Shown here one piece after another: positions 1 to 64,000 of a DNA stretch of 64,000 bases. Under the pieces are notes generated by a model. That model was not told the origin of the DNA. It made no database searches and saw nothing but the letters and a program-made list of their open reading frames with translations. The position numbers were made by a program, and so were the translations under genes. Location: NCBI RefSeq assembly GCF_007990755.1, contig NZ_BJXA01000015.1, forward strand, positions 62,001 through 126,000, in the 5' to 3' direction. Source of the DNA: Nocardia ninae NBRC 108245 (lineage in GTDB: Bacteria > Actinomycetota > Actinomycetes > Mycobacteriales > Mycobacteriaceae). The first letter of the stretch is position 1. The number at the start of each line of letters is the position of its first letter.

Positions 1-297
1 CTCGCGTTTGGCATTCGGTTCGGCGAAGCCGTTGCTGCCGACATGACCGGCGGTGGACAGGGTCTGTTGCCAGGTGGCGCCACGCCGGGCACAGGCGACA
101 ACGTTCACGTCGGCGGTGCCGTAGTCGGTGGCGATGGCGAAGAGGACGGTCCTCGCTGACCCGGCCGGGTATCTCGACTGGCCGTTACTCAATGCCTGGC
201 AAGGATTGCCTGCGGCGGCGGCCGGGGGAGCGACGACGGTCAGCGCCGCGCACAGAAGGCAGGTCGCGAGAACCGCATTTCGCAGGCGCGCCGTAAT
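1..297 (-). CDS. L,D-transpeptidase (YkuD family), N-terminal part, apparent ATT start
   Basis: Reading leftward from 297 gives 99 codons without a stop, running off the window edge. The N-terminus is a classic export signal: arginines, then AVLATCLLCAALTVV, then an alanine-rich cleavage region near residue 29. The mature part ends with W..(12)..GHVGSNGF....KRE, the pattern that precedes GDG.TP.G in actinobacterial YkuD-type L,D-transpeptidases, which form 3-3 peptidoglycan crosslinks outside the membrane. The catalytic HxG/SxGC region lies beyond the window. No ATG, GTG or TTG is available at the expected place. A strong AGGGAGG (306-312) sits 8 nt before ATT at 297-295, so ATT is the probable start. 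Family assignment is by motif only. Confidence 0.55.
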   Translation of the reverse strand, partial: MTARLRNAVLATCLLCAALTVVAPPAAAAGNPCQALSNGQSRYPAGSARTVLFAIATDYGTADVNVVACARRGATWQQTLSTAGHVGSNGFAEPNAKRE

Positions 298-305
298 GTC
301 CTCGA

Positions 306-312
306 CCTCCCT
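306..312 (-). promoter_or_regulatory. Strong ribosome binding site before an ATT start
   Basis: AGGGAGG on the minus strand with 8 nt to the ATT codon at 297-295. It decides the start of the L,D-transpeptidase because no conventional start codon lies at a suitable distance. Confidence 0.5.
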
Positions 313-452
313 GAACGCTGGTGTCTCTAGCGAACGCCGAATCAGCAGCCTAGTGACCGATGTCTGCCCACCCCGGCGACTCGCCCAAGCCTCGCGACCC
401 GGCCGAAGTCGGACGGCTCAGCGGAGTTCGGCCATTCCGCCGCGCAATCGAC

Positions 453-477
453 AGTGTCTGGGTCAGAATCTGACACT
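453..477. promoter_or_regulatory. Nested palindrome upstream of the lipase gene
   Basis: AGTGTC at 453-458 pairs with GACACT at 472-477 and encloses TCAGA-A-TCTGA at 463-473. A further TCAGA follows at about 485-489. It lies 30 nt before the lipase start and is a candidate operator. No candidate binding protein is encoded next to it. Confidence 0.4.
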
Positions 478-507
478 AGTTGGTATCAGAAGTGGAGTGT
501 AGGGGTT

Positions 508-1464
508 ATGTCGTCATCCTCGAGGCCGCGCGGCTTTCGCAGAATGTCCACCGTTCTCGTGGCTGGGCTCATCGGTGTGCTCGGGGGAGTGTCGGTGCCC
601 GCCGGTGCGCAGCCGGTGGCTGAACTGCCGGTCGTGTACAGCACCCTGGCCGCGGTGGCCGCCTCGGTGCAGCAGCCCGGTGCCGCGCCTGCGGGAGCCA
701 ACGACTGGTCGTGCCGCAGCGAGCGTCATCCCGATCCGGTGGTGCTGGTACACGGCACCCACGCGAACATGATGGTCAACTGGAATGCGTTGTCGCCCTT
801 GCTGAAAAACAACGGCTACTGCGTATTCGCCCTCAACTACGGCGGACTGCGGTTCGGGCAGATCGGCGGCACCGCCGACGTGCGCGCCTCCGCCGCCGAA
901 CTCGGCGACTTCGTCGACCGGGTCCTGGCTGCCACCGGCGCCGAAAAGGTCGATCTGGTCGGCCATTCCCAGGGCGGGCCACTGATCCGCTACTACACCG
1001 GCATCCTCGACGGTGCCGGCAAGGTCCACGATGTAGTCGCTCTCGCGCCCACTTACCGTGGTTCCTCCGCCTTGGGGCTGGACCCCTGGATCGCGCAGAT
1101 GCGCTCGGCCGCACCGGAATTGGCGGCGCAACTCGACGCGCTCGACGCCGCCGCGATGCAACAGTTCCACAGCTCGCAGTTCATCACCGAACTCGACGCG
1201 CTACCCGACACTCAGCCCGGATTGCGTTACACCACAATCGTTTCCCGCTACGACATCGTCGCCACACCGATGCACGCCCAATTCCGGCACGGTCCAGATG
1301 CCCGCAACATTGTGATCCAGGATGTCTGCGCCAACGACTACACGGATCATCTCGCGCTCGCATACGACCGCAACGCATTACGCGAAGTACTCAACGCGCT
1401 GGATCCGCGATCTGCTGTCCCACCGGACTGTGCGGTGCCCACCTTGCCTTACCTGGGTGGGTAG
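508..1464 (+). CDS. Secreted lipase/esterase, alpha/beta hydrolase (Lipase_2-like)
   Basis: 318 aa from ATG 508, preceded by GGAG and AGGGG. Residues 1-34 form a signal peptide (RGFRR, then a hydrophobic stretch, then PAGA). The mature enzyme has the oxyanion-hole motif VLVHGTHANM near 79-88, the nucleophile elbow G-H-S-Q-G-G with Ser154, Asp249 and His281. This resembles secreted Streptomyces/Nocardia triacylglycerol lipases with the LVHGT.AN..NW and GYCVFALNYG pattern. Paired cysteines (69/105 and 273/308) probably make disulfides. It should hydrolyse acyl esters outside the cell. An upstream in-frame ATG at 454 is less likely because it would put 18 residues before the signal peptide. The stop is followed in the same frame by an unusual repeat. 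Confidence 0.85.
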   Translation: MSSSSRPRGFRRMSTVLVAGLIGVLGGVSVPAGAQPVAELPVVYSTLAAVAASVQQPGAAPAGANDWSCRSERHPDPVVLVHGTHANMMVNWNALSPLLKNNGYCVFALNYGGLRFGQIGGTADVRASAAELGDFVDRVLAATGAEKVDLVGHSQGGPLIRYYTGILDGAGKVHDVVALAPTYRGSSALGLDPWIAQMRSAAPELAAQLDALDAAAMQQFHSSQFITELDALPDTQPGLRYTTIVSRYDIVATPMHAQFRHGPDARNIVIQDVCANDYTDHLALAYDRNALREVLNALDPRSAVPPDCAVPTLPYLGG

Positions 1465-1490
1465 TCCGTCGCTACCGGCACCGTGGAAAT

Positions 1491-1690
1491 CGGCAGTGCG
1501 GCTGCGACGGCCCGTGGTATCGGCAGCGCGACTGCTACGGCCCGTGGTATCGGCAGCGCGGCCGCTACGGTCGCCGTGGCATCGGTAGCGCGATCGCTAC
1601 GCCCACCGTGGTATCGGCAGCGCGACTACTACGCCGACCCTGGAATCGGTAGCGCAATCGCTACTGCCTCCGTCGAAATCGGCGATGGCG
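1491..1690 (+). repeat. Degenerate tandem repeat, about 30-bp unit, after the lipase stop
   Basis: Units share GGTATCGGCAGCGCGACTGC followed by TACGGCCCGT and recur about every 30 bp, with later units degraded and of uneven length. In the lipase frame, directly after its TAG, the units read as repeated GIGSA(A/T/I)AT peptides up to about 1580. The same peptide reappears in another frame near 1590 and back in the first frame near 1650. The stretch belongs to no annotated gene. Confidence 0.75.
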
Positions 1691-1801
1691 ACCGCGTCCA
1701 GTGCGCTCGGCCCGCCGGTGATCTGAGGCACGCCGGGGGTCAACGGCGGCAGCCCGGCGACGATCACAGGATGATGGTGGGATGTCCGAGCGGGTGAGCG
1801 C

Positions 1802-2497
1802 ATGCGCGCATTTCTGATATTGATCGTCGTGCTGGCGATCGCACTGATCGTCGGCGACCGGGTCGCAGTCGCGATGGCGCAGAACGAGATCGGCCGCAAG
1901 GTCGCCGCCGACTACAACCTTGCGCAGCAGCCGAGCGTCGATATCGGCGGCTTCCCGTTCCTGACGCAGGCCGTCGACGGCAACTATCGCGACATCGACA
2001 TCCGGGTCGGCGACTGGAGCGGCCAGGGTCTCACGGTCCACAACCTCGATGTCACGCTGACGAACGTCGCCGCGCCGCTGAGTGATCTGCTGCAGAAACG
2101 CACGTCGAATCTTGTCGCGGCGGTGGCTACCGCGACGGCCGTGGTTCCCTACGACACTGTGCAGGGCTTCGCGCCTTCCGGAGTGGAGTCGATCTCCTAC
2201 AGCCCGGACGGTCTGCGCGTCACGGGCACATTCTCGGTGGAGGGCATCAGGGTGCCCGCCACGGTCATCGTCACGGTCGCACCAACCGACAACGGCATCG
2301 AGGTCACCCCGGTCTCGGTGCAGCACGCGGCAGGTGGACCGACGATTTCCCTGGCAATGCTGCGCCGAGCCCTCACCTTCACCGTGCCGCTACAGAAGCT
2401 GCCGCTGGGTGCGCGGCTGACGGCCATCCAACCGAGCGCCGAGGGACTCCAGGTGACCGCCACCGCCCACGACGTGCGCTTCTCCAACCTGGAGTGA
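1802..2497 (+). CDS. LmeA-like phospholipid-binding protein (DUF2993)
   Basis: 231 aa. An N-terminal hydrophobic segment (FLILIVVLAIALIVGD, residues 4-19) is an uncleaved anchor or signal. The rest matches the DUF2993 layout: IGRKVAADYNLAQQPSVDIGGFPF near 30-53, then repeated beta-rich blocks with D.DIRV and NLDVTLTNV. DUF2993 proteins such as mycobacterial LmeA bind phospholipid in the periplasm and support lipoglycan elongation; that role is transferred from the family. The ATG follows GAGCGGGTGAGCGC. The gene stands alone between the lipase-associated repeat and an SDR gene, in the same direction. Confidence 0.8.
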   Translation: MRAFLILIVVLAIALIVGDRVAVAMAQNEIGRKVAADYNLAQQPSVDIGGFPFLTQAVDGNYRDIDIRVGDWSGQGLTVHNLDVTLTNVAAPLSDLLQKRTSNLVAAVATATAVVPYDTVQGFAPSGVESISYSPDGLRVTGTFSVEGIRVPATVIVTVAPTDNGIEVTPVSVQHAAGGPTISLAMLRRALTFTVPLQKLPLGARLTAIQPSAEGLQVTATAHDVRFSNLE

Positions 2498-2618
2498 GCC
2501 GTATCTGCCTCGCGAAGTGATCTTGTCGGCCTGCTGTGTCCGGTCTCTCGACCGGTGTTGGGCTGTATGCCAGTGGCGTGTGAGGGCGGTGCAAGAGCTG
2601 GCTGTCAAGGTTGTTGGC

Positions 2619-3557
2619 ATGACGTGGCATACCGGCCGACAGGCCGAGGGGAAGACGATTCTGGTTACCGGTGCCAACGCAGGCATCGGATATTTCGTGG
2701 CCGAGCAACTCGCGGCCAGCGGCGCCGACGTGGTGCTGGGCTGCCGTGATACCGCCAAGGCAGACCTCGCGATGCGCGCCATCAAGGTTCGGGTGCCGGA
2801 CGCCCGACTGCGAGGGGTGCGCTTGGATCTGTCGGATCTGTCTTCGCTGCCCGCCGCCGTGGACGCTCTCGAAGCCGATCGTCTGGACGCGGTCGTCCTC
2901 AATGCCGGGATTCTGTTGTCGGGTCCCGATCGGCGGGTGAATGCGCAGGGGCACGAATTGATGTTTGCGACCAATTATCTGGGGCACTTCGCGCTGGTCG
3001 CTCATCTCGCGCCGATCCTGACCGCCACCGCGCACAGCCGGGTGATCACCGTGGGCAGTTTCGCCGCGCGGTCGGAACGGTTGGACCTCGCCGATCTGCA
3101 CTCCGAGCACGACTATCAAGCCAAGCGCACCTACGGACGATCGAAACTGGCCCAAATGCTTTTCGGCTTCGAACTGGACCGCCGCCTACGCTCCCACGGT
3201 TCCGATACCGCCGGCATCGTCGCCCATCCCGGCGGCGCACTGGACTCCCTGACCCCATCGCGCCCACCACTTTTCGTCCGCACCACCGCCCAGCACCTGC
3301 GCGGGTTACCCGCAGGACTAGTGCTGCACGGCAAGCACACAGCTGCCGAAACCATTGTCCGAACCGTCCTGGATCCGGAGATCACCGGCGGACAACTCTG
3401 GGGGCCACGGGTTTTCGGTCTCCGCGGCCGACCCCATCGGGAAACACCCCACCCCCACCTGGCCGACCCCGACACCGCCGCCGAACTGTGGGCCGCCAGT
3501 TCGGCACTCACCGGACTGGATCCGCTCGAGCGCCCAGTCGCACCGGCCCGACCATGA
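2619..3557 (+). CDS. SDR-family oxidoreductase, retinol-dehydrogenase-like
   Basis: 312 aa starting at MTWHTG. The cofactor loop TGANAGIG is near residues 17-24, the LDLSDLSSL segment near 69-77, NAG near 97-99, and the catalytic YGRSK near 172-176 after a VGSFAA serine segment. This layout is typical of the WW-oxidoreductase/retinol-dehydrogenase-like branch of NAD(P)-dependent short-chain dehydrogenases. An in-frame start at 2517 would add 34 residues unlike the family, so 2619 is preferred. The substrate cannot be told from sequence. It is separated by about 270 bp from the converging gene at 3829. Confidence 0.85.
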   Translation: MTWHTGRQAEGKTILVTGANAGIGYFVAEQLAASGADVVLGCRDTAKADLAMRAIKVRVPDARLRGVRLDLSDLSSLPAAVDALEADRLDAVVLNAGILLSGPDRRVNAQGHELMFATNYLGHFALVAHLAPILTATAHSRVITVGSFAARSERLDLADLHSEHDYQAKRTYGRSKLAQMLFGFELDRRLRSHGSDTAGIVAHPGGALDSLTPSRPPLFVRTTAQHLRGLPAGLVLHGKHTAAETIVRTVLDPEITGGQLWGPRVFGLRGRPHRETPHPHLADPDTAAELWAASSALTGLDPLERPVAPARP

Positions 3558-3828
3558 TCCGTGTCGGCCGTCTCGCCGCTAGCTCCGCGAGGTTGCGGTG
3601 GGGGAGGCGGCCGACGCCGGTCACGTCCGCTTCGGAAGGGACACATCACCGCGCGACGTTCGACACTGCCATCTTCGCGAAATCGTCTGACGGGCAACGG
3701 ATGCGGTCGTGGTCGGCTACCAGAAAATCGGCCACCAGCAGCAGATACCGGCCGCTCGGTGACGGCTCGGATCGACGATGCCGCCGCCCCGGCAACGGTG
3801 GGGCGACGGCAGCGCTATCGCAGTCATG

Positions 3829-4248
3829 TCAGCTCAGGGCTGCTCGCGCGATTTCGGCGTCTTGTTCGGGTGTGCCCCCGGAGACTCCGATGGCGCCGAT
3901 CAGTTGACCTGCGTCGTCGAGGATCGGCAAGCCGCCAGCCATGAGCAGTAGCCCACCGTTGAGGTGGTCGAAGTGTGGGACGGGCTGGTTCAGCTGTAGC
4001 GGGGTGTTCAATGCTTCGCTGGGAGCTTGGAATGTGACCGAGGTGCGGGCCTTGGCGACAGCGAGGTCGTTGGACGCCAGCCACGCGCGGTCCATGCGTG
4101 CGAATGCCACCAGGTTCGCTCCGGTGTCGAGTACGGCGAACACCGCACATAGGCCGAGCTCTTCGGCGGCGGTCCGGCCGCAGGTGATGAGTTGGTGTGC
4201 GTGGTCGAGACCGATCTGGGTGGTCGGGACATCCTGTGGTTCAGGCAT
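3829..4248 (-). CDS. GlcG/HbpS-family (heme-binding-like) protein
   Basis: 139 aa. Recognisable family blocks: VFAVLDTGANLVAFARMDRA near 37-56, LAVAKARTSVTF near 62-73, GGLPI near 104-108 and IGAIGVSGGTPEQDAEIARAAL at the end. GlcG/HbpS proteins are small and dimeric; some bind heme or corrinoids, others accompany catabolic operons without a defined reaction. The ATG lies inside the last codons of the preceding SDR gene (8-nt overlap), so the two are translationally coupled. Confidence 0.85.
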   Translation of the reverse strand: MPEPQDVPTTQIGLDHAHQLITCGRTAAEELGLCAVFAVLDTGANLVAFARMDRAWLASNDLAVAKARTSVTFQAPSEALNTPLQLNQPVPHFDHLNGGLLLMAGGLPILDDAGQLIGAIGVSGGTPEQDAEIARAALS

Positions 4249-5017
4249 TTTGGGTCCATTCCGTTTCCTGCCACTGCTTGGCCGCCGCGATGGTTTCCAG
4301 TGGCCGCATGGTGCGGTACGGGTGTTCGGCAGCGGGGATGATCTCGACCATCGCGTCGATCATTTCCTGCGGGTCGGCCTGGTCTGCGAGGCTGCCGGAG
4401 AAGTCGGGCATCGGCACGACGGCGGTGTCGGGGTTGTACCACTGCACGTAGCTCTCGGCACCGGTGTCGTTGAAGCCGGTCCCGAAGACGCCCGGGTTGA
4501 CCGTCGCCACCTTGACCCCGTGCGGTTCGAGTTCGGCTTTCATCGACCCCGCGATGGCCTCGATGGCGTGTTTGGTCGCGCAGTACGCGCCGAGGAACGG
4601 GACGACGAGGATGCCGCCCATCGATGAGGTCCACACGATCTTGCCGGACTTGCGGGCAACCATCTTCGGTGCGATGGCCTGAACCAGCTGCAAGTGCCCG
4701 AACACGTTGATGTCGAAGGACTCGCGTACCCGCTGCAACGGGATGTCGACGATGGAACCGCCCTCCATCACCCCGGCGTTGAGCACCAACACGTCCGGGT
4801 CGAAGGACCCGGCGTGTGCGATGTCGATGTCGTCGAGCAGGTTCAGCTTGATCACTTCCAGCGCGACGCCCGCGCCAGCGGCGTCAGCGCGCAGACTGCG
4901 AACCTGCGGCCACGTCTCGGCGGCGGCAACGACCTGGTGGCCCTGGCGAGCTAGCTCGAGCGCGGCTCCGCGGCCGAACCCGGAGCTGGCACCCGTGATC
5001 AGAATCTTCTGCGGCAT
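4241..5017 (-). CDS. SDR-family oxidoreductase
   Basis: 258 aa from ATG 5017, preceded by GGAGGG. TGASSGFGRG near residues 8-17 is the NAD(P) loop, NAG is near 85, a TSSMGG serine segment is near 133, and YCATKHA near 146-152 is the catalytic YxxxK. Such classical SDRs reduce or oxidise small carbonyl or alcohol substrates. It is followed by the overlapping GlcG/HbpS gene and is divergent from a TetR regulator, with palindromic sites between them, so TetR control of this pair is likely. An upstream in-frame start at 5131 would read through the operator region and is rejected. Confidence 0.85.
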   Translation of the reverse strand: MPQKILITGASSGFGRGAALELARQGHQVVAAAETWPQVRSLRADAAGAGVALEVIKLNLLDDIDIAHAGSFDPDVLVLNAGVMEGGSIVDIPLQRVRESFDINVFGHLQLVQAIAPKMVARKSGKIVWTSSMGGILVVPFLGAYCATKHAIEAIAGSMKAELEPHGVKVATVNPGVFGTGFNDTGAESYVQWYNPDTAVVPMPDFSGSLADQADPQEMIDAMVEIIPAAEHPYRTMRPLETIAAAKQWQETEWTQNA

Positions 5018-5029
5018 GAACCCTCCAAT

Positions 5030-5049
5030 GTAACTAGCCGGATATTTAC
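5030..5049. promoter_or_regulatory. Probable TetR operator, site 1
   Basis: A 20-bp imperfect palindrome, GTAACTAGCC/GGATATTTAC, is symmetric except for paired mismatches. It sits 12 nt upstream of the SDR start and shares GGATA(T/G)TTAC with site 2 on the other side of the intergenic region. Confidence 0.6.
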
Positions 5050-5083
5050 CTTCGCCACTGTGCCAGTCGCCGTCAGTAGTGTC

Positions 5084-5100
5084 AATAACTGGATAGTTAC
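5084..5100. promoter_or_regulatory. Probable TetR operator, site 2
   Basis: AATAACTGGATAGTTAC contains the arms AACT/AGTT around GGAT and repeats the GGATAGTTAC half-site of site 1. It is 24 nt before the TetR GTG start, which fits autoregulation. Confidence 0.55.
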
Positions 5101-5124
5101 GTTCGGAAGCAGTAGTGTGTCCCC

Positions 5125-5697
5125 GTGCCACCAGATGCTTCAGAGACCAAACGACGCATCCTGGCGGCGGCGCGCGCGGAATTCGCCCAGTTCGGCTTGG
5201 CCGGTGCCCGCATTGATCGCATCGCCGCCGAAGCCCACGCCAATAAGCGGTCGATCTACGTGCACTTCGGGCCCAAGGAGCACCTGTTCGACCTCGTCGT
5301 CGAGCGGGCGCTGACCGAACTGTCGGCTGCGGTCCCGTTCACTCCGGATGACCTACCGGGATACGGCGGCAGACTGTTCGATCACCTCTTGGCCGACCCG
5401 GCCGTCCTGCGGCTGTCGACCTGGGCGAATCTCGAACGGCCCGAGGCGAATTCCGGCGAGATCGGCGCTTACCGACCGAAGATCGCGGCACTGCGCGACC
5501 ACTTCGACGGAAACGCAATCGATCTGCTCGCGCTGACCCTCGGGCTCGTGACTGCCTGGTTCAACGCATCGCCGTCCCTGCAGTCCCTCGCCGCCGAAGA
5601 TCCATGGTCGCGCGAGCGACTCGAATCCCATCGCGACGCGATGGTCGCCGCGATCGCTGCGCTGTGCGCCGAAATCGGCCGGCCCCGCGACCGATAG
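5125..5697 (+). CDS. TetR-family transcriptional repressor
   Basis: 190 aa from GTG 5125. The N-terminal helix-turn-helix is typical: TKRRILAAARAEFAQFGLAG near 8-27, IDRIAAEAHANKRSIYVHFGPKEHLFDLV near 30-58. The C-terminal ligand-binding part is alpha-helical and resembles the TetR_C group found with SDR genes. It is divergent from the SDR + GlcG/HbpS pair. Two related palindromic sites between the start codons make it the likely local repressor, released by a small ligand related to the SDR substrate. Confidence 0.85.
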   Translation: MPPDASETKRRILAAARAEFAQFGLAGARIDRIAAEAHANKRSIYVHFGPKEHLFDLVVERALTELSAAVPFTPDDLPGYGGRLFDHLLADPAVLRLSTWANLERPEANSGEIGAYRPKIAALRDHFDGNAIDLLALTLGLVTAWFNASPSLQSLAAEDPWSRERLESHRDAMVAAIAALCAEIGRPRDR

Positions 5698-5740
5698 AAC
5701 GATCGCCCGCCGTCCATCGGCTGCCGTGCGAATGCTCCCG

Positions 5741-5815
5741 CATCGGCATTTGCGTGCGTTGGGAAGCCTTGCCGACCAACAAATCTGGACGCTCGACCAC
5801 CGCGCGCTCCGCGGC
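5741..5815 (+). repeat. Dispersed intergenic repeat, copy A
   Basis: Bases 5741-5799 are identical over 59 bp to 14363-14421. The following CGCGCGCTCCGCGGC (5801-5815) is also found at 37268-37282. It begins CATCGGCATTTGCGTGCGTT and lies between the TetR gene and a small hypothetical gene. Confidence 0.85.
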
Positions 5816-5983
5816 GTTACCGGGCATCCGGATGCGGTCCTCGGCCTTCAATGCTGGGACGACCGCGCCCACCCTGATCGACAATCCTCCCGAACACTCG
5901 CCCACGCCGAATGCTTCTGCACTGCAACGTCGTTGAGCCCTACCATGACTCCGAGACTATTGGCCCGACCCGAGGAGCGCTCC

Positions 5984-6373
5984 GTGAGCACCAGCGAGAC
6001 CGAGTCCAGCAGAAGCACGACCAGCGACGACACGCAAGAGGCTCCCGCAACCACCGACACCATCTCTAGCGGCATCACCCGTGGTGTTCAGCAAATTCCG
6101 GCCACAACGATTGAGGCGGAGCATGACCCCAGCGCCGCTGTCACCCGCGAGAAACTCCTGGTGGCTATCGGACGTGAAGCCGACTACCTCGCGGAGAACC
6201 GAGCAGGCAAGGCTTCCGAAGCGCTCGAAGAACTCGCCCGCGCCTTCGCGATCGTCGCTTCCTCGCCGACAACGATCCCCATACCGTCCGCAGGTGGAAC
6301 CGCGCCAGTCCCTCCGATTACCAGCCGGGGAGACACGTGGGGACTTAACGACATCGAACCTGAGTACCGCTGA
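5984..6373 (+). CDS. Hypothetical protein with Ser/Thr-rich N-terminus
   Basis: 129 aa from GTG 5984, which has a good AGGAG 6 nt upstream. The in-frame ATG at 5945 lacks one. Residues 1-50 are low-complexity Ser/Thr/Glu and probably disordered. Residues 52-88 form a likely amphipathic helix (SAAVTREKLLVAIGREADYL...ALEELARAFAIV). A short Pro/Thr tail ends DIEPEYR. There is no signal peptide or membrane segment. I do not recognise a family. It stands alone between repeat copy A and an intergenic gap. Confidence 0.5.
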   Translation: MSTSETESSRSTTSDDTQEAPATTDTISSGITRGVQQIPATTIEAEHDPSAAVTREKLLVAIGREADYLAENRAGKASEALEELARAFAIVASSPTTIPIPSAGGTAPVPPITSRGDTWGLNDIEPEYR

Positions 6374-6714
6374 GACGCATCGCATCGAACATCGTAGTGC
6401 CAGCGTTCACACACTCAGCTAGGCAGATATAGGCATACGGGCCACAGGCGGCGCCCCGAGATCTTCGGAGACCGTGGCCCGGTCAGGCTTCCCGACGACG
6501 CTCGCACATCGGCAGTTCCGGACGTTCGTCGGCGGTTCGGCCGAATGCTGATCATGGTCGGCCGACGCGCTGGCTGTTGGCCATGGGCGTGCACTGACTT
6601 GGCTTGTGTCCCAATCGGGTCGGCAGTCGTTAAGCGGGGGTGCCGGTCGTGGTTGGTGCAAAAACGGTTGCCAGTTCGGACCGTCTCGTATGGTCTGAGG
6701 CTTACCCTTGTTCG
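6374..6714. other. Intergenic region with repeat-family motif
   Basis: No gene is seen. CGGCAGTTCCGGACGTTCG (about 6510-6528) is a short motif also present near 9158, 27915 and, in part, 31789 and 7548. Confidence 0.5.
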
Positions 6715-7431
6715 ATGGGTACTCCGTCGGGATTGACGGTTTTGGTTGGGATACCGGGCGCGGCGGTCGCACTGATCTCGCTGTGGTCGGTGGTGCCGCT
6801 GACAAGATCTCGCATCCACTTGCATCGCGTGAAGGATCTAGCAGCTGTCATCTCGGCTACCGGCGCGGAGTGCCCAAAAGTCTTGCGAGAGAGCCTTGTT
6901 CGAGAATCGTATTGGGTAGCTGCCTACCGCTCGGTCCGCTACACACGGCAAGACAGGTCCGCCGTCAAATGGCTGCTGCTCGGCGCGATGTTGTCGTCGA
7001 TGGGGATGATCGTCGGCGTTGTCACGATCGGCGAACGTTACCCTTGGCTAGGACTCCCCTTCCTCCTCGGAGCCTATGTGCCTCCATTCTTTTTTCTGCC
7101 CCAAGCATTCGCGCTTTATCGATGGGTCGAAGTTCGTCGTGAGCTATACGCCTGTCTCGGCGGTCGTGCTGACATCCCCGCTATCCCGCGTCCGTCGCTA
7201 CTGCCGCTGATGATGCAAGCCCCTACCGATGACGATGTGAAGCGATGGTTCGACCTGACGTTTGGTGGGGCGCCACCGCTGAATCCGAAGAAGATTCAGA
7301 CCAACGACATGCTGCTGCTGAAGGCGCACGTCGCCGATTGGCTCGCACATGATCGGGCTCGATGGCCGGACAGGATCGCGTCCGAGCCGCGCGAGCGAGC
7401 AGAAGGGAAGGGCCGGAAATGGCCCATCTGA
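6715..7431 (+). CDS. Hypothetical membrane protein
   Basis: 238 aa. Three probable membrane segments: LTVLVGIPGAAVALISLWSV near 7-26, LLLGAMLSSMGMIVGVVTIG near 87-106 and LGLPFLLGAYVPPFFFLPQ near 112-130. About 100 soluble C-terminal residues follow, with a DDDVKRWFDLTFGG stretch and a basic tail. I recognise no family. Codon use looks less GC-biased than in neighbouring genes, which may hint at transfer. ATG 6715 is chosen because it precedes the first membrane helix. Confidence 0.55.
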   Translation: MGTPSGLTVLVGIPGAAVALISLWSVVPLTRSRIHLHRVKDLAAVISATGAECPKVLRESLVRESYWVAAYRSVRYTRQDRSAVKWLLLGAMLSSMGMIVGVVTIGERYPWLGLPFLLGAYVPPFFFLPQAFALYRWVEVRRELYACLGGRADIPAIPRPSLLPLMMQAPTDDDVKRWFDLTFGGAPPLNPKKIQTNDMLLLKAHVADWLAHDRARWPDRIASEPRERAEGKGRKWPI

Positions 7432-7648
7432 GCGACACCGGTGACCACTTGATATTCGGCAGTTCAGTGCGTTGCTGACGCTGTGACAGGCAAGCCCGTT
7501 GATCTTTGGGGCGTGCCGCGTGACCGGACTAGGCCGCGCACCACGCGGCAGATGCGGACGTTCCCGAACGCCCGGGTCGCGGCATTACAGTGCGTTGCCG
7601 ATGATGAGATGACTCCAGCCCATACGGTTCTCGCTGATGGCGGTTAGG

Positions 7649-8125
7649 CTAGCTCGGTAACGTACCCGACGGAGCGGGCCTTGTGAATCGGATGCCGTTG
7701 AACGTGTAGGTGCAGCACGCACACTGAGGGTCCAGACTCGATTCATTGATGTCCGGATTCACAATTTGCAGCGTTCCATCGGAGGCGACGTACAACCCGC
7801 TGTAATAGGTCGACTCACCGATCCGCACGTAATCCCGGCGGTCGGATTCCTGTACTGCCACTAGCCAATAAATCGGTTCACTCTGATCGAGCCGGGACTT
7901 GGCCTCCGCTAATGTCGCCGCCCAGCCCGAGCCGACCCGCGAGAGCAGAAATCGGAAAAGCGGCGTGTAATCACGGCCCCGGTCCGTTGCCCGCCCCATA
8001 CCCTCCTGCGTCACATCGGATTCCGCAGTCCGCTTGGTGTTGCGCCGATGCCGGTACTCACCACCGCGTGGACGCGACCCCCGAGCGGTGGTGTTGTCCT
8101 TCCGATACAGCGGCGGCTTGTCCAC
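7649..8125 (-). CDS. Conserved hypothetical protein
   Basis: 158 aa from GTG 8125. It has a characteristic arrangement: DKPPLYRK.N at the N-terminus, RGGEYRHRRNTKRT, DYTPLFRFLLSRVG near 53-66, then RDYVRIGESTYYSGLYV near 97-113 and a C-terminal CxCC. I recall proteins of this layout in many bacteria as an uncharacterised family, but no function is known to me. The basic N-terminus and two Cys-containing turns suggest nucleic-acid or metal binding, which is speculative. It is convergent with the preceding membrane-protein gene; the gap at 7440-7640 contains repeat-family motifs. Confidence 0.65.
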   Translation of the reverse strand: MDKPPLYRKDNTTARGSRPRGGEYRHRRNTKRTAESDVTQEGMGRATDRGRDYTPLFRFLLSRVGSGWAATLAEAKSRLDQSEPIYWLVAVQESDRRDYVRIGESTYYSGLYVASDGTLQIVNPDINESSLDPQCACCTYTFNGIRFTRPAPSGTLPS

Positions 8126-8520
8126 ATGCCGAGCCTATGCCACCTGCGAAGTTGGCTGCGACGAGGTTACGCGAGAAGACGGCCGGATGAGCAGATCGAG
8201 CGCGACCGTGGCCCGACGTCCACGGTCGCGTGGGTGCGACGGACCCAGCGATGCTGACAGGGCGGACGCAACATTTGTCGCATTGCGCAACTCGTCGGAT
8301 ACGGATGGCCGGTTCGATCAGCGCGCCTCGCGGCATGTGCGCGCACTCGTCCCGACTGAAGTCAGCTCGGGCGGGTTGGACACAGAACGCCTTACGTTGA
8401 TGTGCGTACGTTCGCATGAGCGACTCCATCGACACTCCCATCCGGAACCGTCGCAGGTTCGAATACGGGTCGTACGGTGAACCGGACAGCTGGTCCACCT
8501 CTGGGGATTGGAAGTTGAGA
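8126..8520. other. Divergent intergenic region
   Basis: Separates the minus-strand hypothetical at 7649-8125 from the secreted protein at 8521. The frames that are open here do not look coding. I see no convincing operator. Confidence 0.4.
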
Positions 8521-8982
8521 ATGCTGCTGAATCGAACCTGCTTCGCTGCTCTGGCCGTCGTGTGCGTCGCTGCGACAGGGAGCTGGATTGGCGTCTCGCC
8601 AGCGGCACACGCCGATGACGACAAGCGCTCGTCCACCGCCAAGCTCGACAAGGTGAAAACCTTGTCCATCGCTGACATCCGTAACGAGGCGGCGGAGGTA
8701 ACCGGCACCGCCTCCTGTTCGAACCCTTACCTCGACATCGATGATCCAAAAAACACCGGCGAGGTTCTCGTCGATATTGAGCAGCAAACGTCGCTGGTCC
8801 GAGGCAAAACGACGATCGTGTGCGACGGTAAGGACCACGCATGGAAGGCAGAAGTAGGTAAAACGCCCGACGGCGACGAAGTGGATTTCAAGAAAGGCGA
8901 TGCTGAGCTCTCTGCTTTTGTCGCAGTAGGACAGTGGACTGGAGGAGTGGACGACACGGCAACGGTGACCTTGGTCAAGTGA
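8521..8982 (+). CDS. Secreted hypothetical protein
   Basis: 153 aa from ATG 8521, after GGAAGTTGAG. Clear signal peptide: RTCFAALAVVCVAATGSWIGV, cleavage around AHA-DDD near residue 32. The mature domain (about 120 aa) is hydrophilic with two cysteines (near 60 and 101) and several Asp/Lys-rich turns (DLDIDDPK, VDFKKGDAEL), suggesting a small disulfide-stabilised beta fold. I recognise no family. Longer in-frame starts from 8416 would bury the signal peptide and are rejected. Confidence 0.65.
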   Translation: MLLNRTCFAALAVVCVAATGSWIGVSPAAHADDDKRSSTAKLDKVKTLSIADIRNEAAEVTGTASCSNPYLDIDDPKNTGEVLVDIEQQTSLVRGKTTIVCDGKDHAWKAEVGKTPDGDEVDFKKGDAELSAFVAVGQWTGGVDDTATVTLVK

Positions 8983-9495
8983 TCGAGGAAGCGTGACGGC
9001 GCTCGGGATATAATTTCGATTGTTCTAAAGGCATCAACGGTCGCGTGTTGGCGTTGCTGCGGCGATCCATGCCCCTGCTTCCTCATTATCTGACTGTTGG
9101 ACGAGCAGGTGGTAGGCACACGATATTTCGCAGAAGCCGCACGTTCCCGTCGATGCGCGCTTCTCGGCAGATCCGGATGTTTGTAACCGGCTGGCTCGTC
9201 TCGGATGACGAGCCAGCCGAACGCACTCAATTCGGCAGAAGCGCGCGTTCCGCCAGGCTATCGGCTCGGCCGCTTCTCTCAGCGCGGGCGAACGCTGCAA
9301 CCGGCGAAGGATATCGACCACCCCATTCCTGACCCGAAACCATCGCTCGCGAAAGCGAACTCGGTCGCCATCCGCGCTCGCCGATCGCGCGCACTGGGCA
9401 CCGCGTTCGTCTTCAACACCACACGCATCCGCTGCTCTTGTTTCAGCAGATCCGACTCGCTTACAAAGTCCATCGCGGTTGCCGACGCCGCACTG
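8983..9495. other. Intergenic region between convergent genes
   Basis: About 510 bp. It contains the hairpin at 9189-9218 and a copy of the CGGCAGATCCGGATG repeat-family motif near 9158. No gene was recognised. Confidence 0.5.
9189..9218. terminator. Strong hairpin, possible bidirectional terminator
   Basis: GGCTGGCTCGTC and GACGAGCCAGCC form a perfect 12-bp stem with a 6-nt loop (TCGGAT). It lies between the plus-strand gene ending at 8982 and the minus-strand gene ending at 9496. There is no U-tract, so if it is a terminator it is of the actinobacterial type without one. Confidence 0.5.
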
Positions 9496-10161
9496 CTAGG
9501 GGTTGGGTTCGGTGCCCCGGCCGTGCCGGCGAAGGTAGGCCAGGACGGCGCGGACGCGGCGGTGGCCGCTGTCGCCGACGGACAGGCCGAGTTTGAGAAA
9601 GACGCTGCCGATGTGTTTATGGACGGCGTTGTCGGTGATGAACAGCCGCTCGGCGATGGTGGCGTTGTCGTGACCTTCGGCCATCAGCGCCAGGACCTCA
9701 CGTTCGCGGGGAGTGAGCACGTCGACGGGATCGCTGCGGACGGCGAGGAGTTGGGCGATGACCTCCGGGTCCATGGCGGTGCCGCCGGCGGCCACGCGGC
9801 GCACTGCGTCGGTGAATTCCCCGATTCGGCTCACTCGGTCCTTGAGGAGATAGCCGATGCCGCCGCCGGTGTCGGCGAGGAGGCGGCCGGCGTATTCCTG
9901 CTCGACGTACTGGGACAGGACCAGGACCGGAAGTCCGGGGTGGTCGCGGCGAGCTTGGAGGGCGGCACGGATGCCCTCGTCCCGAAAGTCCGGGGGCAGG
10001 CGCACGTCGACGATGGTGACGTCCGGGCGGTGGGCCGCAACGGCGGCGAGGAAGCCGGGGGCGTCGACCGTGATGGCAGAAACTTCGAAACCCTGTGAGC
10101 TCAAAAGCATTTCGAGTCCGGAGGACAGCAGGACATTGTCCTCGGCGATGACTACACGCAT
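9496..10161 (-). CDS. Two-component response regulator, NarL/LuxR type
   Basis: 221 aa. The receiver domain has acidic residues E7/D8, phospho-acceptor Asp52 (TIVDVRLPP) and a lysine in YLLKDRV near 106. The C-terminal LuxR helix-turn-helix carries LTPREREVLALMAEGHDNATIAERLFITDNAVHKH near 150-184. It is the output of the histidine kinase gene, which it overlaps by 10 nt. The repeated palindromes upstream of the kinase and of the serine hydrolase are plausible binding sites. An open frame continuing to 11082 crosses the kinase gene and is not the start. Confidence 0.9.
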   Translation of the reverse strand: MRVVIAEDNVLLSSGLEMLLSSQGFEVSAITVDAPGFLAAVAAHRPDVTIVDVRLPPDFRDEGIRAALQARRDHPGLPVLVLSQYVEQEYAGRLLADTGGGIGYLLKDRVSRIGEFTDAVRRVAAGGTAMDPEVIAQLLAVRSDPVDVLTPREREVLALMAEGHDNATIAERLFITDNAVHKHIGSVFLKLGLSVGDSGHRRVRAVLAYLRRHGRGTEPNP

Positions 10162-11342
10162 GGCAGCTCCACGGTGACGGTGGTCGGTCCGCCCGGCGGA
10201 CTGAGGATTCGCATATTTCCGTCCAGCGCGGCAGCACGGCGCCGTATTCCGTCCAGGCCGCTGCCCCGAGAGGGGTCCGCACCGCCGGACCCATCGTCGG
10301 TGACCTCGACGGACAGCGTCGCACCCGCGCGGGTGACCCGGACGGCGGCGCTGGTGGCACGGCTGTGCCGGGCAATGTTCGACAGCGCCTCCGTCACGGC
10401 GAAGTACGCGATCACTTCGACCGCGGCAGGGACCGCACCGAGCTCGCCGATGTCGATGCGGGTCGGTACGCCGGCCCGGGTAACCAATGTGCCGAGCGCG
10501 CCGGCGAGGCCCTGATCGGCCAGAACCGGGGGGTAGATGGTGCGGATGACCGAACGTAGTTCGGTCATGGCCGCCTCGGTCTCGGCGTGGGCGTCTCGTA
10601 CGAGCGCAGCGGCCGCTTCCGGGTGGCGGGAAAAGCTTTCCCCGGCGACGGCAAGTCGCATGGCGATGGCTACCAGCCGGGCTTGGGTTCCGTCGTGCAG
10701 ATCGCGTTCGATCCGGCGAAGTTCCGCGCTGTGCGCCTGCAGCACGCCGGTGCGCGTCTGGGTGAGTTCGGTGACGCGCACGGCTAGTTGTTCGGCGGGA
10801 GACAGTGCCAGGACTGCCAGGCAGCACCGCGCATGCGCCCGGGCGAGCGGTGGCAGCGCGATGGTCGTCAGCACCGCGAGGAGCAGGAACTGCACCAGAC
10901 TGATAGTCAGCGCGGCGGTCCAGCTGTCGATATACACTCCGAGCCACGGCAGCCGTGGCAGCTCCGAGACGGGAAAAGCCCACCACCCCAAGGTGATAGC
11001 GAGAGTCTGGAGCAGATCGCTCAGGCAGACCAGGGCGAGCAGACCTGCGGGCAGACCGGTGGCGACCTGAACCGCCAGCCACGCAAGATCACGTCGCCGT
11101 GAGCGCGGCCGCGGTTGCCCCTGCCGGCCCAGCAGTGCCCCGGCGCGGCGGCGGTGATTGTCCGCCCACGCGGCCGCCAGCGACGGCACGCACAGCAGCG
11201 GCGCCGCCACGAGCGTCACCGTCGCGGTGAACAGGGTGCCAAGTAGGTAGCGTCCACTGCGACCCGCCCGGACCCACCGGACACGGGCCTCGTCGAGCAC
11301 ACTGCGCAATGGTTCGCCTTCGCCTGTCGTACGGGCCGGCAA
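10152..11342 (-). CDS. Sensor histidine kinase (HisKA_3 type)
   Basis: 396 aa if begun at TTG 11342; a GTG near 11302 is an alternative. At least four hydrophobic membrane segments lie between residues 33 and 165. The HisKA_3 phospho-acceptor sequence is ERDLHDGTQARL with His217, followed by an ATPase domain with ALSNIARHS (N-box) near 309 and DDGSGGA...GSGLDGIRRR (G-boxes) near 346-364. It phosphorylates the overlapping response regulator. No large extracellular sensor domain is present, so a membrane-embedded or cell-envelope signal is likely. The upstream duplicated segment overlaps its proposed start. Confidence 0.88.
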   Translation of the reverse strand: MPARTTGEGEPLRSVLDEARVRWVRAGRSGRYLLGTLFTATVTLVAAPLLCVPSLAAAWADNHRRRAGALLGRQGQPRPRSRRRDLAWLAVQVATGLPAGLLALVCLSDLLQTLAITLGWWAFPVSELPRLPWLGVYIDSWTAALTISLVQFLLLAVLTTIALPPLARAHARCCLAVLALSPAEQLAVRVTELTQTRTGVLQAHSAELRRIERDLHDGTQARLVAIAMRLAVAGESFSRHPEAAAALVRDAHAETEAAMTELRSVIRTIYPPVLADQGLAGALGTLVTRAGVPTRIDIGELGAVPAAVEVIAYFAVTEALSNIARHSRATSAAVRVTRAGATLSVEVTDDGSGGADPSRGSGLDGIRRRAAALDGNMRILSPPGGPTTVTVELPCV

Positions 11343-11422
11343 CGGCCCTCGGAGGACCCACCGTACGTGCCGGGCGAGCCCGTGGCGCTACAGCTATCTG
11401 TAGGTTGCAATCGGCAGCCTGT
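11326..11422 (+). repeat. Duplicated promoter segment, copy 1
   Basis: About 97 bp, highly similar to 11540-11638 in the same orientation. It runs from GTCGTACGGGCCGG through CCCACCGTACGTG to the CTACAG palindrome and AGCCTG. It lies immediately upstream of, and slightly into, the histidine kinase gene. Confidence 0.8.
11388..11403. promoter_or_regulatory. Palindromic operator candidate, kinase side
   Basis: CTACAG-CTAT-CTGTAG: perfect 6-bp arms, 4-bp spacer. The same arms recur at 11604-11619 within the duplicated segment. Confidence 0.6.
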
Positions 11423-11539
11423 GTGCATTACGCAACATTTCCCAAAAACTTATGCGCTCCGTGGTTGAAGTCCCCGCTGCAGTATCGATCGGCCCCTGAC
11501 CGAACAGCTCCCGGGGCCAGGTCCTGCCGGGCGCCGATG

Positions 11540-11638
11540 GTCGTACGGGCCGGGCAAACTGCCCTGGGACGACCCACCGTACGTGTCCGGCGAGCCCGTG
11601 GCGCTACAGCTACCTGTAGGTTTCAATCGCCAGCCTGC
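11540..11638 (+). repeat. Duplicated promoter segment, copy 2
   Basis: Second copy of the segment at 11326-11422, offset about 215 bp, with a few substitutions and small indels. It is upstream of the serine hydrolase gene (start 11679). Confidence 0.8.
11604..11619. promoter_or_regulatory. Palindromic operator candidate, hydrolase side
   Basis: CTACAG-CTAC-CTGTAG, 60 nt before the hydrolase ATG. Conserved arms with a changed spacer base suggest that the arms are what is recognised. Confidence 0.6.
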
Positions 11639-11678
11639 GGTAGCGACTGTCGGCTCGCCCTTACCTAGCGTGGAATTC

Positions 11679-12896
11679 ATGAAATCCACAGCGCCACAGC
11701 ACGGCTCGTCCCGGCGGCGGAACCGCCGGATCCGCCGGGGTTGGCTGACTCTCGCGGTCGCCGCGCTCGTCACCGCCGGGGTGGCCGAGGCTGTCCAGCA
11801 ATCAGACGACGAGCCCGCCGCGTCCGGCTACCGGGAGGTCGACCTGCGCCGGGACATCGATGCCCTTCGGGCACTGGGGATTACCGGCATCCAGGCCCGG
11901 GTGACCACAGCTTCCGGGCGTGATCTGGTCGCGACCACCGGCGTCGCCGAGACAGGCACGAACAGCCCTGTGGCCGCCGACGGCTATTTCCGGATAGCCA
12001 GTACCGGCAAGGCACTCATGGCCACGGTCATCCTGCAGCTGGTAGACCAGGGCAAGCTGGCGCTGGACGACACGGTGGACCGCTGGCTGCCCGGGCTGAT
12101 CGACGGCAACGGCAACGACGGACGCGAAATCACCGTGCGCCAGCTCTTGCAAAACACCAGCGGCCTGCACGACGACCTCCCCGGCTTCGATTCCGCCGCA
12201 GAGTATTACGAGCATCGATACGACACCTATACCGCGGAACAGATAGTCCAACGGTCGATGAAGCACCGCCCGGACTTCCAGCCCGGCACCGGTTGGAGCT
12301 ATTCCAATACCGGTTACGTCGTCGCCGGCATGATCGCGGAAAAGGCCTCTGCTCGCCCGTGGCAAAAGACGATCGCCAGCCAGATCCTGAAACCGCTCGA
12401 CCTGAACCACACCTACCTTTCGGGTTCCACCCCCGCTCTGCGCAACCCGCACGCCAGGGGCTATCAGGTCTTCGCCTCCGGCGAACAGACCGACGTCACC
12501 GAACAGATCGTCCCCGACCTCGGCGGCTATGTCTCCACCACGCGGGACATCAACCGCTTCTTCCAGGGACTGCTGGGCGGCGAGCTGGTATCCGCGGCGG
12601 GCCTGGCCGAGATGCGAGACACCGTCGCGATCGACCGGCAACTCGAGGCGATCTGGCCCGGTGGACGCTACGGCCTCGGCTTGGTCAACCGCCCGCTGAC
12701 CTGCGGCGGCACCTATTGGAGTCACCAGGGGGGCGAAGCGGGCTACATCACCCTCAACGGCGCCACCGACGAGGGCACGCGCACCGTCACCCTCTCCATG
12801 ACCACCAGCTTCAACGACCCCGACCGAACGCTCCGGCAACAGCAGCTCGCCAGCGACCTGGTCGACCGCGCGCTGTGCGACACCTCCGGCAGTTGA
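11679..12896 (+). CDS. Penicillin-binding-type serine hydrolase (class C beta-lactamase fold)
   Basis: 405 aa. Basic N-terminus (RRRNRRIRRGW) and a hydrophobic segment at 22-36 give a signal or anchor, so the enzyme acts outside the membrane. Catalytic motifs: S108-T-G-K111, Y208-S-N210, and HQGGEAG near 351 in place of KTG. LLQNTSGL and WSYSNTGYVVAG are typical of the Beta-lactamase superfamily that includes D-Ala-D-Ala carboxypeptidases and esterases. The exact substrate is unknown. It is followed 44 bp later by a DoxX-like gene in the same direction and is divergent from the two-component genes, which probably regulate it. Confidence 0.88.
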   Translation: MKSTAPQHGSSRRRNRRIRRGWLTLAVAALVTAGVAEAVQQSDDEPAASGYREVDLRRDIDALRALGITGIQARVTTASGRDLVATTGVAETGTNSPVAADGYFRIASTGKALMATVILQLVDQGKLALDDTVDRWLPGLIDGNGNDGREITVRQLLQNTSGLHDDLPGFDSAAEYYEHRYDTYTAEQIVQRSMKHRPDFQPGTGWSYSNTGYVVAGMIAEKASARPWQKTIASQILKPLDLNHTYLSGSTPALRNPHARGYQVFASGEQTDVTEQIVPDLGGYVSTTRDINRFFQGLLGGELVSAAGLAEMRDTVAIDRQLEAIWPGGRYGLGLVNRPLTCGGTYWSHQGGEAGYITLNGATDEGTRTVTLSMTTSFNDPDRTLRQQQLASDLVDRALCDTSGS

Positions 12897-12940
12897 GGTC
12901 ACTGCTGGCGATCCTGCTCCCTTTGACGAAAGGATGACCC

Positions 12941-14311
12941 GTGGCAACCATTGATGTCACCGGCACTACGACCGCCCGCCCGGCAGCCGCGACCGCGCCC
13001 CACGGGCCCTCCGATCTCTCTCCGCGGCGCTGGAATCCGTTCACTCGCATACTGTTCCGGTTCTGCTTCCTGTACTTCGGGCTGTACTGCCTTGCCGCAC
13101 CGGTGATGCTGTATGAGTTCACCGGACTGTTCCGCTCCTGGTTGCCCGACGACGCACTGATCTGGTTGATCCGGCTACTGGAACCAGCACTGTCCTGGGT
13201 GGGCCACACAATATTCGACGTCGATGTGGTGGTGATCCTCAATGGCAGTGGTGACCAGAGCATTTACTGGATATTGCAGTTCTGCCTGCTGATCGTCGCG
13301 CTGGTCGGCACCCTGGCATGGACCACACTCGATACTCGGCGTACCGAGTATCGGCGGTTGGCCGGCTGGCTGCTGCTCGGGCTGCGACTGTGCGTCGCCG
13401 CGCAAATGGTGCACTACGGCCTGGCCAAGGTCATTCCGGTACAAATGCCCGAGCCCGACCTCACAACCTTGCTGACACCGGTCGGCGACCTCACGCCGTT
13501 CACACTGCTGTGGAATCAGGTCGGCGTTTCACCGGAGTACCAGACCCTGCTCGGCACAGCGGAATTGGTGGCCGGGCTGCTGCTGTTCATCCCCCGGACC
13601 GCACTGCTGGGAACGATCTTGGCCGTGGTCAGCATGGCGCAGGTGTTTATCCTGAACATGACCTTCGGCGTGCCCGTGAAGCTCTTCTCCGGCCACCTGC
13701 TGCTGATCGGCTTGGTGCTCTTGGCTCCCGAAGCAAGGCGGCTGACCGCGGTACTGGTCTGGAACCGATCGACCGAGCCCTCCACCACGCCGTACCCGTT
13801 CCACACCCCACGCGTGCGACGAATCGCAGCGGGGGCCCAGGCCGCACTCGCACTCTGGGTGACAGTGTCGATGACATACCTGACCTGGGACATTTGGCAG
13901 ATGGTCGGGCCGGACCGCCCGAAACCCGCCCTGTACGGCATCTGGACGGTAACCGAATTCCTCCGCGACGGACACTCGGTACCACCCCTACTCACGGCGG
14001 ACGACATCCGCTGGCGCACCGTCATATTCGACCACGTCGGACAGATCTCATACCAGCTGACCGACGGCACACTCATCACAGCACCCGGCACCGTAGACGC
14101 CACCACACACCGCATCGCGATCGCCGGCGCGCCTAGCGGCGACACCCCCTCGGCAACGCTGACCTTCGAACAATCCGCCACCGACCGGACCACGCTGACC
14201 GGTAACCTCGGGCCCCACCCGGTGGCCATCACCCTGCAGCGCGTCGATCCGGACACGTTTCCGTTGCGCAGCACCACATTCCGCTGGATCCAGGATCGAC
14301 CCGCACGCTAG
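12941..14311 (+). CDS. DoxX-like multi-pass membrane protein
   Basis: 456 aa from GTG 12941, preceded by GAAAGGATG. An N-terminal soluble lead is followed by about seven to eight membrane segments, including YFGLYCLAAPVML, ILQFCLLIVALVGTLAW, LLLGLRLCVAAQMVHYGLAKV, LVAGLLLFIPRTALLGTILAVV and LLLIGLVLLAPEARRL. The Y/H-G-x-x-K and A-E-L-x-x-G-L-L-L pattern is that of DoxX-type proteins. The last about 110 residues are an extracytoplasmic beta-rich domain. It forms an operon with the serine hydrolase. A role in redox or envelope homeostasis is inferred from the family. Confidence 0.7.
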   Translation: MATIDVTGTTTARPAAATAPHGPSDLSPRRWNPFTRILFRFCFLYFGLYCLAAPVMLYEFTGLFRSWLPDDALIWLIRLLEPALSWVGHTIFDVDVVVILNGSGDQSIYWILQFCLLIVALVGTLAWTTLDTRRTEYRRLAGWLLLGLRLCVAAQMVHYGLAKVIPVQMPEPDLTTLLTPVGDLTPFTLLWNQVGVSPEYQTLLGTAELVAGLLLFIPRTALLGTILAVVSMAQVFILNMTFGVPVKLFSGHLLLIGLVLLAPEARRLTAVLVWNRSTEPSTTPYPFHTPRVRRIAAGAQAALALWVTVSMTYLTWDIWQMVGPDRPKPALYGIWTVTEFLRDGHSVPPLLTADDIRWRTVIFDHVGQISYQLTDGTLITAPGTVDATTHRIAIAGAPSGDTPSATLTFEQSATDRTTLTGNLGPHPVAITLQRVDPDTFPLRSTTFRWIQDRPAR

Positions 14312-14362
14312 CTTCGCCCTCGCCTGCGCCGCACCGCTCGAGCAGCCATCCGCGCAGCCGCT

Positions 14363-14421
14363 CATCGGCATTTGCGTGCGTTGGGAAGCCTTGCCGACCA
14401 ACAAATCTGGACGCTCGACCA
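14363..14421 (+). repeat. Dispersed intergenic repeat, copy B
   Basis: 59 bp identical to 5741-5799. It lies between the convergent DoxX-like and MFS genes. The flanks then diverge (AACGCGGCTCCGCGCC here). Confidence 0.9.
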
Positions 14422-14513
14422 ACGCGGCTCCGCGCCATGAGCGTGCGTTGGTGTCGCCGAGCTGCCTTGGGGTAAAGCGGAGGTCGCCACCACCAAAAGC
14501 GCGCCAGAGCCGT

Positions 14514-15935
14514 TCACCGTGCAGGTCTGTCGCGGAGGATGGCGGTCAGTAGGGCCGCGGATGCGGCGATGGCCGCGGTGGCGGTGAACGCGGTGCCGTA
14601 GGCGTGGGCGAGGTGGGATGGTGTGGGTTGGTTGCCGGAGTCGCCGGCCGCGGTGGTGATGGCGAGTAGTCCGGCGAGTCCGAGTGCGCCGCCGATTTGG
14701 CGGGTGGTGTTGATCAGTCCGCCGGCCAGTCCGGTGTGTTCGGTGGGAACACCGGCGGTGGCTCGTGCGGTGAGCAGAACGAATGCGATGCCTTGGCCGG
14801 TGCCGATGAGTAGTGAGGGAGCGGCGATGTCGATGAGGAATCGCCCGTCGACGGGGGTGCGTGCGAGCCAGGCCAGCCCGGCTGCGAGCAGTGCCAGTGC
14901 GGTGGCCAGCAGGGCGCGCGTGTTGAGGTATCGAGCCAGTTTCGGTGTGATCGTGGAGGCGGTTGTGATCATGATCGCCAGTGGCAGTTGGGTGAGGCCG
15001 GCTCGGATCGGTGTGTAACCGAGCACCTTCTGCTGGTAGAGCGGGAGGAAGAAGAACAGTCCCAGCCATACCGCGCCGAGCAGCGTCATGACGATGTTCG
15101 CGGCAAGTACCCCGCCGATGCGCAGAATCGCGGGCGCGACGAGCGGCTGCGCTAGCCGCCGCTGTGATACGGCGAAGAGGATGAGCAGTACTACCGCCGC
15201 GATCAGTGGGGCGATGACGCGAGGCGTGGTCCAGCCGTATTGTCCGCCTATCGACAGCGCGTAGGTGAGTGCGGCGAGTCCACCGGTCACGGTGGCCGCG
15301 CCCCATAGGTCGACCCGGCCGCCCGCCGGACGGTCGGCGGGTACCAGCGATATCGTGGCGGCCAGCACCGCGAACGTTATCGGTGCGCCGATGAAAAATA
15401 CTGCGCGCCAGCCGAATACGCCAGTCAGGATACCGCCCGACAGCACACCGGCGACGCCGCCGATTCCCGATACCGCGCCCCATACCCCGATTGCCCGCGC
15501 GCGGCCCGCGCCGGCGGGAAACAATGTCAGCACCAGTGCGAGTGCGGTCGGGGCGAGCAGTGCCGCGCCCACCCCCTGTCCGACTCTGGCGGCGAGGAGG
15601 ACCACTGCGGTGGGGGCGAGGCCCGCCGCGATCGAGCTGGCCATGAAAATCACTGTGCCGGTGAGAAATACCCGCCGCCGTCCGAATACGTCGCCGAGTC
15701 GGCCGCCCAGGAGCAGCAGGGCCCCGAAGGCGAGTACGTAGCCGTTGACGATCCAGGAGAGCCCGATGGGTGACAGTTCGAGCCCGCGCCCGATGTCGGG
15801 CAAGGCGACATTGACGATCGAGGTGGTCAGCACGACCAGGAACTGTGCGGTGGCCAGGACGGTGAGCCCGATCCATGCCCGGGCCGACGGGGTGGGGGTT
15901 CGGTTTACGGGGACGGGCTCTAGTCGGGCGTTCAT
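14514..15935 (-). CDS. MFS drug exporter, 14-TM (DHA2/EmrB-QacA) type
   Basis: 473 aa from ATG 15935 with GGAGACAG upstream. It has the family motifs TSIVNVALPDIGRGL near 38-52, WIVNGYVLAFGALLLLGGRLGDVFGRRRVF (motif A) and a long run of hydrophobic segments consistent with 14 helices. Such proteins are proton-driven multidrug exporters. It follows the carotenoid-oxygenase gene in the same direction after a gap of about 110 bp, so it may export a product or toxic intermediate of that operon, or be independent. Confidence 0.85.
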   Translation of the reverse strand: MNARLEPVPVNRTPTPSARAWIGLTVLATAQFLVVLTTSIVNVALPDIGRGLELSPIGLSWIVNGYVLAFGALLLLGGRLGDVFGRRRVFLTGTVIFMASSIAAGLAPTAVVLLAARVGQGVGAALLAPTALALVLTLFPAGAGRARAIGVWGAVSGIGGVAGVLSGGILTGVFGWRAVFFIGAPITFAVLAATISLVPADRPAGGRVDLWGAATVTGGLAALTYALSIGGQYGWTTPRVIAPLIAAVVLLILFAVSQRRLAQPLVAPAILRIGGVLAANIVMTLLGAVWLGLFFFLPLYQQKVLGYTPIRAGLTQLPLAIMITTASTITPKLARYLNTRALLATALALLAAGLAWLARTPVDGRFLIDIAAPSLLIGTGQGIAFVLLTARATAGVPTEHTGLAGGLINTTRQIGGALGLAGLLAITTAAGDSGNQPTPSHLAHAYGTAFTATAAIAASAALLTAILRDRPAR

Positions 15936-16045
15936 GATCTGTCTCCAGGTCCATGCACATGTGGCCGGCCGACGGCTCGGTGGCCATCGGACGGCCACAT
16001 GCGATTGTCTTGACGAATTCGGTTGTGCCGCAGGTAGAACGCCGA

Positions 16046-17398
16046 TCAGTCCGCGATCCAGGATCCGTGGATACCGCCGGGCACGTGCCGGGGCAGTTCG
16101 ACGGCCGCGACCGGCGGCGCGGTGAAGTCGCGGGCGTCGAGGACGAGCAGCTCCGACGCCTTGCCGGCGCGGTCGCCGACGAGGGTGAGCAGGTAGCCGT
16201 CGTCTTCGCCCGTGGCGTCGGTGGCGGGGACGAAAACGGCTTCACCGGGGATGCGGCCCGCACCGGTCGGGGCCAGCAGGCGTGCGCCGGTGTCGTTGTC
16301 GTACTTGACGATTCCCACACCGCCGTATCCGGAGCCGGGGTAGGCGACCGCGTAGCTGTAGCGGTTGCGGCGACCGACGTAGTCGTCGTTGATGGTCGGG
16401 AATTCGGTGACCAGCGAGTCCATCATTTCCTCGCGTGCCGTGGTCTGCCCGGGTTCGAGGACCCAGCGGTACTGCAGGGCACCGGCGACCGGGTCGGTCG
16501 GGTATCCGGGTACGCCGATCCACCACTTCCACGACGTCTCCCAGCTCGACCGGTCCAGCCGGGGGCCTTCCACGACGACCCGCCCGGCCGCGTCCTCGTA
16601 GGCATTCGAAACATGCAGCATCGCACCGGGTTCCACGTCGAACCAGCGCACCGGACCGGTGCCGGTACGGGGCAGGATGCCCATGCGCGCCTGGTAGGCG
16701 TCGTCCCACCGGTAGGGGATGCCGGAGGTTTCGGCGGGGTTGAAGGTCACCGACAGGTCCAGCCACACCGCGTAGTGCTCGGTGATCGCGAAGTCGTGCA
16801 TCAGCGACGGGCCCGCCCCCTCGACGACCTGCTGGTGGCGGAGGTCGCCGTCGGCGGAGGCGATGTAGTAGATCAGGTGCGGCGCGACCGGGGAGTAGGC
16901 GAAGAAATGCAGTTCACCGGTGACCGGGTCCACCTTCGGGTGTGCGGTCATCGCGGTTTTCAGCTTGCCGCCGAAGTCGTAGGCGCCGACCGTATCCAGC
17001 TCCGGAGTCACCTCGAACGGCAGGTTCGCCTCCTGCAGCGCCAAGATGCGGCCGGCGTGCTCGATGATGTGGGTGCCCGCCACACTGGCGGTCAAATCGA
17101 TGCTGCCGTCCTCGCGGTTATAGGGTGCGCCGTCGAGAGCGGGCGTCTTCACCCACCGGTTGCGATACCACTCGGCCTGACCGTTACGCAGCCGCAGGCC
17201 GTGGAGCATGCCCGCGCCTTTGAACCAATGTGTCGGTGTGTCGCCGGGTTTCGGGTTGTGACCGTTGCGGAAGTAGCGGCCGTTCAGCTCGGTGGGGATG
17301 GTCCCGCGCACCGGCAGGTTGTGCGCGGTCACCTCGTCCGGCACGGGCCGGTAGTGGCCGGTCAGGTAGGGCTTGGCAAGCGTGGTGTCGCTGTTCAT
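16046..17398 (-). CDS. Carotenoid/stilbene cleavage oxygenase (RPE65 family)
   Basis: 450 aa. All four iron-ligand histidines of the family are in place: H153 (TAHPKVDP), H201 (LMHDFAIT), H262 (MLHVSNAYED) and H444 (GGIHGSW). N-terminal blocks GRYFRNGHNPKP and GDTPTHWFKGAGMLHGL are also typical. These non-heme Fe(II) enzymes split a C=C bond with O2 in apocarotenoids or in stilbenes such as lignostilbene and resveratrol. It starts 16 nt after the formylglycine-generating-enzyme stop, with GAGG as ribosome site, making it the last gene of the sulfatase operon. The substrate is unknown; the sulfatase context suggests a phenolic released from a sulfate ester. Confidence 0.9.
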   Translation of the reverse strand: MNSDTTLAKPYLTGHYRPVPDEVTAHNLPVRGTIPTELNGRYFRNGHNPKPGDTPTHWFKGAGMLHGLRLRNGQAEWYRNRWVKTPALDGAPYNREDGSIDLTASVAGTHIIEHAGRILALQEANLPFEVTPELDTVGAYDFGGKLKTAMTAHPKVDPVTGELHFFAYSPVAPHLIYYIASADGDLRHQQVVEGAGPSLMHDFAITEHYAVWLDLSVTFNPAETSGIPYRWDDAYQARMGILPRTGTGPVRWFDVEPGAMLHVSNAYEDAAGRVVVEGPRLDRSSWETSWKWWIGVPGYPTDPVAGALQYRWVLEPGQTTAREEMMDSLVTEFPTINDDYVGRRNRYSYAVAYPGSGYGGVGIVKYDNDTGARLLAPTGAGRIPGEAVFVPATDATGEDDGYLLTLVGDRAGKASELLVLDARDFTAPPVAAVELPRHVPGGIHGSWIAD

Positions 17399-17414
17399 CG
17401 GGTTACCTCGTGAT

Positions 17415-18350
17415 TCAATCGAGTGTCGAAACCTGTTGGGTGAATGAGTGTTTCGAGCCATCGGCGGGTAGTGCTGAGACGGTGCGGAAGCCGGCGTTGC
17501 CCATGGTGGCATCGGGGGTGTTCGAGGATCGGGCGGCTGTGCGGTATCTGGTGCAGTAGCTGTCGTGGCACAGGTACGAGCCGCCGCGCAGTACCCGCGA
17601 CTCCCCGGTGGCGGCGCCTTGCGGATCGCGCACATGCCCTGCTCGGGCATCGTGGCTGTAGGTGTTCGGGGAGAATCGGTCATAGCACCACTCCCAGACG
17701 TTGCCTGCCGTCTGCCAGAGTCCGTACCCGTTGGGCCGGTAGGAGCGCACCGGTGCGGTGGTCAGGAATCCGTCCTCCCGGGTATTGACGGTCGGGAAGG
17801 TGCCCTGCCAGATGTTGGCCCGCCACTGGCCGCCTGCACCCGGGGCGCCGTCACCCCACGGATAGCGGGCTCCAGACAGGCCACCACGCGCGGCGAATTC
17901 CCATTGCGCTTCGGTCGGGAGACGCCGACCTGCCCAGTCGCAGTAGGCGGTGGCGTCGTGCCAGGAAACCTGTACGACCGGGTGGTCGGCGCGGTCGTCG
18001 ATGCTGGAATGCCGTCCTTCGGGATGCCGCCAGCTTGCCCCCTTCACCCCCACCCACCAGGGGCTCTGTGGAGCGCGTCCGACGAGGTCGTGCTCGTCGG
18101 CGGCCAGCACGAGGTGGAATACGGCGGTGAACCCGAGCTTTTCCGCCTCGGTTTCGTATCCGGTCTGCTCGACGAACGCCGCGAAGGCGGCATTGGTGAC
18201 GGTGGTCGCGTCGATGGTGAACGGCGACAGTTCCACCGCGTGCACCGGCGTCTCCCCGTCGGCGTGAAATCCGTTGCGGTGCGGATCGCCCATCGCGAAT
18301 GTCCCGCCGCGCAGGTGTGCCTGTTCGATCGGGTGGCGATCGGAGCTCAT
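17415..18350 (-). CDS. Formylglycine-generating enzyme (sulfatase activator)
   Basis: 311 aa. The whole FGE-sulfatase domain is present: GGTFAMGDP near 15-23, the HPVVQVSWHDATAYCDWAGRRLPTEAQWEFAARGG block near 123-157, and the active-site segment RGGSYLCHDSYC with Cys261 and Cys266. This is the C-x4-C pair that oxidises the sulfatase cysteine to formylglycine using Cu and O2. SSNTPD.....GFR follows as in true FGEs. Its ATG overlaps the MFS stop (ATGA). With a CxPxR sulfatase two genes upstream, it is clearly a dedicated maturation enzyme, not merely an FGE-fold protein. Confidence 0.95.
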   Translation of the reverse strand: MSSDRHPIEQAHLRGGTFAMGDPHRNGFHADGETPVHAVELSPFTIDATTVTNAAFAAFVEQTGYETEAEKLGFTAVFHLVLAADEHDLVGRAPQSPWWVGVKGASWRHPEGRHSSIDDRADHPVVQVSWHDATAYCDWAGRRLPTEAQWEFAARGGLSGARYPWGDGAPGAGGQWRANIWQGTFPTVNTREDGFLTTAPVRSYRPNGYGLWQTAGNVWEWCYDRFSPNTYSHDARAGHVRDPQGAATGESRVLRGGSYLCHDSYCTRYRTAARSSNTPDATMGNAGFRTVSALPADGSKHSFTQQVSTLD

Positions 18351-19675
18351 CGAATTCGCTCGGCTAGGCAGGTGCGTTGCCGTTCGACGTCGCGGGGATA
18401 GGTGCGATAAAGAATGGTGCAGAAGGCGGCGTTGGCGAGCATGAGTATGCCGGGGATCCAGAGCATGACGCCGCGCAGGCCGATCACGTCGGTGAGCAGT
18501 CCGGCGGCGAGGTTGAACAGCGCGTAGGCGAGGGCTTCGAACACCGAGAGCAGCAGTGCGAAGGCGGCGCCACGCATTTCGGGCGGTACTACGGCGGCGA
18601 CGATGGGCCGGTTCACTCCGGGGTTGAGACCTTGCATGAATCCCAGCACCGCCCAGAAGCCGGCGAAGATCTCGATGCCGCCCCAGTCGTGCTGGGTGCC
18701 GAGGATGGCGACGACGCCGAAACCGAGTTGGGCGAACTGCAGGATGATGATGCGTCCGGTCTGCGGGAATCGGGTCTGGAGGAAGTCGGTGGCCAGACTG
18801 CCGCCGAAGGTGCCCAACAGGTAGCCGATGCCGAACGGCAGGGTGACGATCGAGGCGACCGCGGTGGTGAAGCCGTAGGTGTGTACGAGGAAGATGATGC
18901 CGAAGCTCATGATCAGCAGATGGCCGGAGATGAGTCGCTGGATCAGCATGAGTACGAACGTGGGGATCCGGAGCATCTGTTGCACTGCGGCCCAAGTGAT
19001 CCGGTCGTTCTCGGCATGCTGCGGCCGGGCGGTTTCGCTGGCTCCGACGCCAGGGTCGGTGAAGAACACGGCCAGCAGGACGGCGGTGAGCACGGTGATG
19101 GCACCCCAGGCGAAGAATCCGTACCGCCAGCCGTCTGGCACGCGGGACAACTGCCCGATGAGCGGTCCGAGTACCGAGCCGAGCAGCGAGATCGCGCCCC
19201 AGGTGTAGCCGTTGGCGCGTCCGCGGGCTGTGTCGTCGAACAGGTCGGCGGTGATTTCGCTGGCGATCGGCAGTGCCGCGGCGATGAACACGGCCGATAG
19301 TCCGTAGAGGATGATGAGCTGGACGTAGTTCTGTGCGAGTCCGGTTGCGGCGGTGGCGATTCCGGTGCAGCCGGTGGCAACGGCGAAGGTGATCTTGCGG
19401 TTCGTCCGGTGCGCCACCCACGCCCATAGTGGCCCGAAGACGATGCTGATGAACTTCGCGAGGGAGGTCAGGTAGCCGACCGCGGCCGCGGGCGCCGCGA
19501 GCGCTTGGACGATGACCGGGGCGAGCGTGCTGAGCACGCTGGATTCGTTGTTGTCGGCCCACAGCGGAGCGACGACGAGGGTGAGTTTGCGCCAGCGGCC
19601 GGGAATGATCACCGGCGTGGCATCGGTGAGTGCCGGGGGCACCGGCACGACTTTGTCTATCAAGGCAGGTCTCAC
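18347..19675 (-). CDS. MFS transporter, probable importer of the sulfatase substrate
   Basis: 442 aa from GTG 19675, whose GTGA overlaps the sulfatase stop. About 12 hydrophobic helices with a central charged loop near residues 225-245 (SETARPQHAENDR) give a 6+6 MFS layout. WVAHRTNRKITFAV near 86-99 corresponds to the loop 2-3 motif A. It differs from the DHA2 exporter at 14514. Its position between sulfatase and FGE, with 4-nt overlaps on both sides, argues for transport of the sulfated substrate or a product. Direction of transport is inference. Confidence 0.85.
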   Translation of the reverse strand: MRPALIDKVVPVPPALTDATPVIIPGRWRKLTLVVAPLWADNNESSVLSTLAPVIVQALAAPAAAVGYLTSLAKFISIVFGPLWAWVAHRTNRKITFAVATGCTGIATAATGLAQNYVQLIILYGLSAVFIAAALPIASEITADLFDDTARGRANGYTWGAISLLGSVLGPLIGQLSRVPDGWRYGFFAWGAITVLTAVLLAVFFTDPGVGASETARPQHAENDRITWAAVQQMLRIPTFVLMLIQRLISGHLLIMSFGIIFLVHTYGFTTAVASIVTLPFGIGYLLGTFGGSLATDFLQTRFPQTGRIIILQFAQLGFGVVAILGTQHDWGGIEIFAGFWAVLGFMQGLNPGVNRPIVAAVVPPEMRGAAFALLLSVFEALAYALFNLAAGLLTDVIGLRGVMLWIPGILMLANAAFCTILYRTYPRDVERQRTCLAERIR

Positions 19676-21468
19676 TGAGGGTGGCGGGAGATCGGGCGGC
19701 TCTCGGCCAGTGCCCGATCGAGGCTGTACAGGGTTCGCCTGGTCAGAACCGGGCTGAAGGGGGCCAATTCGAGGAGGGTGGCCGAGGCGGTCTGCTCGGC
19801 TATGCGGGCGATCGCGGGCCCGAGCGCCGCCTCGACGACCGTGCGGGTATCGGCCGTGGCGAGCAGCTCGGTGATCGGCGTGTTCACCCCGGGCCGCCCG
19901 GTCGGGAAGTCTTCCGGAACCGGGAGCGGCTCGACAGCTTCCTGATAGATCGGCAGTTGGGTTCTGGCCAGCAGGTGCCGGCCGGCTGCCTTTCCTGCCA
20001 GCGGCAGGCCGAGGCGGAGGAACTGGGAGTCCGGCGCGTCGTTGGCACGCATGAGGTCGAGCAGCAGGTCGATCATCCGCAGTTCGAGGTCGTCGTCGAC
20101 GATCGGGTTCTCCTGGTGGGGGTCGCTGTCCAGGTCGAACAGAACCGTGCCGAAGGCGAACGGGTCACCGACGGCAAAGCCGGGTACGCGCAGCACGGGG
20201 ACGTTCTTGGTGAACGACAGGGGGCCGACCAGCTGCGCGGTCTCCAGTTCGCCTGGGGTGAAACGGGTGGCCATGTGCGTGGGCATCAGGGTGTGCTCGA
20301 ATAGCGGCGCATTGCCTGGCGCGGCGGGGGCTCGCAGGTACACGTACCGCCCGTCGGTGACGTTGACGTGCCCGCCGAAGACTCCGAACAGCGCGCCGAC
20401 CCGGTGCCTGTCCGGTGCTGGATCGCGCAGCAGCGGCAGCAGGGACCGTCCCTGCATATCCGCGGTGGGCTGGAGGCCGAAGAAATCCAGCAGGGTGGGG
20501 CCGAAGTCGATGGTCTGAACCAGTTCTCGGCAGGTGCCTGCTTTCGTCCGGGCTATCGGATCCCACAGGAACAGCGGCGTGTGGATGTTTTCGTCGTACC
20601 AGGGCTGCACGTTCTTGCCCCACCAGCCGTGCTCGCCGAGCAGGAACCCGTGGTCGGTGCACACGATCAGCAACGTGTCGTCCCACAGGCCCAGCTCGTC
20701 GAAGACATCCAGGACGCGACCGAGCGACGCGTCGCACATGGTCAGCAGCGCGGCGTACTCGGCGCGCGTACGGTGCACGGTTTCCGAATCTTCTTCCACC
20801 CGTTTGTAGTCGGGCCACGCCGGAGACTCGCTCGTCGCGTCCAGTGCGGGATAGTGACGGTGGTAGTCGCGGTGGGAGAAGAACGGTTCGTGCGGGTCGA
20901 AGCACTCGATCTGCACGAACCACGCGTCCTCGGCGTGATTGGTCCTGATGAACTCGAGGCCGGCGTTCACGGTCCGGATCTGTGGATGATCGGCCTCTCG
21001 GGTCAGGTGCTGCCGGTTCACCAGATCTTGCCGCCACAGCTGGTGGCGCACCCGGCGCGGGCTCTGTGGCTGCGGCGGATCGGCGACCTGCCCCTTCCAC
21101 GCGTCGCCCTCCTGACCGCGGAAGAACTCGAAGGTACGGAATCGGCTGTGGTACGTCGCTCCGCCGTCCTCCCAGTAGTGCGGATGGTCGGTGACCAGGT
21201 GCGGATATATCCCCGCCGCGGACAACATTTCCGGCACCGAATCGTCGAAAGGCTCCAAGGGGCCCCAGGAACGGTGCAGGAAGTTGTAGCGGCCGGTGTG
21301 CATCTCGCGGCGGGCGGGCATGCACGGCATCGAGCCGCCGTAGCAGTTGTCGAACCGCACAGTGTGCGCGGCGAGCCGGATGAAGTTCGGCGCGTGCACC
21401 CACTCGGCGCCGTACGGTGGCAGTAACCGGCGGTTGAGACTGTCGAACAACATCAAGACCGCGCGCAT
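19672..21468 (-). CDS. Type I (formylglycine-dependent) sulfatase
   Basis: 598 aa. The activation motif C49-M-P-A-R53 (SMPCMPARRE) is the CxPxR target of the formylglycine-generating enzyme; HTGRYNF follows as in the family. Metal and phosphate-site blocks include LMLFDSLNR at the start and VCTDHGFLLGEHGWWGKN near 290-307. No signal peptide is present, so it acts in the cytoplasm on an imported substrate. Its ATG shares a base with the PadR stop (TGATG) and its stop overlaps the MFS GTG. It hydrolyses sulfate esters; the organic moiety is unknown. The C-terminal 120 residues are less typical. Confidence 0.92.
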   Translation of the reverse strand: MRAVLMLFDSLNRRLLPPYGAEWVHAPNFIRLAAHTVRFDNCYGGSMPCMPARREMHTGRYNFLHRSWGPLEPFDDSVPEMLSAAGIYPHLVTDHPHYWEDGGATYHSRFRTFEFFRGQEGDAWKGQVADPPQPQSPRRVRHQLWRQDLVNRQHLTREADHPQIRTVNAGLEFIRTNHAEDAWFVQIECFDPHEPFFSHRDYHRHYPALDATSESPAWPDYKRVEEDSETVHRTRAEYAALLTMCDASLGRVLDVFDELGLWDDTLLIVCTDHGFLLGEHGWWGKNVQPWYDENIHTPLFLWDPIARTKAGTCRELVQTIDFGPTLLDFFGLQPTADMQGRSLLPLLRDPAPDRHRVGALFGVFGGHVNVTDGRYVYLRAPAAPGNAPLFEHTLMPTHMATRFTPGELETAQLVGPLSFTKNVPVLRVPGFAVGDPFAFGTVLFDLDSDPHQENPIVDDDLELRMIDLLLDLMRANDAPDSQFLRLGLPLAGKAAGRHLLARTQLPIYQEAVEPLPVPEDFPTGRPGVNTPITELLATADTRTVVEAALGPAIARIAEQTASATLLELAPFSPVLTRRTLYSLDRALAESRPISRHPQ

Positions 21469-22073
21469 CAGCTGCCCGCCTTGCGACGCCCAGCCGGCCC
21501 GGGCTCGACGGTGGCCGTGCGGGCCTCCAATGTCTCCAGCAACTCCTCGAGCCACGCGATCCAGCCGTCGATCTGCCGCTCGCCCTGGCGCCGGATCTGT
21601 TGTGCGATGAAATCCAAGGCCTCCGCATCGATTTCGGCGCGATCGTCGTCGGTCTCGGTGTCGTACGGGCGGTTTCGGTTGAGTCGCACCTGTTCGCGCC
21701 GCGCCGTCAGTTCTTCCCGCACGAGATCGAGCGTGCCGGGCTCGCCGAGCATCATGCTCACGCGGAGCCGGAACGCGAACTCCGGATCCTGGAACCGGCG
21801 CGGCGGCAGGTACGAGGAGCGCACCCAGCGCCGCAGCCGCGCCATCCCAGCCGCGGTGACGGTGTAGATCTTCGCGTCCGGCCCGCCGTCGCGGGGATCG
21901 GTCCGCCACACCACGGAGCCCTCGACCTGCATGCGGTTCAGCTCGCGGTAGATCTGGCTGGCATGGCGGTCCAGGCCGACGAACTTGCCTTCGACATAGC
22001 ACCACCGCTTGATGTCGTAGCCGCTCATCGCGCGGGCCGCCAGCAGCCCTAGCAGAGGGTATTCGAGCTTCAT
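21468..22073 (-). CDS. PadR-family transcriptional regulator
   Basis: 201 aa. The winged helix is characteristic: LEYPLLGLLAARAMSGYDIKRW near 3-24, then ASQIYRELNRMQVEGSVVWR near 38-57 and KIYTVTAAGMARLRRWV. A C-terminal helical dimerisation domain follows (residues 90-190). It is the first gene of the sulfatase operon and overlaps the sulfatase start. Two direct copies of a TGCAAAAGCA-containing element just upstream are a probable operator, so autoregulation and control of the whole operon are likely. PadR proteins are often relieved by phenolic compounds, which suits the proposed pathway. Confidence 0.9.
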   Translation of the reverse strand: MKLEYPLLGLLAARAMSGYDIKRWCYVEGKFVGLDRHASQIYRELNRMQVEGSVVWRTDPRDGGPDAKIYTVTAAGMARLRRWVRSSYLPPRRFQDPEFAFRLRVSMMLGEPGTLDLVREELTARREQVRLNRNRPYDTETDDDRAEIDAEALDFIAQQIRRQGERQIDGWIAWLEELLETLEARTATVEPGPAGRRKAGS

Positions 22074-22089
22074 CGGGCCCTTCCTGAGG

Positions 22090-22118
22090 TAGGTGCAAAA
22101 GCACTAGGTGCAAAAGCA
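22090..22118. promoter_or_regulatory. Tandem PadR operator candidate
   Basis: TAGGTGCAAAAGCA occurs at 22090-22103 and again at 22105-22118, spaced 15 bp. Each contains the small dyad TGC-AAAA-GCA. It lies 17-45 nt upstream of the PadR start codon. Confidence 0.7.
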
Positions 22119-22202
22119 TATAGCTTGAGCGCCGTTTCGTCGGCTATTCGGTGCGAAATCCTTTACCGCCCAAAGCATCAGCCATACTCGAGCCCTGGTT
22201 TG

Positions 22203-23381
22203 TCACCTCGCCGCGAAGGCGGTTTCGGGAGTCCAGGACAGTGCGTTGTCCATCGCGCTGAGGTACATCGAACGCGGCGTCAGCCACACGAGGCCGTTGC
22301 GGAACGCGACCTTCAGCGGATTGCGCCACTGCGCAATCCGTCCTGACGAGGCCGCGACCCGCGCCAGTTCCTGGGTCCGCGGACGCCGCGCCAGGTCGTA
22401 GTCGCCTGCCAGGGATTCCGCGGTCGACGCTTTCGCGGCGAGCCCACCCAATGTCGCGGCGTCCTCCAGTGCCTGTGCCGCTCCCTGCCCGAGATCGGGT
22501 GTGCTCGCGTGCGCGGCGTCACCGAGCAGGACCACCCGGCCGCGGGTATAGGTGGGCAGCGCTGTCTCCAGGGAATAGATGTCGTGGCGTAGTAGTGATT
22601 TCGGCGGGGTGGCGGCGAGCAGCCGCGGGATCGGGTCGTGCCAGTCGCGGAAACGTCGCGCGACCGCCTCGATGCTGTCGTGCGGGTGGGAGTTCGGCGG
22701 GGCCGGCAGCGTCGCGTACCAGTACACCCGCCCATCGGTCAGCGGCATAATGCCGAACCGCTTGCCCCGCCCCCAGCTTTCGATCAACGAGCGGCCCACC
22801 TCGATGTCGGCGGCGGCCTCGGCTGGTACCACGCCGCGCCAGGTGAGGTACCCGGCGTAGATCGGCCTCGGGTGCCCGGGGAACAGTTGCGCTCTTGTCG
22901 GACTGTCGAGGCCGTCCGCGGCGACGACGAGGTCCGCTCTGAGAGTTGCGGATTCGCCGGATGGACGCTGGAACGTCACGGTGCCCGTTTCGGGATCGAC
23001 ACCGGTCACCCGGTGGCCGGTTTGCAGGTGGGTGTGCACCAGCGCCCCGATAAGCATGGCGTGTGCGTCGGCCCGGTGCAGCATGTACCCGGAGACGCCG
23101 AACCGGCGCCGGACCTCGGTGACGTCCCCCTGCAACAGCCACCGTCCGGATGCGGTCCGAATTCCCGTGGCGCCCTGCGCGGTATCCAACTCCCGGAGCC
23201 GGTCCGCAAGTCCCAGCCAGTTCAGCGCGCGCACCGCGTTGGGTGCCAGCATCAGTCCCGCGCCGACCGGCCGGAACTCCTGCGCGCGTTCCAGCACCGT
23301 CACCTTCCAGCCGGCGCGCTCCAGGCCGAGCGCCGCGCTCAACCCGCCGATTCCGCCACCGACCACCACTGCCGTGCTCAT
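22203..23381 (-). CDS. FAD-dependent aromatic hydroxylase/monooxygenase
   Basis: 392 aa. GxGxxG at the N-terminus (VVGGGIGGLSAALGLERAGWKVTVLER), the DG motif (VVAADGLDSPTR near 152) and GDAAH (RVVLLGDAAHASTPDLGQGAAQALEDA near 278-304) define the PHBH/salicylate-hydroxylase-like family. These enzymes use NAD(P)H and O2 to hydroxylate aromatic or polycyclic compounds. It starts 2 nt after the DUF6790-like gene, hence an operon. It is 129 bp upstream of, and in the same direction as, the PadR-sulfatase operon, so it may act in the same pathway. Confidence 0.88.
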   Translation of the reverse strand: MSTAVVVGGGIGGLSAALGLERAGWKVTVLERAQEFRPVGAGLMLAPNAVRALNWLGLADRLRELDTAQGATGIRTASGRWLLQGDVTEVRRRFGVSGYMLHRADAHAMLIGALVHTHLQTGHRVTGVDPETGTVTFQRPSGESATLRADLVVAADGLDSPTRAQLFPGHPRPIYAGYLTWRGVVPAEAAADIEVGRSLIESWGRGKRFGIMPLTDGRVYWYATLPAPPNSHPHDSIEAVARRFRDWHDPIPRLLAATPPKSLLRHDIYSLETALPTYTRGRVVLLGDAAHASTPDLGQGAAQALEDAATLGGLAAKASTAESLAGDYDLARRPRTQELARVAASSGRIAQWRNPLKVAFRNGLVWLTPRSMYLSAMDNALSWTPETAFAAR

Positions 23382-23383
23382 GC

Positions 23384-23950
23384 CTACCTGCTCCCGGTCT
23401 CGCGCGAGGAAACACCCGCGCCGCTAGACAACAGGGCCGCAGTCACGGGCTGCTCGGTAGCGGACAGTCGGTGTGAGTAGCGGGCGAGGACGATCATGAC
23501 CGCGGGGAGGAGCAGGTCGTAGACCAGTACTCCGCCGGTGTTGCCGGGAGCGTGGTCGCCGTTGGCGAACCACTGGTAGAGGTGGCCGATCGCCGCGCCC
23601 CACAGGAACATTCCGGCGCCGAGGCCGATGGTGATGCGCTCGCGGGCAGTGGCCGAGGCGGCGCGGAATCCCATGACGGCGAGTCCGAGGTTGGCGAAGG
23701 CGATCTCGAATTGGAACGGGCTCTGGTTGAAGCCGATTGCGGTGGCCATCGCGTCCGGGACGGTCAGGAAGGCGATCGTCATCCACAGGCTGCCGCAGCC
23801 GAGTGCGGCCACGGCCCACCATCGCTGCCAGGTTTCCAGGGCGGCGGCACGGGAGGGGCTGTGCCGGGTTCGGATCAGTGCGCCGACCACCGCGATCACT
23901 ATCCAGATCAGGGGGAAGGCCGACTGGGCGAGGTAGGACATCTCGTTCAT
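23384..23950 (-). CDS. Membrane protein, DUF6790-like
   Basis: 188 aa with four to five membrane helices: FPLIWIVIAVVGALI, WWAVAALGCGSLWMTIAFLTV, FEIAFANLGLAVMGF, ITIGLGAGMFLWGAAIGHLYQ and GVLVYDLLLPAVMIVLARY. The GFNQSPFQFEIAFANLGLAVMG block is the part I associate with DUF6790 proteins of unknown function. It is the first gene of a two-gene operon with the FAD monooxygenase. A perfect 16-bp palindrome directly upstream suggests repressor control. Confidence 0.65.
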   Translation of the reverse strand: MNEMSYLAQSAFPLIWIVIAVVGALIRTRHSPSRAAALETWQRWWAVAALGCGSLWMTIAFLTVPDAMATAIGFNQSPFQFEIAFANLGLAVMGFRAASATARERITIGLGAGMFLWGAAIGHLYQWFANGDHAPGNTGGVLVYDLLLPAVMIVLARYSHRLSATEQPVTAALLSSGAGVSSRETGSR

Positions 23951-23966
23951 AAAGTTGAGTGTTGCA

Positions 23967-23982
23967 TGGTTAATATTAACCA
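23967..23982. promoter_or_regulatory. Perfect palindrome (operator) before the DUF6790-monooxygenase operon
   Basis: TGGTTAATATTAACCA, perfect over 16 bp, immediately downstream of a -35-like TTGACT (minus strand, 23987-23982). It is AT-rich in a GC-rich setting. No regulator gene lies next to it, so the binding protein is unknown. Confidence 0.65.
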
Positions 23983-24158
23983 GTCAAGACTCGGGGTTAT
24001 CGGTTACGGGGTGTCGGACCGGGCTATCGGCGTGGCTCGAGGAGTTTGGCCAGCGTGGCAGTGTCGCGTAGGTAGCGTTCGTACGGGTTCTTGCGTGCGC
24101 TCAGCTCAACGGAAATGGTGGCTGGGCAGCGCCCCTTCGACGCTGCTGTCATCGACCG

Positions 24159-24542
24159 GTGAATCCACCTGTGTCGCTGTCCCGTCCGGCACCACGATCA
24201 TCCCAACGGTCGAGTTGGATGGCGTATGTTGCTCTCGGTCTCGCATGCATCGCGGGGGCAGCGGCCTTCGCAACGCGTCGCTTTCCCTGCCCATGGGACC
24301 CGCGCATGGAAACCCTCGCAGGGCTGCTGATCTGGTTGGCGCTGCCCGTGATCCCGGCCTGCATAGCGCTCGTGCTCGGCAGTAAGGGAAAGGTTCGTAC
24401 CGGGCGCACGGAAAGCAGATCCTGGCCCGCATTCGCCGCACGCTTCATCGCGGGTGTTGTCCTATTCATCTCCCTTTTCTCAGTAGCCGTTCTGTGGCTT
24501 TTTTTCCTAGGGATGCGGGACTTTTCGACTTTCGGGGACTGA
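24159..24542 (+). CDS. Small hypothetical membrane protein
   Basis: 127 aa from GTG 24159. Three hydrophobic segments: WMAYVALGLACIAGAAAFA near 20-38, LAGLLIWLALPVIPACIALVLG near 53-74 and FIAGVVLFISLFSVAVLWLFFLG near 96-118, with basic loops between. I recognise no family. No strong ribosome site precedes the start. It is divergent from the operon at 23384-23950. Confidence 0.5.
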   Translation: MNPPVSLSRPAPRSSQRSSWMAYVALGLACIAGAAAFATRRFPCPWDPRMETLAGLLIWLALPVIPACIALVLGSKGKVRTGRTESRSWPAFAARFIAGVVLFISLFSVAVLWLFFLGMRDFSTFGD

Positions 24543-24603
24543 CCGTCATGTCGTAGAGCCGCTCGCAGGCCACTGGGGTAGGGGGTCGCCAGCGCTGAGT
24601 CGT

Positions 24604-24627
24604 CCGTCCCCGGACGCGCGGGGACGG
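24604..24627. terminator. GC hairpin after the small membrane-protein gene
   Basis: CCGTCCCC and GGGGACGG form an 8-bp stem with an 8-nt loop. It lies 62 nt after the stop at 24542 and just at the edge of the transposase remnant, so it might instead belong to the element. Confidence 0.35.
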
Positions 24628-24841
24628 CTCACTGCGCTCCCTGAAACGACGCCTGTCCAACGTCGTCTACAGCCGGATGCTCGCCGATGCACACCGCAAC
24701 GAGAAGGCAAGTCCGGGAGGGCAATCGGGGGCGCATTTTGACTCCTGCGCGACCGGCTCGACCCCGTATGCCGATCCTTCGGACAAGCCACAACCCGGAC
24801 CCGCCATCCACCAGCTTATCGAACTATCAACTGCTACTTGA
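24611..24841 (+). pseudogene. C-terminal remnant of an IS110-type transposase
   Basis: In the frame ending TGA at 24839-24841 the sequence reads SLKRRLSNVVYSRMLADAH, then SPGGQSGAH, STPYADPSDKPQPGP. This is the layout of the C-terminal end of IS110/IS1111-like transposases (..LKRR.S.VVYR.L..D.., ..GPGGH.GA.., ..TP..D.SDK.LPGPA). The frame is open for about 70 codons but has no start and no catalytic DEDD region. The rest of the element is gone. Confidence 0.65.
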
Positions 24842-24895
24842 CACTAAAGACCTCCGATTCCGCTAACTGTCAAGCCGCAGCGGAGGTCGTTGGCG

Positions 24896-25285
24896 TTGTG
24901 GGTGGTTGGCCGAATGCTTCTGTTGGGTCGCAGTTTTGGCGGGTTTGCAAAAACGATCGTCTGGCTGCCGTCGGCTGGATCTGGGCCACCACCATGGTCG
25001 TTCAACCCGGGCGTGCTCGGCGGCATTATCGAAGCCGCCGCGACCACGTCGATCGTCATGCTCCGGCGGGCCGGTACCGCGACATGGTTGGGTACCGGCT
25101 ATTTCGTCGACGGTGCTGTGCCGACTGCCGTGGTGTTGCTTTGGTACCTGCTCCTGCTCGCGGGCAGTGTGCTGCTGATTCGGGTATGGCTCGGCCGGCC
25201 GGGCTTCGACGATCGGCATCGCCTTGCCCGCTATGCGGGTGCATTGGCGGCCTATTACAGCTACGAAATCCTGATCTTTTCATGA
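24896..25285 (+). CDS. Small hypothetical membrane protein
   Basis: 129 aa from TTG 24896, chosen because GGAGG (24882-24886) lies 9 nt upstream. ATG 24914 is an alternative. Two to three hydrophobic segments: VLGGIIEAAATTSIVML near 40-56, AVPTAVVLLWYLLLLAGSVLLIRVWLG near 74-100 and a C-terminal ALAAYYSYEILIF. I recognise no family. It begins directly after the IS110 remnant and ends 46 bp before a lipoprotein gene in the same direction. Confidence 0.45.
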   Translation: MWVVGRMLLLGRSFGGFAKTIVWLPSAGSGPPPWSFNPGVLGGIIEAAATTSIVMLRRAGTATWLGTGYFVDGAVPTAVVLLWYLLLLAGSVLLIRVWLGRPGFDDRHRLARYAGALAAYYSYEILIFS

Positions 25286-25331
25286 TCTTCCAGCCTCGTA
25301 TGTAGGTCAACGAGGTCGTAGGGTCCCCCCG

Positions 25332-26315
25332 GTGAGGAACATCGTCGCTGCCATCGTGATCGGGCTGTCGTGTGTAGTCACCGTGTCGTCGTGCTCGTCT
25401 GCGGACCTATCCGAGCGGACCCCAGCCAAGGAGGTCCCACTCGAGGGGGTCGATGCGATCCTCGCCGAACGTGAGAGCCTGCGCTCGCTGGATCCGTGCG
25501 GCTATTTCGACGACGCGGCGATACACCGGATCGGGACGCCCGACGCCATCGAGATCGATAATTCGTTCGACACCTGCATGGTGACCTTCCGGCCCCCGCA
25601 CGATCTGGCCTCGATCTCAGTCAGCATAGGTGGACTCACCGAGGCCGATCTAGGGCAGGGGCCTCTGCTGCACACGCCACAACACCAGATCGGTGACACC
25701 ACGGTGCGGACCTTCTCCGTAGACCGGTTGTCTTGCAACGCAATTGTCCCTGTCAATGATTACTGGAGCATCGCGATCGGCGCGCTCGCCGCCGCTGGGC
25801 GCGAAGGCCGACCACGGGACCAGTGCGCTGCAGCGCTGGAGCTCGCCACCGCGATCGTCCCACGTCGGCTCGATCGTCCTTTACGCGTGAATTCCCCACA
25901 CACTCACCGGAACTCGCGACTCGCCGCCCTCGACCCATGCAAGGTGCTCGACACGCTCGGGCAAGGACACCACCCGTATCGGGTCAACGATACTTCGCCA
26001 TGGAATTGCAGCTTCGAACTCGACAACAACGACGATGGGATCCTCCAGCACATCGACCTCCACTTCGCCGAGCCCGGTGAGGTGGCAGACGCTACGGTCA
26101 CCGGCACCACGATCGGAGGTCTTCGAGCCCGCGAGTACTACCTCTCCGCAGAAGCCTCGCCGCTGAAGCGGAGCAGATGCCGGATCGCGATCTGGACCCC
26201 GGTCGACGAGCGCATCGGACATTCCGAATCCATCACCATCTCCACCGACGAATGTGCCGCCGGGCGCGCCGTCGGCGAAGAGATTGTCCGGCTCTTCAAC
26301 CAGCTCCCGCGCTGA
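25332..26315 (+). CDS. DUF3558-like lipoprotein with internal duplication
   Basis: 327 aa from GTG 25332. The signal peptide ends in a lipobox (VTVSSC, Cys21), so the protein is lipid-anchored outside the membrane. The mature part holds two similar units, each opening with a LDPC motif (SLDPCGYFD near 54-62 and ALDPCKVLD near 197-205). Each is followed by a beta-rich region with a second cysteine (TCMVTF, NCSFEL) and a C-terminal cysteine (DQCAAA, DECAAGRA). This is the DUF3558 pattern of mycolata lipoproteins, here present twice. Function unknown. Confidence 0.75.
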   Translation: MRNIVAAIVIGLSCVVTVSSCSSADLSERTPAKEVPLEGVDAILAERESLRSLDPCGYFDDAAIHRIGTPDAIEIDNSFDTCMVTFRPPHDLASISVSIGGLTEADLGQGPLLHTPQHQIGDTTVRTFSVDRLSCNAIVPVNDYWSIAIGALAAAGREGRPRDQCAAALELATAIVPRRLDRPLRVNSPHTHRNSRLAALDPCKVLDTLGQGHHPYRVNDTSPWNCSFELDNNDDGILQHIDLHFAEPGEVADATVTGTTIGGLRAREYYLSAEASPLKRSRCRIAIWTPVDERIGHSESITISTDECAAGRAVGEEIVRLFNQLPR

Positions 26316-26627
26316 CCACCCCCGAACAACAGCACGGCGTCGAACTTCGGTCTATTGACGCATCGCCAGGACAACGCGAGTACGAACAGCACACCCCCGA
26401 ACTCGAGATGTCGTAAGGCGTGGCTCAGCTGGTCGTCACCAACCCCAGCCAGAAGGTCCATCCTCAATTCGGCCATGTGCGCGCGTTGCCGATGCTGGGA
26501 TTGATCTCGGCCCGTTGCTCTTTCACGGACCTGCGCTGACCGCTCCGACCGCGCGGGTCGCGGCAGATGCGGGACCGGTTTTCTCGAGCGTCGCGGCGAT
26601 GGCAGCGATCTGGCGTCAGCGGTGGAT
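26316..26627. other. Intergenic region between convergent genes, repeat-family motifs
   Basis: No gene seen. It contains GTGCGCGCGTTGCCGATGC near 26477 and GCGCGGGTCGCGGCAGATGCGG near 26550-26575, both resembling modules at 7550-7600, 39080 and 41763. Confidence 0.5.
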
Positions 26628-27095
26628 CTACCGATAAGTCAACCAGCGTGCTGTGCTGGGCAGGAACGTCAACATGAGCATCACGATGTTCAATACGATG
26701 CCGACGGCCGATACCGCGTCGAGATCCGTATTCACCGTGATCGTGTTGCTCTCGGCACTGGTGATGATCATCGACTGGACAACGGTACCCACGCCACCCA
26801 CCCCGAGCAGGACACGGGCGATCTTCTTGCGGATGAGCATCAGGATACCGCCGATCAGCAGCAGTATCGCGGACGCCGCCACCACGATAAGCCGCAGTTG
26901 GAGTATGGCGAAGGACCAGCCGTACTCGAATGGGGGAGTGAAGATCGGGATCGCGAAAAATACGATGAGTCCGAACAATCCGAACGCTTCGCGCAGGGCA
27001 CCGAGCACCGCGAGGATGCCGGCGATGATCGCGGCGACACTGCTTGAGGGTGGCTGCGATTGTGGTTGTGCTGGGTGCTGTGAGGTTCTGTCCAA
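26628..27095 (-). CDS. Hypothetical membrane protein
   Basis: 155 aa from TTG 27095. The start is supported by AAGGA 7 nt upstream. After a Pro/Gln/Ser-rich cytoplasmic lead (residues 1-19) come four hydrophobic segments: VAAIIAGILAVLGALREAFGLFGLIVFFAIPIF near 20-52, LIVVAASAILLLIGGILMLI near 69-88, IARVLLGVGGVGTVVQSMII near 92-111 and AVGIVLNIVMLMLTFLP. The layout is common in Nocardia/Rhodococcus proteins of unknown role. It is a single gene. Confidence 0.65.
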   Translation of the reverse strand: MDRTSQHPAQPQSQPPSSSVAAIIAGILAVLGALREAFGLFGLIVFFAIPIFTPPFEYGWSFAILQLRLIVVAASAILLLIGGILMLIRKKIARVLLGVGGVGTVVQSMIITSAESNTITVNTDLDAVSAVGIVLNIVMLMLTFLPSTARWLTYR

Positions 27096-27382
27096 CAGAA
27101 TGTCCTTACCGGTCTGGTCTTAAGAATGTCGACGGGTAATCTCGCTGCCGTCTCTGCGGCGAACGCCGGAGTCCAAGGCCACATTTGACGTTGAGGAGCT
27201 CTCGAGGCGGCCCGCCTCCTGAGTCCTGGCGTTCGCCGGGACGACGGAGTTTTGTTTTACGATGCGTCAGAGGCCGCGGCTTGGTTTGGTGCCTGATCCA
27301 GGGGCGGGAGCTGACGCGGGATCAGGCGAGTCGATTTGACTCGGCGGCTTCGGCGCCCACGCGGTGGTAGCCGAGACGATCG

Positions 27383-27679
27383 TCAGGCGTCGGCGATACC
27401 CGGTGCTCGGGGGCGTGGGCGGCCCGCGGTGTCAGGATTGCTCTGGCGCAGGAAAGACCCGCGCCGCCGCTGCTGCGCCGAGGACGGCGAGCCGGTGCGG
27501 GTGAGCGGTAACGGTATCCGGCGGGTCGTCTGGATGGACGCCAGCGCCATGAACAGCGAGGTGGCGACGACTCCGACCAGCGCGAAGGACAGCGGCCGAT
27601 CGGGCAGCGCGAACAGGGCCAACGCGGGCAGGACAGCTGCGAAAACCGCAAAAGCCAGCAACTGGGCCCGAGTGAACAT
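27383..27679 (-). CDS. Small hypothetical membrane protein
   Basis: 98 aa. Two hydrophobic segments (LLAFAVFAAVLPALALFAL near 7-25 and PLSFALVGVVATSLFMALASI near 29-49) are followed by a basic, low-complexity tail. MFTRAQLLAF is a plausible N-terminus, but no Shine-Dalgarno sequence is obvious. No family recognised. Confidence 0.5.
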   Translation of the reverse strand: MFTRAQLLAFAVFAAVLPALALFALPDRPLSFALVGVVATSLFMALASIQTTRRIPLPLTRTGSPSSAQQRRRGSFLRQSNPDTAGRPRPRAPGIADA

Positions 27680-28078
27680 GCCATGAGCCTACCGCGCCAC
27701 TCAGGCAGGCCTGAGCCTAGGACACCTTGCCGGGCGTCGAAGATGAAGGGAGCCGGAAAGTGTTCTCTTACTTAGCTTTCAGATACATTCTCGCTGCCCG
27801 ATATGTGTCTCTATCCCACGCGGGATAGAGACATGCCGTGCTCACGTCGGACATCACGGGCGGCCGTTGTCGTCGTCACCTCAACCGATTGGACGCAGCC
27901 GAAGCACGCGCATCGGCAGATCCGGACGTTCCCTGAGTCTTCGGCCGACCGCTTGGTCATGTTCGGTCGAACGCTCGCTCGTCGGCAATATCGTGCGTTC
28001 ACGAGATCGTCTGGACGCCGACAGGAACGCGCGCCACGCGCATTATCGGACGTTCGTGGTACGTGGACGCGAGTGCGG
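27680..28078. other. Intergenic region, repeat-family motifs
   Basis: An AT-richer stretch lies near 27760-27800. A repeat-family segment at about 27909-28010 contains CATCGGCAGATCCGGACGTTCC and TCGTGCGTTCACG. No gene was seen. Confidence 0.45.
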
Positions 28079-28204
28079 TCACACGTCCCAGGTGACCGGG
28101 AGGCTCTTCACGCCGTAGATGTCCGCGTTTTCCGGGCGTAGGGCGACCTGCTCGGCGGGTACGGCCAGGCACAGTGTGCGGAATTTGTTGATCAGGATCG
28201 GGAC
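28079..28204 (-). pseudogene. Detached C-terminal tail of a cytochrome P450
   Basis: About 125 bp encode the last 41 residues of a P450, ending GVKSLPVTWDV. They are nearly identical in protein and DNA to the end of the intact P450 at 34169-34294. Similarity stops abruptly upstream of about 28204, so heme-binding and substrate regions are missing. It is in the same orientation as the intact gene 6 kb away. Confidence 0.85.
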
Positions 28205-28309
28205 CACCCGAACCGGCAACGGACTACGCATCACCCCCACCGCGATGCTGCGCAACTGAACACAGCACCAGCGCGGCACCTCGCCTGTCCGACTCGAGGG
28301 TCACCGGAT

Positions 28310-28509
28310 GGAGGTCGGGGTCGCAGCGGCGCGATCGATTGTGCCGCCTCGAGTCTCTGCCGCGGCTGATGATTGTCCAGAGTTGGGCGTTGGATGGCGG
28401 CGACCGCGAGGTCGAGGTCTTCCTGCAGGTCCCGATTGCGCCGGCGAAGCTATGCCTCGGTGTCCCTTGCGCTGATGCCATCATCAGTTGCGAGGGTCGG
28501 TGACCGGCG
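28310..28509 (-). pseudogene. Decayed fragment resembling an integrase-associated helper protein
   Basis: One frame reads RRSPTLATDDGISARDTEA, a stop (TAG at 28452-28450), then LRRRNRDLQEDLDLAVAAIQ and DNHQPRQRLEAAQSI. The LRRRNRDL.DDL..A...I..L..DN..LR..LE pattern is that of coiled-coil helper proteins beside tyrosine recombinases in Tn554-like actinobacterial elements (DUF6262-type). The in-frame stop and missing ends show decay. Family assignment is by recall of pattern. Confidence 0.5.
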
Positions 28510-28534
28510 TTGCACGGCACCGACCTTTGCGCGC

Positions 28535-29062
28535 TCATCCGTCCGGCATCAACACGGTGGATACGATCCGCCGGGTCCGCCCTGGCGCAGCTTCGTTGGC
28601 GGCGAACCGGGTCAGCAGTTCGCCCAGCGCGGTGACGAACTCGGTGAATCCCTCATCGGAGAGCAACACCGCGGTTTGACGGAACGCGATGCCGTCGCGC
28701 TCGGGCGCGATCTCTTCGCGGGACAGATAGCGGTCCAGGTCGCCGGCCAATCCCGCGACGAACACGGTGAACATCGTTCGAAGCTGGTCGGGATCCACAC
28801 CCCCTTCGCCCGCATCGCTTGCGCCGGAGCCGATCGCGTACGTGCGTTCCACCGTGCCGCGAATGCGACGTTCGCCCACGACGGTGAGTACACCGGCCTC
28901 TACCAGCACGCCGACATGGCGATACAGGGTTGTCGCCGCGACGTCGGGTAGCTGCTCGGCCAGCTGAGCCGTGGTGAGCGTGCGCCCGATCAGCGCCTGC
29001 ACGATCCGCCACCGCACCGGTTGATGCAGCAGTTCGGCCAGCGAAGGGCGAGACGAAGGCAT
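28535..29062 (-). CDS. ArsR-like winged-helix transcriptional regulator
   Basis: 175 aa from ATG 29062, with GGGAG 8 nt upstream; ATG 29068 is an alternative. The N-terminal winged helix reads SLAELLHQPVRWRIVQALIGRTLTTAQLAEQLPDVAATTLYRHVGVLVEAGVLTVV (residues 6-61), followed by a wing with RRIRGTVERTY. This ArsR/HTH_20 form carries a longer C-terminal helical domain that resembles activators or repressors of adjacent single genes. It is divergent from the gene at 29129, with an AT-rich 66-bp region between (GGTAATAATACTGG), so it probably controls that gene. Confidence 0.8.
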   Translation of the reverse strand: MPSSRPSLAELLHQPVRWRIVQALIGRTLTTAQLAEQLPDVAATTLYRHVGVLVEAGVLTVVGERRIRGTVERTYAIGSGASDAGEGGVDPDQLRTMFTVFVAGLAGDLDRYLSREEIAPERDGIAFRQTAVLLSDEGFTEFVTALGELLTRFAANEAAPGRTRRIVSTVLMPDG

Positions 29063-29128
29063 TGCCATTACTCCCAAATGTGGTAATAATACTGGTATCG
29101 GAAACATTCTAGGTCGGCTGGAGGAAAA

Positions 29129-29521
29129 GTGGCTGCAGTGTATGTGGACCAAGAGGCAGTACGGATCGAGCTGGGGTGGTGGGAGCGCCTTTTCGCCGGT
29201 CAGCGCAAGCGGCTGGTCGTTCCGGTCGCATCAATAGTCGAGGCTGAGCGTGTCGATCGACCGACCAAATTTTCCGCTACACCGGGCGCTCGCTCCGGTC
29301 TGGTGGTTACCGGCGTCGTGAAGGTCGGACGCTGGGGGATCGGGACAGGCACGTCGTTGTTCGTGAGCGTGCGCCGGTCGGTTCCCGCGCTCCGGTTGGC
29401 TATCGACAAGCCGACTGCCGAGCAGTTGGGGTTCGACGTCATCCTCGTCAGTACCCCGGAGGTCGACCGACTCGTCGGCTCGCTCACCAACGGTTCCGTG
29501 ACCGGCGCGGTCCGCGGATAG
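29129..29521 (+). CDS. Hypothetical protein, PH-like fold possible
   Basis: 130 aa from GTG 29129 with GGAGG AAAA spacing. It is soluble, rich in beta-prone segments: VRIELGWWERLFAG, RLVVPVASIVEAERV, LVVTGVVKVGRWGIG, SLFVSVRRSVPALRLAI, FDVILVSTPEVDRLVGSL. This succession resembles bacterial PH-domain proteins, but I cannot confirm it. It is divergent from the ArsR-like regulator and likely its target. Confidence 0.6.
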   Translation: MAAVYVDQEAVRIELGWWERLFAGQRKRLVVPVASIVEAERVDRPTKFSATPGARSGLVVTGVVKVGRWGIGTGTSLFVSVRRSVPALRLAIDKPTAEQLGFDVILVSTPEVDRLVGSLTNGSVTGAVRG

Positions 29522-29582
29522 TCACGAGCGGGTGCGAGTGTCGGTCGGCGGGGGTAGGCCACGTCGCACCCGTACCCGCACA

Positions 29583-30087
29583 TCAGGACAAGTGCAGGCT
29601 GTCCGGTGCGGTAGCGAATTCCGAACTGGTCCGCACCTCGGGCAGGCACGCTTCGATCGCCGCACGGTCATGGTCGAGCCGATCGCCCAGCCCGTCGATT
29701 TCGACTAGGTGCCCGCCCCCGCCCGCCGCAAGATCGGCGACACCATCGGCGGTTACACACCCCGGCAGCGGGCTCCTCGACTACTTCGCGCGGAAGGCCG
29801 ATGCTTTCCAGCAAGCGGCGACGGAAATCGGCGCCACGGGCCCCGCCGCCGACTAAGTGGAGTGCACGCCGCCACCACCAGCCCACGTACAGCTCTCGCC
29901 ACCGCGGGTCTGCTGATCCTGGCCAGGTCGTTGCTGCTACCACGTCGCCGAGATTCCCGCTCCCACCCTGACCGCGAGCAGGTAACGGCTCATGCCCGGC
30001 CGCAGGCAGCCGGGCGGCTTCGTGCGTCACCGCGTGCCACAACAGAGAGTGCGTTCCACGCTGACGCAGCATGGACCAGTCGATCAC
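29583..30087 (-). pseudogene. Frameshifted gene of unknown function
   Basis: Starting at GTG 30087 the frame reads a convincing protein to about 29758 (..WHAVTHEAARLPAAG.., ..GWWWRRALHLVGGG.., RLLESIGLPREVVEEPAAG). It then turns into a low-quality Arg-rich frame. The next frame continues sensibly as VTADGVADLAAGGGGHLVEI, LDHDRAAIEACLPEVR and SSEFATAPDSLHLS to TGA at 29583. One frameshift near 29755-29762 joins them into about 168 aa. It may be a true frameshift or a sequencing error. The family is not recognised. Confidence 0.5.
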
Positions 30088-30110
30088 TGCACGTGCCCGC
30101 AGGTTCTGCG

Positions 30111-30141
30111 AATAATCACGACAGGAGGTGTCGTGATTATT
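30111..30141. promoter_or_regulatory. Perfect 13-bp inverted repeat between divergent genes
   Basis: AATAATCACGACA and TGTCGTGATTATT flank a 5-nt spacer (GGAGG). It lies between the frameshifted gene (start 30087) and the VOC gene (start 30203). Symmetry and AT-rich ends indicate an operator; it could also fold as an RNA hairpin. Confidence 0.65.
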
Positions 30142-30202
30142 TGAAAGGCTGTCTCGGCGACCGTCGGAGAGCCCGATCGGTCACGTCGCGAAGGAGCGTC
30201 AC

Positions 30203-30625
30203 GTGAGTTCTGGAGTCAATCCGTGCATCGTGTTCAACGGCAATGCACGGCAAGCGATGGAGTTCTATCGGGAGGTCTTCGGCGGTGAGTTGGTGGTCGG
30301 AACGGCCGCGGACTTCGGCTCACCGGAATCGCCCAACGCCGACAACGTCATGCACGCCCGACTCGACACGCAGGCGGGTTACACGCTGATGGGATGGGAC
30401 TTCCCGGAAGACCGGCTCGGCCACCCGCCCTATCAGCCAGGTAACAACGTGGCGGTCTTCATCGGTGGCGACGACGACGAACTTCGCGGCTACTTCGAGA
30501 AGCTATCGGTCGGCGGCACTGTAACGCTGTCACTCGAACAGCAGGTGTGGGGCGACGAGGCGGGCTCGCTCGTGGACAAATTCGGAATCAGCTGGATGTT
30601 CAACATCGCGGCTCAGCAGCACTGA
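30203..30625 (+). CDS. VOC-family protein, PhnB-like
   Basis: 140 aa from GTG 30203 with AAGGAG 6 nt upstream. NPCIVFNGNARQAMEFYREVFGGEL near 6-30 and GWDFPEDRLGHPPYQPGNNVAVFIGGDD near 72-99 are typical of PhnB/3-demethylubiquinone-methyltransferase-like members of the vicinal-oxygen-chelate superfamily, which often bind a metal or act in resistance to small molecules. The end, WGDEAGSLVDKFGISWMFNI, is diagnostic. The 31-bp inverted repeat upstream points to repressor control. Confidence 0.85.
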   Translation: MSSGVNPCIVFNGNARQAMEFYREVFGGELVVGTAADFGSPESPNADNVMHARLDTQAGYTLMGWDFPEDRLGHPPYQPGNNVAVFIGGDDDELRGYFEKLSVGGTVTLSLEQQVWGDEAGSLVDKFGISWMFNIAAQQH

Positions 30626-30736
30626 TCAAGAACCGAGTAGCTGCGCTGAACACGACGACTCGAACGCCCGGCTGCACCGGGTCGGGCAGCATCCGTCTGG
30701 CTTTCCGGGAGACGGCGGAGCGAGGGTACGCGCGCG

Positions 30737-30830
30737 CTCATCGGCAAGAGCGACCGTTGAGAAGGTGTGCCAGCCAACCATTCTGGACCACTGACCAACG
30801 CGCGACATGCGGCAATGCAGTGCGTCGGCA
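30737..30830 (+). repeat. Dispersed intergenic repeat, divergent copy
   Basis: CTCATCGGCA opening, CTGGACCACTGACCAACGCGCG and CATGCGGCAATGCAGTGCGT modules occur in the same order as in copies A and B, but with many differences between them. Confidence 0.5.
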
Positions 30831-30843
30831 CCGCCCCAGCGGG

Positions 30844-31704
30844 TTACGGGAATCGCTTTGCGATCGCCGCTGTGATCGCGTCCGGTGCATGTTCCTGAAT
30901 GAAGTGCCGGGCGTGTGGCAGCTCGACCATGTCGAGATCGGTGAAGGCGGCCCGCATCCGCGGGACGCAGTCGTTCGGACGGAACACCATGTCCCGCATG
31001 CCCCACACCAGCAGCGTTGGCTTGTCGCCGAGCAGGACGGGCACGTCTCGGGCGAGTTGCTCCAGCAGCGGGCGCGCGGCACGAATTTGTTTGGGCATCA
31101 TGGCAAGTCCGCGCCGGGCTTCGACAGTGGGTTGCACCGCGCGGTAGTGCTCGGCCTCGGCCGCGGTGAGTGTGCGACCCAGCTCTGCGAGCAGGACGCG
31201 CTCGACGAGGAAATTCTGTTCCAGTATCCGCCGCTGCATCGGACGGCTGCTCATGATCGCGCTGAAAGCCCGATTAAACATCGCTTCGATCGGCCAGAAC
31301 ACGGTGTTGCCCAGCACGATTCCCCGCACCCGGTCCGCGCGGGCGGTGACCGCGCCCAGACCGATGGGTCCGCCCCAATCGTGTCCCATCACAACGAAGT
31401 CGTCGAGTTGCAGGTGATCGATCAGCTCGCCGAGGACCGTGGTGTGCTCCGCGATGGTGTAGCCGAAACGCGCAGGGCGTTCGGACAATCCGAAACCCAG
31501 GTAGTCGACGGCGATGCACCGGTACTGATCGCGCAGGTCCTTCACGATGTTGCGGTAGAGGAAACTCCACGCCGGAGCACCGTGACAGAACAGTATGGCC
31601 GGTCCGGTGCCCTCATCGATGTAGTGAACCCGGCCGGCAGGCGAGTCGAACCAACGCGACTCGAATGGGTACAGATCCCCGTCGGGAACAAAGTCGATCA
31701 ACAT
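30844..31704 (-). CDS. Haloalkane-dehalogenase homologue (DmbC/Rv1833c-like) lacking the halide-binding Asn
   Basis: 286 aa. Close in layout to the mycobacterial Rv1833c/DmbC group: PDGDLYPFESRWFDSPAGRVHYIDEG at the start, nucleophile elbow MGHDWGGPIG (Asp near 108 followed by the conserved Trp), LGNTVFWPIEAMF with the cap Trp, WGMRDMVFRP and HARHFIQ with the catalytic His. Dehalogenases read HGNP at the oxyanion loop, where Asn helps bind the released halide. Here the sequence is HGAP (CHGAPAWSFLYR, Ala near 43). It may therefore be a weakened dehalogenase or another hydrolase. Confidence 0.85.
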   Translation of the reverse strand: MLIDFVPDGDLYPFESRWFDSPAGRVHYIDEGTGPAILFCHGAPAWSFLYRNIVKDLRDQYRCIAVDYLGFGLSERPARFGYTIAEHTTVLGELIDHLQLDDFVVMGHDWGGPIGLGAVTARADRVRGIVLGNTVFWPIEAMFNRAFSAIMSSRPMQRRILEQNFLVERVLLAELGRTLTAAEAEHYRAVQPTVEARRGLAMMPKQIRAARPLLEQLARDVPVLLGDKPTLLVWGMRDMVFRPNDCVPRMRAAFTDLDMVELPHARHFIQEHAPDAITAAIAKRFP

Positions 31705-32129
31705 CAGGCCCCTCCCTCTCGGGCGAGGCTACATGTGGTCCACCCGGGCGCGGTAGACCCACCAACAACACCATTGAACAAGCCGGCAGTTCCGGACGCG
31801 GTTCCGACGAGTTCCATAGTGCAACTATCTGATGGCCCGCCGATCTTCTACATTGCTGAGACATTGTTTCGTTGCCACCGCATACCGCCTGGCGGTGCGC
31901 ATCTTGACGCCGTTGCCGCCGAACTCGATGGCCGCCCACGCCTGCATAAACTGCTCGCGGCCTGATCGACACGACCACGTATTGCACGGGCAGGTAGCGC
32001 GCTACGCGAGGCAGCCGCATCCGGACAGCCAGCACCGGTCCAACTGGCCTTGGCCCGGCGCGCCCTCGTAGCCGTCGTGGCGGTCACGGCGTTCTGGAAC
32101 AACCAAGATCGCGAAACCGGGTTTAAGTG
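31705..32129. other. Intergenic region with no assigned gene
   Basis: A plus-strand frame near 31995-32139 reads ARAGSALREAA...LALARRALVAVVAVTAFWNNQD before a stop. It may be a small remnant of a mobile-element protein, but I could not assign it. CGGCAGTTCCGGACG near 31789 is a repeat-family motif. Confidence 0.35.
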
Positions 32130-33251
32130 TCAGGAGTGATCGAAGAGAGTGACTACGCTCTGCGGTGCTTCCGGGCCGAAGAAGGCCGCCAGGTTATGCG
32201 CCGAGCGGCCGGCGGCGTCGCTACTACGCAGGAATAGCCGCTCTTCGTAGGCGGTGAGCGCGACCTCGATGTCGGCTAGCTCAACCAGCTTGCTCGCCAA
32301 GTCCGCGCCGTCGTACATGGCGAGGTTCGCGCCCTCGCCTGCGAAGGGAGACATCAGATGCGCGGCGTCGCCGACGAGCGTCACGCCGGGCACCCTGTCC
32401 CACTGGAGCCCGACCGGAAGGGCATAGATGGGTCGGAGCCACGGCTCCACCTCGCTCTCTGTCACGAAGGCGGTGAGCAGCGGCGACCAGCCATCGAACT
32501 CGTCGGCGACTTGACGCAGGCCGGCGGACGGGTCGCCGAAGTCGATCGACCTCATCCACTCCTCGGACTTGTTCAGCGCCACGTATCCGCGCACCTGCCC
32601 GTCGGCGTAGCGATGGGTGATGATGCCTTTGCCCGGCGCGACCGCCATCAGCGTGCCACTGCCGATCGCGGCCACGCTCGCCCGACAGTTCTGACCGCCT
32701 GAGGTGAGGGCGATCTCGATAAAGCAGGTTCCGCTGTAGAGAGGCTTGGCGGGGGTGAGCAGCGGACGCACCTTCGACCAGGCACCGTCCGCGCCGATGA
32801 CGATGTCGGCGTGTGTGGCGGGACCTTTCGCGAAGGTGAGGTCGTAGCCGCCCTCCGGACGGTGCCGGACCGAGTCGAGCTTGTGACCCCACCTGATCGT
32901 CCCGGGCGCCAGTGAGTCGATGAGCAGGCGCCTGAGTTCGCCACGGTCCACCTCGGGACGAGCCGAACCAGGGTCTGCGGGGATGTCGAGCAGAATCGTG
33001 CCGTGGTGGTCGACCACCCGCTTGGCATCCTCGCCTGGGCGGACCAGAGTGAGGAACTCGTCGTACAGACCGGCTGCGTGAAGCGCGACCTGCCCGATCG
33101 CTTCATCGATGTCGAGCAGGCCGCCTTGCGCACGGTTCTTCGCCGAAGCTTCCCCCTCGTAGATCGTCGCGGTGATGCCGTGAGTCTGAAGCACCCGGGC
33201 GAGCGTCAGCCCGCCCAGTCCTGCTCCGACAATGGCGATGGTCTTCTGCAT
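32130..33251 (-). CDS. FAD-dependent monooxygenase, TetX-like
   Basis: 373 aa from ATG 33251. Rossmann motif IAIVGAGLGGLTLARVLQTHG, then GGLLDIDEAIGQVALHAAGL near 43-62, VIGADGAWSKVRPLL (DG motif) near 151-165 and TLVGDAAHLMSPFAGEGANLAMYDGADLA near 292-320. The GGxLDxxxxxGQ.AL..AGL and SPFAGEGAN segments are those of TetX-type tetracycline-inactivating and related monooxygenases. Activity on tetracyclines is possible but not shown; many homologues act on other polycyclic compounds. Single gene. Confidence 0.85.
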   Translation of the reverse strand: MQKTIAIVGAGLGGLTLARVLQTHGITATIYEGEASAKNRAQGGLLDIDEAIGQVALHAAGLYDEFLTLVRPGEDAKRVVDHHGTILLDIPADPGSARPEVDRGELRRLLIDSLAPGTIRWGHKLDSVRHRPEGGYDLTFAKGPATHADIVIGADGAWSKVRPLLTPAKPLYSGTCFIEIALTSGGQNCRASVAAIGSGTLMAVAPGKGIITHRYADGQVRGYVALNKSEEWMRSIDFGDPSAGLRQVADEFDGWSPLLTAFVTESEVEPWLRPIYALPVGLQWDRVPGVTLVGDAAHLMSPFAGEGANLAMYDGADLASKLVELADIEVALTAYEERLFLRSSDAAGRSAHNLAAFFGPEAPQSVVTLFDHS

Positions 33252-33693
33252 GCTGCGCTCCTCTGTTGCGCCGACACGCGTCGGCGACGGGTCAGTGCTG
33301 GAGCGGGCGGGATGCCCGGTCTCAGCAAGGAGACGCTCAACGATCAGAACCATCTGGATCGATGTACGAACGATGTCCTGCGGAGAGATTGCGCGGAACA
33401 TCGCTTTTCGCGACCCAGTGACTATATCTCGGCATCCGCCTCGCGGCAGCCGGGGCCGCTTACGCTGCGACGCACCGCGCCCGCCAGGTTCAGCCTCGAC
33501 GGCTCGACAGTCCTTCGGGGTGCCGTTGGGGTGCTACCGGAAAGAGGTGACACTCACTCGCCGTGGTATCTGCTGTCGGCGCCGCTGGCAACAGTCCGAG
33601 GCAGCCGCTACTGACGACGGACCGCCCGCCAGCCCAGAGCGAACGCCACGTAATCGGTGCGGGCTCAGGCGGTCAACGCCGTCAGCCGGCGCT
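33252..33693. other. Intergenic region
   Basis: A 7-bp stem (CGCCGAC/GTCGGCG, 33269-33286) lies 17 nt upstream of the TetX-like start. GGTGCGGGCTCAGGCGGTCAACGC near 33656-33679 recurs with two changes near 36450-36473. No gene was seen. Confidence 0.45.
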
Positions 33694-34053
33694 TTATTTT
33701 TCGGCGTGCGCGATGGCCTCGATCAGTTTCTTGCGTACCCGGGCGGAGACGTAGCCGCCGTCTGTGTAGTTATGGACAAGTGTCCCGACGAATTCGCCCG
33801 GGTCCGGCCCTACGATCTCGCGGATCGGGGTGCCCTGGGCCGCGGCCTGCTCGAACCGGTCGGCGAGATCGTCGAACATCGAGATGCTGGCCTCGCCGTC
33901 GGTCGGCACGAAGTGCATCATGTATCGCTCTATCGCTTCCACGGCCGTGCGGTAGTTCGGCGGCAGCTGACTCACACGCGACTTGTATTTGCGCCAGCGC
34001 AGTTTGGGGCCGACCACCTTGGAGATGAAGCCGCCCTTTTCGGTATCGGGCAT
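33694..34053 (-). CDS. DUF1048-family protein
   Basis: 119 aa with an excellent AAGGAGG ribosome site. KLRWRKYKSRVSQLPPNYRTAVEAIERYMMHF near 17-48 and FDDLADRFEQAAAQGTPIREIVGPDPGEFVGTLVHNY near 60-96 are the DUF1048 signature; such helical proteins are commonly encoded beside PadR regulators. No PadR gene is adjacent here. It follows the P450 gene in the same direction after about 115 bp. Confidence 0.85.
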   Translation of the reverse strand: MPDTEKGGFISKVVGPKLRWRKYKSRVSQLPPNYRTAVEAIERYMMHFVPTDGEASISMFDDLADRFEQAAAQGTPIREIVGPDPGEFVGTLVHNYTDGGYVSARVRKKLIEAIAHAEK

Positions 34054-34168
34054 GGTTATTTTCCTCCTTTGGGGAGCTGTTCGAGCTGTCCTGCAAGGAA
34101 GCTCCAGGTCCTCCAGAACTCGTAGAGATATTCCTGCCCTGCCCTTTTCGGCAGCAGGGATCCTGCGG

Positions 34169-35374
34169 TCACACGTCCCAGGTGACCGGGAGGCTCTTCA
34201 CCCCGAAGATGTCCGCGGTTTCCGGGCGCAGGGCGACCTCGTCGGCCGGTACGGCCAGGCGCAGTGCGGGGAATCTGTTGATCAGGGCCGGGAAAGCGAC
34301 GCGCATTTCGACGCGGGCGAGCTGCGCTCCCAGACAGTGGTGGGCGCCGTAGCCGAAGGCGAGGTGTCCGCCGGCTGGCCTGTGGATATCGAACGCGTGG
34401 GGATCGGCGAAGCGCTCGGGGTCGTGATTGGCGGTGTGGTACGACGCGATGACTACCTGTCCGGCCTTGATCGTCTGGCCGGCCAGCTCGACGTTTTCCA
34501 GCGCTGTTCGCATGGAGGTCTTGGCGACGCTCAGATACCGCAGCAATTCCTCCACTGCCTGGCCGGTGAGCGCGGGATCGGCGCGCAGCGCGGCGAGTTG
34601 GTCCGGGTGGCGCAGGAGCGCGAAGGTGCCCAGTGCCAGCATGTTCGCGGTGGTGTCCAAGCCTGCCGCCAACAGAACCAGGGCCATGCCCCGCAGTTCC
34701 TCATCGGTCAGATCGGTGTCGGTGAGCTCGCTGAGCACGTCGTCAGTAGGGTTCGCGCGCTTGGCGGCCACCAGTGCCGTGAGGTACTCGTAGGTCGCGG
34801 TAACCGCCGCCATCAGGTCCTCGTCGCTGATCTCCCCGCCCATGAACGACTCCACGTTGTCCTGGAAGGAGCCCCGGTCCGCGTAGGGCACCCCCAGCAG
34901 TTCGCAGATCATGATGGCGGGGATGGGTCTGGCGAACGCCGCCAACAGGTCTGTCGGCGGCCCGGCCTTCTCCATGGCGTCGAGCCGGTCGGCGGTGATT
35001 TGCTCGACGCGTTCGGTGAGCAGTCGCATGCGCCGTGCGGTGAACTTGCTCGCCAGCGGTTTCCGATAACGCCCGTGCTGCGGTTCGTCCATGAGCAGGA
35101 ACTCGCCGGGCGGTGCCGGTGGGATCTCGAAGCCCGAGTAGTCGATGGTCGGGTGGAGCATGAGCTCCTTGCGTGAACTGAATCGCGAGTCGGACAGGAT
35201 CGACCGGACCAGGTCGTATCCGGTGACCAGCCAGCCGGGTTTTCCGCCGGGGAAGGTGTAGTGGCTGATCGGGCCTTGTCGGCGGGCCTCGATCAGCTCG
35301 GCCGGGGGGTCGAACGGGCAGCCAGGCTGACGCGCTGTCGGTAGCGTGGTGATCGTGTGGAGAGCTTCGCTCAT
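34169..35374 (-). CDS. Cytochrome P450
   Basis: 401 aa, full length for a bacterial soluble P450. I-helix LLAAGLDTTANML near 235-247, K-helix ExxR in EELLRYL, and heme loop FGYGAHHCLGAQLAR with the proximal cysteine near 348. The sequence resembles CYP105/CYP107-type enzymes of actinomycetes, which hydroxylate drugs, macrolides or terpenoids using ferredoxin. No ferredoxin gene is adjacent. GGGAA precedes the ATG. An exact-orientation copy of its last 41 codons lies 6 kb away at 28079. Confidence 0.9.
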   Translation of the reverse strand: MSEALHTITTLPTARQPGCPFDPPAELIEARRQGPISHYTFPGGKPGWLVTGYDLVRSILSDSRFSSRKELMLHPTIDYSGFEIPPAPPGEFLLMDEPQHGRYRKPLASKFTARRMRLLTERVEQITADRLDAMEKAGPPTDLLAAFARPIPAIMICELLGVPYADRGSFQDNVESFMGGEISDEDLMAAVTATYEYLTALVAAKRANPTDDVLSELTDTDLTDEELRGMALVLLAAGLDTTANMLALGTFALLRHPDQLAALRADPALTGQAVEELLRYLSVAKTSMRTALENVELAGQTIKAGQVVIASYHTANHDPERFADPHAFDIHRPAGGHLAFGYGAHHCLGAQLARVEMRVAFPALINRFPALRLAVPADEVALRPETADIFGVKSLPVTWDV

Positions 35375-35693
35375 GCTCAGTTCCCTTGCGGCAGCAGGTG
35401 TTTGGGGATCTCGGAAAGCGCTATAGACCCACTATAAGCATATGTATACGTAGACGCAAGGCTCGCTGTCATGATCTGCCTGGCGGTCACGCCCGGCTGG
35501 AGTCTCGCGAACGCACTGCAGTGGATCGCCCGACGCGGTACCCGGATCCGCTGCTACCGCTGCATAATCGGCATGTCCGGGCTCCCTGCGGCGCAATCGA
35601 TCTCACTGCGCCCACCGCCCGACCAGCGGCATAGCGGATGCTCAAATAAGTCGATCGACTGCCAATGGCTATCGCGCACTGGCGGCTTCTGTC
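35375..35693. other. Divergent intergenic region with AT-rich promoter segment
   Basis: 35420-35455 contains CTATAGACCCACTATAAG and GCATATGTATACGTA, the latter made of overlapping palindromes (CATATG, GTATAC). It lies 50-80 nt upstream of the P450 start and is a candidate promoter/operator. The remainder up to 35693 shows no gene. Confidence 0.4.
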
Positions 35694-36350
35694 ATGCTGC
35701 ACCTCGTGACGACGCTGGGTCGCAACGCTGACCGAACTGTTCGGGATGAGAAGAAGTCTCGCATCAGGCAGTCTCATGTCGCACCGCTCAATCACCTGGC
35801 CGATCACATCGCCGATGCTGAAGGCCTCCCGCGTGGTTTCGTTCCGTACGTCGATCCGGATCAGGGCGGCGTCCACGCTCGTGTTCTCGTGCTGTTGGAC
35901 AACCCTTCGACAAAGGCCCAGGCCGCCCGGGACGGCGGTTCTGGATTGCTCAGCCTGGACAACGACGACTGGACGGCTAAGAACTGCCGAGAAGCGTACG
36001 CCGCCAACGGGATTGACTGGTCACAGGTCGTTCACTGGAATGTCTGCCCCTTCCCGATCAGCCGGGACAACGGCGGATCGACCGCCGCCGAGCGCAGCCG
36101 TGGAGCGCGTTGGACACGAGAGATGGTCGATCTCCTGCCCGAACTCGAGATCGTGCTTTGTCTGGGGCGGGCAGCCGAGGATGGATGGAAACGAGCCGCA
36201 GTACGAAGGAGCCTGTACATATTTCCGCGAGGGGTGCCACATTGCTCACGCCGTGGCCTTGCCTCGCCCCCGGCTCGGGAACGTTTCGAGAGCGCAATTG
36301 CGCAACTGGCCCTCATGCTGAAGTCGTCCAGCGATACCGTCCGTCGCTGA
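35694..36350 (+). CDS. Uracil-DNA-glycosylase-like protein
   Basis: 218 aa; GTG 35706 is an alternative start. ARVLVLLDNPSTKAQAARDGGSGLLSLDNDDWTAKNCREAY (62-102), VVHWNVCPFPISR (111-123) and the H-C/S stretch GVPHCSRRG near 189-197 match the architecture of a UDG-superfamily domain found in actinobacteria. The canonical catalytic GE(A/D)PG is not present; LDNPS stands in its place, so glycosylase activity is uncertain. Between the two halves is a conserved LLPELEIVLCLGRAAEDGWKRA helix-strand. Confidence 0.7.
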   Translation: MLHLVTTLGRNADRTVRDEKKSRIRQSHVAPLNHLADHIADAEGLPRGFVPYVDPDQGGVHARVLVLLDNPSTKAQAARDGGSGLLSLDNDDWTAKNCREAYAANGIDWSQVVHWNVCPFPISRDNGGSTAAERSRGARWTREMVDLLPELEIVLCLGRAAEDGWKRAAVRRSLYIFPRGVPHCSRRGLASPPARERFESAIAQLALMLKSSSDTVRR

Positions 36351-36605
36351 AGGGACTCAGTGCTCGGTCCAAACGCGATGCGGAACGACTCCGCGCCGTA
36401 AAGCTCGGCTTTGACGAATGCCTGCCGGGAGATCGCATCACGCACGCACTTCGGTGTGGGCTCAGGAGGTCAACGCAACACCTCTGTGGCCTCTTCGCTC
36501 AGCGCGGTATGCGGCATAGAGTGCGTTCGTCGGCCGAGGCCGGTATCCGATCCGGCGCGGCTTGATGAATTCGTTGATCAGCTGCCGAGCCACCCGGGAG
36601 TGCAC

Positions 36606-37067
36606 ATGCACCACAACGACCAGCCCGACACCGAGCCGACAGCGATCTCGCCTGAACGGATCGCCGCCATCAACGAGTTCATCGACCGTGTCACCCGGTG
36701 GGCCGCTGGCCGCGACGATGTCGTGGGCCTGCTTCTCGTAGGGTCGTGCGCTCGCAACGCCGCCCGACCCGACTCCGACATCGACGTTGTCGTACTCACC
36801 ACAGCCGAGTCCCGATATACCGACACTGCCTGGGCTGGCGAACTTGAACTCGGCACCTTGATCAGAACCCGTTCATGGGGGCCCATTAACGAACAACGCT
36901 TCGCCACGGCCGCTGGTTTGGAAGTCGAGATCAACGTCGGAACGCCCGACTGGGCGGTCACCGACCCCGTCGAACCCGGCACACTCCGCGTCATCACCGA
37001 CGGTGCCCGCCCGCTACACGACCCCGCGGGAATCCTCGACAACCTACTCAGCGCCTGCATGCCATGA
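36606..37067 (+). CDS. Nucleotidyltransferase-domain protein
   Basis: 153 aa from ATG 36606, with GGGAG 6 nt upstream; GTG 36600 is possible. The core motif is LLVGSCARNAARPDSDIDVVVLT near 42-64: GS followed by DxD, the metal-binding signature of the pol-beta-like nucleotidyltransferase superfamily (MNT/ANT type). A third acidic residue is probably in LEVEINVGTPDW. No HEPN partner is encoded next to it, so a toxin-antitoxin role is not supported. Antibiotic- or protein-nucleotidylation is possible. Confidence 0.8.
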   Translation: MHHNDQPDTEPTAISPERIAAINEFIDRVTRWAAGRDDVVGLLLVGSCARNAARPDSDIDVVVLTTAESRYTDTAWAGELELGTLIRTRSWGPINEQRFATAAGLEVEINVGTPDWAVTDPVEPGTLRVITDGARPLHDPAGILDNLLSACMP

Positions 37068-37521
37068 CAACGCCCCTGTTCGGATCCGCACAACTCTGAG
37101 GAGCCACCTCACCAAGGGTGTCGACGTCAGGGTCTGGACGCTCCCCAAACCAAACCCCTTCCACCGCCTGACGCCAACCGTCCGCCAGAGCACAGCGACC
37201 GGAGACATCCAGCCCCGTGCGAATCCGCAACTGATGCCTGCAATCGGCACTATCGTGCGTTGGCCAGCCGCGCGCTCCGCGGCATGTGCGGACGCAATCT
37301 GGGCGGCAGCTGGGAATCGACATCATCCAGAACGTTCACAGCTACGAATACATCGTTGGGACCGGTAGCGCTATAGCAGTGTTCGGCCTTCTCTCGTTGG
37401 CGTCCATTTCCGTTATTTCGTCCCAAATGTGTGTGAGCTCTCCACATCGATTCTCGACTATAGGAGGTTGGTTATTCTCACTGCTGGTGCTTGGCCCGCT
37501 GATTCATGTTGGTCACATGTC
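37068..37521. other. Intergenic region with repeat copy D
   Basis: 37241-37290 carries ATCGGCACTATCGTGCGTTGG, CGCGCGCTCCGCGGC and CATGTGCGG, modules shared with repeat copies A, B and C. No gene was seen. Confidence 0.55.
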
Positions 37522-38295
37522 ATGGTCAGGGTCGTCAGGCCGATGACGGTGCTGGTTGCCGTGGCTGCGGTACCCGTCTGGTTCTCACCGTCGGCGTTTG
37601 CCGCTGACAAGCCCTGTGAATCGGAAATGTTCAGCGCTCCCTCGGGCACGACCACCTGTGTAGTGCCAGAAGGCATGACGCATATGGATGTCGTCGTAGG
37701 AGGCGGCGGTGGCGGCGGGGGTGGCGGCGGTGGATGGAATTCCAACCCCGGCGGGGGTGGTGGCGGTGGCGGTGCGGGGTCCGGGGCTAAATGCACGGTG
37801 GCTGTCACTGCGGGGCAGGTCGTGACGATGACTGTGGGCAAGGGTGGCCCCGAAGGGAAGGCCGGCAAGGGTAGCGCCAGTGGAACGGCTACCCGAGGTG
37901 GCGCGGGTGGTGACGGGGAACGCTCGGCTGTCGCTGTCGGAGGGGAAGAGGTGGCCGCGGCCGAGGGCGGATTCGGCGGCGACGGCGGAACTGCCGGTAC
38001 CGACCAAGCGGCGGGTGAAAACGGAGTCCCCGGAATCGGCGGCCCCAAGGAGGCGTCGTTCTGTACCGGTGACTCCCCGACAGTCATTACAGGAAGTGCC
38101 GGAGTACCAAATTCCGCGAGAGGGGGAAGCTCAGTCGGGGGAACGGGAGCAACCTGTGGAGGCGCCGGTGGTCCTGGCGGGACCGGCGGCAGCAAACCCA
38201 CGCGCGCAACCGATTCCAGGCGTTCGGTCTCCGGGAATGGCACAAAGGGCGGCCACGGTAACAAGGCTTGCGTGGTCCTGGAGTTCAAGCCTTGA
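37522..38295 (+). CDS. Secreted glycine-rich protein
   Basis: 257 aa from ATG 37522 (MVRVVRPMTV), signal peptide to about AFA-ADK near residue 30. The mature protein opens with C....FSAPSGTTTCVVPEGMTHMDVVV, a short beta unit, and then long glycine runs. A central CTVAVTAGQVVTMTVGKGG block follows. The C-terminus is CVVLEFKP. The same plan (VP.G.....V.G.G.GG, CT..VT.G.....TV..GG) occurs twice in the protein at 42105. Glycine-rich domains of this type are common in secreted Nocardia/Mycobacterium proteins of unknown function. It is followed by the TIMP-like gene. Confidence 0.7.
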   Translation: MVRVVRPMTVLVAVAAVPVWFSPSAFAADKPCESEMFSAPSGTTTCVVPEGMTHMDVVVGGGGGGGGGGGGWNSNPGGGGGGGGAGSGAKCTVAVTAGQVVTMTVGKGGPEGKAGKGSASGTATRGGAGGDGERSAVAVGGEEVAAAEGGFGGDGGTAGTDQAAGENGVPGIGGPKEASFCTGDSPTVITGSAGVPNSARGGSSVGGTGATCGGAGGPGGTGGSKPTRATDSRRSVSGNGTKGGHGNKACVVLEFKP

Positions 38296-38372
38296 CCAGG
38301 TATGACAACCGCGAGCGCGTCGGCGGGCTGTTCAACGTCCATGCTTTATCTTGTCGACAGGAGAGCCGATCA

Positions 38373-38879
38373 ATGAGATGTCTCAGGATTGTCGGCAGTG
38401 TGGCGGCAGCCTGCGCCATAGCCCTCGGAGGCGCTGTGCTCAATGCGCCGGTGCACGCCGCGCCGCAGGAGCTGTGCCCATTGGTGAAGGCGGCATGCAA
38501 GTGCGCACAAATTTCACTGTGCACTGCCCACCAGAACTCGGAGTATGTCTTTCTCGCCGAGATAACAGGCGCACCACGACCCGGCAAAGCGGCCGATCGT
38601 GTTGCGTACCCTGTCAGCGTTTTGCAGACGCTCAAGTCATTCGATAACGCAACCGCCGATGTGACCACGGTGGAAACGTGGGAAAACACGGCCATGTGCG
38701 GCGACATATTCCGGCCGGGCCGCGTCTATCTGATCTTCGGTACTGGCGAAAATGGGGACAGCATTTCGACGAACCAATGCTCCGGAAATGAGGACGCTAC
38801 TGATGTGGAGACAAGGAAGAATCTGTTGAAGCGCCTTCACGACTGTCCAGAGGGCACCGGTCGTCCATCGGAAAACTAG
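38373..38879 (+). CDS. Secreted TIMP/netrin-like (NTR) domain protein
   Basis: 168 aa from ATG 38373. The signal peptide ends APVHA-AP near 30. The mature protein starts with ELCPLVKAACKCAQI, then SEYVFLAEITGAPRPG, YPVSVLQTLKSF, VTTVETWENTAMCGDIFRPGRVYLIFGTG and STNQCSGN. The C-x-C start, A.I cluster, V.T....CG..F..G..YL and .T..C..N order is that of the NTR fold of tissue inhibitors of metalloproteinases. Bacterial NTR proteins exist but their targets are mostly unknown. It follows the glycine-rich protein by 77 bp, possibly an operon. Confidence 0.7.
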   Translation: MRCLRIVGSVAAACAIALGGAVLNAPVHAAPQELCPLVKAACKCAQISLCTAHQNSEYVFLAEITGAPRPGKAADRVAYPVSVLQTLKSFDNATADVTTVETWENTAMCGDIFRPGRVYLIFGTGENGDSISTNQCSGNEDATDVETRKNLLKRLHDCPEGTGRPSEN

Positions 38880-39030
38880 GTCATGCCAGCTGTGGGCGAC
38901 TCTCGACTCCAGCGCCACCGGCTCAACCCCGCACGCCGGCACTTCGGACAAACCATCCGGACTCACCACAAACAACAATACCGTCGACCTGCAAACAGCG
39001 CCTTGACACGGGAGGAGAGCCGATACCGCG

Positions 39031-39100
39031 CGTTGGAAGCCTTGTCCGCCGACCGATCTGGACGGTTGGCCCACGCGCGGGTCGCGGCATTTGCGTGGTG
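39031..39100 (+). repeat. Dispersed intergenic repeat, copy C
   Basis: CGTTGGAAGCCTTG, CCGACCGATCTGGACGGT, CACGCGCGGGTCGCGGCATTTGCGTGG: the same modules as copies A and B with substitutions and a small insertion. It lies between convergent genes. Confidence 0.65.
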
Positions 39101-39106
39101 TGGTTT

Positions 39107-41461
39107 CTATCGATGGATCGGCGTGGTGGGCGGTTCAGGGTCGGTGGAGAGGGCTCGGGGCGGGCGGGGTTGCCGGAGTCGTGATATCCGCTGTGGTGAC
39201 GGTGCGGGGTCGGGACCGAACACCGCGGGTAGCTGTGTGGTGACCGGATCGGTGACCGGTGTGGTGCGGATCAGATCTACGGGGTTGGCGTTACGCGGGT
39301 GCGCGTCATCGAGGACAGGTTCGCCCAAACCCACTCTCTGCTGAATGCGTTTCATCCATGGTGGTGCCCACCAGCAGTCGTCGCCGAGCAGTTTCATGGT
39401 CGCTGGCACCAGCAGCATGCGCAGCACCGTGGCGTCGATGACCAGGGCCGCGATCATGCCGACAGCGATGTACTGCATCATCACCAGATCCGAGAACGCG
39501 AACGCGCCGACGACCACTAGCAGGATCAACGCGGCGGCGGTGATGATGCGCCCGGTGTGGGCGGTGCCGATGCGCACTGCCTCGGTGGTCGAGGCTCCTT
39601 GCGCGCGGGCTTCGACCATGCGTGAGAGCAGGAAGACCTCGTAGTCGGTGGACAGACCGTAGATGATGGCCATGATGACCACCAGTACCGGCGAGGTGAT
39701 CGGTTGCGGGGTGAAGTTCAGCAGCGTTGCGCCGTGGCCGTCGATGAAGATCCAGGTCAGGATTCCGAGGGTGGAGCCGAGGCCGAGCGCGCTCATCAAG
39801 GCGGCCTTGATCGGCAGTACCAGTGACCCGAAAGTCAGAAACATCAGCACTGTCGTGACGAGCACGACCAGGGTGACCATCCACGGTATCCGCGAGCGCA
39901 GGGTGTCGACGCTGTCTTTCTGCAGGGCGGGCATACCGCCGACGAGCATACGCACGGAGTCGGGCTGTGGGAGGTCACGCAGGTAATCGATGGAGGGCCC
40001 GGCGTTGCTGGAGTCGGTGAGCGCGGCGGTGGTGCGGAAGACCTCGGGTTGTGTGGTCGAGCGGGACGGCACACCGAAGGGGGCGGCCAGTCCCGGTGCT
40101 GTGTTGGCTTGTTTCCACAGTGCGCCGACCGCCTTGGAGTCGTTGGAGACGAAGACCAATTCGAGGGGGTCGGATTTGCGGAGCGGGAAGAGCTGGTCGA
40201 ATTCCTGTTGGGCCAGACGTGTCGGGTTGTTCGGGGGCAGGTACTTCTCGCTGAGTCCGCCGAATGCCAGGTTGCCGACGGGCAGGATCAGCAGCACGAG
40301 CCCCAGCACCAGTGGGACCAATATTTTGACCGGGTGGCGCATGACCCATCGGGTGCTGCGGCCCCAGAACCCGTTCTCGACCTCCTCGGCGGGTCTGGTC
40401 CTGCGAAACCGCTTGATACCCAGCATGTCCACGCGTGGACCGAGAACCGCAAGCATCGCGGGCAGGATCGTGATGGCGGTCAGCGCCGCCATCGATACCG
40501 TGGCGATCGCGCCGTAGGCGAAGGATTTCAGAAACCCTTGCGGGAACAGCAGCATCCCGCCGACGCTGGCGACGATCATCGTCGCGGAGAAGACGACGGT
40601 GCGGCCCGCGGTCATGACCGTGCGCCGCACGGCAGTAGCAGTGTCATAGCCTTCGGCGAGTTCTTCGCGGAACCGGCTGACGATGAACAGTCCGTAGTCG
40701 ATGGCAAGGCCGAACCCGATCATCGAAACCACCGCGGAGACAAAAGAGTTGACCTCGGTGAACTCGGTGAGGAACTTGACGATGCCGAAGGCACCGAAGA
40801 CCGTCAGCCCGCCCACGACCAACGGCAGTGACGCAGCGACAAGACCGCCGAAGATGAAGAACAACAGCAGCCCGACTACGGGAAAGGCCAGCAACTCCAT
40901 CCGGTGGATATCGTCGGCAATGGTGTCGTTGAGGGCACCGGCCACCGGCTGTAACCCGCCCACCTGCACATCAACGCCGGCGATGTCGAAGGCACCCTTC
41001 ACAGTCCGGAAGTTACGGACCATCGTCGTGTCGTCATCGCCGTGCAAGGCGATGGCCGCGAAGGCATGTCTGCGATCGTCGGTCGCGACTTGGGGGCCAC
41101 TGAATTTTCCCGTTTCGGTGCGCCAGTAGGCGGCGGTGATCCCCGAAATCTGCTCCGGGAATCGCCGCGGCAGATTGTTGAGGCTTTCGACGACCCTGGC
41201 CGAGAACTCGGGGTCGTCGACCGTCTTCCCCTCGGGGGCGGTGTAAAGGACGAGGACATCACCTTCGTGGTTGCGCCCGAACGCCGTATCAGCCAGCCGC
41301 GCGGCTGCCGAGGACTCCGAGGTCGGGTCGAACATCCCGCCCGAACTCAGATGATCCGCGAGCCCAGCCCCGTAACCGGCCAAACCGAGCATGCCCGCGG
41401 CCACCACCCCGATGACCACGAACCGGATCCGCGAAACCAGGCCACCCCACCACGCAAACAC
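39107..41461 (-). CDS. MmpL-type RND transporter
   Basis: 784 aa. Typical MMPL architecture: helix 1 at 12-32, extracytoplasmic domain to about 190, a helix cluster 190-330 with GFGLAIDYGLFIVSRFREEL near 244-263, second helix about 376-395, second external domain, and a C-terminal cluster with IIYGLSTDYEVFLLSRMVEA near 606-625. The D-Y pairs in both clusters are the proton-relay residues. Family members export lipids or siderophores across the membrane of mycolata. No lipid-synthesis genes are adjacent. It converges on the TIMP-like gene. Confidence 0.92.
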   Translation of the reverse strand: MFAWWGGLVSRIRFVVIGVVAAGMLGLAGYGAGLADHLSSGGMFDPTSESSAAARLADTAFGRNHEGDVLVLYTAPEGKTVDDPEFSARVVESLNNLPRRFPEQISGITAAYWRTETGKFSGPQVATDDRRHAFAAIALHGDDDTTMVRNFRTVKGAFDIAGVDVQVGGLQPVAGALNDTIADDIHRMELLAFPVVGLLLFFIFGGLVAASLPLVVGGLTVFGAFGIVKFLTEFTEVNSFVSAVVSMIGFGLAIDYGLFIVSRFREELAEGYDTATAVRRTVMTAGRTVVFSATMIVASVGGMLLFPQGFLKSFAYGAIATVSMAALTAITILPAMLAVLGPRVDMLGIKRFRRTRPAEEVENGFWGRSTRWVMRHPVKILVPLVLGLVLLILPVGNLAFGGLSEKYLPPNNPTRLAQQEFDQLFPLRKSDPLELVFVSNDSKAVGALWKQANTAPGLAAPFGVPSRSTTQPEVFRTTAALTDSSNAGPSIDYLRDLPQPDSVRMLVGGMPALQKDSVDTLRSRIPWMVTLVVLVTTVLMFLTFGSLVLPIKAALMSALGLGSTLGILTWIFIDGHGATLLNFTPQPITSPVLVVIMAIIYGLSTDYEVFLLSRMVEARAQGASTTEAVRIGTAHTGRIITAAALILLVVVGAFAFSDLVMMQYIAVGMIAALVIDATVLRMLLVPATMKLLGDDCWWAPPWMKRIQQRVGLGEPVLDDAHPRNANPVDLIRTTPVTDPVTTQLPAVFGPDPAPSPQRISRLRQPRPPRALSTDPEPPTTPIHR

Positions 41462-42104
41462 TCACCCCACCGCCACAGTGCACGCGACGGTTAATCGTTC
41501 GATGCGTTCTCCCACTGTGATACTGCCGAAACGCACCTGCCCGACCGTGCCTACCCGCATGTGGCCAGCATCCTTCCCACCATTGAACCCACCCGATGTG
41601 CCTCCCCGCCAACGGCTCTCACAATCGCCGAGTTCCCACACCGCGCGCATTCTCAGGAAAGAATCAGGGTCATCGGCCCCACAGGCATCGTTCCGGCGAG
41701 GCCAAAACGGACTGGAAGTGCCTGGCATGCCACCGCGGCGTCCAGTGCGTGGAGTCGACATATTGGCGCGTTGCCGACGCTGAGATCATCTCTGGCCGTC
41801 GATCTTCCGCAGCCCCGCTCTTGCCGCTTCACACCGCGCTGTTTGCGGCAGTTGCGGATGTTGGCACAGCGCGAGCCGTCGTCTCATCGTTGCTACGCCA
41901 GCCGAAATGAAGGTCCCGAGGCGCGGGCGGCGCGTTAGTGGAGTGGTTTTGCCATCCGGAACCGTCGCGGTGACGAATGTTTGGCACCGACGTGATCCGC
42001 GAGGCGCTACTCGGCACCAGCGAGGGCGAGACGAGTGCCGAGTGCAGAACTCGATGTCTGCGTATGGCCGTGAAATTAACAGGCAGGAGGAAGACAGACC
42101 AGTG
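41462..42104. other. Divergent intergenic region
   Basis: Contains a GCGCGTTGCCGACGCTGAGATCA repeat-family motif near 41765. The leader of the glycine-rich gene is probably the part after 41940. No convincing small gene was seen. Confidence 0.4.
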
Positions 42105-43703
42105 GTGACCAGAACAGGGAAGTCGACAGCGATGCTCGGTGAAAACCGAGGCAGTTCCGGTCGGGTGGGGTGGGCGTGGCTGGGGGTGTTGGCTATGGGC
42201 GGTGCGTTGCTGCCGTTGGGTGTGCCGGGCACGGCCGCCGCCGCGGCGGACTGTCCGACCGAAGGCACGTCGGCCGTGTGTGAGACCCCCGGCAATTTCG
42301 GTTACACGGTTCCTCGAGGTGTGAACGAAATCCTGATCACCGTCATCGGCGCCGGTGGGGCCGAAAGCAGCGATGGGTTCGGTGGCGGAGCCGGGGCGGC
42401 GTTCACCTGCAGCGTCAGTGGTCTGCGGGCCGGAACCGTGCTGGATGTGACGGTCCCGGCCGGAGGCAAGCAGAGCGCGGAGCCCTCGACCTCCGGTGGC
42501 GGGTCCGCTTCGGTGAGATCCACCGCCGACGGCGTGGACGTCACCGCCTCCGGAGGCGGCGGCGGAAGGAGTTACACCGACGACGACTCCGCTGACCAGG
42601 ATGGCACTGCCGGTGAAACCGGCACCGGCGGTAGCCCGGGCACCTCGCCCACCTGCACCGCGACTGGTTCCGGGTTGACGGCCACCCTCGGTGCCGTCGC
42701 CACCAGCACGGCCGGGCACAGTGCTTCCCCCGACACCGAGAGCACCGGCGGGACGATCACACCGGACGGCTTCGCCCCTCAGTGCCCGCCCCTGGCCGGG
42801 TTCGGCGGCGCAAGCGCTGACCCGTACCTTCTGCATTCCCTCTTTCCTGACAAAGATCCCAGAGCCGGTCAGGACGGCTGCGTCGTGATCACCCCGGGTG
42901 CGGCCTGCGAGGTCACCGGTGACACGACCGCTTGCGCGACCCCCGGGCCCACCCAGTACACGGTGCCCGCAGGAAAGACCTCGCTCGCCATCACGACTAT
43001 CGGTGCCGGAGCCGGCGGCGGCGGGGGCGGAATCGGAGGTGCCGCCAGTCGCGGACTGGACGGGAGTGACGGTGCGAACGGTCAGGGCGGTGCCGGCGGC
43101 GGTGCCGGAGCCGCGATCACCTGCACCATCACCGGTCTGCACGCTGGGACCGTACTCGACCTGACCGTTCCCCAAGGCGGCGCCGGGGGCGCCTCTTCCA
43201 ACAGTGGTAGCGGTGAAGGCGGATTTGGAGGCCAGGAGGCCACCGCCGTCTACGGTCCCGGCGAGGTGAGCGTGCTGAGCCCCGGCGGCGGAGGAGGCGG
43301 CGGCGGCTATACCGGCAGAAGCATTGCCCCCGGTCGGGACGGGACCAGCGGAAGTCCTGACGGGCAAGGGGGCGGCACCCCCGGAACGGGTGGCACCGCA
43401 ACCCAGGAGTCCGTCGGCGGCGGCCCGGGCACCTCACCGACCTGCACCGCGACCGGCGACGGCCTGACAGCCACCCCCACGGTCTACTCGAGCGCCGCAG
43501 GTACCGCCAGCGACGCTCTCACCGCGGGCACCGGTGGAACAATCGCCGCACCAGACGCCGTGACCACCGCCTGTGGCACCAACGGCACGGGTGGCACCGG
43601 CGGTAGCGGCGGCAAGGGCGGCACCACCAGTGACATCTACGGCAAATCTGGTTCGCACAGCGAGTCCGGAAAGCCCGGTTGCATCATGATCGTCGCATCC
43701 TGA
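42105..43703 (+). CDS. Secreted glycine-rich protein with duplicated domain
   Basis: 532 aa from GTG 42105, after AGGAGG; GTG 42102 and ATG 42132 are alternatives. Signal peptide: VGWAWLGVLAMGGALLPLGV, cleavage at TAAAAA. Two units of about 250 aa follow, each with C.T...A.C.TPG...YTVP.G...L.IT.IGAG, a glycine-rich run, CT.(S/I)(V/I)(S/T)GL.AGTVLD.TVP.GG, and GTSPTCTATG.GLTAT, ending in a short C-terminal strand. The smaller protein at 37522 is a one-unit relative. Likely an extracellular or surface protein. The function is unknown. Confidence 0.75.
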   Translation: MTRTGKSTAMLGENRGSSGRVGWAWLGVLAMGGALLPLGVPGTAAAAADCPTEGTSAVCETPGNFGYTVPRGVNEILITVIGAGGAESSDGFGGGAGAAFTCSVSGLRAGTVLDVTVPAGGKQSAEPSTSGGGSASVRSTADGVDVTASGGGGGRSYTDDDSADQDGTAGETGTGGSPGTSPTCTATGSGLTATLGAVATSTAGHSASPDTESTGGTITPDGFAPQCPPLAGFGGASADPYLLHSLFPDKDPRAGQDGCVVITPGAACEVTGDTTACATPGPTQYTVPAGKTSLAITTIGAGAGGGGGGIGGAASRGLDGSDGANGQGGAGGGAGAAITCTITGLHAGTVLDLTVPQGGAGGASSNSGSGEGGFGGQEATAVYGPGEVSVLSPGGGGGGGGYTGRSIAPGRDGTSGSPDGQGGGTPGTGGTATQESVGGGPGTSPTCTATGDGLTATPTVYSSAAGTASDALTAGTGGTIAAPDAVTTACGTNGTGGTGGSGGKGGTTSDIYGKSGSHSESGKPGCIMIVAS

Positions 43704-44183
43704 CAGCGAACAACTCCCACTAACGGCGGTCAGCTCACACCGTGCCCGCCGACTCGAACCCGCACCCGATAACACCCACCTCCCTGACCAGACCACCACA
43801 CCGGATACACCGGTGTGGTGGTCAGTTCTTCTTGTCGACACCGCTGGGCAACGGCGAACACCCCCGCAACCACCACAACAGATCCGCCGACTGAATGATC
43901 TAGAGACACAAATTGTTCCGCGCATCGCGGCCACTGATCCGACGAGACCGCGGATCGCAGACCGGCCATTGAACCGGGCGCGGTCGCCGCGGTGATGAGG
44001 GTTCAGCCACCCATGAACCGACGTCCGTCGGTGCGGGTTCAGGCGCCTCTGACACGAAGGGGGCGCTGCTCGCCGACCACGCCCGCGACGAAACTGGTCC
44101 CACGACCCGTACTTCGCTGCGGTCCTGCAGCATCGAGTCAGCCGATCCGGATACGGAACCGGTTTTCCCGGTCCCCGGGCAGC
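43704..44183. other. Intergenic region between convergent genes
   Basis: Apart from the terminator at 43791-43833, nothing recognisable. Open frames here look like shadows. Confidence 0.4.
43791..43833 (+). terminator. Rho-independent-type terminator
   Basis: GACCACCACACCGG and CCGGTGTGGTGGTC form a perfect 14-bp stem with the 5-nt loop ATACA, followed by AGTTCTTCTT. It is 88 nt after the glycine-rich gene stop. Confidence 0.75.
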
Positions 44184-44738
44184 TCAGCCGTTGGTCACGG
44201 CGTATCGGAGCAGAGCCACGCCGGAACGCAACGCCCGTGACTCGAGCAGCTCGAGACCGGAGAACGAGGTGCCCTCAGCGACCAGACCCTTTCCGCGGCC
44301 CTGGACGGCGGGGAAGACGAGCAGCCGGATCTCGTCGACGAGCCCGGCTGCCAGCACCGCGTGCGCCAAGGTCAGGCTGCCGCACAACGTGATGTCGCCG
44401 CCGTCGGACTCCTTAAGCCGACGCACCTCTTCGACCGGGTCACCGGAGAGGATCGTCGAGTTGCGCCACTGCGGATCCGTCATCGACGAAGAGACGATGT
44501 ATTTCTGCACTTGGTCCAGGTACGCACCGGCCGGCTCGTCGGTGTGTTGAGGCCAGTGGCCGCGAAAGTCCTCGAAGGTCTGCCGACCCAGCAACACCGC
44601 GTCGGAGGACGCGCCCAAGAGCTTCGTCGCGTCCAACCAGTCCTCGATGCCCCCCTCGGGAGATGGGTCGAACCACTCATCGAGCATCTCGATCCGCCCA
44701 TCGGCAGTGATGTTCTCGGTGAGCAGCAGTCGGCGCAT
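44184..44738 (-). CDS. RibD C-terminal/dihydrofolate-reductase-like protein
   Basis: 184 aa. MRRLLLTENITADGRIE at the start, DAVLLGRQTFEDFRGHWP near 46-63, YIVSSSM near 80-86, ITLCGSLTLAHAVLAAGLVDEIRLLVFPAVQGRGKGL near 115-151: the standard layout of single-domain DHFR-fold reductases related to the C-terminal domain of RibD. Actual substrates are mostly unknown. The gene is solitary and divergent from the DUF5958-like gene. Confidence 0.85.
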   Translation of the reverse strand: MRRLLLTENITADGRIEMLDEWFDPSPEGGIEDWLDATKLLGASSDAVLLGRQTFEDFRGHWPQHTDEPAGAYLDQVQKYIVSSSMTDPQWRNSTILSGDPVEEVRRLKESDGGDITLCGSLTLAHAVLAAGLVDEIRLLVFPAVQGRGKGLVAEGTSFSGLELLESRALRSGVALLRYAVTNG

Positions 44739-44903
44739 GACACCGTTCTAGCACCGATCAGAAGCGCCCACAATCGCGTCTGGCGCAGCGCCGCACTCGT
44801 GGCAGAAACATGTCTTGGTAGGCGCCGTTCTGTCACACTTCGAGCACGGCTTCGCCGGCCGTGGCGGGTGGCAGGACGGATCGGTCGGGGGAGTGGGGGC
44901 GAG

Positions 44904-45311
44904 ATGCACGAGAGCGAGATCGTTCTGAACGAGCTCGCGCAGGCGTTGCGGCCTATGCCGGATGGCGTGGAGTGGTTCGAAAGCCTCGGGGCTGACCAAC
45001 AGTTCGTCGTTCTGCGCCGTGCTGCCGAGTACTGCCTTCAGGCGCGCGCCACCATTGATGACGGGGCGGAGAGTATTCGCCGGTCAGGTATACGACCGAC
45101 CCACACCCCAGCGGTGCTGATCCAGCGCGGGCACCTGAACGTGCAGCTGACAAAGATCATCGGCCTGCCAGAAGGCGAGCGGGTCAAAGCCTTTCGCCTG
45201 CTGATCGCGCTGTTGGGTGTCGCAGACGAGCGCAGGCGTGCACGCTACTGCGCCGACGGGTGCAGCCATGCTTGGCACCAGTTGCCGTCGGGCCGGGGGA
45301 TAACAGCCTGA
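44904..45311 (+). CDS. DUF5958-like protein
   Basis: 135 aa. NELAQALRPMPDGVEWFESL near 9-28, LRRAAEYCLQARA near 37-49, SGIRPTHTPAVLI near 61-73, KAFRLLIALLGVADERRRARYCADGCSHAWHQL near 96-128. This matches what I recall of DUF5958 proteins of Streptomyces and relatives, mostly small helical proteins without known function. The CxxxC.H.WH end might bind metal. ATG 44904 follows a GGGGG(C)GAG stretch. Confidence 0.7.
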   Translation: MHESEIVLNELAQALRPMPDGVEWFESLGADQQFVVLRRAAEYCLQARATIDDGAESIRRSGIRPTHTPAVLIQRGHLNVQLTKIIGLPEGERVKAFRLLIALLGVADERRRARYCADGCSHAWHQLPSGRGITA

Positions 45312-45407
45312 AGCTCCGTGTGTTTGTGATGCACGCAACGCTGGACCTCGAGTGGGCTCGAGGTTGCACGATGGTTCGGACATCGTATTCGAGGAGGGAA
45401 GCGAACT

Positions 45408-45836
45408 GTGCCGAAACTTGACCGGATCATCGAGTCCGCGTTGTATGTCGACGACCTCGGTCGTGCCCGCAAGTTCTATACCGATGTGCTGCAACTGAAG
45501 CCGATTCTCGACGCGGATCCGTTGTGCGCGTTCGATATCGGGGGCGACAATGTGCTGCTGCTGTTCCGCCGCGGCGGATCGCTCGAACCGAAAGTGCTGC
45601 CCGAACCGGCTCTGCCGAACGGCGAGATCCCACCCCACGACGGCAGCGGCCGGCTCCATGTGTGCTTCGCGGTCTCCGAGGACCAACTGAGCGAGTGGGA
45701 AACTCACCTGAACGCGCACGACATCCCGATCGAAGGCCGGACCAACTGGGCCCGTGGCGGACGCAGCATCTACTTCCGGGATCCCGACGAGCACCTACTC
45801 GAACTCATGACTCCGGGTAACTGGCCGACTTACTGA
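45408..45836 (+). CDS. VOC-family (glyoxalase-fold) protein
   Basis: 142 aa from GTG 45408 with GAGGAGGGAA upstream. The N-terminal half has ESALYVDDLGRARKFYTDVLQLKPI (7-31). The second half has GRLHVCFAVSEDQLSEWETHL near 80-100 and ends with IYFRDPDEHLLELMTPG: the usual VOC repeat with a metal-ligand Glu in HLLELMTP. Relatives are fosfomycin- or bleomycin-resistance proteins and dioxygenases; no specific role can be assigned. Confidence 0.85.
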   Translation: MPKLDRIIESALYVDDLGRARKFYTDVLQLKPILDADPLCAFDIGGDNVLLLFRRGGSLEPKVLPEPALPNGEIPPHDGSGRLHVCFAVSEDQLSEWETHLNAHDIPIEGRTNWARGGRSIYFRDPDEHLLELMTPGNWPTY

Positions 45837-46182
45837 ATCTCCCGAGCAGGGCGAGTGTCAGCCTGTGCTTTAGTCGGGCGCAGCCAGCGCTCCGAGATGG
45901 CGAGCGGGTAGCCGACGCGGATCTTGCCGATCGGGCCGTAGACCCATCTGGGCCAACACCTTTCGGTGAGCTTCGGCCTGGACTCGACCAACTCGATGGC
46001 CAGGAACCTCACGGAGTGGGCTGTGCCCAGGCAGTCAACTCGGCGGCCGAGTGCCTTCGCGGCCAGGCGAGATGGCGTCGTGACCGCGCGGGTCGTTCAT
46101 CACTACGCAGGGCACGTGGCGCCGCAGACTGGATGTCGCCGAGCATGGAGCTGAGGGCGACACGCCGGTCTGCGGCGAGCAC
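45837..46182. other. Intergenic region, possible gene fragment
   Basis: A 60-codon minus-strand frame at 45830-46012 (ELVESRPKLTERCWPRWVYG, GYPLAISERWLRP) looks protein-like but has no recognisable start context and no family. It may be a remnant. Nothing else was seen. Confidence 0.3.
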
Positions 46183-46635
46183 TCAGGGCAGGACGGCGCA
46201 GGCAGGGCCGAGATTGATGCCGGTTCCGACGTTCATTGCCGTGCGGGGGAGGTAGACATCGAAGTCGTCACCGTCCAAGAGTTCGAGGACCACGATTTTG
46301 TGCGGGCCCTTCCGGTCGGGGGTCCACGTGGCGCGCGCCACTCCCGACGCATCCGCAATCAATTCATACGGCTGGAATTGCTTGTAGTCCGCGGTTTTCG
46401 GGTCGTCGCCGATCTGGTCGAGCAGGACCACCTCCTTGCCGGGGTCTGTGATCACGGTGACCGGGTAGGAGCAGCCGGTGCCGCGGGCATCTGCCGAGCT
46501 GCCGAAACTCTGTCCGGTCTCGACGCGGACGCTCGTGACGGTTGCTCCCGCCTGCGGCGCGGTGAATGCGATGGCTGAGGCCAATATGCTGAGCGTCGCC
46601 ATGGTGGTGGCGGCTGCCCTGTTGGAGCTATGCAC
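46183..46635 (-). CDS. Secreted hypothetical protein
   Basis: 150 aa from GTG 46635. Signal peptide TTMATLSILASAIAFTAPQAGA, cleaved near residue 30. The mature about 120 residues contain two cysteines (in GCSYPV and PACAVLP) and alternating beta segments with ARATWTPDRKGPHKIVVLEL. This resembles small immunoglobulin-like secreted proteins of Nocardia. No functional motif is seen. Confidence 0.65.
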   Translation of the reverse strand: MHSSNRAAATTMATLSILASAIAFTAPQAGATVTSVRVETGQSFGSSADARGTGCSYPVTVITDPGKEVVLLDQIGDDPKTADYKQFQPYELIADASGVARATWTPDRKGPHKIVVLELLDGDDFDVYLPRTAMNVGTGINLGPACAVLP

Positions 46636-46773
46636 GTTGAATTACTCTCTCTAGCAATGGATTCCCCCGATTGGAGTTGAGGCGAACTATACAGGCGACC
46701 GGCACTGCGGAGGCTGGATATAACCAGCGCATCGCGCGTCGAGGTACCGCTGCCGACGCGCGATGCGTTCGCA

Positions 46774-47538
46774 CTACCTACGCCTCGTTGCCTCTTCGCG
46801 TACTTCGGGGTCGGGGTCGGTGGTCAAGCGGGCCAGTAAGCGGCGGGCCTCGGTGCCGCGATAGTTGTGTAGTGCGTACGCGAGGGCGTAGCGGACTTCG
46901 GAATTGGCGTGGTCGATGAGGTGAGCGATGTCGGTGACGTCGCCGCGGCTGCGACTGCCCAGACCGTAGAGGGCGAGGATCAGGTCGTCTTCGTTGTCCG
47001 CGTTTCGTAGTTGTTCCAGCAGTTGAGGTTTCGTTGGTTCCGGGCCTTCGGTGGCGAACCGGCGGCGCAGGTCGGCGGACTTGAATTCACCGCGGCCCAG
47101 GCAGGCAGGGCAGACGCAGGGGCGGCGGCCGTGCGCGTTCGGATGGTAGCGCCATCCCGTCACCTGGCGTACGTGCCGAACCCGGTGGAGTTCGGTGGGG
47201 GCGATGGAGCGGGGTACGACGACCTGGTAGCCGCGGGCGTCCTCGGCGCGCATGATCAGCGAAACAGCTTCGGCGGCGGTCATTTCCGTGCCGGCGTCGG
47301 AGTAGTGACCGACGAGGACCGGTTCGTCGTCGGGTATCCGGAAATGTACTGCGATGAACAGGCGCTGACCGCCGCGCCGTAGCTCGCGTAACCATTGATG
47401 CGACAGCACATACGAGGCAAGCACCGGCATGCAGAAGACGCCGCGCTCGAAGCCGGGCGCGGTGATGCCCGTCCGGCGGATTCGCCGAGCGTTCTTCTCC
47501 GGTGTCAGGTGCACTAGCAGGGCCACAACGCAAACCAT
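46774..47538 (-). CDS. HEAT-repeat protein with zinc-knuckle-like motif
   Basis: 254 aa from ATG 47538; a GTG four codons later is an alternative. The N-terminal 140 residues (ALLVHLTPEKNARRIRRTGI, CMPVLASYVLSHQWLREL, FRIPDDEPVLVGHY, GYQVVVPRSIAPTELHRVRHV) form a conserved actinobacterial domain of unknown role. CVCPACLGRG near 160-169 follows as a possible metal site. The C-terminal 80 residues are HEAT-like (DDLILALYGLGSRSR, SEVRYALAYALHNYRGTEARRLLARLTTDPDPEVREEA). A longer in-frame start at 47703 is less likely. Confidence 0.75.
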   Translation of the reverse strand: MVCVVALLVHLTPEKNARRIRRTGITAPGFERGVFCMPVLASYVLSHQWLRELRRGGQRLFIAVHFRIPDDEPVLVGHYSDAGTEMTAAEAVSLIMRAEDARGYQVVVPRSIAPTELHRVRHVRQVTGWRYHPNAHGRRPCVCPACLGRGEFKSADLRRRFATEGPEPTKPQLLEQLRNADNEDDLILALYGLGSRSRGDVTDIAHLIDHANSEVRYALAYALHNYRGTEARRLLARLTTDPDPEVREEATRRR

Positions 47539-47725
47539 AGATCGGTGGCTGTGAGGACCTCCAGTGGCGGGCGGGTCTCGTTGTGGCACAACCAAATGTT
47601 CACCCGTTGTTCGCCGTCGACTCGCGGAGTTTGGTGTCGCATGAAAACATCTGTGCCAGTTGACTATCGGAATGCGGATGGCAGCAGCGCCGCTTCGTCC
47701 CAAGGCTTAGGAATTCGGAGATCAG

Positions 47726-47908
47726 ATGCTGTTCTGGGCAACCATCGTAGGCGCCGCGCTCCTCGTACTGCTGTTACTCGGCGCGGCGGCACGAGCAATG
47801 GATCCGCGTGGCCAGAAAGAGCGGCGGCGCAATTCGAGTGCCGGCCCGCGCAGGACTGTGCTGCAACAGAGTTGGCCGCAGGCCGGTCGCCCGGGTTCGC
47901 GCCGCTAG
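47726..47908 (+). CDS. Small single-pass membrane protein
   Basis: 60 aa. GGAG 6 nt before the ATG. One membrane helix (LFWATIVGAALLVLLLLGAAARA, residues 2-24) is followed by a strongly basic cytoplasmic tail (RGQKERRRN, GPRRT, RPGSRR). Small proteins of this type are common and unassigned. Confidence 0.5.
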   Translation: MLFWATIVGAALLVLLLLGAAARAMDPRGQKERRRNSSAGPRRTVLQQSWPQAGRPGSRR

Positions 47909-48124
47909 GGTTCGCCGCAACGGTGCCGGGCGGGCTTCGCGGAAAGCGTGGCCCGCTCGGTTGCGGCGTTACTCTGGCCGGAGTGTCCTCGCGGCCTCGG
48001 ACGATGAGCTCACCCGCATCGCTGCGGACGCCGACCGGCGGCTCGCCTTCCGAGCGAACCATTCGATCACCAGACCAGCACAGCTCGCGAAAGCGTCGCT
48101 CAATTCAGGTGCGGCGCATGAACG

Positions 48125-48385
48125 CTATTGTGTAGTAAACGTTTCGATGTTCCGTTCGACCACACTCACCAACTCCCAGCCCTGCGATTCGAGCAGTTCG
48201 ATGCCGTTGACCAGGTGGACGACCGGTTCGAAGATCGCGCGCTGGTAGTCGGCCGAGCCGAACACGAAGCCGCCGGTCTGTGGGGAGCTCAGCACGAGGT
48301 GCCTGCGTGGATAGGACCGCAGATCTACCATGCCGTTCAACACTGCGATCACATCGAAAATGGGCCCGGGCGCAGGAGCATTCAC
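48125..48385 (-). CDS. Hypothetical protein
   Basis: 86 aa from GTG 48385. It is compact, with GPIFDVIAVLNGMVDLRSYPRRHLVLSS near 7-34 and AIFEPVVHLVNGIELLESQGWELVSVVE near 50-77. The pattern DVI...N.....YP....VL......GFVF and ..LNGWELVS.. resembles small actinobacterial proteins found beside VOC genes. No function is known. It lies 73 bp downstream of the VOC gene and in the same direction. Confidence 0.6.
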   Translation of the reverse strand: MNAPAPGPIFDVIAVLNGMVDLRSYPRRHLVLSSPQTGGFVFGSADYQRAIFEPVVHLVNGIELLESQGWELVSVVERNIETFTTQ

Positions 48386-48458
48386 GTGCCTATCTTCCCG
48401 CACGCGCGGGCGCGCTCGACCACGGCCACTGTTGGTCGACGACACCCGGGGCGCTCGG

Positions 48459-48890
48459 TCAGGTGGCGAAGACCTGGGAGTCGTCGGCGAAGGCCTTGAA
48501 CTCCAAGGCATTACCCGCGGGGTCGAGCAGGAACATCGTCCACTGCTCGCCGGGCTGTCCCTCGAACCGCACGTATGGCTCGATCACGAACTGGGTGCCT
48601 GCGGCTCGAAGACGCTCGGCGAGCTGATGGAACTGCGGGATCGGCAGGATCACGCCGAAGTGAGGGACCGGTACGTCATGGCCGTCGACCGGGTTGTGGA
48701 TCCGCTGCGGGCGGTCCGGTGCGAGGTGGGTGACGAATTGGTGGCCGTGCAGATTCCAGTCCACCCAGGTCTCTGCGCTGCGCCCCTGGGGCAGGCCGAG
48801 CACCGCGCCGTAGAAATGGCGCGCGGCGTCGAGGTCGTCGACCGGCATCGCCAAATGAAATCTCGGAATCGGAGAGTCGAGAGCGGTCAT
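48459..48890 (-). CDS. VOC-family (glyoxalase-fold) protein
   Basis: 143 aa. RFHLAMPVDDLDAARHFYGAVLGLPQGRSAETWVDWNLHGHQFVTHL near 10-56 and MFLLDPAGNALEFKAF near 120-135 with the terminal Glu ligand. HFGV near 77-80 supplies a central His. This subgroup resembles extradiol-dioxygenase-like or glyoxalase-like proteins that bind a metal. Its substrate is unknown. It is the first of a two-gene minus-strand unit with the hypothetical at 48125. Confidence 0.88.
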   Translation of the reverse strand: MTALDSPIPRFHLAMPVDDLDAARHFYGAVLGLPQGRSAETWVDWNLHGHQFVTHLAPDRPQRIHNPVDGHDVPVPHFGVILPIPQFHQLAERLRAAGTQFVIEPYVRFEGQPGEQWTMFLLDPAGNALEFKAFADDSQVFAT

Positions 48891-48933
48891 GCGACAACCT
48901 TATTCGGCGCGACGCGGATCAGGGCCGTACCGG

Positions 48934-49365
48934 CTACTTCGGTTCGAGCACGAACACCGGGATCAGCCGGTCGGTCTTCTCCTGGTACTCGGCGTAGGGC
49001 GGGTAGGCCGCTACCGCTCGCTCCCACCACTCGGCTCGCTCAGCGCCCTCGACCTCACGCGCGACGTAGTCCTTCGTCACGGTGCCGTCCTGCAACGGGA
49101 ACTCCGGGTACGCCTTGATGTTGTAGTACCAGGTGGGGTGCTCGGGGGCGCCGCCCTTGGACGCCACCACCGCGTACTTGCCGTCGTGCTCGACGCGCAT
49201 CACCGGGGTGTAGCGCAGTTTGCCGGTCTTCGCGCCGCGCAAGGTCAGCAACACCACTGGCGACCCGAGCACATCGATGCCCTCGGTGGTCCCGGTCTCG
49301 AGGATCTGCTTCGTCTGGTCCTGCACCCAATCGGTGGGGCTGAGTTCTGCGGATTCGTTGGCCAT
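48934..49365 (-). CDS. Deazaflavin (F420)-dependent nitroreductase-family protein
   Basis: 143 aa from ATG 49365. [53 protein letters not shown] near 37-89 is the F420-binding core of the Ddn/FDOR-B family: LRGAKTGK.R and SKGG...HP.WY.N. The C-terminus [18 protein letters not shown] is also typical. Such enzymes reduce quinones or nitro compounds with F420H2, which fits an F420-making actinomycete. It is divergent from the DUF1801 gene. Confidence 0.92.
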
Positions 49366-49479
49366 GACCAGGCCAACATTACTTGCGTCCGCCTTATTCC
49401 CGCGCCGACATACTACGCGGATGCGCGCTCCTGTCGTACCCCTACGAGACCATGGCGCTATCGGAAAGGAGATACCGCC

Positions 49480-49854
49480 ATGACCGATGAGCACGCATCA
49501 GACATCCAGACATGGCTCGCCGGACTCGACGAAAATCAGCGGGGTCGAGCTGAGGAGCTTGTAGCACTGGTCAGTGCTGCGGACCCCCGCCTTCAGCAGG
49601 CTGTGAAGTGGGGCCGCATCACGTTCACCATCGAAAACAGCTGGCACGACTGGTTGTGCGGGATCGCGGCCGCCAAAAAGGGAGTACGACTCGTCTTTCA
49701 CAAGGGCGCGCTACTGGACGACCCCGCCGGGCTGCTGAACGGGTCGGCGCGCTATGTGCGTGAGCTCCCGGTGGAGCGGGCCCTCGAGTCTCCCGAAGCG
49801 GTCGATGCCCTGATCCGCAGCGCTGTCACCCACCAGACCGACCTGATCGAGTAG
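49480..49854 (+). CDS. DUF1801-family protein
   Basis: 124 aa with GGAAAGGAG upstream. [28 protein letters not shown] near 24-51 and [37 protein letters not shown] near 52-88 are the DUF1801 (YdhG/YjhX-like) signature. These small proteins are widespread and uncharacterised. Confidence 0.88.
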
Positions 49855-50044
49855 GTCGGCAGCGACCGAGATCCGCTCGAACCGCATAGCGTGAATGAAA
49901 CGCCGGAGACGTTGTTGCCTTGCATGATTCGGGTGATCAGTCTTCGCGCAACCGCCACAGCGCCGATACCAGGCGCTTCGCGGCCGGGTGATCGTGCCCG
50001 CCGTCCCGTGACAGCCGGTGCGCCCGGTATCGTCCGCTCAGGTC

Positions 50045-51079
50045 ATGATGGCAGGCGATATCGGTAAAGCGGCACCCACCTGGGATCACCCACGTGGGTC
50101 GGCAGCGGTGCGCGTGCTCGTCGAGGTCGGGGTGGCGCACGGGATGTCGGTGACCACCTGCCTGATCGGCAGCGGGCTTCGATCCGAAGATCTCACCGAC
50201 CCGACGACAGTGGTGCAGGCCGCGCAGGAATTGTCCGTGGCACGCAACCTCATTCGGGAGCTGGGCGACCGGCCCGGCCTGGGTGCGGAGGCAGGCAGCA
50301 GGCACACCATCGGCAGCCTCGGCGTCTGGGGGTACGCGATGATGTCGAGCCCGACGCTGCGTGACGCCATCCTGCTCGGCATCCGCTATGTCGAACTGTC
50401 CTTCGCGTTCGTGCGGGTACGGCTGGTGGAGGCAGACCGCGAGGTCGCGGTGGTCTGCGACGACGCGGACATTCCCGTGGATGTCCGCGCGTTCTTCGTC
50501 GAACGCGAGCTGGTCAAGATCGCGCATCTGGTTCCGATCGCGCTGGGACCGAGCGTCGGTGTGCGGGTCGAAACCGGGTTGACCGGCGCGCGAGCCGACG
50601 CGGTGCGGTCGCGGATCGGCGACATCGAGCTGCGGTCGGGCTGTCGGCGCCATCGCATCGTGCTGGACCGCGATGTGCTCGACCTGCCGCTGCCGAACGC
50701 GGACCCACTGGTCACCAGCGAGTTGGAGCGCGAATGCCTGCGGCTGCTCGACCTGCGGCGCGGGCGTGGTGCGTTGGCCGCTCGGGTGCGGGCGCTGCTG
50801 CTCGCCGACCTCGACTCCGCGCCGGGGATGGACCTGATCGCTGCCCGGTTGCACGTCGACCCGCGGACGCTGCGGCGCAACCTGGCGGCTGAGGGCACCT
50901 CGTTTCGGGAACTCGCCGACGAGGTGCGCGCGGCGCTCGCGGCAGAACTGCTGGGTACCGGGCTCCCCGTGGCGGCCGTCGCCGCCCGGCTGGGCTTTCA
51001 CGACGCCGCCGGATTCTCCCGGGCTTACCGCAGATGGACTGGAGAGACGCCGGGTCGCGCCCGGCGCCTGCCTGGCTGA
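50045..51079 (+). CDS. AraC-family transcriptional regulator (OruR/Arabinose_bd type)
   Basis: 344 aa; ATG 50045 or 50048. The N-terminal about 220 residues form the effector domain with GSRHTIGSLGVWGYAMMSSPTLRDAILLGIRYVELSF near 81-117, typical of the ArgR/OruR branch. The C-terminal AraC DNA-binding domain has DLIAARLHVDPRTLRRNLAAEGTSFRELADEVRAALAAELL near 260-301 and VAAVAARLGFHDAAGFSRAYRRWTGETPGRAR near 306-337. It is directly upstream of, and in the same direction as, a Baeyer-Villiger monooxygenase, so it is the likely activator of that gene. Confidence 0.9.
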   Translation: MMAGDIGKAAPTWDHPRGSAAVRVLVEVGVAHGMSVTTCLIGSGLRSEDLTDPTTVVQAAQELSVARNLIRELGDRPGLGAEAGSRHTIGSLGVWGYAMMSSPTLRDAILLGIRYVELSFAFVRVRLVEADREVAVVCDDADIPVDVRAFFVERELVKIAHLVPIALGPSVGVRVETGLTGARADAVRSRIGDIELRSGCRRHRIVLDRDVLDLPLPNADPLVTSELERECLRLLDLRRGRGALAARVRALLLADLDSAPGMDLIAARLHVDPRTLRRNLAAEGTSFRELADEVRAALAAELLGTGLPVAAVAARLGFHDAAGFSRAYRRWTGETPGRARRLPG

Positions 51080-51177
51080 CCGGATCGAACGCCGCATGGC
51101 CGAATGTCCGAAACGGACAACAACCTTGTCCGCCTCGGACCTGGGGCGCGCACGGTGACGTTCCTATCGTTGCGAAC

Positions 51178-52635
51178 ATGACCGGATCAACACCGACGGT
51201 AGCCATTATCGGCGCGGGCTTCGGCGGGCTTGCCGCCGCTATCGAACTGGGCCGCAACGGAATTCACAGCTACCGCGTCTTCGAGCGGGGCGACTCGGCG
51301 GGTGGGGTGTGGCGCGCCAACACCTACCCAGGCGCGGCGTGCGACGTGCCGTCCCCGGCCTACTGCTTCTCCTATGAGCTCGAGACCGAATGGTCGGCGC
51401 GCTATGGCTCGCAGCCCGAGATTCACCGATACTTGCAGCGCTGCGCGGACAAGTACGGGGTCACGCCCAAGATCAGCTTCGATACCGAGGTTACGGCGGC
51501 GACCTTCGTGGACGGGCGCTGGCGGCTGACCTTCGCCGACGGCGACAGTCAGGAATTCGACGCGCTGATCTGCGCCACCGGCCAACTGTCCAGGCCGAAG
51601 ATTCCGGAGCTGCCGGGGCTGGACATCTTCGCGGGCAACCAGTTCCATTCGGCGGAGTGGGATCATTCGGTACAGCTGAGCGGCAAGCGGGTCGCCGTGG
51701 TCGGCAGCGGCGCCAGTGCGGTGCAACTGGTCCCGGCGATCGTCGACGAGGTGGCCGAACTCCATGTGGTGCAGCGGTCGCCGTACTGGGTCGGCAACAA
51801 GTACAACCACCGCGGTGACGGACTGATGCATCGGCTGGTGCACCGGATTCCCGGCCTGCCCCGCCTCCAGCACAATGCCGAATGGCTTTGGTACGAACTG
51901 CGTGTCCCGATGATCTTCAACCGCGCCGACCCGCTGCGCCACATCTACCATGCGCTGTTGCGGGCCAAGATCCGCCGGGAGATCCGAGATCCGCTGCTGC
52001 GCAAGATGGTTACGCCGCACTACAAGGTCGGCTGCAATCGCGTTCTGCTGTCCAATGATTGGTATCCGGCGTTGGAACGTTCGCATGTCGGCGTGTACGC
52101 GGAGGGTGTCCAGCAGGTAGGTCCGCGTGGACTCGTCTTGGCCGACGGCACCGAGATCGATGTCGACGTCATCGTCTGGTGCACCGGCTTCACGCCGAAC
52201 GAGTATCTGGCGCCGATCGAGATCACCGGGCGGGACGGCCGGTCGCTGCACACCGAATGGAAGGACGGACCGCAGGCATACCTCGGCATCTGCGCGGCCG
52301 GCTACCCGAACCTGTTCATGATGTACGGGCCCAACACCGGCTCGCTCACCAACACCATCACCTTCCTGCTGGAGAAGCAGGCCCGCTACATCCGGATGGC
52401 GCTGCAACATCTCGAGCGCACCGGCGGATGGTTGGACGTGCGGCCCGAGGTCCAGGAGCAGTTCAACGAGAAGCTCCAAAAACGTGCGCACGCAACGGTA
52501 TTCACCTCCGGGTGCCCGGGTTGGTACCACACCGACTCTGGCAAGGTATTCGCCGTGTGGCCCGGTTCGCATGTCGCATATGCCAGGGCGACGCGGGAGT
52601 TGGTCCTCGCCGAGTACGAGCAGGCGGCCGGCTGA
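51178..52635 (+). CDS. Flavin monooxygenase, type I Baeyer-Villiger-like
   Basis: 485 aa from ATG 51178. First Rossmann motif IGAGFGGLAAAIELG near 10-24, YPGAACDVPSPAYCFSY near 49-65, the fingerprint F-A-G-N-Q-F-H-S-A-E-W-D near 153-164, which fits FxGxxxHxxxW(D/P), and the second dinucleotide motif VVGSGASAVQ near 176-185. ATGQLSRPKIPELPG precedes the fingerprint. These NADPH/FAD enzymes insert oxygen into ketones or oxidise heteroatoms. The adjacent AraC regulator suggests inducible catabolism of a ketone or sterol-like compound, which is inference. Confidence 0.9.
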   Translation: MTGSTPTVAIIGAGFGGLAAAIELGRNGIHSYRVFERGDSAGGVWRANTYPGAACDVPSPAYCFSYELETEWSARYGSQPEIHRYLQRCADKYGVTPKISFDTEVTAATFVDGRWRLTFADGDSQEFDALICATGQLSRPKIPELPGLDIFAGNQFHSAEWDHSVQLSGKRVAVVGSGASAVQLVPAIVDEVAELHVVQRSPYWVGNKYNHRGDGLMHRLVHRIPGLPRLQHNAEWLWYELRVPMIFNRADPLRHIYHALLRAKIRREIRDPLLRKMVTPHYKVGCNRVLLSNDWYPALERSHVGVYAEGVQQVGPRGLVLADGTEIDVDVIVWCTGFTPNEYLAPIEITGRDGRSLHTEWKDGPQAYLGICAAGYPNLFMMYGPNTGSLTNTITFLLEKQARYIRMALQHLERTGGWLDVRPEVQEQFNEKLQKRAHATVFTSGCPGWYHTDSGKVFAVWPGSHVAYARATRELVLAEYEQAAG

Positions 52636-52665
52636 CGTAAACCGGTCGATGCCGGGCGAATCGAG

Positions 52666-53178
52666 CTAGTCCGGTTGCCTGACGGCGTCGAAGTGTTCGC
52701 GCAGTGCGTCGACCACCGCGGTCAGCACGCGATGCGCGGCGAGCAGGTCGGCGTCGGGAAACTCCGCCATGGCAGCGCGGGTGCGTTGACCGAGCGGGAT
52801 GAAGAAGTTTTCGGCGGCCGCCCGGCCCGGTTCGTCGTGATACAGGATCACCCGGCGCCGGTCGCCGGCGTCGGTGCCGCGACGGAGGTGGCCGGATTCG
52901 ATCATCCGCTCGACCAGGTAGGTAACCGCGGCCGAGGACATCCCCATCAACTTGCCCAGCTGGCCCGGGCTGAGCGGGCGGCCCGCGAATTCGGCGGTCG
53001 CGACATGCAGTAGCGCACGGAAATCGTTCGGCCGCAGGTTGTTCGACCGGGCGAAGACATGACCGAGCTGCTCGGAGATGGCGGTCAGTGCGCGCAGGTC
53101 GGCACCGATCTCGGTCTCCAGCCGCGCGCGCTCGTCCGCTGGTGCGGCGCGTTTTGCTGTGCTGTCGCCTTCGATCAC
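52666..53178 (-). CDS. MarR-family transcriptional regulator
   Basis: 170 aa. Winged helix: DFRALLHVATAEFAGRPLSPGQLGKLMGMSSAAVTYLVERMIESGHLRRGTDAGDRRRVILYHDEPGR (near 57-124), with the GDRRRV wing motif. Flanking helices 20-50 and 128-165 form the dimer. It is divergent from an MmpL-type pump, with dyad sites between, so it is a likely repressor of the pump. Confidence 0.9.
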   Translation of the reverse strand: MIEGDSTAKRAAPADERARLETEIGADLRALTAISEQLGHVFARSNNLRPNDFRALLHVATAEFAGRPLSPGQLGKLMGMSSAAVTYLVERMIESGHLRRGTDAGDRRRVILYHDEPGRAAAENFFIPLGQRTRAAMAEFPDADLLAAHRVLTAVVDALREHFDAVRQPD

Positions 53179-53199
53179 GCAGGTCAGCTTAACCTCCAG

Positions 53200-53240
53200 A
53201 ACTCTCTCACTTGTTTAATAGTTAAGAATCTGAGATAGTT
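53200..53240. promoter_or_regulatory. MarR operator region between divergent genes
   Basis: AACTCTCTCA (53200-53209) and TGAGATAGTT (53231-53240) are inverted with one mismatch. Between them lies TTAATAGTTAA (53215-53225), a second dyad. This sits 6-46 nt upstream of the MmpL GTG, a typical MarR operator position. Confidence 0.6.
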
Positions 53241-53246
53241 TTTCGA

Positions 53247-55346
53247 GTGAGCATCTGGGATCGGTATGCAGCTGTGGTCACCGCTCGATGGTCGTGGGTT
53301 CTGCTGGCGGTTCTCATGGCCGTCGCCGGGTTGTTGATCGCAGGCGTCGGCGGGAACGACGCGTCGGGAGAATCGCCGAGGTCGCTGCCGGACACGGCGG
53401 AATCGGCCCGCATCGAAAAGGTGTTGTCGCAGTTCCCCGACTCGGGGGTGGCTCCGGTGATCGTGGTGGTCAGCCGGGCCGACGGCGCGGCCCTCGGTGC
53501 ATCCGACCGTATGGCGGCGGCCGCGGCGGTCACACGTGCGGCGGGATCCGAACCGAGTCTGGCGAGTGCACCCGACGGGGCGGCGGTGCTTGCCCAGGTC
53601 CCGGTATCCACCGACCTGAGCGGAACCGCGCTCACCGCGGAGATCGACCGGTTGCGGCAGGCTGCCGCCGATGGACTTCCCGAGGACCTGGTGCTGCAAG
53701 TCACCGGCGGTCCCGCCTTCGCGGCGGACATCTCCGATTCGTTCTCCGGTGCGAACACGACCCTGCTGGCGGTGACTGCCGTAGTCGTCGCGCTGCTGCT
53801 GATCCTGACTTATCGATCGCCGGTGCTGTGGCTGGTCCCGCTGCTGATCATCGGCGCGGCAGATCGGGCGGCCACCGGTGCCGGTACCGGGCTGGCCCGG
53901 CTGACCGGACTGACTTTCGACGGTTCCACCGCAGGCATCACCAGCGTGCTGGTCTTCGGCGCGGGCACCAACTACGCACTGCTGCTCGTTTCCCGATACC
54001 GCGACGAACTGCATCACGAGCAGGACCATCGGCTGGCATTGCGCCGCGCGGTAGGTCGCGCCGGACCGGCGATTCTGGCGAGCAACCTGACTGTGGTCAT
54101 GGCACTGCTGGTGCTGTTGCTGGGGTCGGTCCCGAGCACCAGAAGCCTTGGTGCCCTGGCCGCGGCCGGGCTACTGGTGGCATTGTTGTTCGTGCTCGTC
54201 GGGCTGCCTGCGGCTTTGGCGCTGTGTGGGCGGAATGTGTTCTGGCCCTTCGTGCCTCGCCCGGATGGGCGCGACGCTGCCGAGCAGGGGATCTGGCACA
54301 CCATCGCCACCTGGGTGGTCGGCAGGCCGGTGCGCGTGACCGTCGCCGCGTCCGCTCTACTCGCGGTCTGCGCCGCCGGGCTGTGGACGGTCGACATCGG
54401 TTTGTCGCAGACCGAACAGTTTCGGGTACGCGCGGAGTCGGTAGCCGGATTCGACACGCTCGCAGCACATTTCCCGTCCGGCGCGGCCGACCCGACCGTG
54501 GTGGTGGCCGCGACGACGCTCGCCCCGCGCGTCGAAGCAGCACTCACCGCCCGGCCCGGGGTGGTGCGGGCGACCAGCACCGGTACCTCGCCTGCCGGCA
54601 TGACGCGGTGGGCGGTAGTCCTCGATGCCGAGCCCGGATCCGACCGTGCGTTCGCCGTGATCGAGGCGATCCGGTCCGAGCTGGGTCAGGTGGCAGGCGC
54701 GGACGCGCTGGTCGGCGGCAGTGACGCCGAGGCGTTGGATACCCGAAACGCCGCGAGCCGGGATCGGCTGGTGATCATTCCGCTTGTTCTTGTCGTCGTG
54801 TGCGTGATCCTGCTCGCGCTGCTGCGTGCGGTCCCCGCGGCGCTGCTCCTGGTCGGCGTGACGGTGGCGAGTGCGCTGGCCGCGCTCGGCCTGGGCAGTT
54901 GGATGAGCGTGCACGTGTTCGGCTTTCCCGCGATCGACACGAATGTGCCGCTGTTCGCCTTCCTGTTCTTGGTCGCGCTGGGCGTCGATTACACGATCTT
55001 CCTGGTGACCCGCGCCAAGGAGGAAACGCCGGGCCACGGCGTCACCCGCGGCATCGTCCGCGCGGTGTCCTCGACCGGCGCCGTGATCACCAGCGCCGGA
55101 GTGGTGCTCGCCGCGGTGTTCTGCGTGCTCGGGGTGCTGCCGCTGATCACCTTGACCCAGCTCGGCATCGTGGTCGGCCTCGGCATCATGCTCGACACAC
55201 TGGTGGTGCGCACGGTGATCATTCCGGCGATGTTCCGGTTGGTCGGCCCGCGGATCTGGTGGCCGAGCCCGTTGGCCGGAGTCGATGAGCGCGGGGTATC
55301 CGAAACGGCGGAGCGTCAAGCGGATCGGGAATCAGTCCATACCTGA
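53247..55346 (+). CDS. MmpL-type RND transporter
   Basis: 699 aa from GTG 53247. The first helix is WVLLAVLMAVAGLLIAGVGG near 16-35. A short first external domain follows to about 165. The first helix cluster contains VLVFGAGTNYALLLVSRYRDEL near 234-255, where GAGTNYA replaces the GLA(I/V)DY of most MMPL proteins. The second external domain is near 385-505. The last cluster contains FLVALGVDYTIFLVTRAKEE near 573-592. Smaller than classical MmpL proteins, like the YdfJ-type drug or membrane-stress pumps. Under likely MarR control. Confidence 0.9.
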   Translation: MSIWDRYAAVVTARWSWVLLAVLMAVAGLLIAGVGGNDASGESPRSLPDTAESARIEKVLSQFPDSGVAPVIVVVSRADGAALGASDRMAAAAAVTRAAGSEPSLASAPDGAAVLAQVPVSTDLSGTALTAEIDRLRQAAADGLPEDLVLQVTGGPAFAADISDSFSGANTTLLAVTAVVVALLLILTYRSPVLWLVPLLIIGAADRAATGAGTGLARLTGLTFDGSTAGITSVLVFGAGTNYALLLVSRYRDELHHEQDHRLALRRAVGRAGPAILASNLTVVMALLVLLLGSVPSTRSLGALAAAGLLVALLFVLVGLPAALALCGRNVFWPFVPRPDGRDAAEQGIWHTIATWVVGRPVRVTVAASALLAVCAAGLWTVDIGLSQTEQFRVRAESVAGFDTLAAHFPSGAADPTVVVAATTLAPRVEAALTARPGVVRATSTGTSPAGMTRWAVVLDAEPGSDRAFAVIEAIRSELGQVAGADALVGGSDAEALDTRNAASRDRLVIIPLVLVVVCVILLALLRAVPAALLLVGVTVASALAALGLGSWMSVHVFGFPAIDTNVPLFAFLFLVALGVDYTIFLVTRAKEETPGHGVTRGIVRAVSSTGAVITSAGVVLAAVFCVLGVLPLITLTQLGIVVGLGIMLDTLVVRTVIIPAMFRLVGPRIWWPSPLAGVDERGVSETAERQADRESVHT

Positions 55347-55404
55347 GGACAACGGCAAATAGTCGCCGCATCCACGCGAATGACGATGACAGGACGGAGT
55401 GATG

Positions 55405-55938
55405 ATGAAAAGCACTACGGATCAAACAGATTCGACCGGCAGCCGATTCACGTCTTCGCCGTACGGGATCGGTGCGCAAGTCGGCGGGGGAGCGATAATA
55501 CTGCTGCTCGTGGTCGCTGCGGCGGCCACCGGGAACCTCGCCGCCCAGTCGTCGGCCGAGCAGTACAACCAGTTGAACCAGCCGGGATGGGCCCCACCCT
55601 CGTGGGTGTTCGGGCCGGTCTGGACCCTGCTGTATGCGTTGATAGCGCTGTCGGCGTGGTGGGTCTGGCGGGGCGAGCCGTGGCCGCGAGTGCGGTGGGC
55701 GCTGGCTGTCTTCGTCGGCCAGCTGGTGCTCAACGCATTGTGGACGCCGCTGTTCTTCGGGGCGGATCTGCGTGGCCTCGCACTGGCCGAGATCCTGCTG
55801 CTACTCGGCGCAATCATCGCGACCATCGCGATCTTCTGGCGGCACAGCAGGTTTGCCGCCGGCCTGCTGGTGCCCTATCTGATGTGGACAGCCTTCGCGG
55901 CGGCGTTGAACTTCAGTGTCTGGCAATTGAACAACTGA
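55405..55938 (+). CDS. TspO/MBR-family membrane protein
   Basis: 177 aa; ATG 55405 or 55402. Five hydrophobic segments after a 20-residue polar lead. Signature blocks: YNQLNQPGWAPPSWVFGPVWTLLYALIALSAWWVW near 54-88, FVGQLVLNALWTPLFFG near 105-121 and VPYLMWTAFAAALNFSVWQLN near 155-175. TspO proteins bind porphyrins or cholesterol-like ligands and influence stress responses. It is 58 bp after the MmpL gene in the same direction. Confidence 0.92.
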   Translation: MKSTTDQTDSTGSRFTSSPYGIGAQVGGGAIILLLVVAAAATGNLAAQSSAEQYNQLNQPGWAPPSWVFGPVWTLLYALIALSAWWVWRGEPWPRVRWALAVFVGQLVLNALWTPLFFGADLRGLALAEILLLLGAIIATIAIFWRHSRFAAGLLVPYLMWTAFAAALNFSVWQLNN

Positions 55939-55999
55939 CCTCGGGTCCCGCTCATCGGGGCCGCACGGGCTTCGAGGTGCGATTCGCTAGCGTTGGCGG

Positions 56000-56902
56000 A
56001 TGGAACTGCGACAGTTGCGGTACTTCCTCGCGGTCGCCGAGGAGCGGAATCTCACGCGCGCAGCGGAGGTGGTGGGGATCCGGCCGACGTCGTTGAGTCA
56101 GCAGATCATCGCGCTCGAGCGCGAGCTCGGTGCGGCGTTGTTCGTGCGTAGTCCAGCGGGGATGACGCCGACGCAGGCCGGTGCGCGGTTGGTGGGGCAT
56201 GCCCGGACGGTGGTGGAGTCGGCGCAGCGGGCGCGGGAGTCGATCCAGCAGCGTCCGGGATTGCGGCTGGCCGTGACACCCGGCGCGCCACCGTGGTGTG
56301 CGTCGGCATTGTGGCGTGCGGCCGGAGAAGTGGCGCCCGAGATCGCGGACATGCAGACCGCTGAACAGTTGACTCGGCTGCGCGACGGTGCGCTCGATGC
56401 CGGTGTGTTGCTGTTGCCTGCCGACTTGTCGGGTTTGCAGGCGGTCACGATCGAGGACACCGAACTGGGCGTCGTGGTGGCGCGGGACCATCGGCTGGTC
56501 GACCGAAAGGTGGTGCGGTGGGACGATCTCGACGGCTGCTCCTTGTCGTGGTTCGCGCGTTCGTGGGCACCGGGCTACTACGACGCGATTCGCGAGACGT
56601 GGAGTCGGGCCGGTTGGCATCCAGTGGCTGTGCGTGAAAGTGCGCCGCGCAGGGGCCTTTTCGGTGCCGAACTCGCACACGGCGGGAATATCGTTGCGCT
56701 ACGACCGGCCTGGGATGTAGGGCCGAATGACGGGTTGGCTTGGTTGCCGTTCGCCGCCGACGCACCGCGTATCCGGTATGCCCTGGTATGGAATGCCGCC
56801 GATTCCGCTGCCGCGCGATACCGTTCGATCGCCGCTGACCTGGTGGCTACGGCAACGCCGCACACGCGTGCGGTGCTGCCTCGTGGACAGGGCAACCGGT
56901 GA
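56000..56902 (+). CDS. LysR-family transcriptional regulator
   Basis: 300 aa. The N-terminal helix-turn-helix is MELRQLRYFLAVAEERNLTRAAEVVGIRPTSLSQQIIALERELGAALFVRSPAGMTPTQAG (1-61), the standard LysR form. A co-inducer-binding domain follows from about 86 with two alpha/beta lobes. The C-terminus is slightly short. The next gene (DUF6506) begins 77 bp later in the same direction and may be co-transcribed. Confidence 0.92.
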   Translation: MELRQLRYFLAVAEERNLTRAAEVVGIRPTSLSQQIIALERELGAALFVRSPAGMTPTQAGARLVGHARTVVESAQRARESIQQRPGLRLAVTPGAPPWCASALWRAAGEVAPEIADMQTAEQLTRLRDGALDAGVLLLPADLSGLQAVTIEDTELGVVVARDHRLVDRKVVRWDDLDGCSLSWFARSWAPGYYDAIRETWSRAGWHPVAVRESAPRRGLFGAELAHGGNIVALRPAWDVGPNDGLAWLPFAADAPRIRYALVWNAADSAAARYRSIAADLVATATPHTRAVLPRGQGNR

Positions 56903-56979
56903 TCGGTTCTGCTGGAAGCGGAGAGGGCCACATCGAGTCATCGGTGCGGCCGAAATCGGCTGACAGGAGAGGTTGGCGA

Positions 56980-57276
56980 ATGGCGCTCACCGCATGGGGA
57001 TTCATCTACACCGCGAGCGGCAGTGACCCGGACCGGGAGACGGTCGTCGAAACACCCAGCTGCCGTTCGGTTTTCGTCGGCGTAGATCATCCGGAGCAGG
57101 CTGTGGCCGTGGCGCGCCGCCTCGTCGCCGGTGGTGTTCAGTTGATCGAATTGTGTGGCGGGTTCGGGCCGGTATGGACCGCACGGGTGATCGAGGCTGT
57201 GCAGGGTGCGGTGCCGGTGGGTGCGGTTGCCTACGGTACCGAGGCCATCGATCAGGTACACGCGATCTTCGCTTGA
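56980..57276 (+). CDS. DUF6506-like protein
   Basis: 98 aa from ATG 56980; GACAGGAGAGG upstream. AWGFIYTASGSDP near 5-17, VVETPSCRSVFVGVDHPEQAVAVARRLVAGGVQLIELCGGFGPVWTARVIEAV near 22-74 and PVGAVAYGTEAIDQVHAIF near 78-96. This is the pattern I associate with DUF6506, small alpha/beta proteins often beside LysR or MarR regulators. A conserved Cys (in LCGGFG) may be functional. Function unknown. Confidence 0.75.
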   Translation: MALTAWGFIYTASGSDPDRETVVETPSCRSVFVGVDHPEQAVAVARRLVAGGVQLIELCGGFGPVWTARVIEAVQGAVPVGAVAYGTEAIDQVHAIFA

Positions 57277-57320
57277 CCGCGGCCAGGCCGGGACTTCGCT
57301 CATCGTCTCAGGGGAAAGAT

Positions 57321-57344
57321 GGCGGCACCGGTTCGGGTGCCGCC
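57321..57344. terminator. Bidirectional hairpin terminator
   Basis: GGCGGCACC and GGTGCCGCC form a perfect 9-bp stem with a 6-nt loop between the convergent DUF6506 and MFS genes. Confidence 0.7.
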
Positions 57345-57359
57345 ACCTCGGAAACTGGC

Positions 57360-58841
57360 TCAGTCGGCCTGCCTGTTCGCCTGCTTCGGCAGGAAGAACA
57401 TCACGGCCCACATCACCGTCAAGGCCCCACCGACCCACCACAGCACGCCGGTGAACGCGTCGCGGTTGAGCACGCTCGCGGCTGAGCCGCCGGTGGCGGC
57501 GAAGAACACGAGAGCAGTCAGCGCGGCACCGAGGGCGATGCCCAGGTGCATTGCGGTGTTGAACAGGCCCGAGGCCGAACCGGCGCTCTCGTGCGGAACT
57601 TTCGCGAGCGTCAGGTCGGCGATCGGTCCACCGACCATGCCGAGGCCGAAGCCGATCAGCATGACGGGGATGGTCATTGCGAGCAAGGTCAGGTCGGCCT
57701 GCCCGCTGCTGATCTGGAGCCCGTAGGCCGTCATCGATGCGAGGGCGATCACGACTCCGGCTTGGGGCAGACGGCGCCCGAAGCGCCCAGCGGTCTTCGT
57801 CGCAATCATCGCACCGGCGAACTCGCCGACGGCGAGCAACATGAAGGCCAAGGCGGCAAGCACCGGGCTCATACCGAGGCCATCCTGCAGATACAGCGTC
57901 CAGGTCATGAAGAACAGCCCACACAGCAGGCCCAGCATGAGCTGAGCGGACAGACCACCGGCGAACGCCTTCTCCTCGAACAAAGACAGCACCACCAGCG
58001 GGGCATCGTCTTTGCGCCGCTGCTGCTGACGCAGGAAGACGCCGAGCACGAGCAGACCGCAGGCGAGCATGGCGAAGCACCACAGCGGCCAATGGTGGGT
58101 GCGGCCCTCGGTGAGCGGGAAGACGATCAGCACCATGGCCACCGCGGACAGCAGCATGCCGGTGAGGTCGAGCCGGTCGGCCTTCGCCGCGGTCGACTCG
58201 ATGATGAACTTCCGTCCGAGAACGATCACGGCGAGACCGACGGGGACGTTGATCAGGAAGATCGGCCGCCAGGACAGGCCGAACAGGTCGGCCTCGGTGA
58301 GCAAGCCGCCCAGGACGGGACCCAGGACGCTGCCCATCGACAGGACTGCTCCGTACAGACCGAACGCCCTGCTGCGATTCTCGCCGTCGAAGGTGACGTG
58401 CAGGGTGGCCAGGACCTGCGGGATCATCACCGCGACACCGATGCCCTGGCACACGCGAGCGGCGATCAGCACGCCGACGCCCGTGGCGAGGCCGCACAGC
58501 AGTGAGGCGAGCGTGAACACAACGGTGCCGATGAGCAGGACCTTGCGCCGGCCGTAGATGTCGCCGAGCCTGCCGCCGGTGATCAGGCCGAGGGCGACGG
58601 TCAGCGAGTAGCCGGCGGTCAGCCACTGCACCGCGGCCGGCCCGGCGCCGGTCGACGCCTGGATGGCGGGCAGGGCGGTGAGCACGACCGACTGGTCGAG
58701 GATGTCCATGAGTTCGGCGACCAGGACGACCACGAGGGCGATCGTGGCGGCCCGGGTCATCTTCGACGACCGGCCGGATGCGGGACCAGCCGAGGACGCG
58801 GCGGTGCGGTGCGGCTCGTTGTCGAGCGCGGAGGAATTCAC
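57360..58841 (-). CDS. MFS drug exporter, 14-TM (DHA2/EmrB-QacA) type
   Basis: 493 aa from GTG 58841 with a GGAG 7-8 nt upstream. LMDILDQSVVLTALPAIQAS near 44-63 and WLTAGYSLTVALGLITGGRLGDIYGRRKVL near 73-102 are the DHA2 motifs C and A. About 14 hydrophobic helices follow, with the hydrophilic stretch near 300. It resembles pumps for antibiotics such as lincomycin, puromycin or dyes. The 5' leader of about 215 nt carries a short open frame and two hairpins ending in a U-rich terminator, which suggests induction by translation inhibitors. Confidence 0.88.
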   Translation of the reverse strand: MNSSALDNEPHRTAASSAGPASGRSSKMTRAATIALVVVLVAELMDILDQSVVLTALPAIQASTGAGPAAVQWLTAGYSLTVALGLITGGRLGDIYGRRKVLLIGTVVFTLASLLCGLATGVGVLIAARVCQGIGVAVMIPQVLATLHVTFDGENRSRAFGLYGAVLSMGSVLGPVLGGLLTEADLFGLSWRPIFLINVPVGLAVIVLGRKFIIESTAAKADRLDLTGMLLSAVAMVLIVFPLTEGRTHHWPLWCFAMLACGLLVLGVFLRQQQRRKDDAPLVVLSLFEEKAFAGGLSAQLMLGLLCGLFFMTWTLYLQDGLGMSPVLAALAFMLLAVGEFAGAMIATKTAGRFGRRLPQAGVVIALASMTAYGLQISSGQADLTLLAMTIPVMLIGFGLGMVGGPIADLTLAKVPHESAGSASGLFNTAMHLGIALGAALTALVFFAATGGSAASVLNRDAFTGVLWWVGGALTVMWAVMFFLPKQANRQAD

Positions 58842-58894
58842 GGTGAGACTCCTGTTCAGGAATCGGGGAGCTCGCCGTCAGCCGCACAGGGGTC

Positions 58895-58938
58895 GGAAAA
58901 GACGAAACCCGGGGCAGTCGGCAGAGCTGCACCCGGGT
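58895..58938 (-). terminator. Intrinsic terminator inside the MFS leader (attenuator)
   Basis: On the minus strand ACCCGGG-T-GCAG pairs with CTGC-CCCGGGT (58938 to 58907), followed by TTCGTCTTTTCC. It lies 54 nt upstream of the MFS start codon, hence before rather than after its gene. Confidence 0.65.
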
Positions 58939-58990
58939 CTTCTGGGGGATGGGTGACGCAACTCAGGCCAGTGCGACGTCCGCCCCTTGG

Positions 58991-59013
58991 CACGTTCGAA
59001 GAATCAGAACGTG
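58991..59013 (-). promoter_or_regulatory. Upstream hairpin in the MFS leader
   Basis: CACGTTC and GAACGTG, 7-bp stem with a 9-nt loop. The stop codon of the small leader frame falls inside the loop, so a ribosome paused near it would disturb this hairpin. Confidence 0.5.
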
Positions 59014-59057
59014 GGGGAAATGCGGACGACTACATGGCCTGGGATATAAGTCACCAC
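59004..59057 (-). CDS. Possible leader peptide of the MFS attenuator
   Basis: 17 codons from GTG 59057 (or GTG 59054): V-V-T-Y-I-P-G-H-V-V-V-R-I-S-P-T-F, stop TGA. GAG directly precedes it but a good Shine-Dalgarno sequence is lacking, so it may be leaderless or weakly translated. Support comes from its position over hairpin 1 rather than from codon statistics. ATG-TAG near 59034 is another minimal start-stop frame in the same leader. Confidence 0.35.
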   Translation of the reverse strand: MVTYIPGHVVVRISPTF

Positions 59058-59231
59058 CTCGAATCCGCTACAGAAGGAACAGAAAGTCTTAGCTGCCGCC
59101 GAAGGGTCTTCGGGACAGGATCTCATCCACGGTACGACAGACAGCGGTCCCTACGCACGTCATAGTGGTGTCCGCCACCATCTGGCTCAACCAGGGAACG
59201 GTACTGCCGCCCCCGAACGGTTGACCGGGAT

Positions 59232-61223
59232 CTAGACGACCTTGGCGTCGATCAGCAGGTTCCAGATCTCACCCTGGTCGACGACCTCGACACCGAGCTT
59301 CTCCGCCTTGGTCAGCTTGCTCTCGCCGACTCCCGCGCCGGTGATCAGCATGTCGGTGCTCGCCGACACCGAGGACGCCGCCGTCGCTCCCGCCTTCTCA
59401 CACAGGCGCTGGAACGTTGGGCGAGCGACCTTTTCGCCGGACCGCGGGTCGCTGATGGCACCGGTGATCACCACCGTCTTGCCGGCCAGCGGTGCGCCGG
59501 CCGCGATGACCGGCGGCAGGTCCTCCTCGCGCACGTCCAGCGAGACGCCCGCCTGTCGGAGCCGCTCCAGTTCCGGGCGCAGGCGAGTGAGATGCACGAC
59601 CAGGGAGGCGGCGACCTTCGGTCCGATGTCCTCCACCGCGACGAGCCGTTCCTCGCCCGCGTCGGCGACCTCCTCGAGGGAGCCGAAGCCCGCGCGGGCC
59701 AGGCGCGCGGCGGTGCCGTCGGAGGCCATCGGGATCGCCAGGCCGATCAGCGCGCGGCGCAGGCCGACCTGTCGGCTGGCATCGATGGATTCGATCATGC
59801 GCGCGGCCGAGACCTCGCCGATGCGATCGAACTCGAGCAGGCGCTCCTTGGTCAGCGTGTAGAAGTCCGCGGGACTCTCCAGGATCCCCGCCTCGGCGAG
59901 GCGTTCGATCCACTTCTGCCCGATGGCGTCGATGTCGGCCGCTGCCCGCGAGGCCCAGTGGATCAACCTGCGCACCGTCTGCGCGGGACAGGAGACGTTG
60001 GTGCAGAACAGCTCCCGGCTGTTGCCCTGCTCGGTCACCGGCTGCTCGCAGGAGGGGCAGACCGTGGGCGGCACGATCTCCTGCTCCTCGCCGGTGCGTT
60101 TGGAAGCGTCGAGCACGCCCGCCACGAACGGGATCACGTCGCCCGCGCGGCGCACCAATACCGTGTCACCGACCTTGATGTCGCGGGCGCGGATCACCTC
60201 TTGGTTGGCCAACGTGGCCTTCGTGACCGTCGTGCCGCCGACGAACACCGGCTCCAGCCACGCGACCGGGACGATCTTGCCGGTCTTGCCGACGTCCCAG
60301 ATCACCTCGCGCAGCAACGTGGTCTTCTCCTCGGCGGCGAACTTGAACGCGAGCGCGCCACGCGGGGAGTTCGACCGAGTTCCGGCCGCCGCGTAGGCCT
60401 CTCGGTCGGCCAGTCGCAGTACCGCGCCGTCGAGGTCGTAGTCCAGATCGTTGCGGCCCTGCTCGACCGCGGTGATCGCCGCCTGCGCCTGCTCGGCGTC
60501 GGCGCAGTGCCGCATCTGCGCGCCGGCGATGCCCAGCGCGCGTAACCCCTCCTCGAGGTCGACTGCAGCGCCGCCGTCGGAGGTGTCCAGGTCGAAGCCG
60601 AAGAACCGCAGGCGGCGTTCGGCGACCGTGGTTGGGTCCTTCGCGCGCAGCGTGCCCGCCGCGGCGTTGCGTGGGTTGATCAGCGGCTTGTCCGGATGCG
60701 CGGTGTTGTATGCGACGAAGGTCGAACGCAGCATCACCGCCTCGCCGCGCACCTCGACCCGGCCCGGCACGTCGATCCGCTCCGGAATACCGTCGACCAA
60801 CGCGCGGACCAGCATGGTCACGTCGTCACCGGTGGTGCCGTCACCGCGGGTCACTGCCCGCGCCAGCCGCCCGTCCTCGAAGACCAGGGCCAGCGACAAG
60901 CCGTCGAGCTTCGGCATCACCACCACCGACTGACCGGGGAATCGGTCGAAGAACGCCGCCACCTGCTCGGGCTTGGTCGCCTTCTCCAGTGACAGCATGG
61001 GCCGCGAATGCCGGATCGGGGCGTGCAGCACCGCGGGCGCGCCGACCTGCTCCAGCGGATTCGGGTCCGGCGTGAGCTCGGGGTTCGCCTCGATCAGGCC
61101 GCGTAGCTCGTCCTCGATCGCGTCGTACTCGGCGTCCGCGACCAGCGGCGACCCCTGGTAATAGGCATCGCGCAGCGCCACAATGCGATCCGCGAGCTCT
61201 TGGATACGTTCACCGATTTCCAC
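59232..61223 (-). CDS. ligA: NAD-dependent DNA ligase
   Basis: 663 aa from GTG 61223. Domains in order: Ia NAD-binding segment (1-70), adenylation domain with active-site Lys105 in KLDG and ATRGDGTTGDDVT-like VTRGDGTTGDDVT, RGEAVM, NPRNAAAGTLRAKDPT and FKFAAEE; OB fold; Zn-finger with CPSCEQPV...LFCTNVSCPAQ; HhH domain near 440-580; BRCT near 585-663. It joins nicks in replication and repair. Length is somewhat below the about 690 residues of typical actinobacterial LigA, and KLDGLSLAL differs from the common K(I/L)DG(L/V)A, so it may be a second LigA-type paralogue. Confidence 0.95.
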   Translation of the reverse strand: MEIGERIQELADRIVALRDAYYQGSPLVADAEYDAIEDELRGLIEANPELTPDPNPLEQVGAPAVLHAPIRHSRPMLSLEKATKPEQVAAFFDRFPGQSVVVMPKLDGLSLALVFEDGRLARAVTRGDGTTGDDVTMLVRALVDGIPERIDVPGRVEVRGEAVMLRSTFVAYNTAHPDKPLINPRNAAAGTLRAKDPTTVAERRLRFFGFDLDTSDGGAAVDLEEGLRALGIAGAQMRHCADAEQAQAAITAVEQGRNDLDYDLDGAVLRLADREAYAAAGTRSNSPRGALAFKFAAEEKTTLLREVIWDVGKTGKIVPVAWLEPVFVGGTTVTKATLANQEVIRARDIKVGDTVLVRRAGDVIPFVAGVLDASKRTGEEQEIVPPTVCPSCEQPVTEQGNSRELFCTNVSCPAQTVRRLIHWASRAAADIDAIGQKWIERLAEAGILESPADFYTLTKERLLEFDRIGEVSAARMIESIDASRQVGLRRALIGLAIPMASDGTAARLARAGFGSLEEVADAGEERLVAVEDIGPKVAASLVVHLTRLRPELERLRQAGVSLDVREEDLPPVIAAGAPLAGKTVVITGAISDPRSGEKVARPTFQRLCEKAGATAASSVSASTDMLITGAGVGESKLTKAEKLGVEVVDQGEIWNLLIDAKVV

Positions 61224-61343
61224 AGTCCCTGACGCTACCGATACCTACCGACAACCGCGCGAACGACGCCACCCGGCGCGCTCGATCCGGGTCGGGCAGG
61301 GTCGAGGACAACGGCCCGGCACCGCCCACGGCAGAATGGTGCG

Positions 61344-64000
61344 GTGCAGATCGGGATGCTTGGACCGCTCGAGATCCGAGAAGAAGATGGCGGATTGATC
61401 GAGATACCAGGTGCTCGATTGCGGACGCTGGTGGTTGCCCTCGCGCTCGAACCCGGGCGCGTGGTTCCGAAGTCGACCCTGGTCGACTGGATTTGGGGTG
61501 AGCAACTGCCCGCCGACGCGGCGAATTCCTTGCAGGCGTTGGTGTCCCGGCTGCGGCGGGTGCTGCCGGAGGGGGCGCTCGACGGCCAGGCGGGCGGTTA
61601 CCGATTGGCGGTGGAGCCGCGCGCTGTCGACGCGATCCGGTTCGAACAGCTGCTCGACCAAGCTCGCGGCGCTGAGGACGCGCACCAGGCCAAGCTGTTG
61701 CGGGAGGCGCTCGGGCTGTGGCGTGGTGCGCCGATACAGGACGTCGGCGTGCAGGATAGCGGCGCGGCCGACGCGGTGGTGACGCGCCTGGAAGGGCTGC
61801 GTCTCGCCGCGCTGGAGGACTGCTACGAAGCGGAGATCCGACTCGGTCGGGGTAGCGAACTGATCAGCGAGCTCACCGAACTGTTCGCCCGGTATCCGGT
61901 GCGAGAAAGGCTGGTCGCCGCGTTGATGCGTGCCCTCGGTGCCGCAGGCCGCAGCAACGAGGCTCTCGGCGTATACCAGCGGGCACGGGAAACCCTCGCC
62001 GACGAACTGGGCGTCGACCCGTCAGCGGAGCTCGCCGCACTGCACGTCGCGCTGTTGCGCGGCGAGTTCGGCGCACAGGACCACGACCGCAAGACGAACC
62101 TGCGGGCCGAATTGACCACCTTCGTCGGCAAATACGGCGACGTCGCCGCGGTGCGCGAACTCGTCGCGCAACACCGGCTCACCACGTTGACCGGTCCGGG
62201 CGGCTCCGGAAAAACCCGGCTGGCTTTGGAAACCGCGCGGACGCTGCTCGACGATCTGCCGGAAGGCGCCTGGCTGGTGGAACTGGCGTCCGTCGGCGCG
62301 AATGGTGATGTGGCGCAATCGGCGCTCGCCGCACTCGGACTCCGGGACGCGCTGCTCGGCGGCGCACCGGACGCGGAACCGATAGACCGGCTGATCGCCG
62401 CGATCCGCGAGCGCGAAACGCTGTTGATCCTGGACAACTGTGAGCACCTGATCGAGTCCGCGGCGGCGTTCGCCCACCGGATGCTCGGCGAGTGTCGCCG
62501 GCTGCGCATCCTGGCGACGAGCAGGGAACCGCTCGGCATCACCGGCGAGGCGCTATGGCAGGTCGTGCCGCTGGCGCTGCCCGCCGAGGACGCGGATCCC
62601 GGTGCGATCGAGTCCTCCTCGGCGGTTCAGCTGCTGCGCGACCGGGCCGGTGCAGTGCGGACAGATTTCGCGGCCGACGCGAACGCATTGGCGACCATGG
62701 CGCGCGTCTGCCGCGCGCTGGACGGAATTCCGCTGGCGATCGAGCTGGCCGCGGCGCGATTGCGCACCATGTCCCTCGATCAGCTCGCCAACCGCCTCGA
62801 CGATCGGTTCCGCCTGCTGACCGGCGGCAGTCGCACCGCGCTGCCGCACCATCGGACGTTGCGTGCGGTGGTCGACTGGAGCTGGGAGCTGCTCACCGAC
62901 GCCGAACGGTTGGTGCTGCGCAGGCTTGCGGTTTTCGCCGGCGGCGCGAGTCTGGAAGCGGCCGAACAGGTTTGCGCGGGCGAGGAGGCGGTCGAGCGGT
63001 GGGAGGTGCTCGATCTGCTCACCGCGCTGACCGAGAAATCGCTGCTGGTCGTCGCCGGGGACAGCGGCCCGCGCTATCGGATGCTCGACACGATCAAGCA
63101 GTACGCCACGGACCGGCTGGTGGAGTCGGGGGAGGCGGACGCGGCGCGCCACGCGCATCTCGCGTACTTCACCGGGCTCGCCGACACCGCCGAGTCACAT
63201 CTGCGCCGCGCCGAGCAGTTGACGTGGCTGGCCACGCTCGAGGTCGAGCACGACAACCTCGCTGTCGCGATGCGGGGTGCGCTCGCGGCAGGCGACGCGG
63301 CCGGGGCGATGCGGCTCGCGGCGGCGGCAGGCTGGTACTGGTGGCTCAGCGGGCACAAGGCCGAGGGCATGGAGCTGATCGCCGCCGCCGCCGACCTACC
63401 GGGCGAGGTGGACGATGCGACCAGGGCGATGGTGTACGCGCTGGTCGTGCACTTCATGAGCTCGGGGCCGAGTGACGATAGCCAGGTGGAGGAATGGATC
63501 CACAAGGCGTATCGATTCAGTCGGAACAGTCAGGCCCACAACCCGTTGCTGCGGTTCGTGGACGCGCTGGAACACATGCTGCACGGGCCGGATTCGCTGC
63601 TGCCCGCGTTCGAGCCGCTGATCACCGATGACGATCCCTGGGTGCGGGCGCTGGCCCGGCTGCAACTGGGCAAGATGCGGATCGTGCTCGGTCACCAGGG
63701 GCGAGAGGCGGACGTCTACCTCGAGACCGCCCTGGCCGAGTTCCGAGCCATCGGCGAGCGCTGGGGCATGTCGTTCGCGCTGACCGAGCTCGCGAATCGG
63801 ATCGCCATGCGCGGCGAATTCGCCGGTGCGTGTGCGCATCTCGATCAAGCGATCGCGGTGGTCACCGAGGTCGGGGCGATCGAGGACGTGCTGCTGATGC
63901 GGGCGCGGCAGGCCCAGTTCTACTGGCTCCTAGGGGATGCGGAGGCGAGCGCGGCCGCGATGACCGAGGCGCAGCGGTACGCGGATCAGTCCGCCTGGCC
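61344..64000 (+). CDS. AfsR/SARP-type regulator with ATPase and TPR region, 3' end outside window
   Basis: 885 complete codons from GTG 61344, open to the window end. Domains: OmpR-like winged helix (1-95: LGPLEIR, LVVALALEPGRVVPKSTLVDWIWG, LQALVSRLRRVL), bacterial transcriptional activation domain (96-245: LWRGAPIQDV, ELISELTELFARYPVRERL, ALGVYQRARETLADELGVDPSAELAALH), then an ATPase with Walker A GPGGSGKT (284-291), LLILDNCEHLI (Walker B) and a GIPLAIELAAARL block, and a helical repeat region from about 560. Such proteins activate secondary-metabolite or stress genes. It is divergent from ligA; the target is unknown. Confidence 0.92.
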   Translation, partial: MQIGMLGPLEIREEDGGLIEIPGARLRTLVVALALEPGRVVPKSTLVDWIWGEQLPADAANSLQALVSRLRRVLPEGALDGQAGGYRLAVEPRAVDAIRFEQLLDQARGAEDAHQAKLLREALGLWRGAPIQDVGVQDSGAADAVVTRLEGLRLAALEDCYEAEIRLGRGSELISELTELFARYPVRERLVAALMRALGAAGRSNEALGVYQRARETLADELGVDPSAELAALHVALLRGEFGAQDHDRKTNLRAELTTFVGKYGDVAAVRELVAQHRLTTLTGPGGSGKTRLALETARTLLDDLPEGAWLVELASVGANGDVAQSALAALGLRDALLGGAPDAEPIDRLIAAIRERETLLILDNCEHLIESAAAFAHRMLGECRRLRILATSREPLGITGEALWQVVPLALPAEDADPGAIESSSAVQLLRDRAGAVRTDFAADANALATMARVCRALDGIPLAIELAAARLRTMSLDQLANRLDDRFRLLTGGSRTALPHHRTLRAVVDWSWELLTDAERLVLRRLAVFAGGASLEAAEQVCAGEEAVERWEVLDLLTALTEKSLLVVAGDSGPRYRMLDTIKQYATDRLVESGEADAARHAHLAYFTGLADTAESHLRRAEQLTWLATLEVEHDNLAVAMRGALAAGDAAGAMRLAAAAGWYWWLSGHKAEGMELIAAAADLPGEVDDATRAMVYALVVHFMSSGPSDDSQVEEWIHKAYRFSRNSQAHNPLLRFVDALEHMLHGPDSLLPAFEPLITDDDPWVRALARLQLGKMRIVLGHQGREADVYLETALAEFRAIGERWGMSFALTELANRIAMRGEFAGACAHLDQAIAVVTEVGAIEDVLLMRARQAQFYWLLGDAEASAAAMTEAQRYADQSAW

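Follow-up and report, generated by a model that had tools for sequence, protein, structure and literature searches.

The five tightly packed genes for a PadR-family regulator, a sulfatase, an MFS transporter, a formylglycine-generating enzyme (FGE) and a carotenoid-oxygenase-family enzyme in the window (the whole 64-kb stretch of DNA analysed here) are likely to be a chimera in which rearrangement recently joined two unrelated operons, carried on a block that was probably transferred horizontally. Comparisons at the sequence level establish the gene content, the motifs, the breakpoint, the conservation and the higher similarity of the block than of core genes. In the proposed explanation, the MFS transporter would import a small sulfate ester, or export its product, and FGE would oxidise Cys49 to formylglycine in the cytoplasmic sulfatase, which would then hydrolyse the ester. 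PadR would act as the repressor of the unit, sitting on a palindrome ahead of the padR gene itself, and would be released by a ligand. With a second transporter, MFS2, the oxygenase would have formed the tail of a separate operon, aromatic-catabolism-like in its gene content. A rearrangement, most simply a single one in a lineage like that of the relative G021, would have severed this tail and set it behind FGE, and the fused block of ~9 kb would have reached the window lineage horizontally afterwards. In the window strain, transcription from the PadR promoter probably runs on into the oxygenase gene, but the oxygenase need not act on the product of the sulfatase.

Table 1. Positions of the genes and sites discussed in the text, numbered within the window.
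Feature	Position	Strand	Basis or remark
PadR-family regulator, 201 aa, cassette gene 1	21468..22073	-	Pfam PadR and Vir_act_alpha_C
FGly-type sulfatase, 598 aa	19672..21468	-	PF00884; CMPAR at 49-53
Cassette MFS transporter	18347..19675	-	PF07690; GTG start 19675 or start at 19612-19648
Formylglycine-generating enzyme (FGE), 311 aa	17415..18350	-	FGE-sulfatase profile; Cys261 and Cys266
Carotenoid-oxygenase-family four-His enzyme, 450 aa, putative grafted gene	16046..17398	-	PF03055; His 153/201/262/444
MFS2, DHA2-type efflux family, native partner of the oxygenase	14514..15935	-	TIGR00711; beyond the region of the sequence-only reading
FAD monooxygenase-like gene	22203-23381	-	Pfam; inside the block shared with G021
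DUF6790 gene	23384-23950	-	Pfam; inside the block shared with G021
Candidate PadR operator, form CCTAGTGCTTTTGCACCTA	22090..22108	-	Conserved block in aligned PadR upstream regions
Recombination breakpoint	17423..17428	.	blastn: cassette homology stops, oxygenase-operon homology starts

Gene re-calling and Pfam profiles confirmed the five minus-strand genes and their four junctions, in agreement with the coordinates and families given by the sequence-only reading, and the packed arrangement is real, not a product of chance. All five Pfam matches lie above their cut-offs (PadR 33.8 bits with a cut-off of 27, Sulfatase 106, MFS_1 111 (110.7), FGE-sulfatase 267 and RPE65 379). For the regulator, Vir_act_alpha_C also passes its cut-off with 23.5 bits, and no NCBIfam family was matched. 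The stop codon TGA of PadR and the ATG of the sulfatase have one base in common, the MFS-FGE junction is an ATGA overlap, and FGE and the oxygenase are separated by 16 nt, all as claimed earlier. The GTGA overlap of 4 nt claimed between the sulfatase and the MFS transporter holds only if the latter starts at GTG 19675; the gene caller favoured starts at 19612-19648, so this overlap hinges on the start chosen. No terminator-like site was found at the FGE-oxygenase joint, and the spacing there is compatible with co-transcription. A search for sigma-70 promoters, uninformative for a high-GC actinomycete, returned none in the region. It should be mentioned that in several loci the home-made gene caller gave frames that were incorrect or run together, and gene presence was therefore counted by tblastn.

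Gene context and motifs identify PadR-sulfatase-MFS-FGE as a genuine cassette for desulfation, self-sufficient and widespread in actinobacteria. The context of the sulfatase was counted in 94 distinct relative loci (97 minus the duplicates L093, L136 and L139, with the window excluded), using the window proteins as tblastn queries (E≤1e-6, >40% of query, and ≥33% identity for MFS) over ~10 kb or less on each side, a span that misses distant partners. PadR was found near the sulfatase in 50 loci, FGE in 61 and the cassette MFS in 39. In 25 of the 94, PadR is the immediate upstream gene and has the same orientation; in 27 the MFS transporter is the same-strand downstream neighbour, and in 21 the order PadR-sulfatase-MFS occurs. 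All four genes follow each other in the window order in ten loci, six from Nocardia and four from Streptomyces, nine of which have no oxygenase. The sulfatase family comprises at least 584 matching stretches in genome contigs. Since the named loci are the 80 best of the 584 confirmed matches, the counts given here apply to the nearer members of the family. These best 80 come from actinobacteria, Rhizobiales, Chloroflexi and one Pseudomonas, and the sulfatase is often accompanied by its own FGE, PadR, and an MFS or peptide-type ABC transporter. No description of the cassette was found in the open-licence PMC literature, nor was anything on it found in the titles and abstract openings of the literature on sulfatase and GH3 gene clusters.

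The residues needed for such a cassette are in place. The sulfatase has the predicted CxPxR activation site, C49-M-P-A-R53, and in an alignment of 54 sulfatases P51, R53, D272, H273 and K285 are invariant (54/54), with C49 being Cys and D9 being conserved in 53/54 each, the remaining sequence having a gap. We take D9, D272, H273 and K285 to be metal or catalytic residues of the S1 FGly sulfatases. FGE scores 407 bits with the formylglycine-generating enzymes 6muj/2q17, and both of its proposed catalytic cysteines, C261 and C266, were verified. It is the sole FGE-fold protein found in the window genome with both cysteines, and no better assignment emerged for it; of the two further ones, one is an EgtB and the other lacks the first catalytic cysteine. 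Two further sulfatase-fold matches in the genome both lack the activation motif. Together with the recurrence of PadR and MFS near the sulfatase of relatives, these features bear out the earlier view of a self-sufficient sulfatase module. The proposed absence of a signal peptide also agrees with a simple hydropathy scan, which found no hydrophobic segment in the sulfatase, the N-terminal part included. A PDB profile search found no close relative of solved structure; the best match was N-acetylglucosamine-6-sulfatase 5g2v, followed by phosphonate monoester hydrolases and choline sulfatases. The window proteins thus resemble the S1 FGly sulfatases and their FGE in the CxPxR motif, the conserved metal and catalytic residues and the two-Cys FGE, but differ in a best PDB match of only 110 bits, in having no predicted signal segment, and in the sulfatase coming with its own PadR and MFS.

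The oxygenase, which the sequence-only reading had joined to the sulfatase in one pathway, lies near the sulfatase in just one of the 94 loci, its orthologues belong to another operon, and there is a breakpoint at the end of FGE. Seven other Nocardia genomes without the fusion have oxygenase orthologues of 94-96% identity placed elsewhere. In all seven, an SRPBCC gene is directly upstream and MFS2 directly downstream (87-90% identity, one copy being cut by a contig end), and an extradiol-dioxygenase-like gene precedes this stretch. The native operon contains amidohydrolase, FAA hydrolase, extradiol-dioxygenase-like, SRPBCC, oxygenase and MFS2 genes, with a divergent GntR regulator. MFS2 matches TIGR00711 with 211.8 bits, under the cut-off of 230.2. 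In six of eight genomes that have both an intact close-clade sulfatase and an oxygenase of 94-100% identity, the two are on different contigs or >1 Mb apart. In most of the relatives checked the oxygenase was found to be absent or far away, contrary to what the one-pathway claim entails, and a single ancestral five-gene operon was rejected on the native operon elsewhere, the breakpoint and the locus count.

From the FGE side, blastn matches of L032 and L033 extend up to 17427, and those of the more distant L034-L038 only to 17478-17480. From the oxygenase side, the match starts at 17423 (L079, L084), 17416 (L085) or 17414 (L080-L083). Comparison of the C-terminal end of FGE with L032/L033 places its final two codons and stop past the recombination joint. 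At the joint L032 has 629 extra bases, and in G021 629 nt of gene debris separate FGE from the oxygenase. Of the leader that precedes the oxygenase in its native operon, ~25 nt are left, so that read-through is probably needed for oxygenase expression. In the window genome, a 204-contig assembly, searches for the SRPBCC gene (E≤1e-10) and for the extradiol-like gene (E≤1e-20) found no match. G021 retains both of them, ~18 kb away and on the strand opposite to that of its oxygenase, and these gene positions on one contig suggest an inversion.

The fused block was found in the window strain and in one relative, G021. Window positions 15511-24086 are 93-94% identical to G021:C2:52763-61947, and beside the block there is no collinear match to the window within G021:C2:6500-106000. 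Between the two genomes the identity is 93.4% for the sulfatase, 95.4% for the oxygenase, 86.6% for gyrB and 89.0% for rpoB; the rpoB of G021 is partial, and gyrB therefore carries more weight. Since the block is more similar than gyrB, it has probably moved horizontally. The nearest genome compared, G079 (gyrB 97.3%), gave no sulfatase match and an oxygenase of only 62% identity. In the cassette tree G021 pairs with the unfused G040 (83%, or 96% when the sulfatase gene is used by itself), not with the window, and a grouping of the window with G021 is not rejected (AU p 0.19, 5000 resamplings). Two independent fusions or a later recombination are therefore possible. A plasmid-borne origin of the block was unsupported: 72,556 plasmid records gave only partial matches of 73-77% identity, in five records.

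The claim of a four-histidine oxygenase was upheld, as histidines 153, 201, 262 and 444, presumably the four iron-binding residues, occur in contexts common to the aligned solved structures. In this and in its full-length match the enzyme resembles the carotenoid cleavage oxygenases (RPE65 family), from which it differs in having extradiol-dioxygenase-like and FAA hydrolase genes as native neighbours. The window oxygenase and 14/14 aligned homologues have a glutamine, Gln122, at the position of the lysine of stilbene cleavers. This lysine is Lys-134 in lignostilbene dioxygenase, which we take to be equivalent to CAO1 Lys164. According to PMC8191317, Lys-134 binds the 4-hydroxyl. The position aligned with Tyr-101 of lignostilbene dioxygenase falls at P92, beside Y93. 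The score with the lignostilbene dioxygenase NCBIfam model is 187.8 bits vs a cut-off of 800, and the nearest NCBIfam model, 8'-apo-carotenoid 13,14-dioxygenase, gives 370 bits, also under its equivalog cut-off (675). The glutamine and the low lignostilbene score weaken the earlier suggestion of a stilbenoid substrate, and stilbene was rejected as the leading idea on Gln122. The substrate may be an apocarotenoid.

We judge it highly improbable that the five genes evolved together as a single operon whose products take up a sulfated stilbenoid or apocarotenoid, remove the sulfate and then, through the oxygenase, cleave a double bond. The genes are indeed tightly packed, intact and on the same strand, and the nearest oxygenase model, below cut-off, is an apocarotenoid one; the solitary locus with both genes, the other operon in seven genomes, the breakpoint at the FGE end and the missing stilbene-cleaver lysine with its far too low model score all argue against it. 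We regard the sulfatase and oxygenase as one pathway as a wrong lead, and the sulfatase family with its own cassette as a better one. It is quite possible, if short of probable, that only the cassette is functional, with the oxygenase as a neutral passenger bound to decay. The prevalence of the four-gene order without it and the two partner genes not found in the window genome are consistent with this, but its frame is intact and the window-G021 dN/dS is 0.149, a value to which history before the fusion contributes in part.

Of 15 pairs, 14 have an oxygenase dN/dS of 0.103-0.178 and one has 0.085. Given these values and an intact chimera in two distant species, the oxygenase is still under selection and may have gained a linked role. 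A young fusion in which PadR control of the oxygenase is useful (desulfate, then cleave or detoxify), and which hence spread or recurred, would fit this purifying selection, the block being more similar than gyrB in two gyrB-distant species, the probable need for read-through behind a short leader, and a cassette tree allowing two fusions. We still consider it unlikely, given that the block is in two genomes only, MFS2 of G021 is broken (208 aa called) and debris still separates FGE from the oxygenase there. Equally doubtful, if not a little more so, is an operon in the making, in which an orphaned oxygenase joined the PadR desulfation cassette as a useful desulfate-then-cleave unit that spread among distant Nocardia or arose twice. 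Under the preferred explanation, a recent chimera of two operons, the fused block would be a recent case of an operon put together by rearrangement and then, probably, transferred.

For the wider sulfatase family, our best guess for the substrate is a sulfated glycoside. A GH3 glycosidase is ≤8 kb from the sulfatase in 8/8 60%-clade Nocardia genomes (32 GH3 matches in total there). No GH3 was found near the sulfatase in 4/4 close-clade genomes checked, and for the window cassette a glycoside may therefore not be the substrate. Like sulfated-glycan sulfatase/glycosidase clusters, the 60%-clade loci have transporters, GH3 or GH1 enzymes and second and third sulfatases as neighbours of the sulfatase; the window cassette, in contrast, is minimal and without a glycosidase. 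Knowing the substrate of this family would reveal a compound from which soil and plant-associated bacteria draw sulfur or carbon.

The candidate PadR operator is a palindrome just ahead of the PadR ribosome-binding site. A palindrome-like conserved block is present in 7/7 aligned upstream regions bearing PadR, with a perfect TAGGTGC-NNNN-GCACCTA in three of them and a near-match in the other four, the window included. Its core, GTGCNNNNGCACCTA at 22090-22104, is the sole match in the window, where 0.03 would be expected.

The five minus-strand genes and their junctions, as described by the sequence-only reading, were found in the window sequence (see the table below). The family assignments of all five genes are firm, and the named residues were checked. 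The overlap between the sulfatase and MFS genes amounts to 4 nt if the MFS starts at GTG 19675; gene calling favoured starts at 19612–19648. The PadR-sulfatase-MFS-FGE cassette is real and widespread, and apparently undescribed in the open-licence literature searched. The proposed five-gene pathway, running from uptake and desulfation to double-bond cleavage, is unsupported. Oxygenase orthologues at 94–96% identity occur in eight other genomes among the 148 searched, of which G021 alone has the oxygenase next to FGE as in the window, the two being separated there by 629 further bases. Linkage of sulfatase and oxygenase fails in the six other genomes having both an intact close-clade sulfatase and a 94–96% oxygenase, where the genes are on separate contigs or >1 Mb apart. 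Rearrangement combined with horizontal transfer best explains the FGE-oxygenase joint, which is young and rare and may have gained a function.

Positions of the features discussed (window positions unless another sequence is named)
Feature	Sequence	Positions	Strand
PadR	window	21468-22073	-
Sulfatase	window	19672-21468	-
MFS	window	18347-19675	-
FGE	window	17415-18350	-
Oxygenase	window	16046-17398	-
MFS2	window	14514-15935	-
DUF6790 gene	window	23384-23950	
Beta-lactamase-fold protein (PF00144) and adjoining 456-aa protein	window	11679-14311	
FGE-oxygenase spacer, 629 nt	L032 (G021)	13133-13761	
Native oxygenase locus	L082 (G047)	4755-12241	
rpoB, first gene	G000:C26	99841-102714	
rpoB, second gene	G000:C55	58201-61104	

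In the other seven orthologue genomes the oxygenase lies elsewhere, always preceded by an SRPBCC gene and followed by MFS2, and an extradiol-dioxygenase-like gene lies upstream of the SRPBCC gene. A divergent GntR gene was called in six of the seven, an FAA hydrolase in four and an amidohydrolase in four (one a fragment); the home-made gene caller misread this stretch in some genomes, and gene names were taken from one representative each. The order in L082 is amidohydrolase, FAA hydrolase, extradiol-like, SRPBCC, oxygenase and MFS2, with GntR divergent. This native locus resembles an operon for aromatic catabolism that has yet to be characterised, and merits separate study. Neither the extradiol-like nor the SRPBCC gene has a match in the window's genome.

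The four histidines of the oxygenase are present. Gln122 replaces CAO1 Lys164, which we take to be the same residue as the stilbene-cleaver lysine, in the window protein and in all 14 homologues aligned (the L080 oxygenase was left out). The oxygenase scores under the equivalog cut-offs of both the lignostilbene and the apocarotenoid enzymes. Judging by the genes of its native locus, the substrate may be an aromatic compound whose double bond can be cleaved, probably not a classic 4-hydroxystilbene. The oxygenase is still under purifying selection, with dN/dS values of 0.085–0.178 (15 pairs, six sequences) that also span pre-fusion time.

From the PadR side, cassette homology reaches 17427 in L032 and L033, the two closest copies, and 17478–17480 in L034–L038. 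From the opposite side, oxygenase-operon homology extends to 17423 in G121 and G093, to 17416 in G040, and to 17414 in G065, G058, G047 and G008. These limits imply that the window FGE takes its final two codons and its stop from the oxygenase leader, of which about 25 nt are left. G021 carries the missing front part of the oxygenase operon on contig C2 at 79.2–84.0 kb, on the opposite strand and about 18 kb from the oxygenase, an arrangement expected from a single inversion. The spacer in G021 reads as gene debris, with a piece resembling an MFS C-terminus by eye.

The nearest relative of the window's genome among those compared is G079 (gyrB 97.3%, rpoB 99.1%). It gave no sulfatase match at E≤1e-30 in the genus search and no sulfatase among the matches listed in a DNA search with window 10500–30000, and its best oxygenase is only 62% identical. 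Window and G021 are 86.6% identical in gyrB and 89.0% in rpoB, as against 93.4% in the sulfatase and 95.4% in the oxygenase. Window 15511–24086 is 93–94% identical to G021, and comparison with 99.5 kb of G021 found no collinear match flanking this block. The simplest reading is that the cassette-oxygenase DNA moved horizontally. The cassette also seems mobile on its own, since its identity between G021 and the unfused G040 (91.5%) exceeds that of gyrB (87.1%). It is noted that the window's genome has two rpoB genes and two full gyrB matches, a feature seen in several relatives too. The DUF6790 gene recurs in differing contexts in several Nocardia genomes, with a 92% copy in the cassette-less G079, and may mark a rearrangement hot spot. 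Elsewhere in the window, a beta-lactamase-fold protein adjoins a hydrophobic-looking protein with no Pfam or NCBIfam match.

The two fused copies may go back to one fusion with subsequent transfer and deletion; cassette identity is higher between the window and G021 (94.2%) than between G021 and G040. However, the cassette tree pairs G021 with the unfused G040 (83% bootstrap; 96% for the sulfatase gene alone) and places the window outside. Two independent fusions are possible, and so is later recombination. Grouping the window with G021 was not rejected (AU p 0.19, from few replicates according to the program's warning), and the oxygenase tree does not resolve this point (42–57% support).

In the genus search the sulfatase is present in 17 of 148 genomes, nine of them, the window's included, at 84–100% identity and eight at about 60%. 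Of the eight close relatives, seven have MFS and FGE downstream of the sulfatase, and six of those seven have PadR upstream; the G121 cassette has no PadR. The G067 copy is decayed, its sulfatase match ending at residue 495, and the same truncated match is seen on the N. pseudobrasiliensis NBRC 108224 contig of L093. The window genome's other FGE-fold matches are EgtB (457.7 bits, above its cut-off) and a 467-aa protein, aligning with FGE at 29%, whose first catalytic position is not Cys. No CxPxR motif was found in the genome's other two PF00884 matches, an STM4013-type hydrolase and a phosphodiesterase-like protein. The cassette is thus the only sulfatase-FGE pair found in this genome.

Directly before PadR, a conserved block is present in all seven sequences aligned, window included, perfect as TAGGTGC-NNNN-GCACCTA in three and in a near form in four. 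The window form is CCTAGTGCTTTTGCACCTA, and its core has a single match in the window versus 0.03 expected. Autoregulation by PadR via this candidate palindrome would be a natural inference.

Outside Nocardia, at least 584 of at least 597 pattern stretches encode sulfatase relatives. The best 80 were kept as named loci, giving, with 17 from Nocardia and less three duplicates, 94 distinct loci (window not counted). Near the sulfatase are PadR in 50, FGE in 61 and the cassette MFS in 39; PadR-sulfatase-MFS keep order and strand in 21, and all four genes are in order in 10. Other sulfatase loci carry peptide-type ABC transporters (SBP5, DppB, DppCD, DppD), extra sulfatases, GH3 or GH1 glycosidases, and TetR or LysR regulators. 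All eight 60%-clade Nocardia genomes, with 32 GH3 matches between them, have GH3 within 8 kb of the sulfatase, as against none of the four close-clade genomes checked. This proximity points to sulfated glycosides as substrates of the wider sulfatase family, and is silent on the window's branch. In ten loci (L100, L119, L130, L134, L141, L143, L144, L153, L164 and L171), from Arthrobacter, Microbacterium, Kribbella, Devosia, Neorhizobium, other Rhizobiales and Oryzicola, the sulfatase is not directly upstream of an MFS and lies in or beside an SBP5/DppB/DppCD/DppD set.
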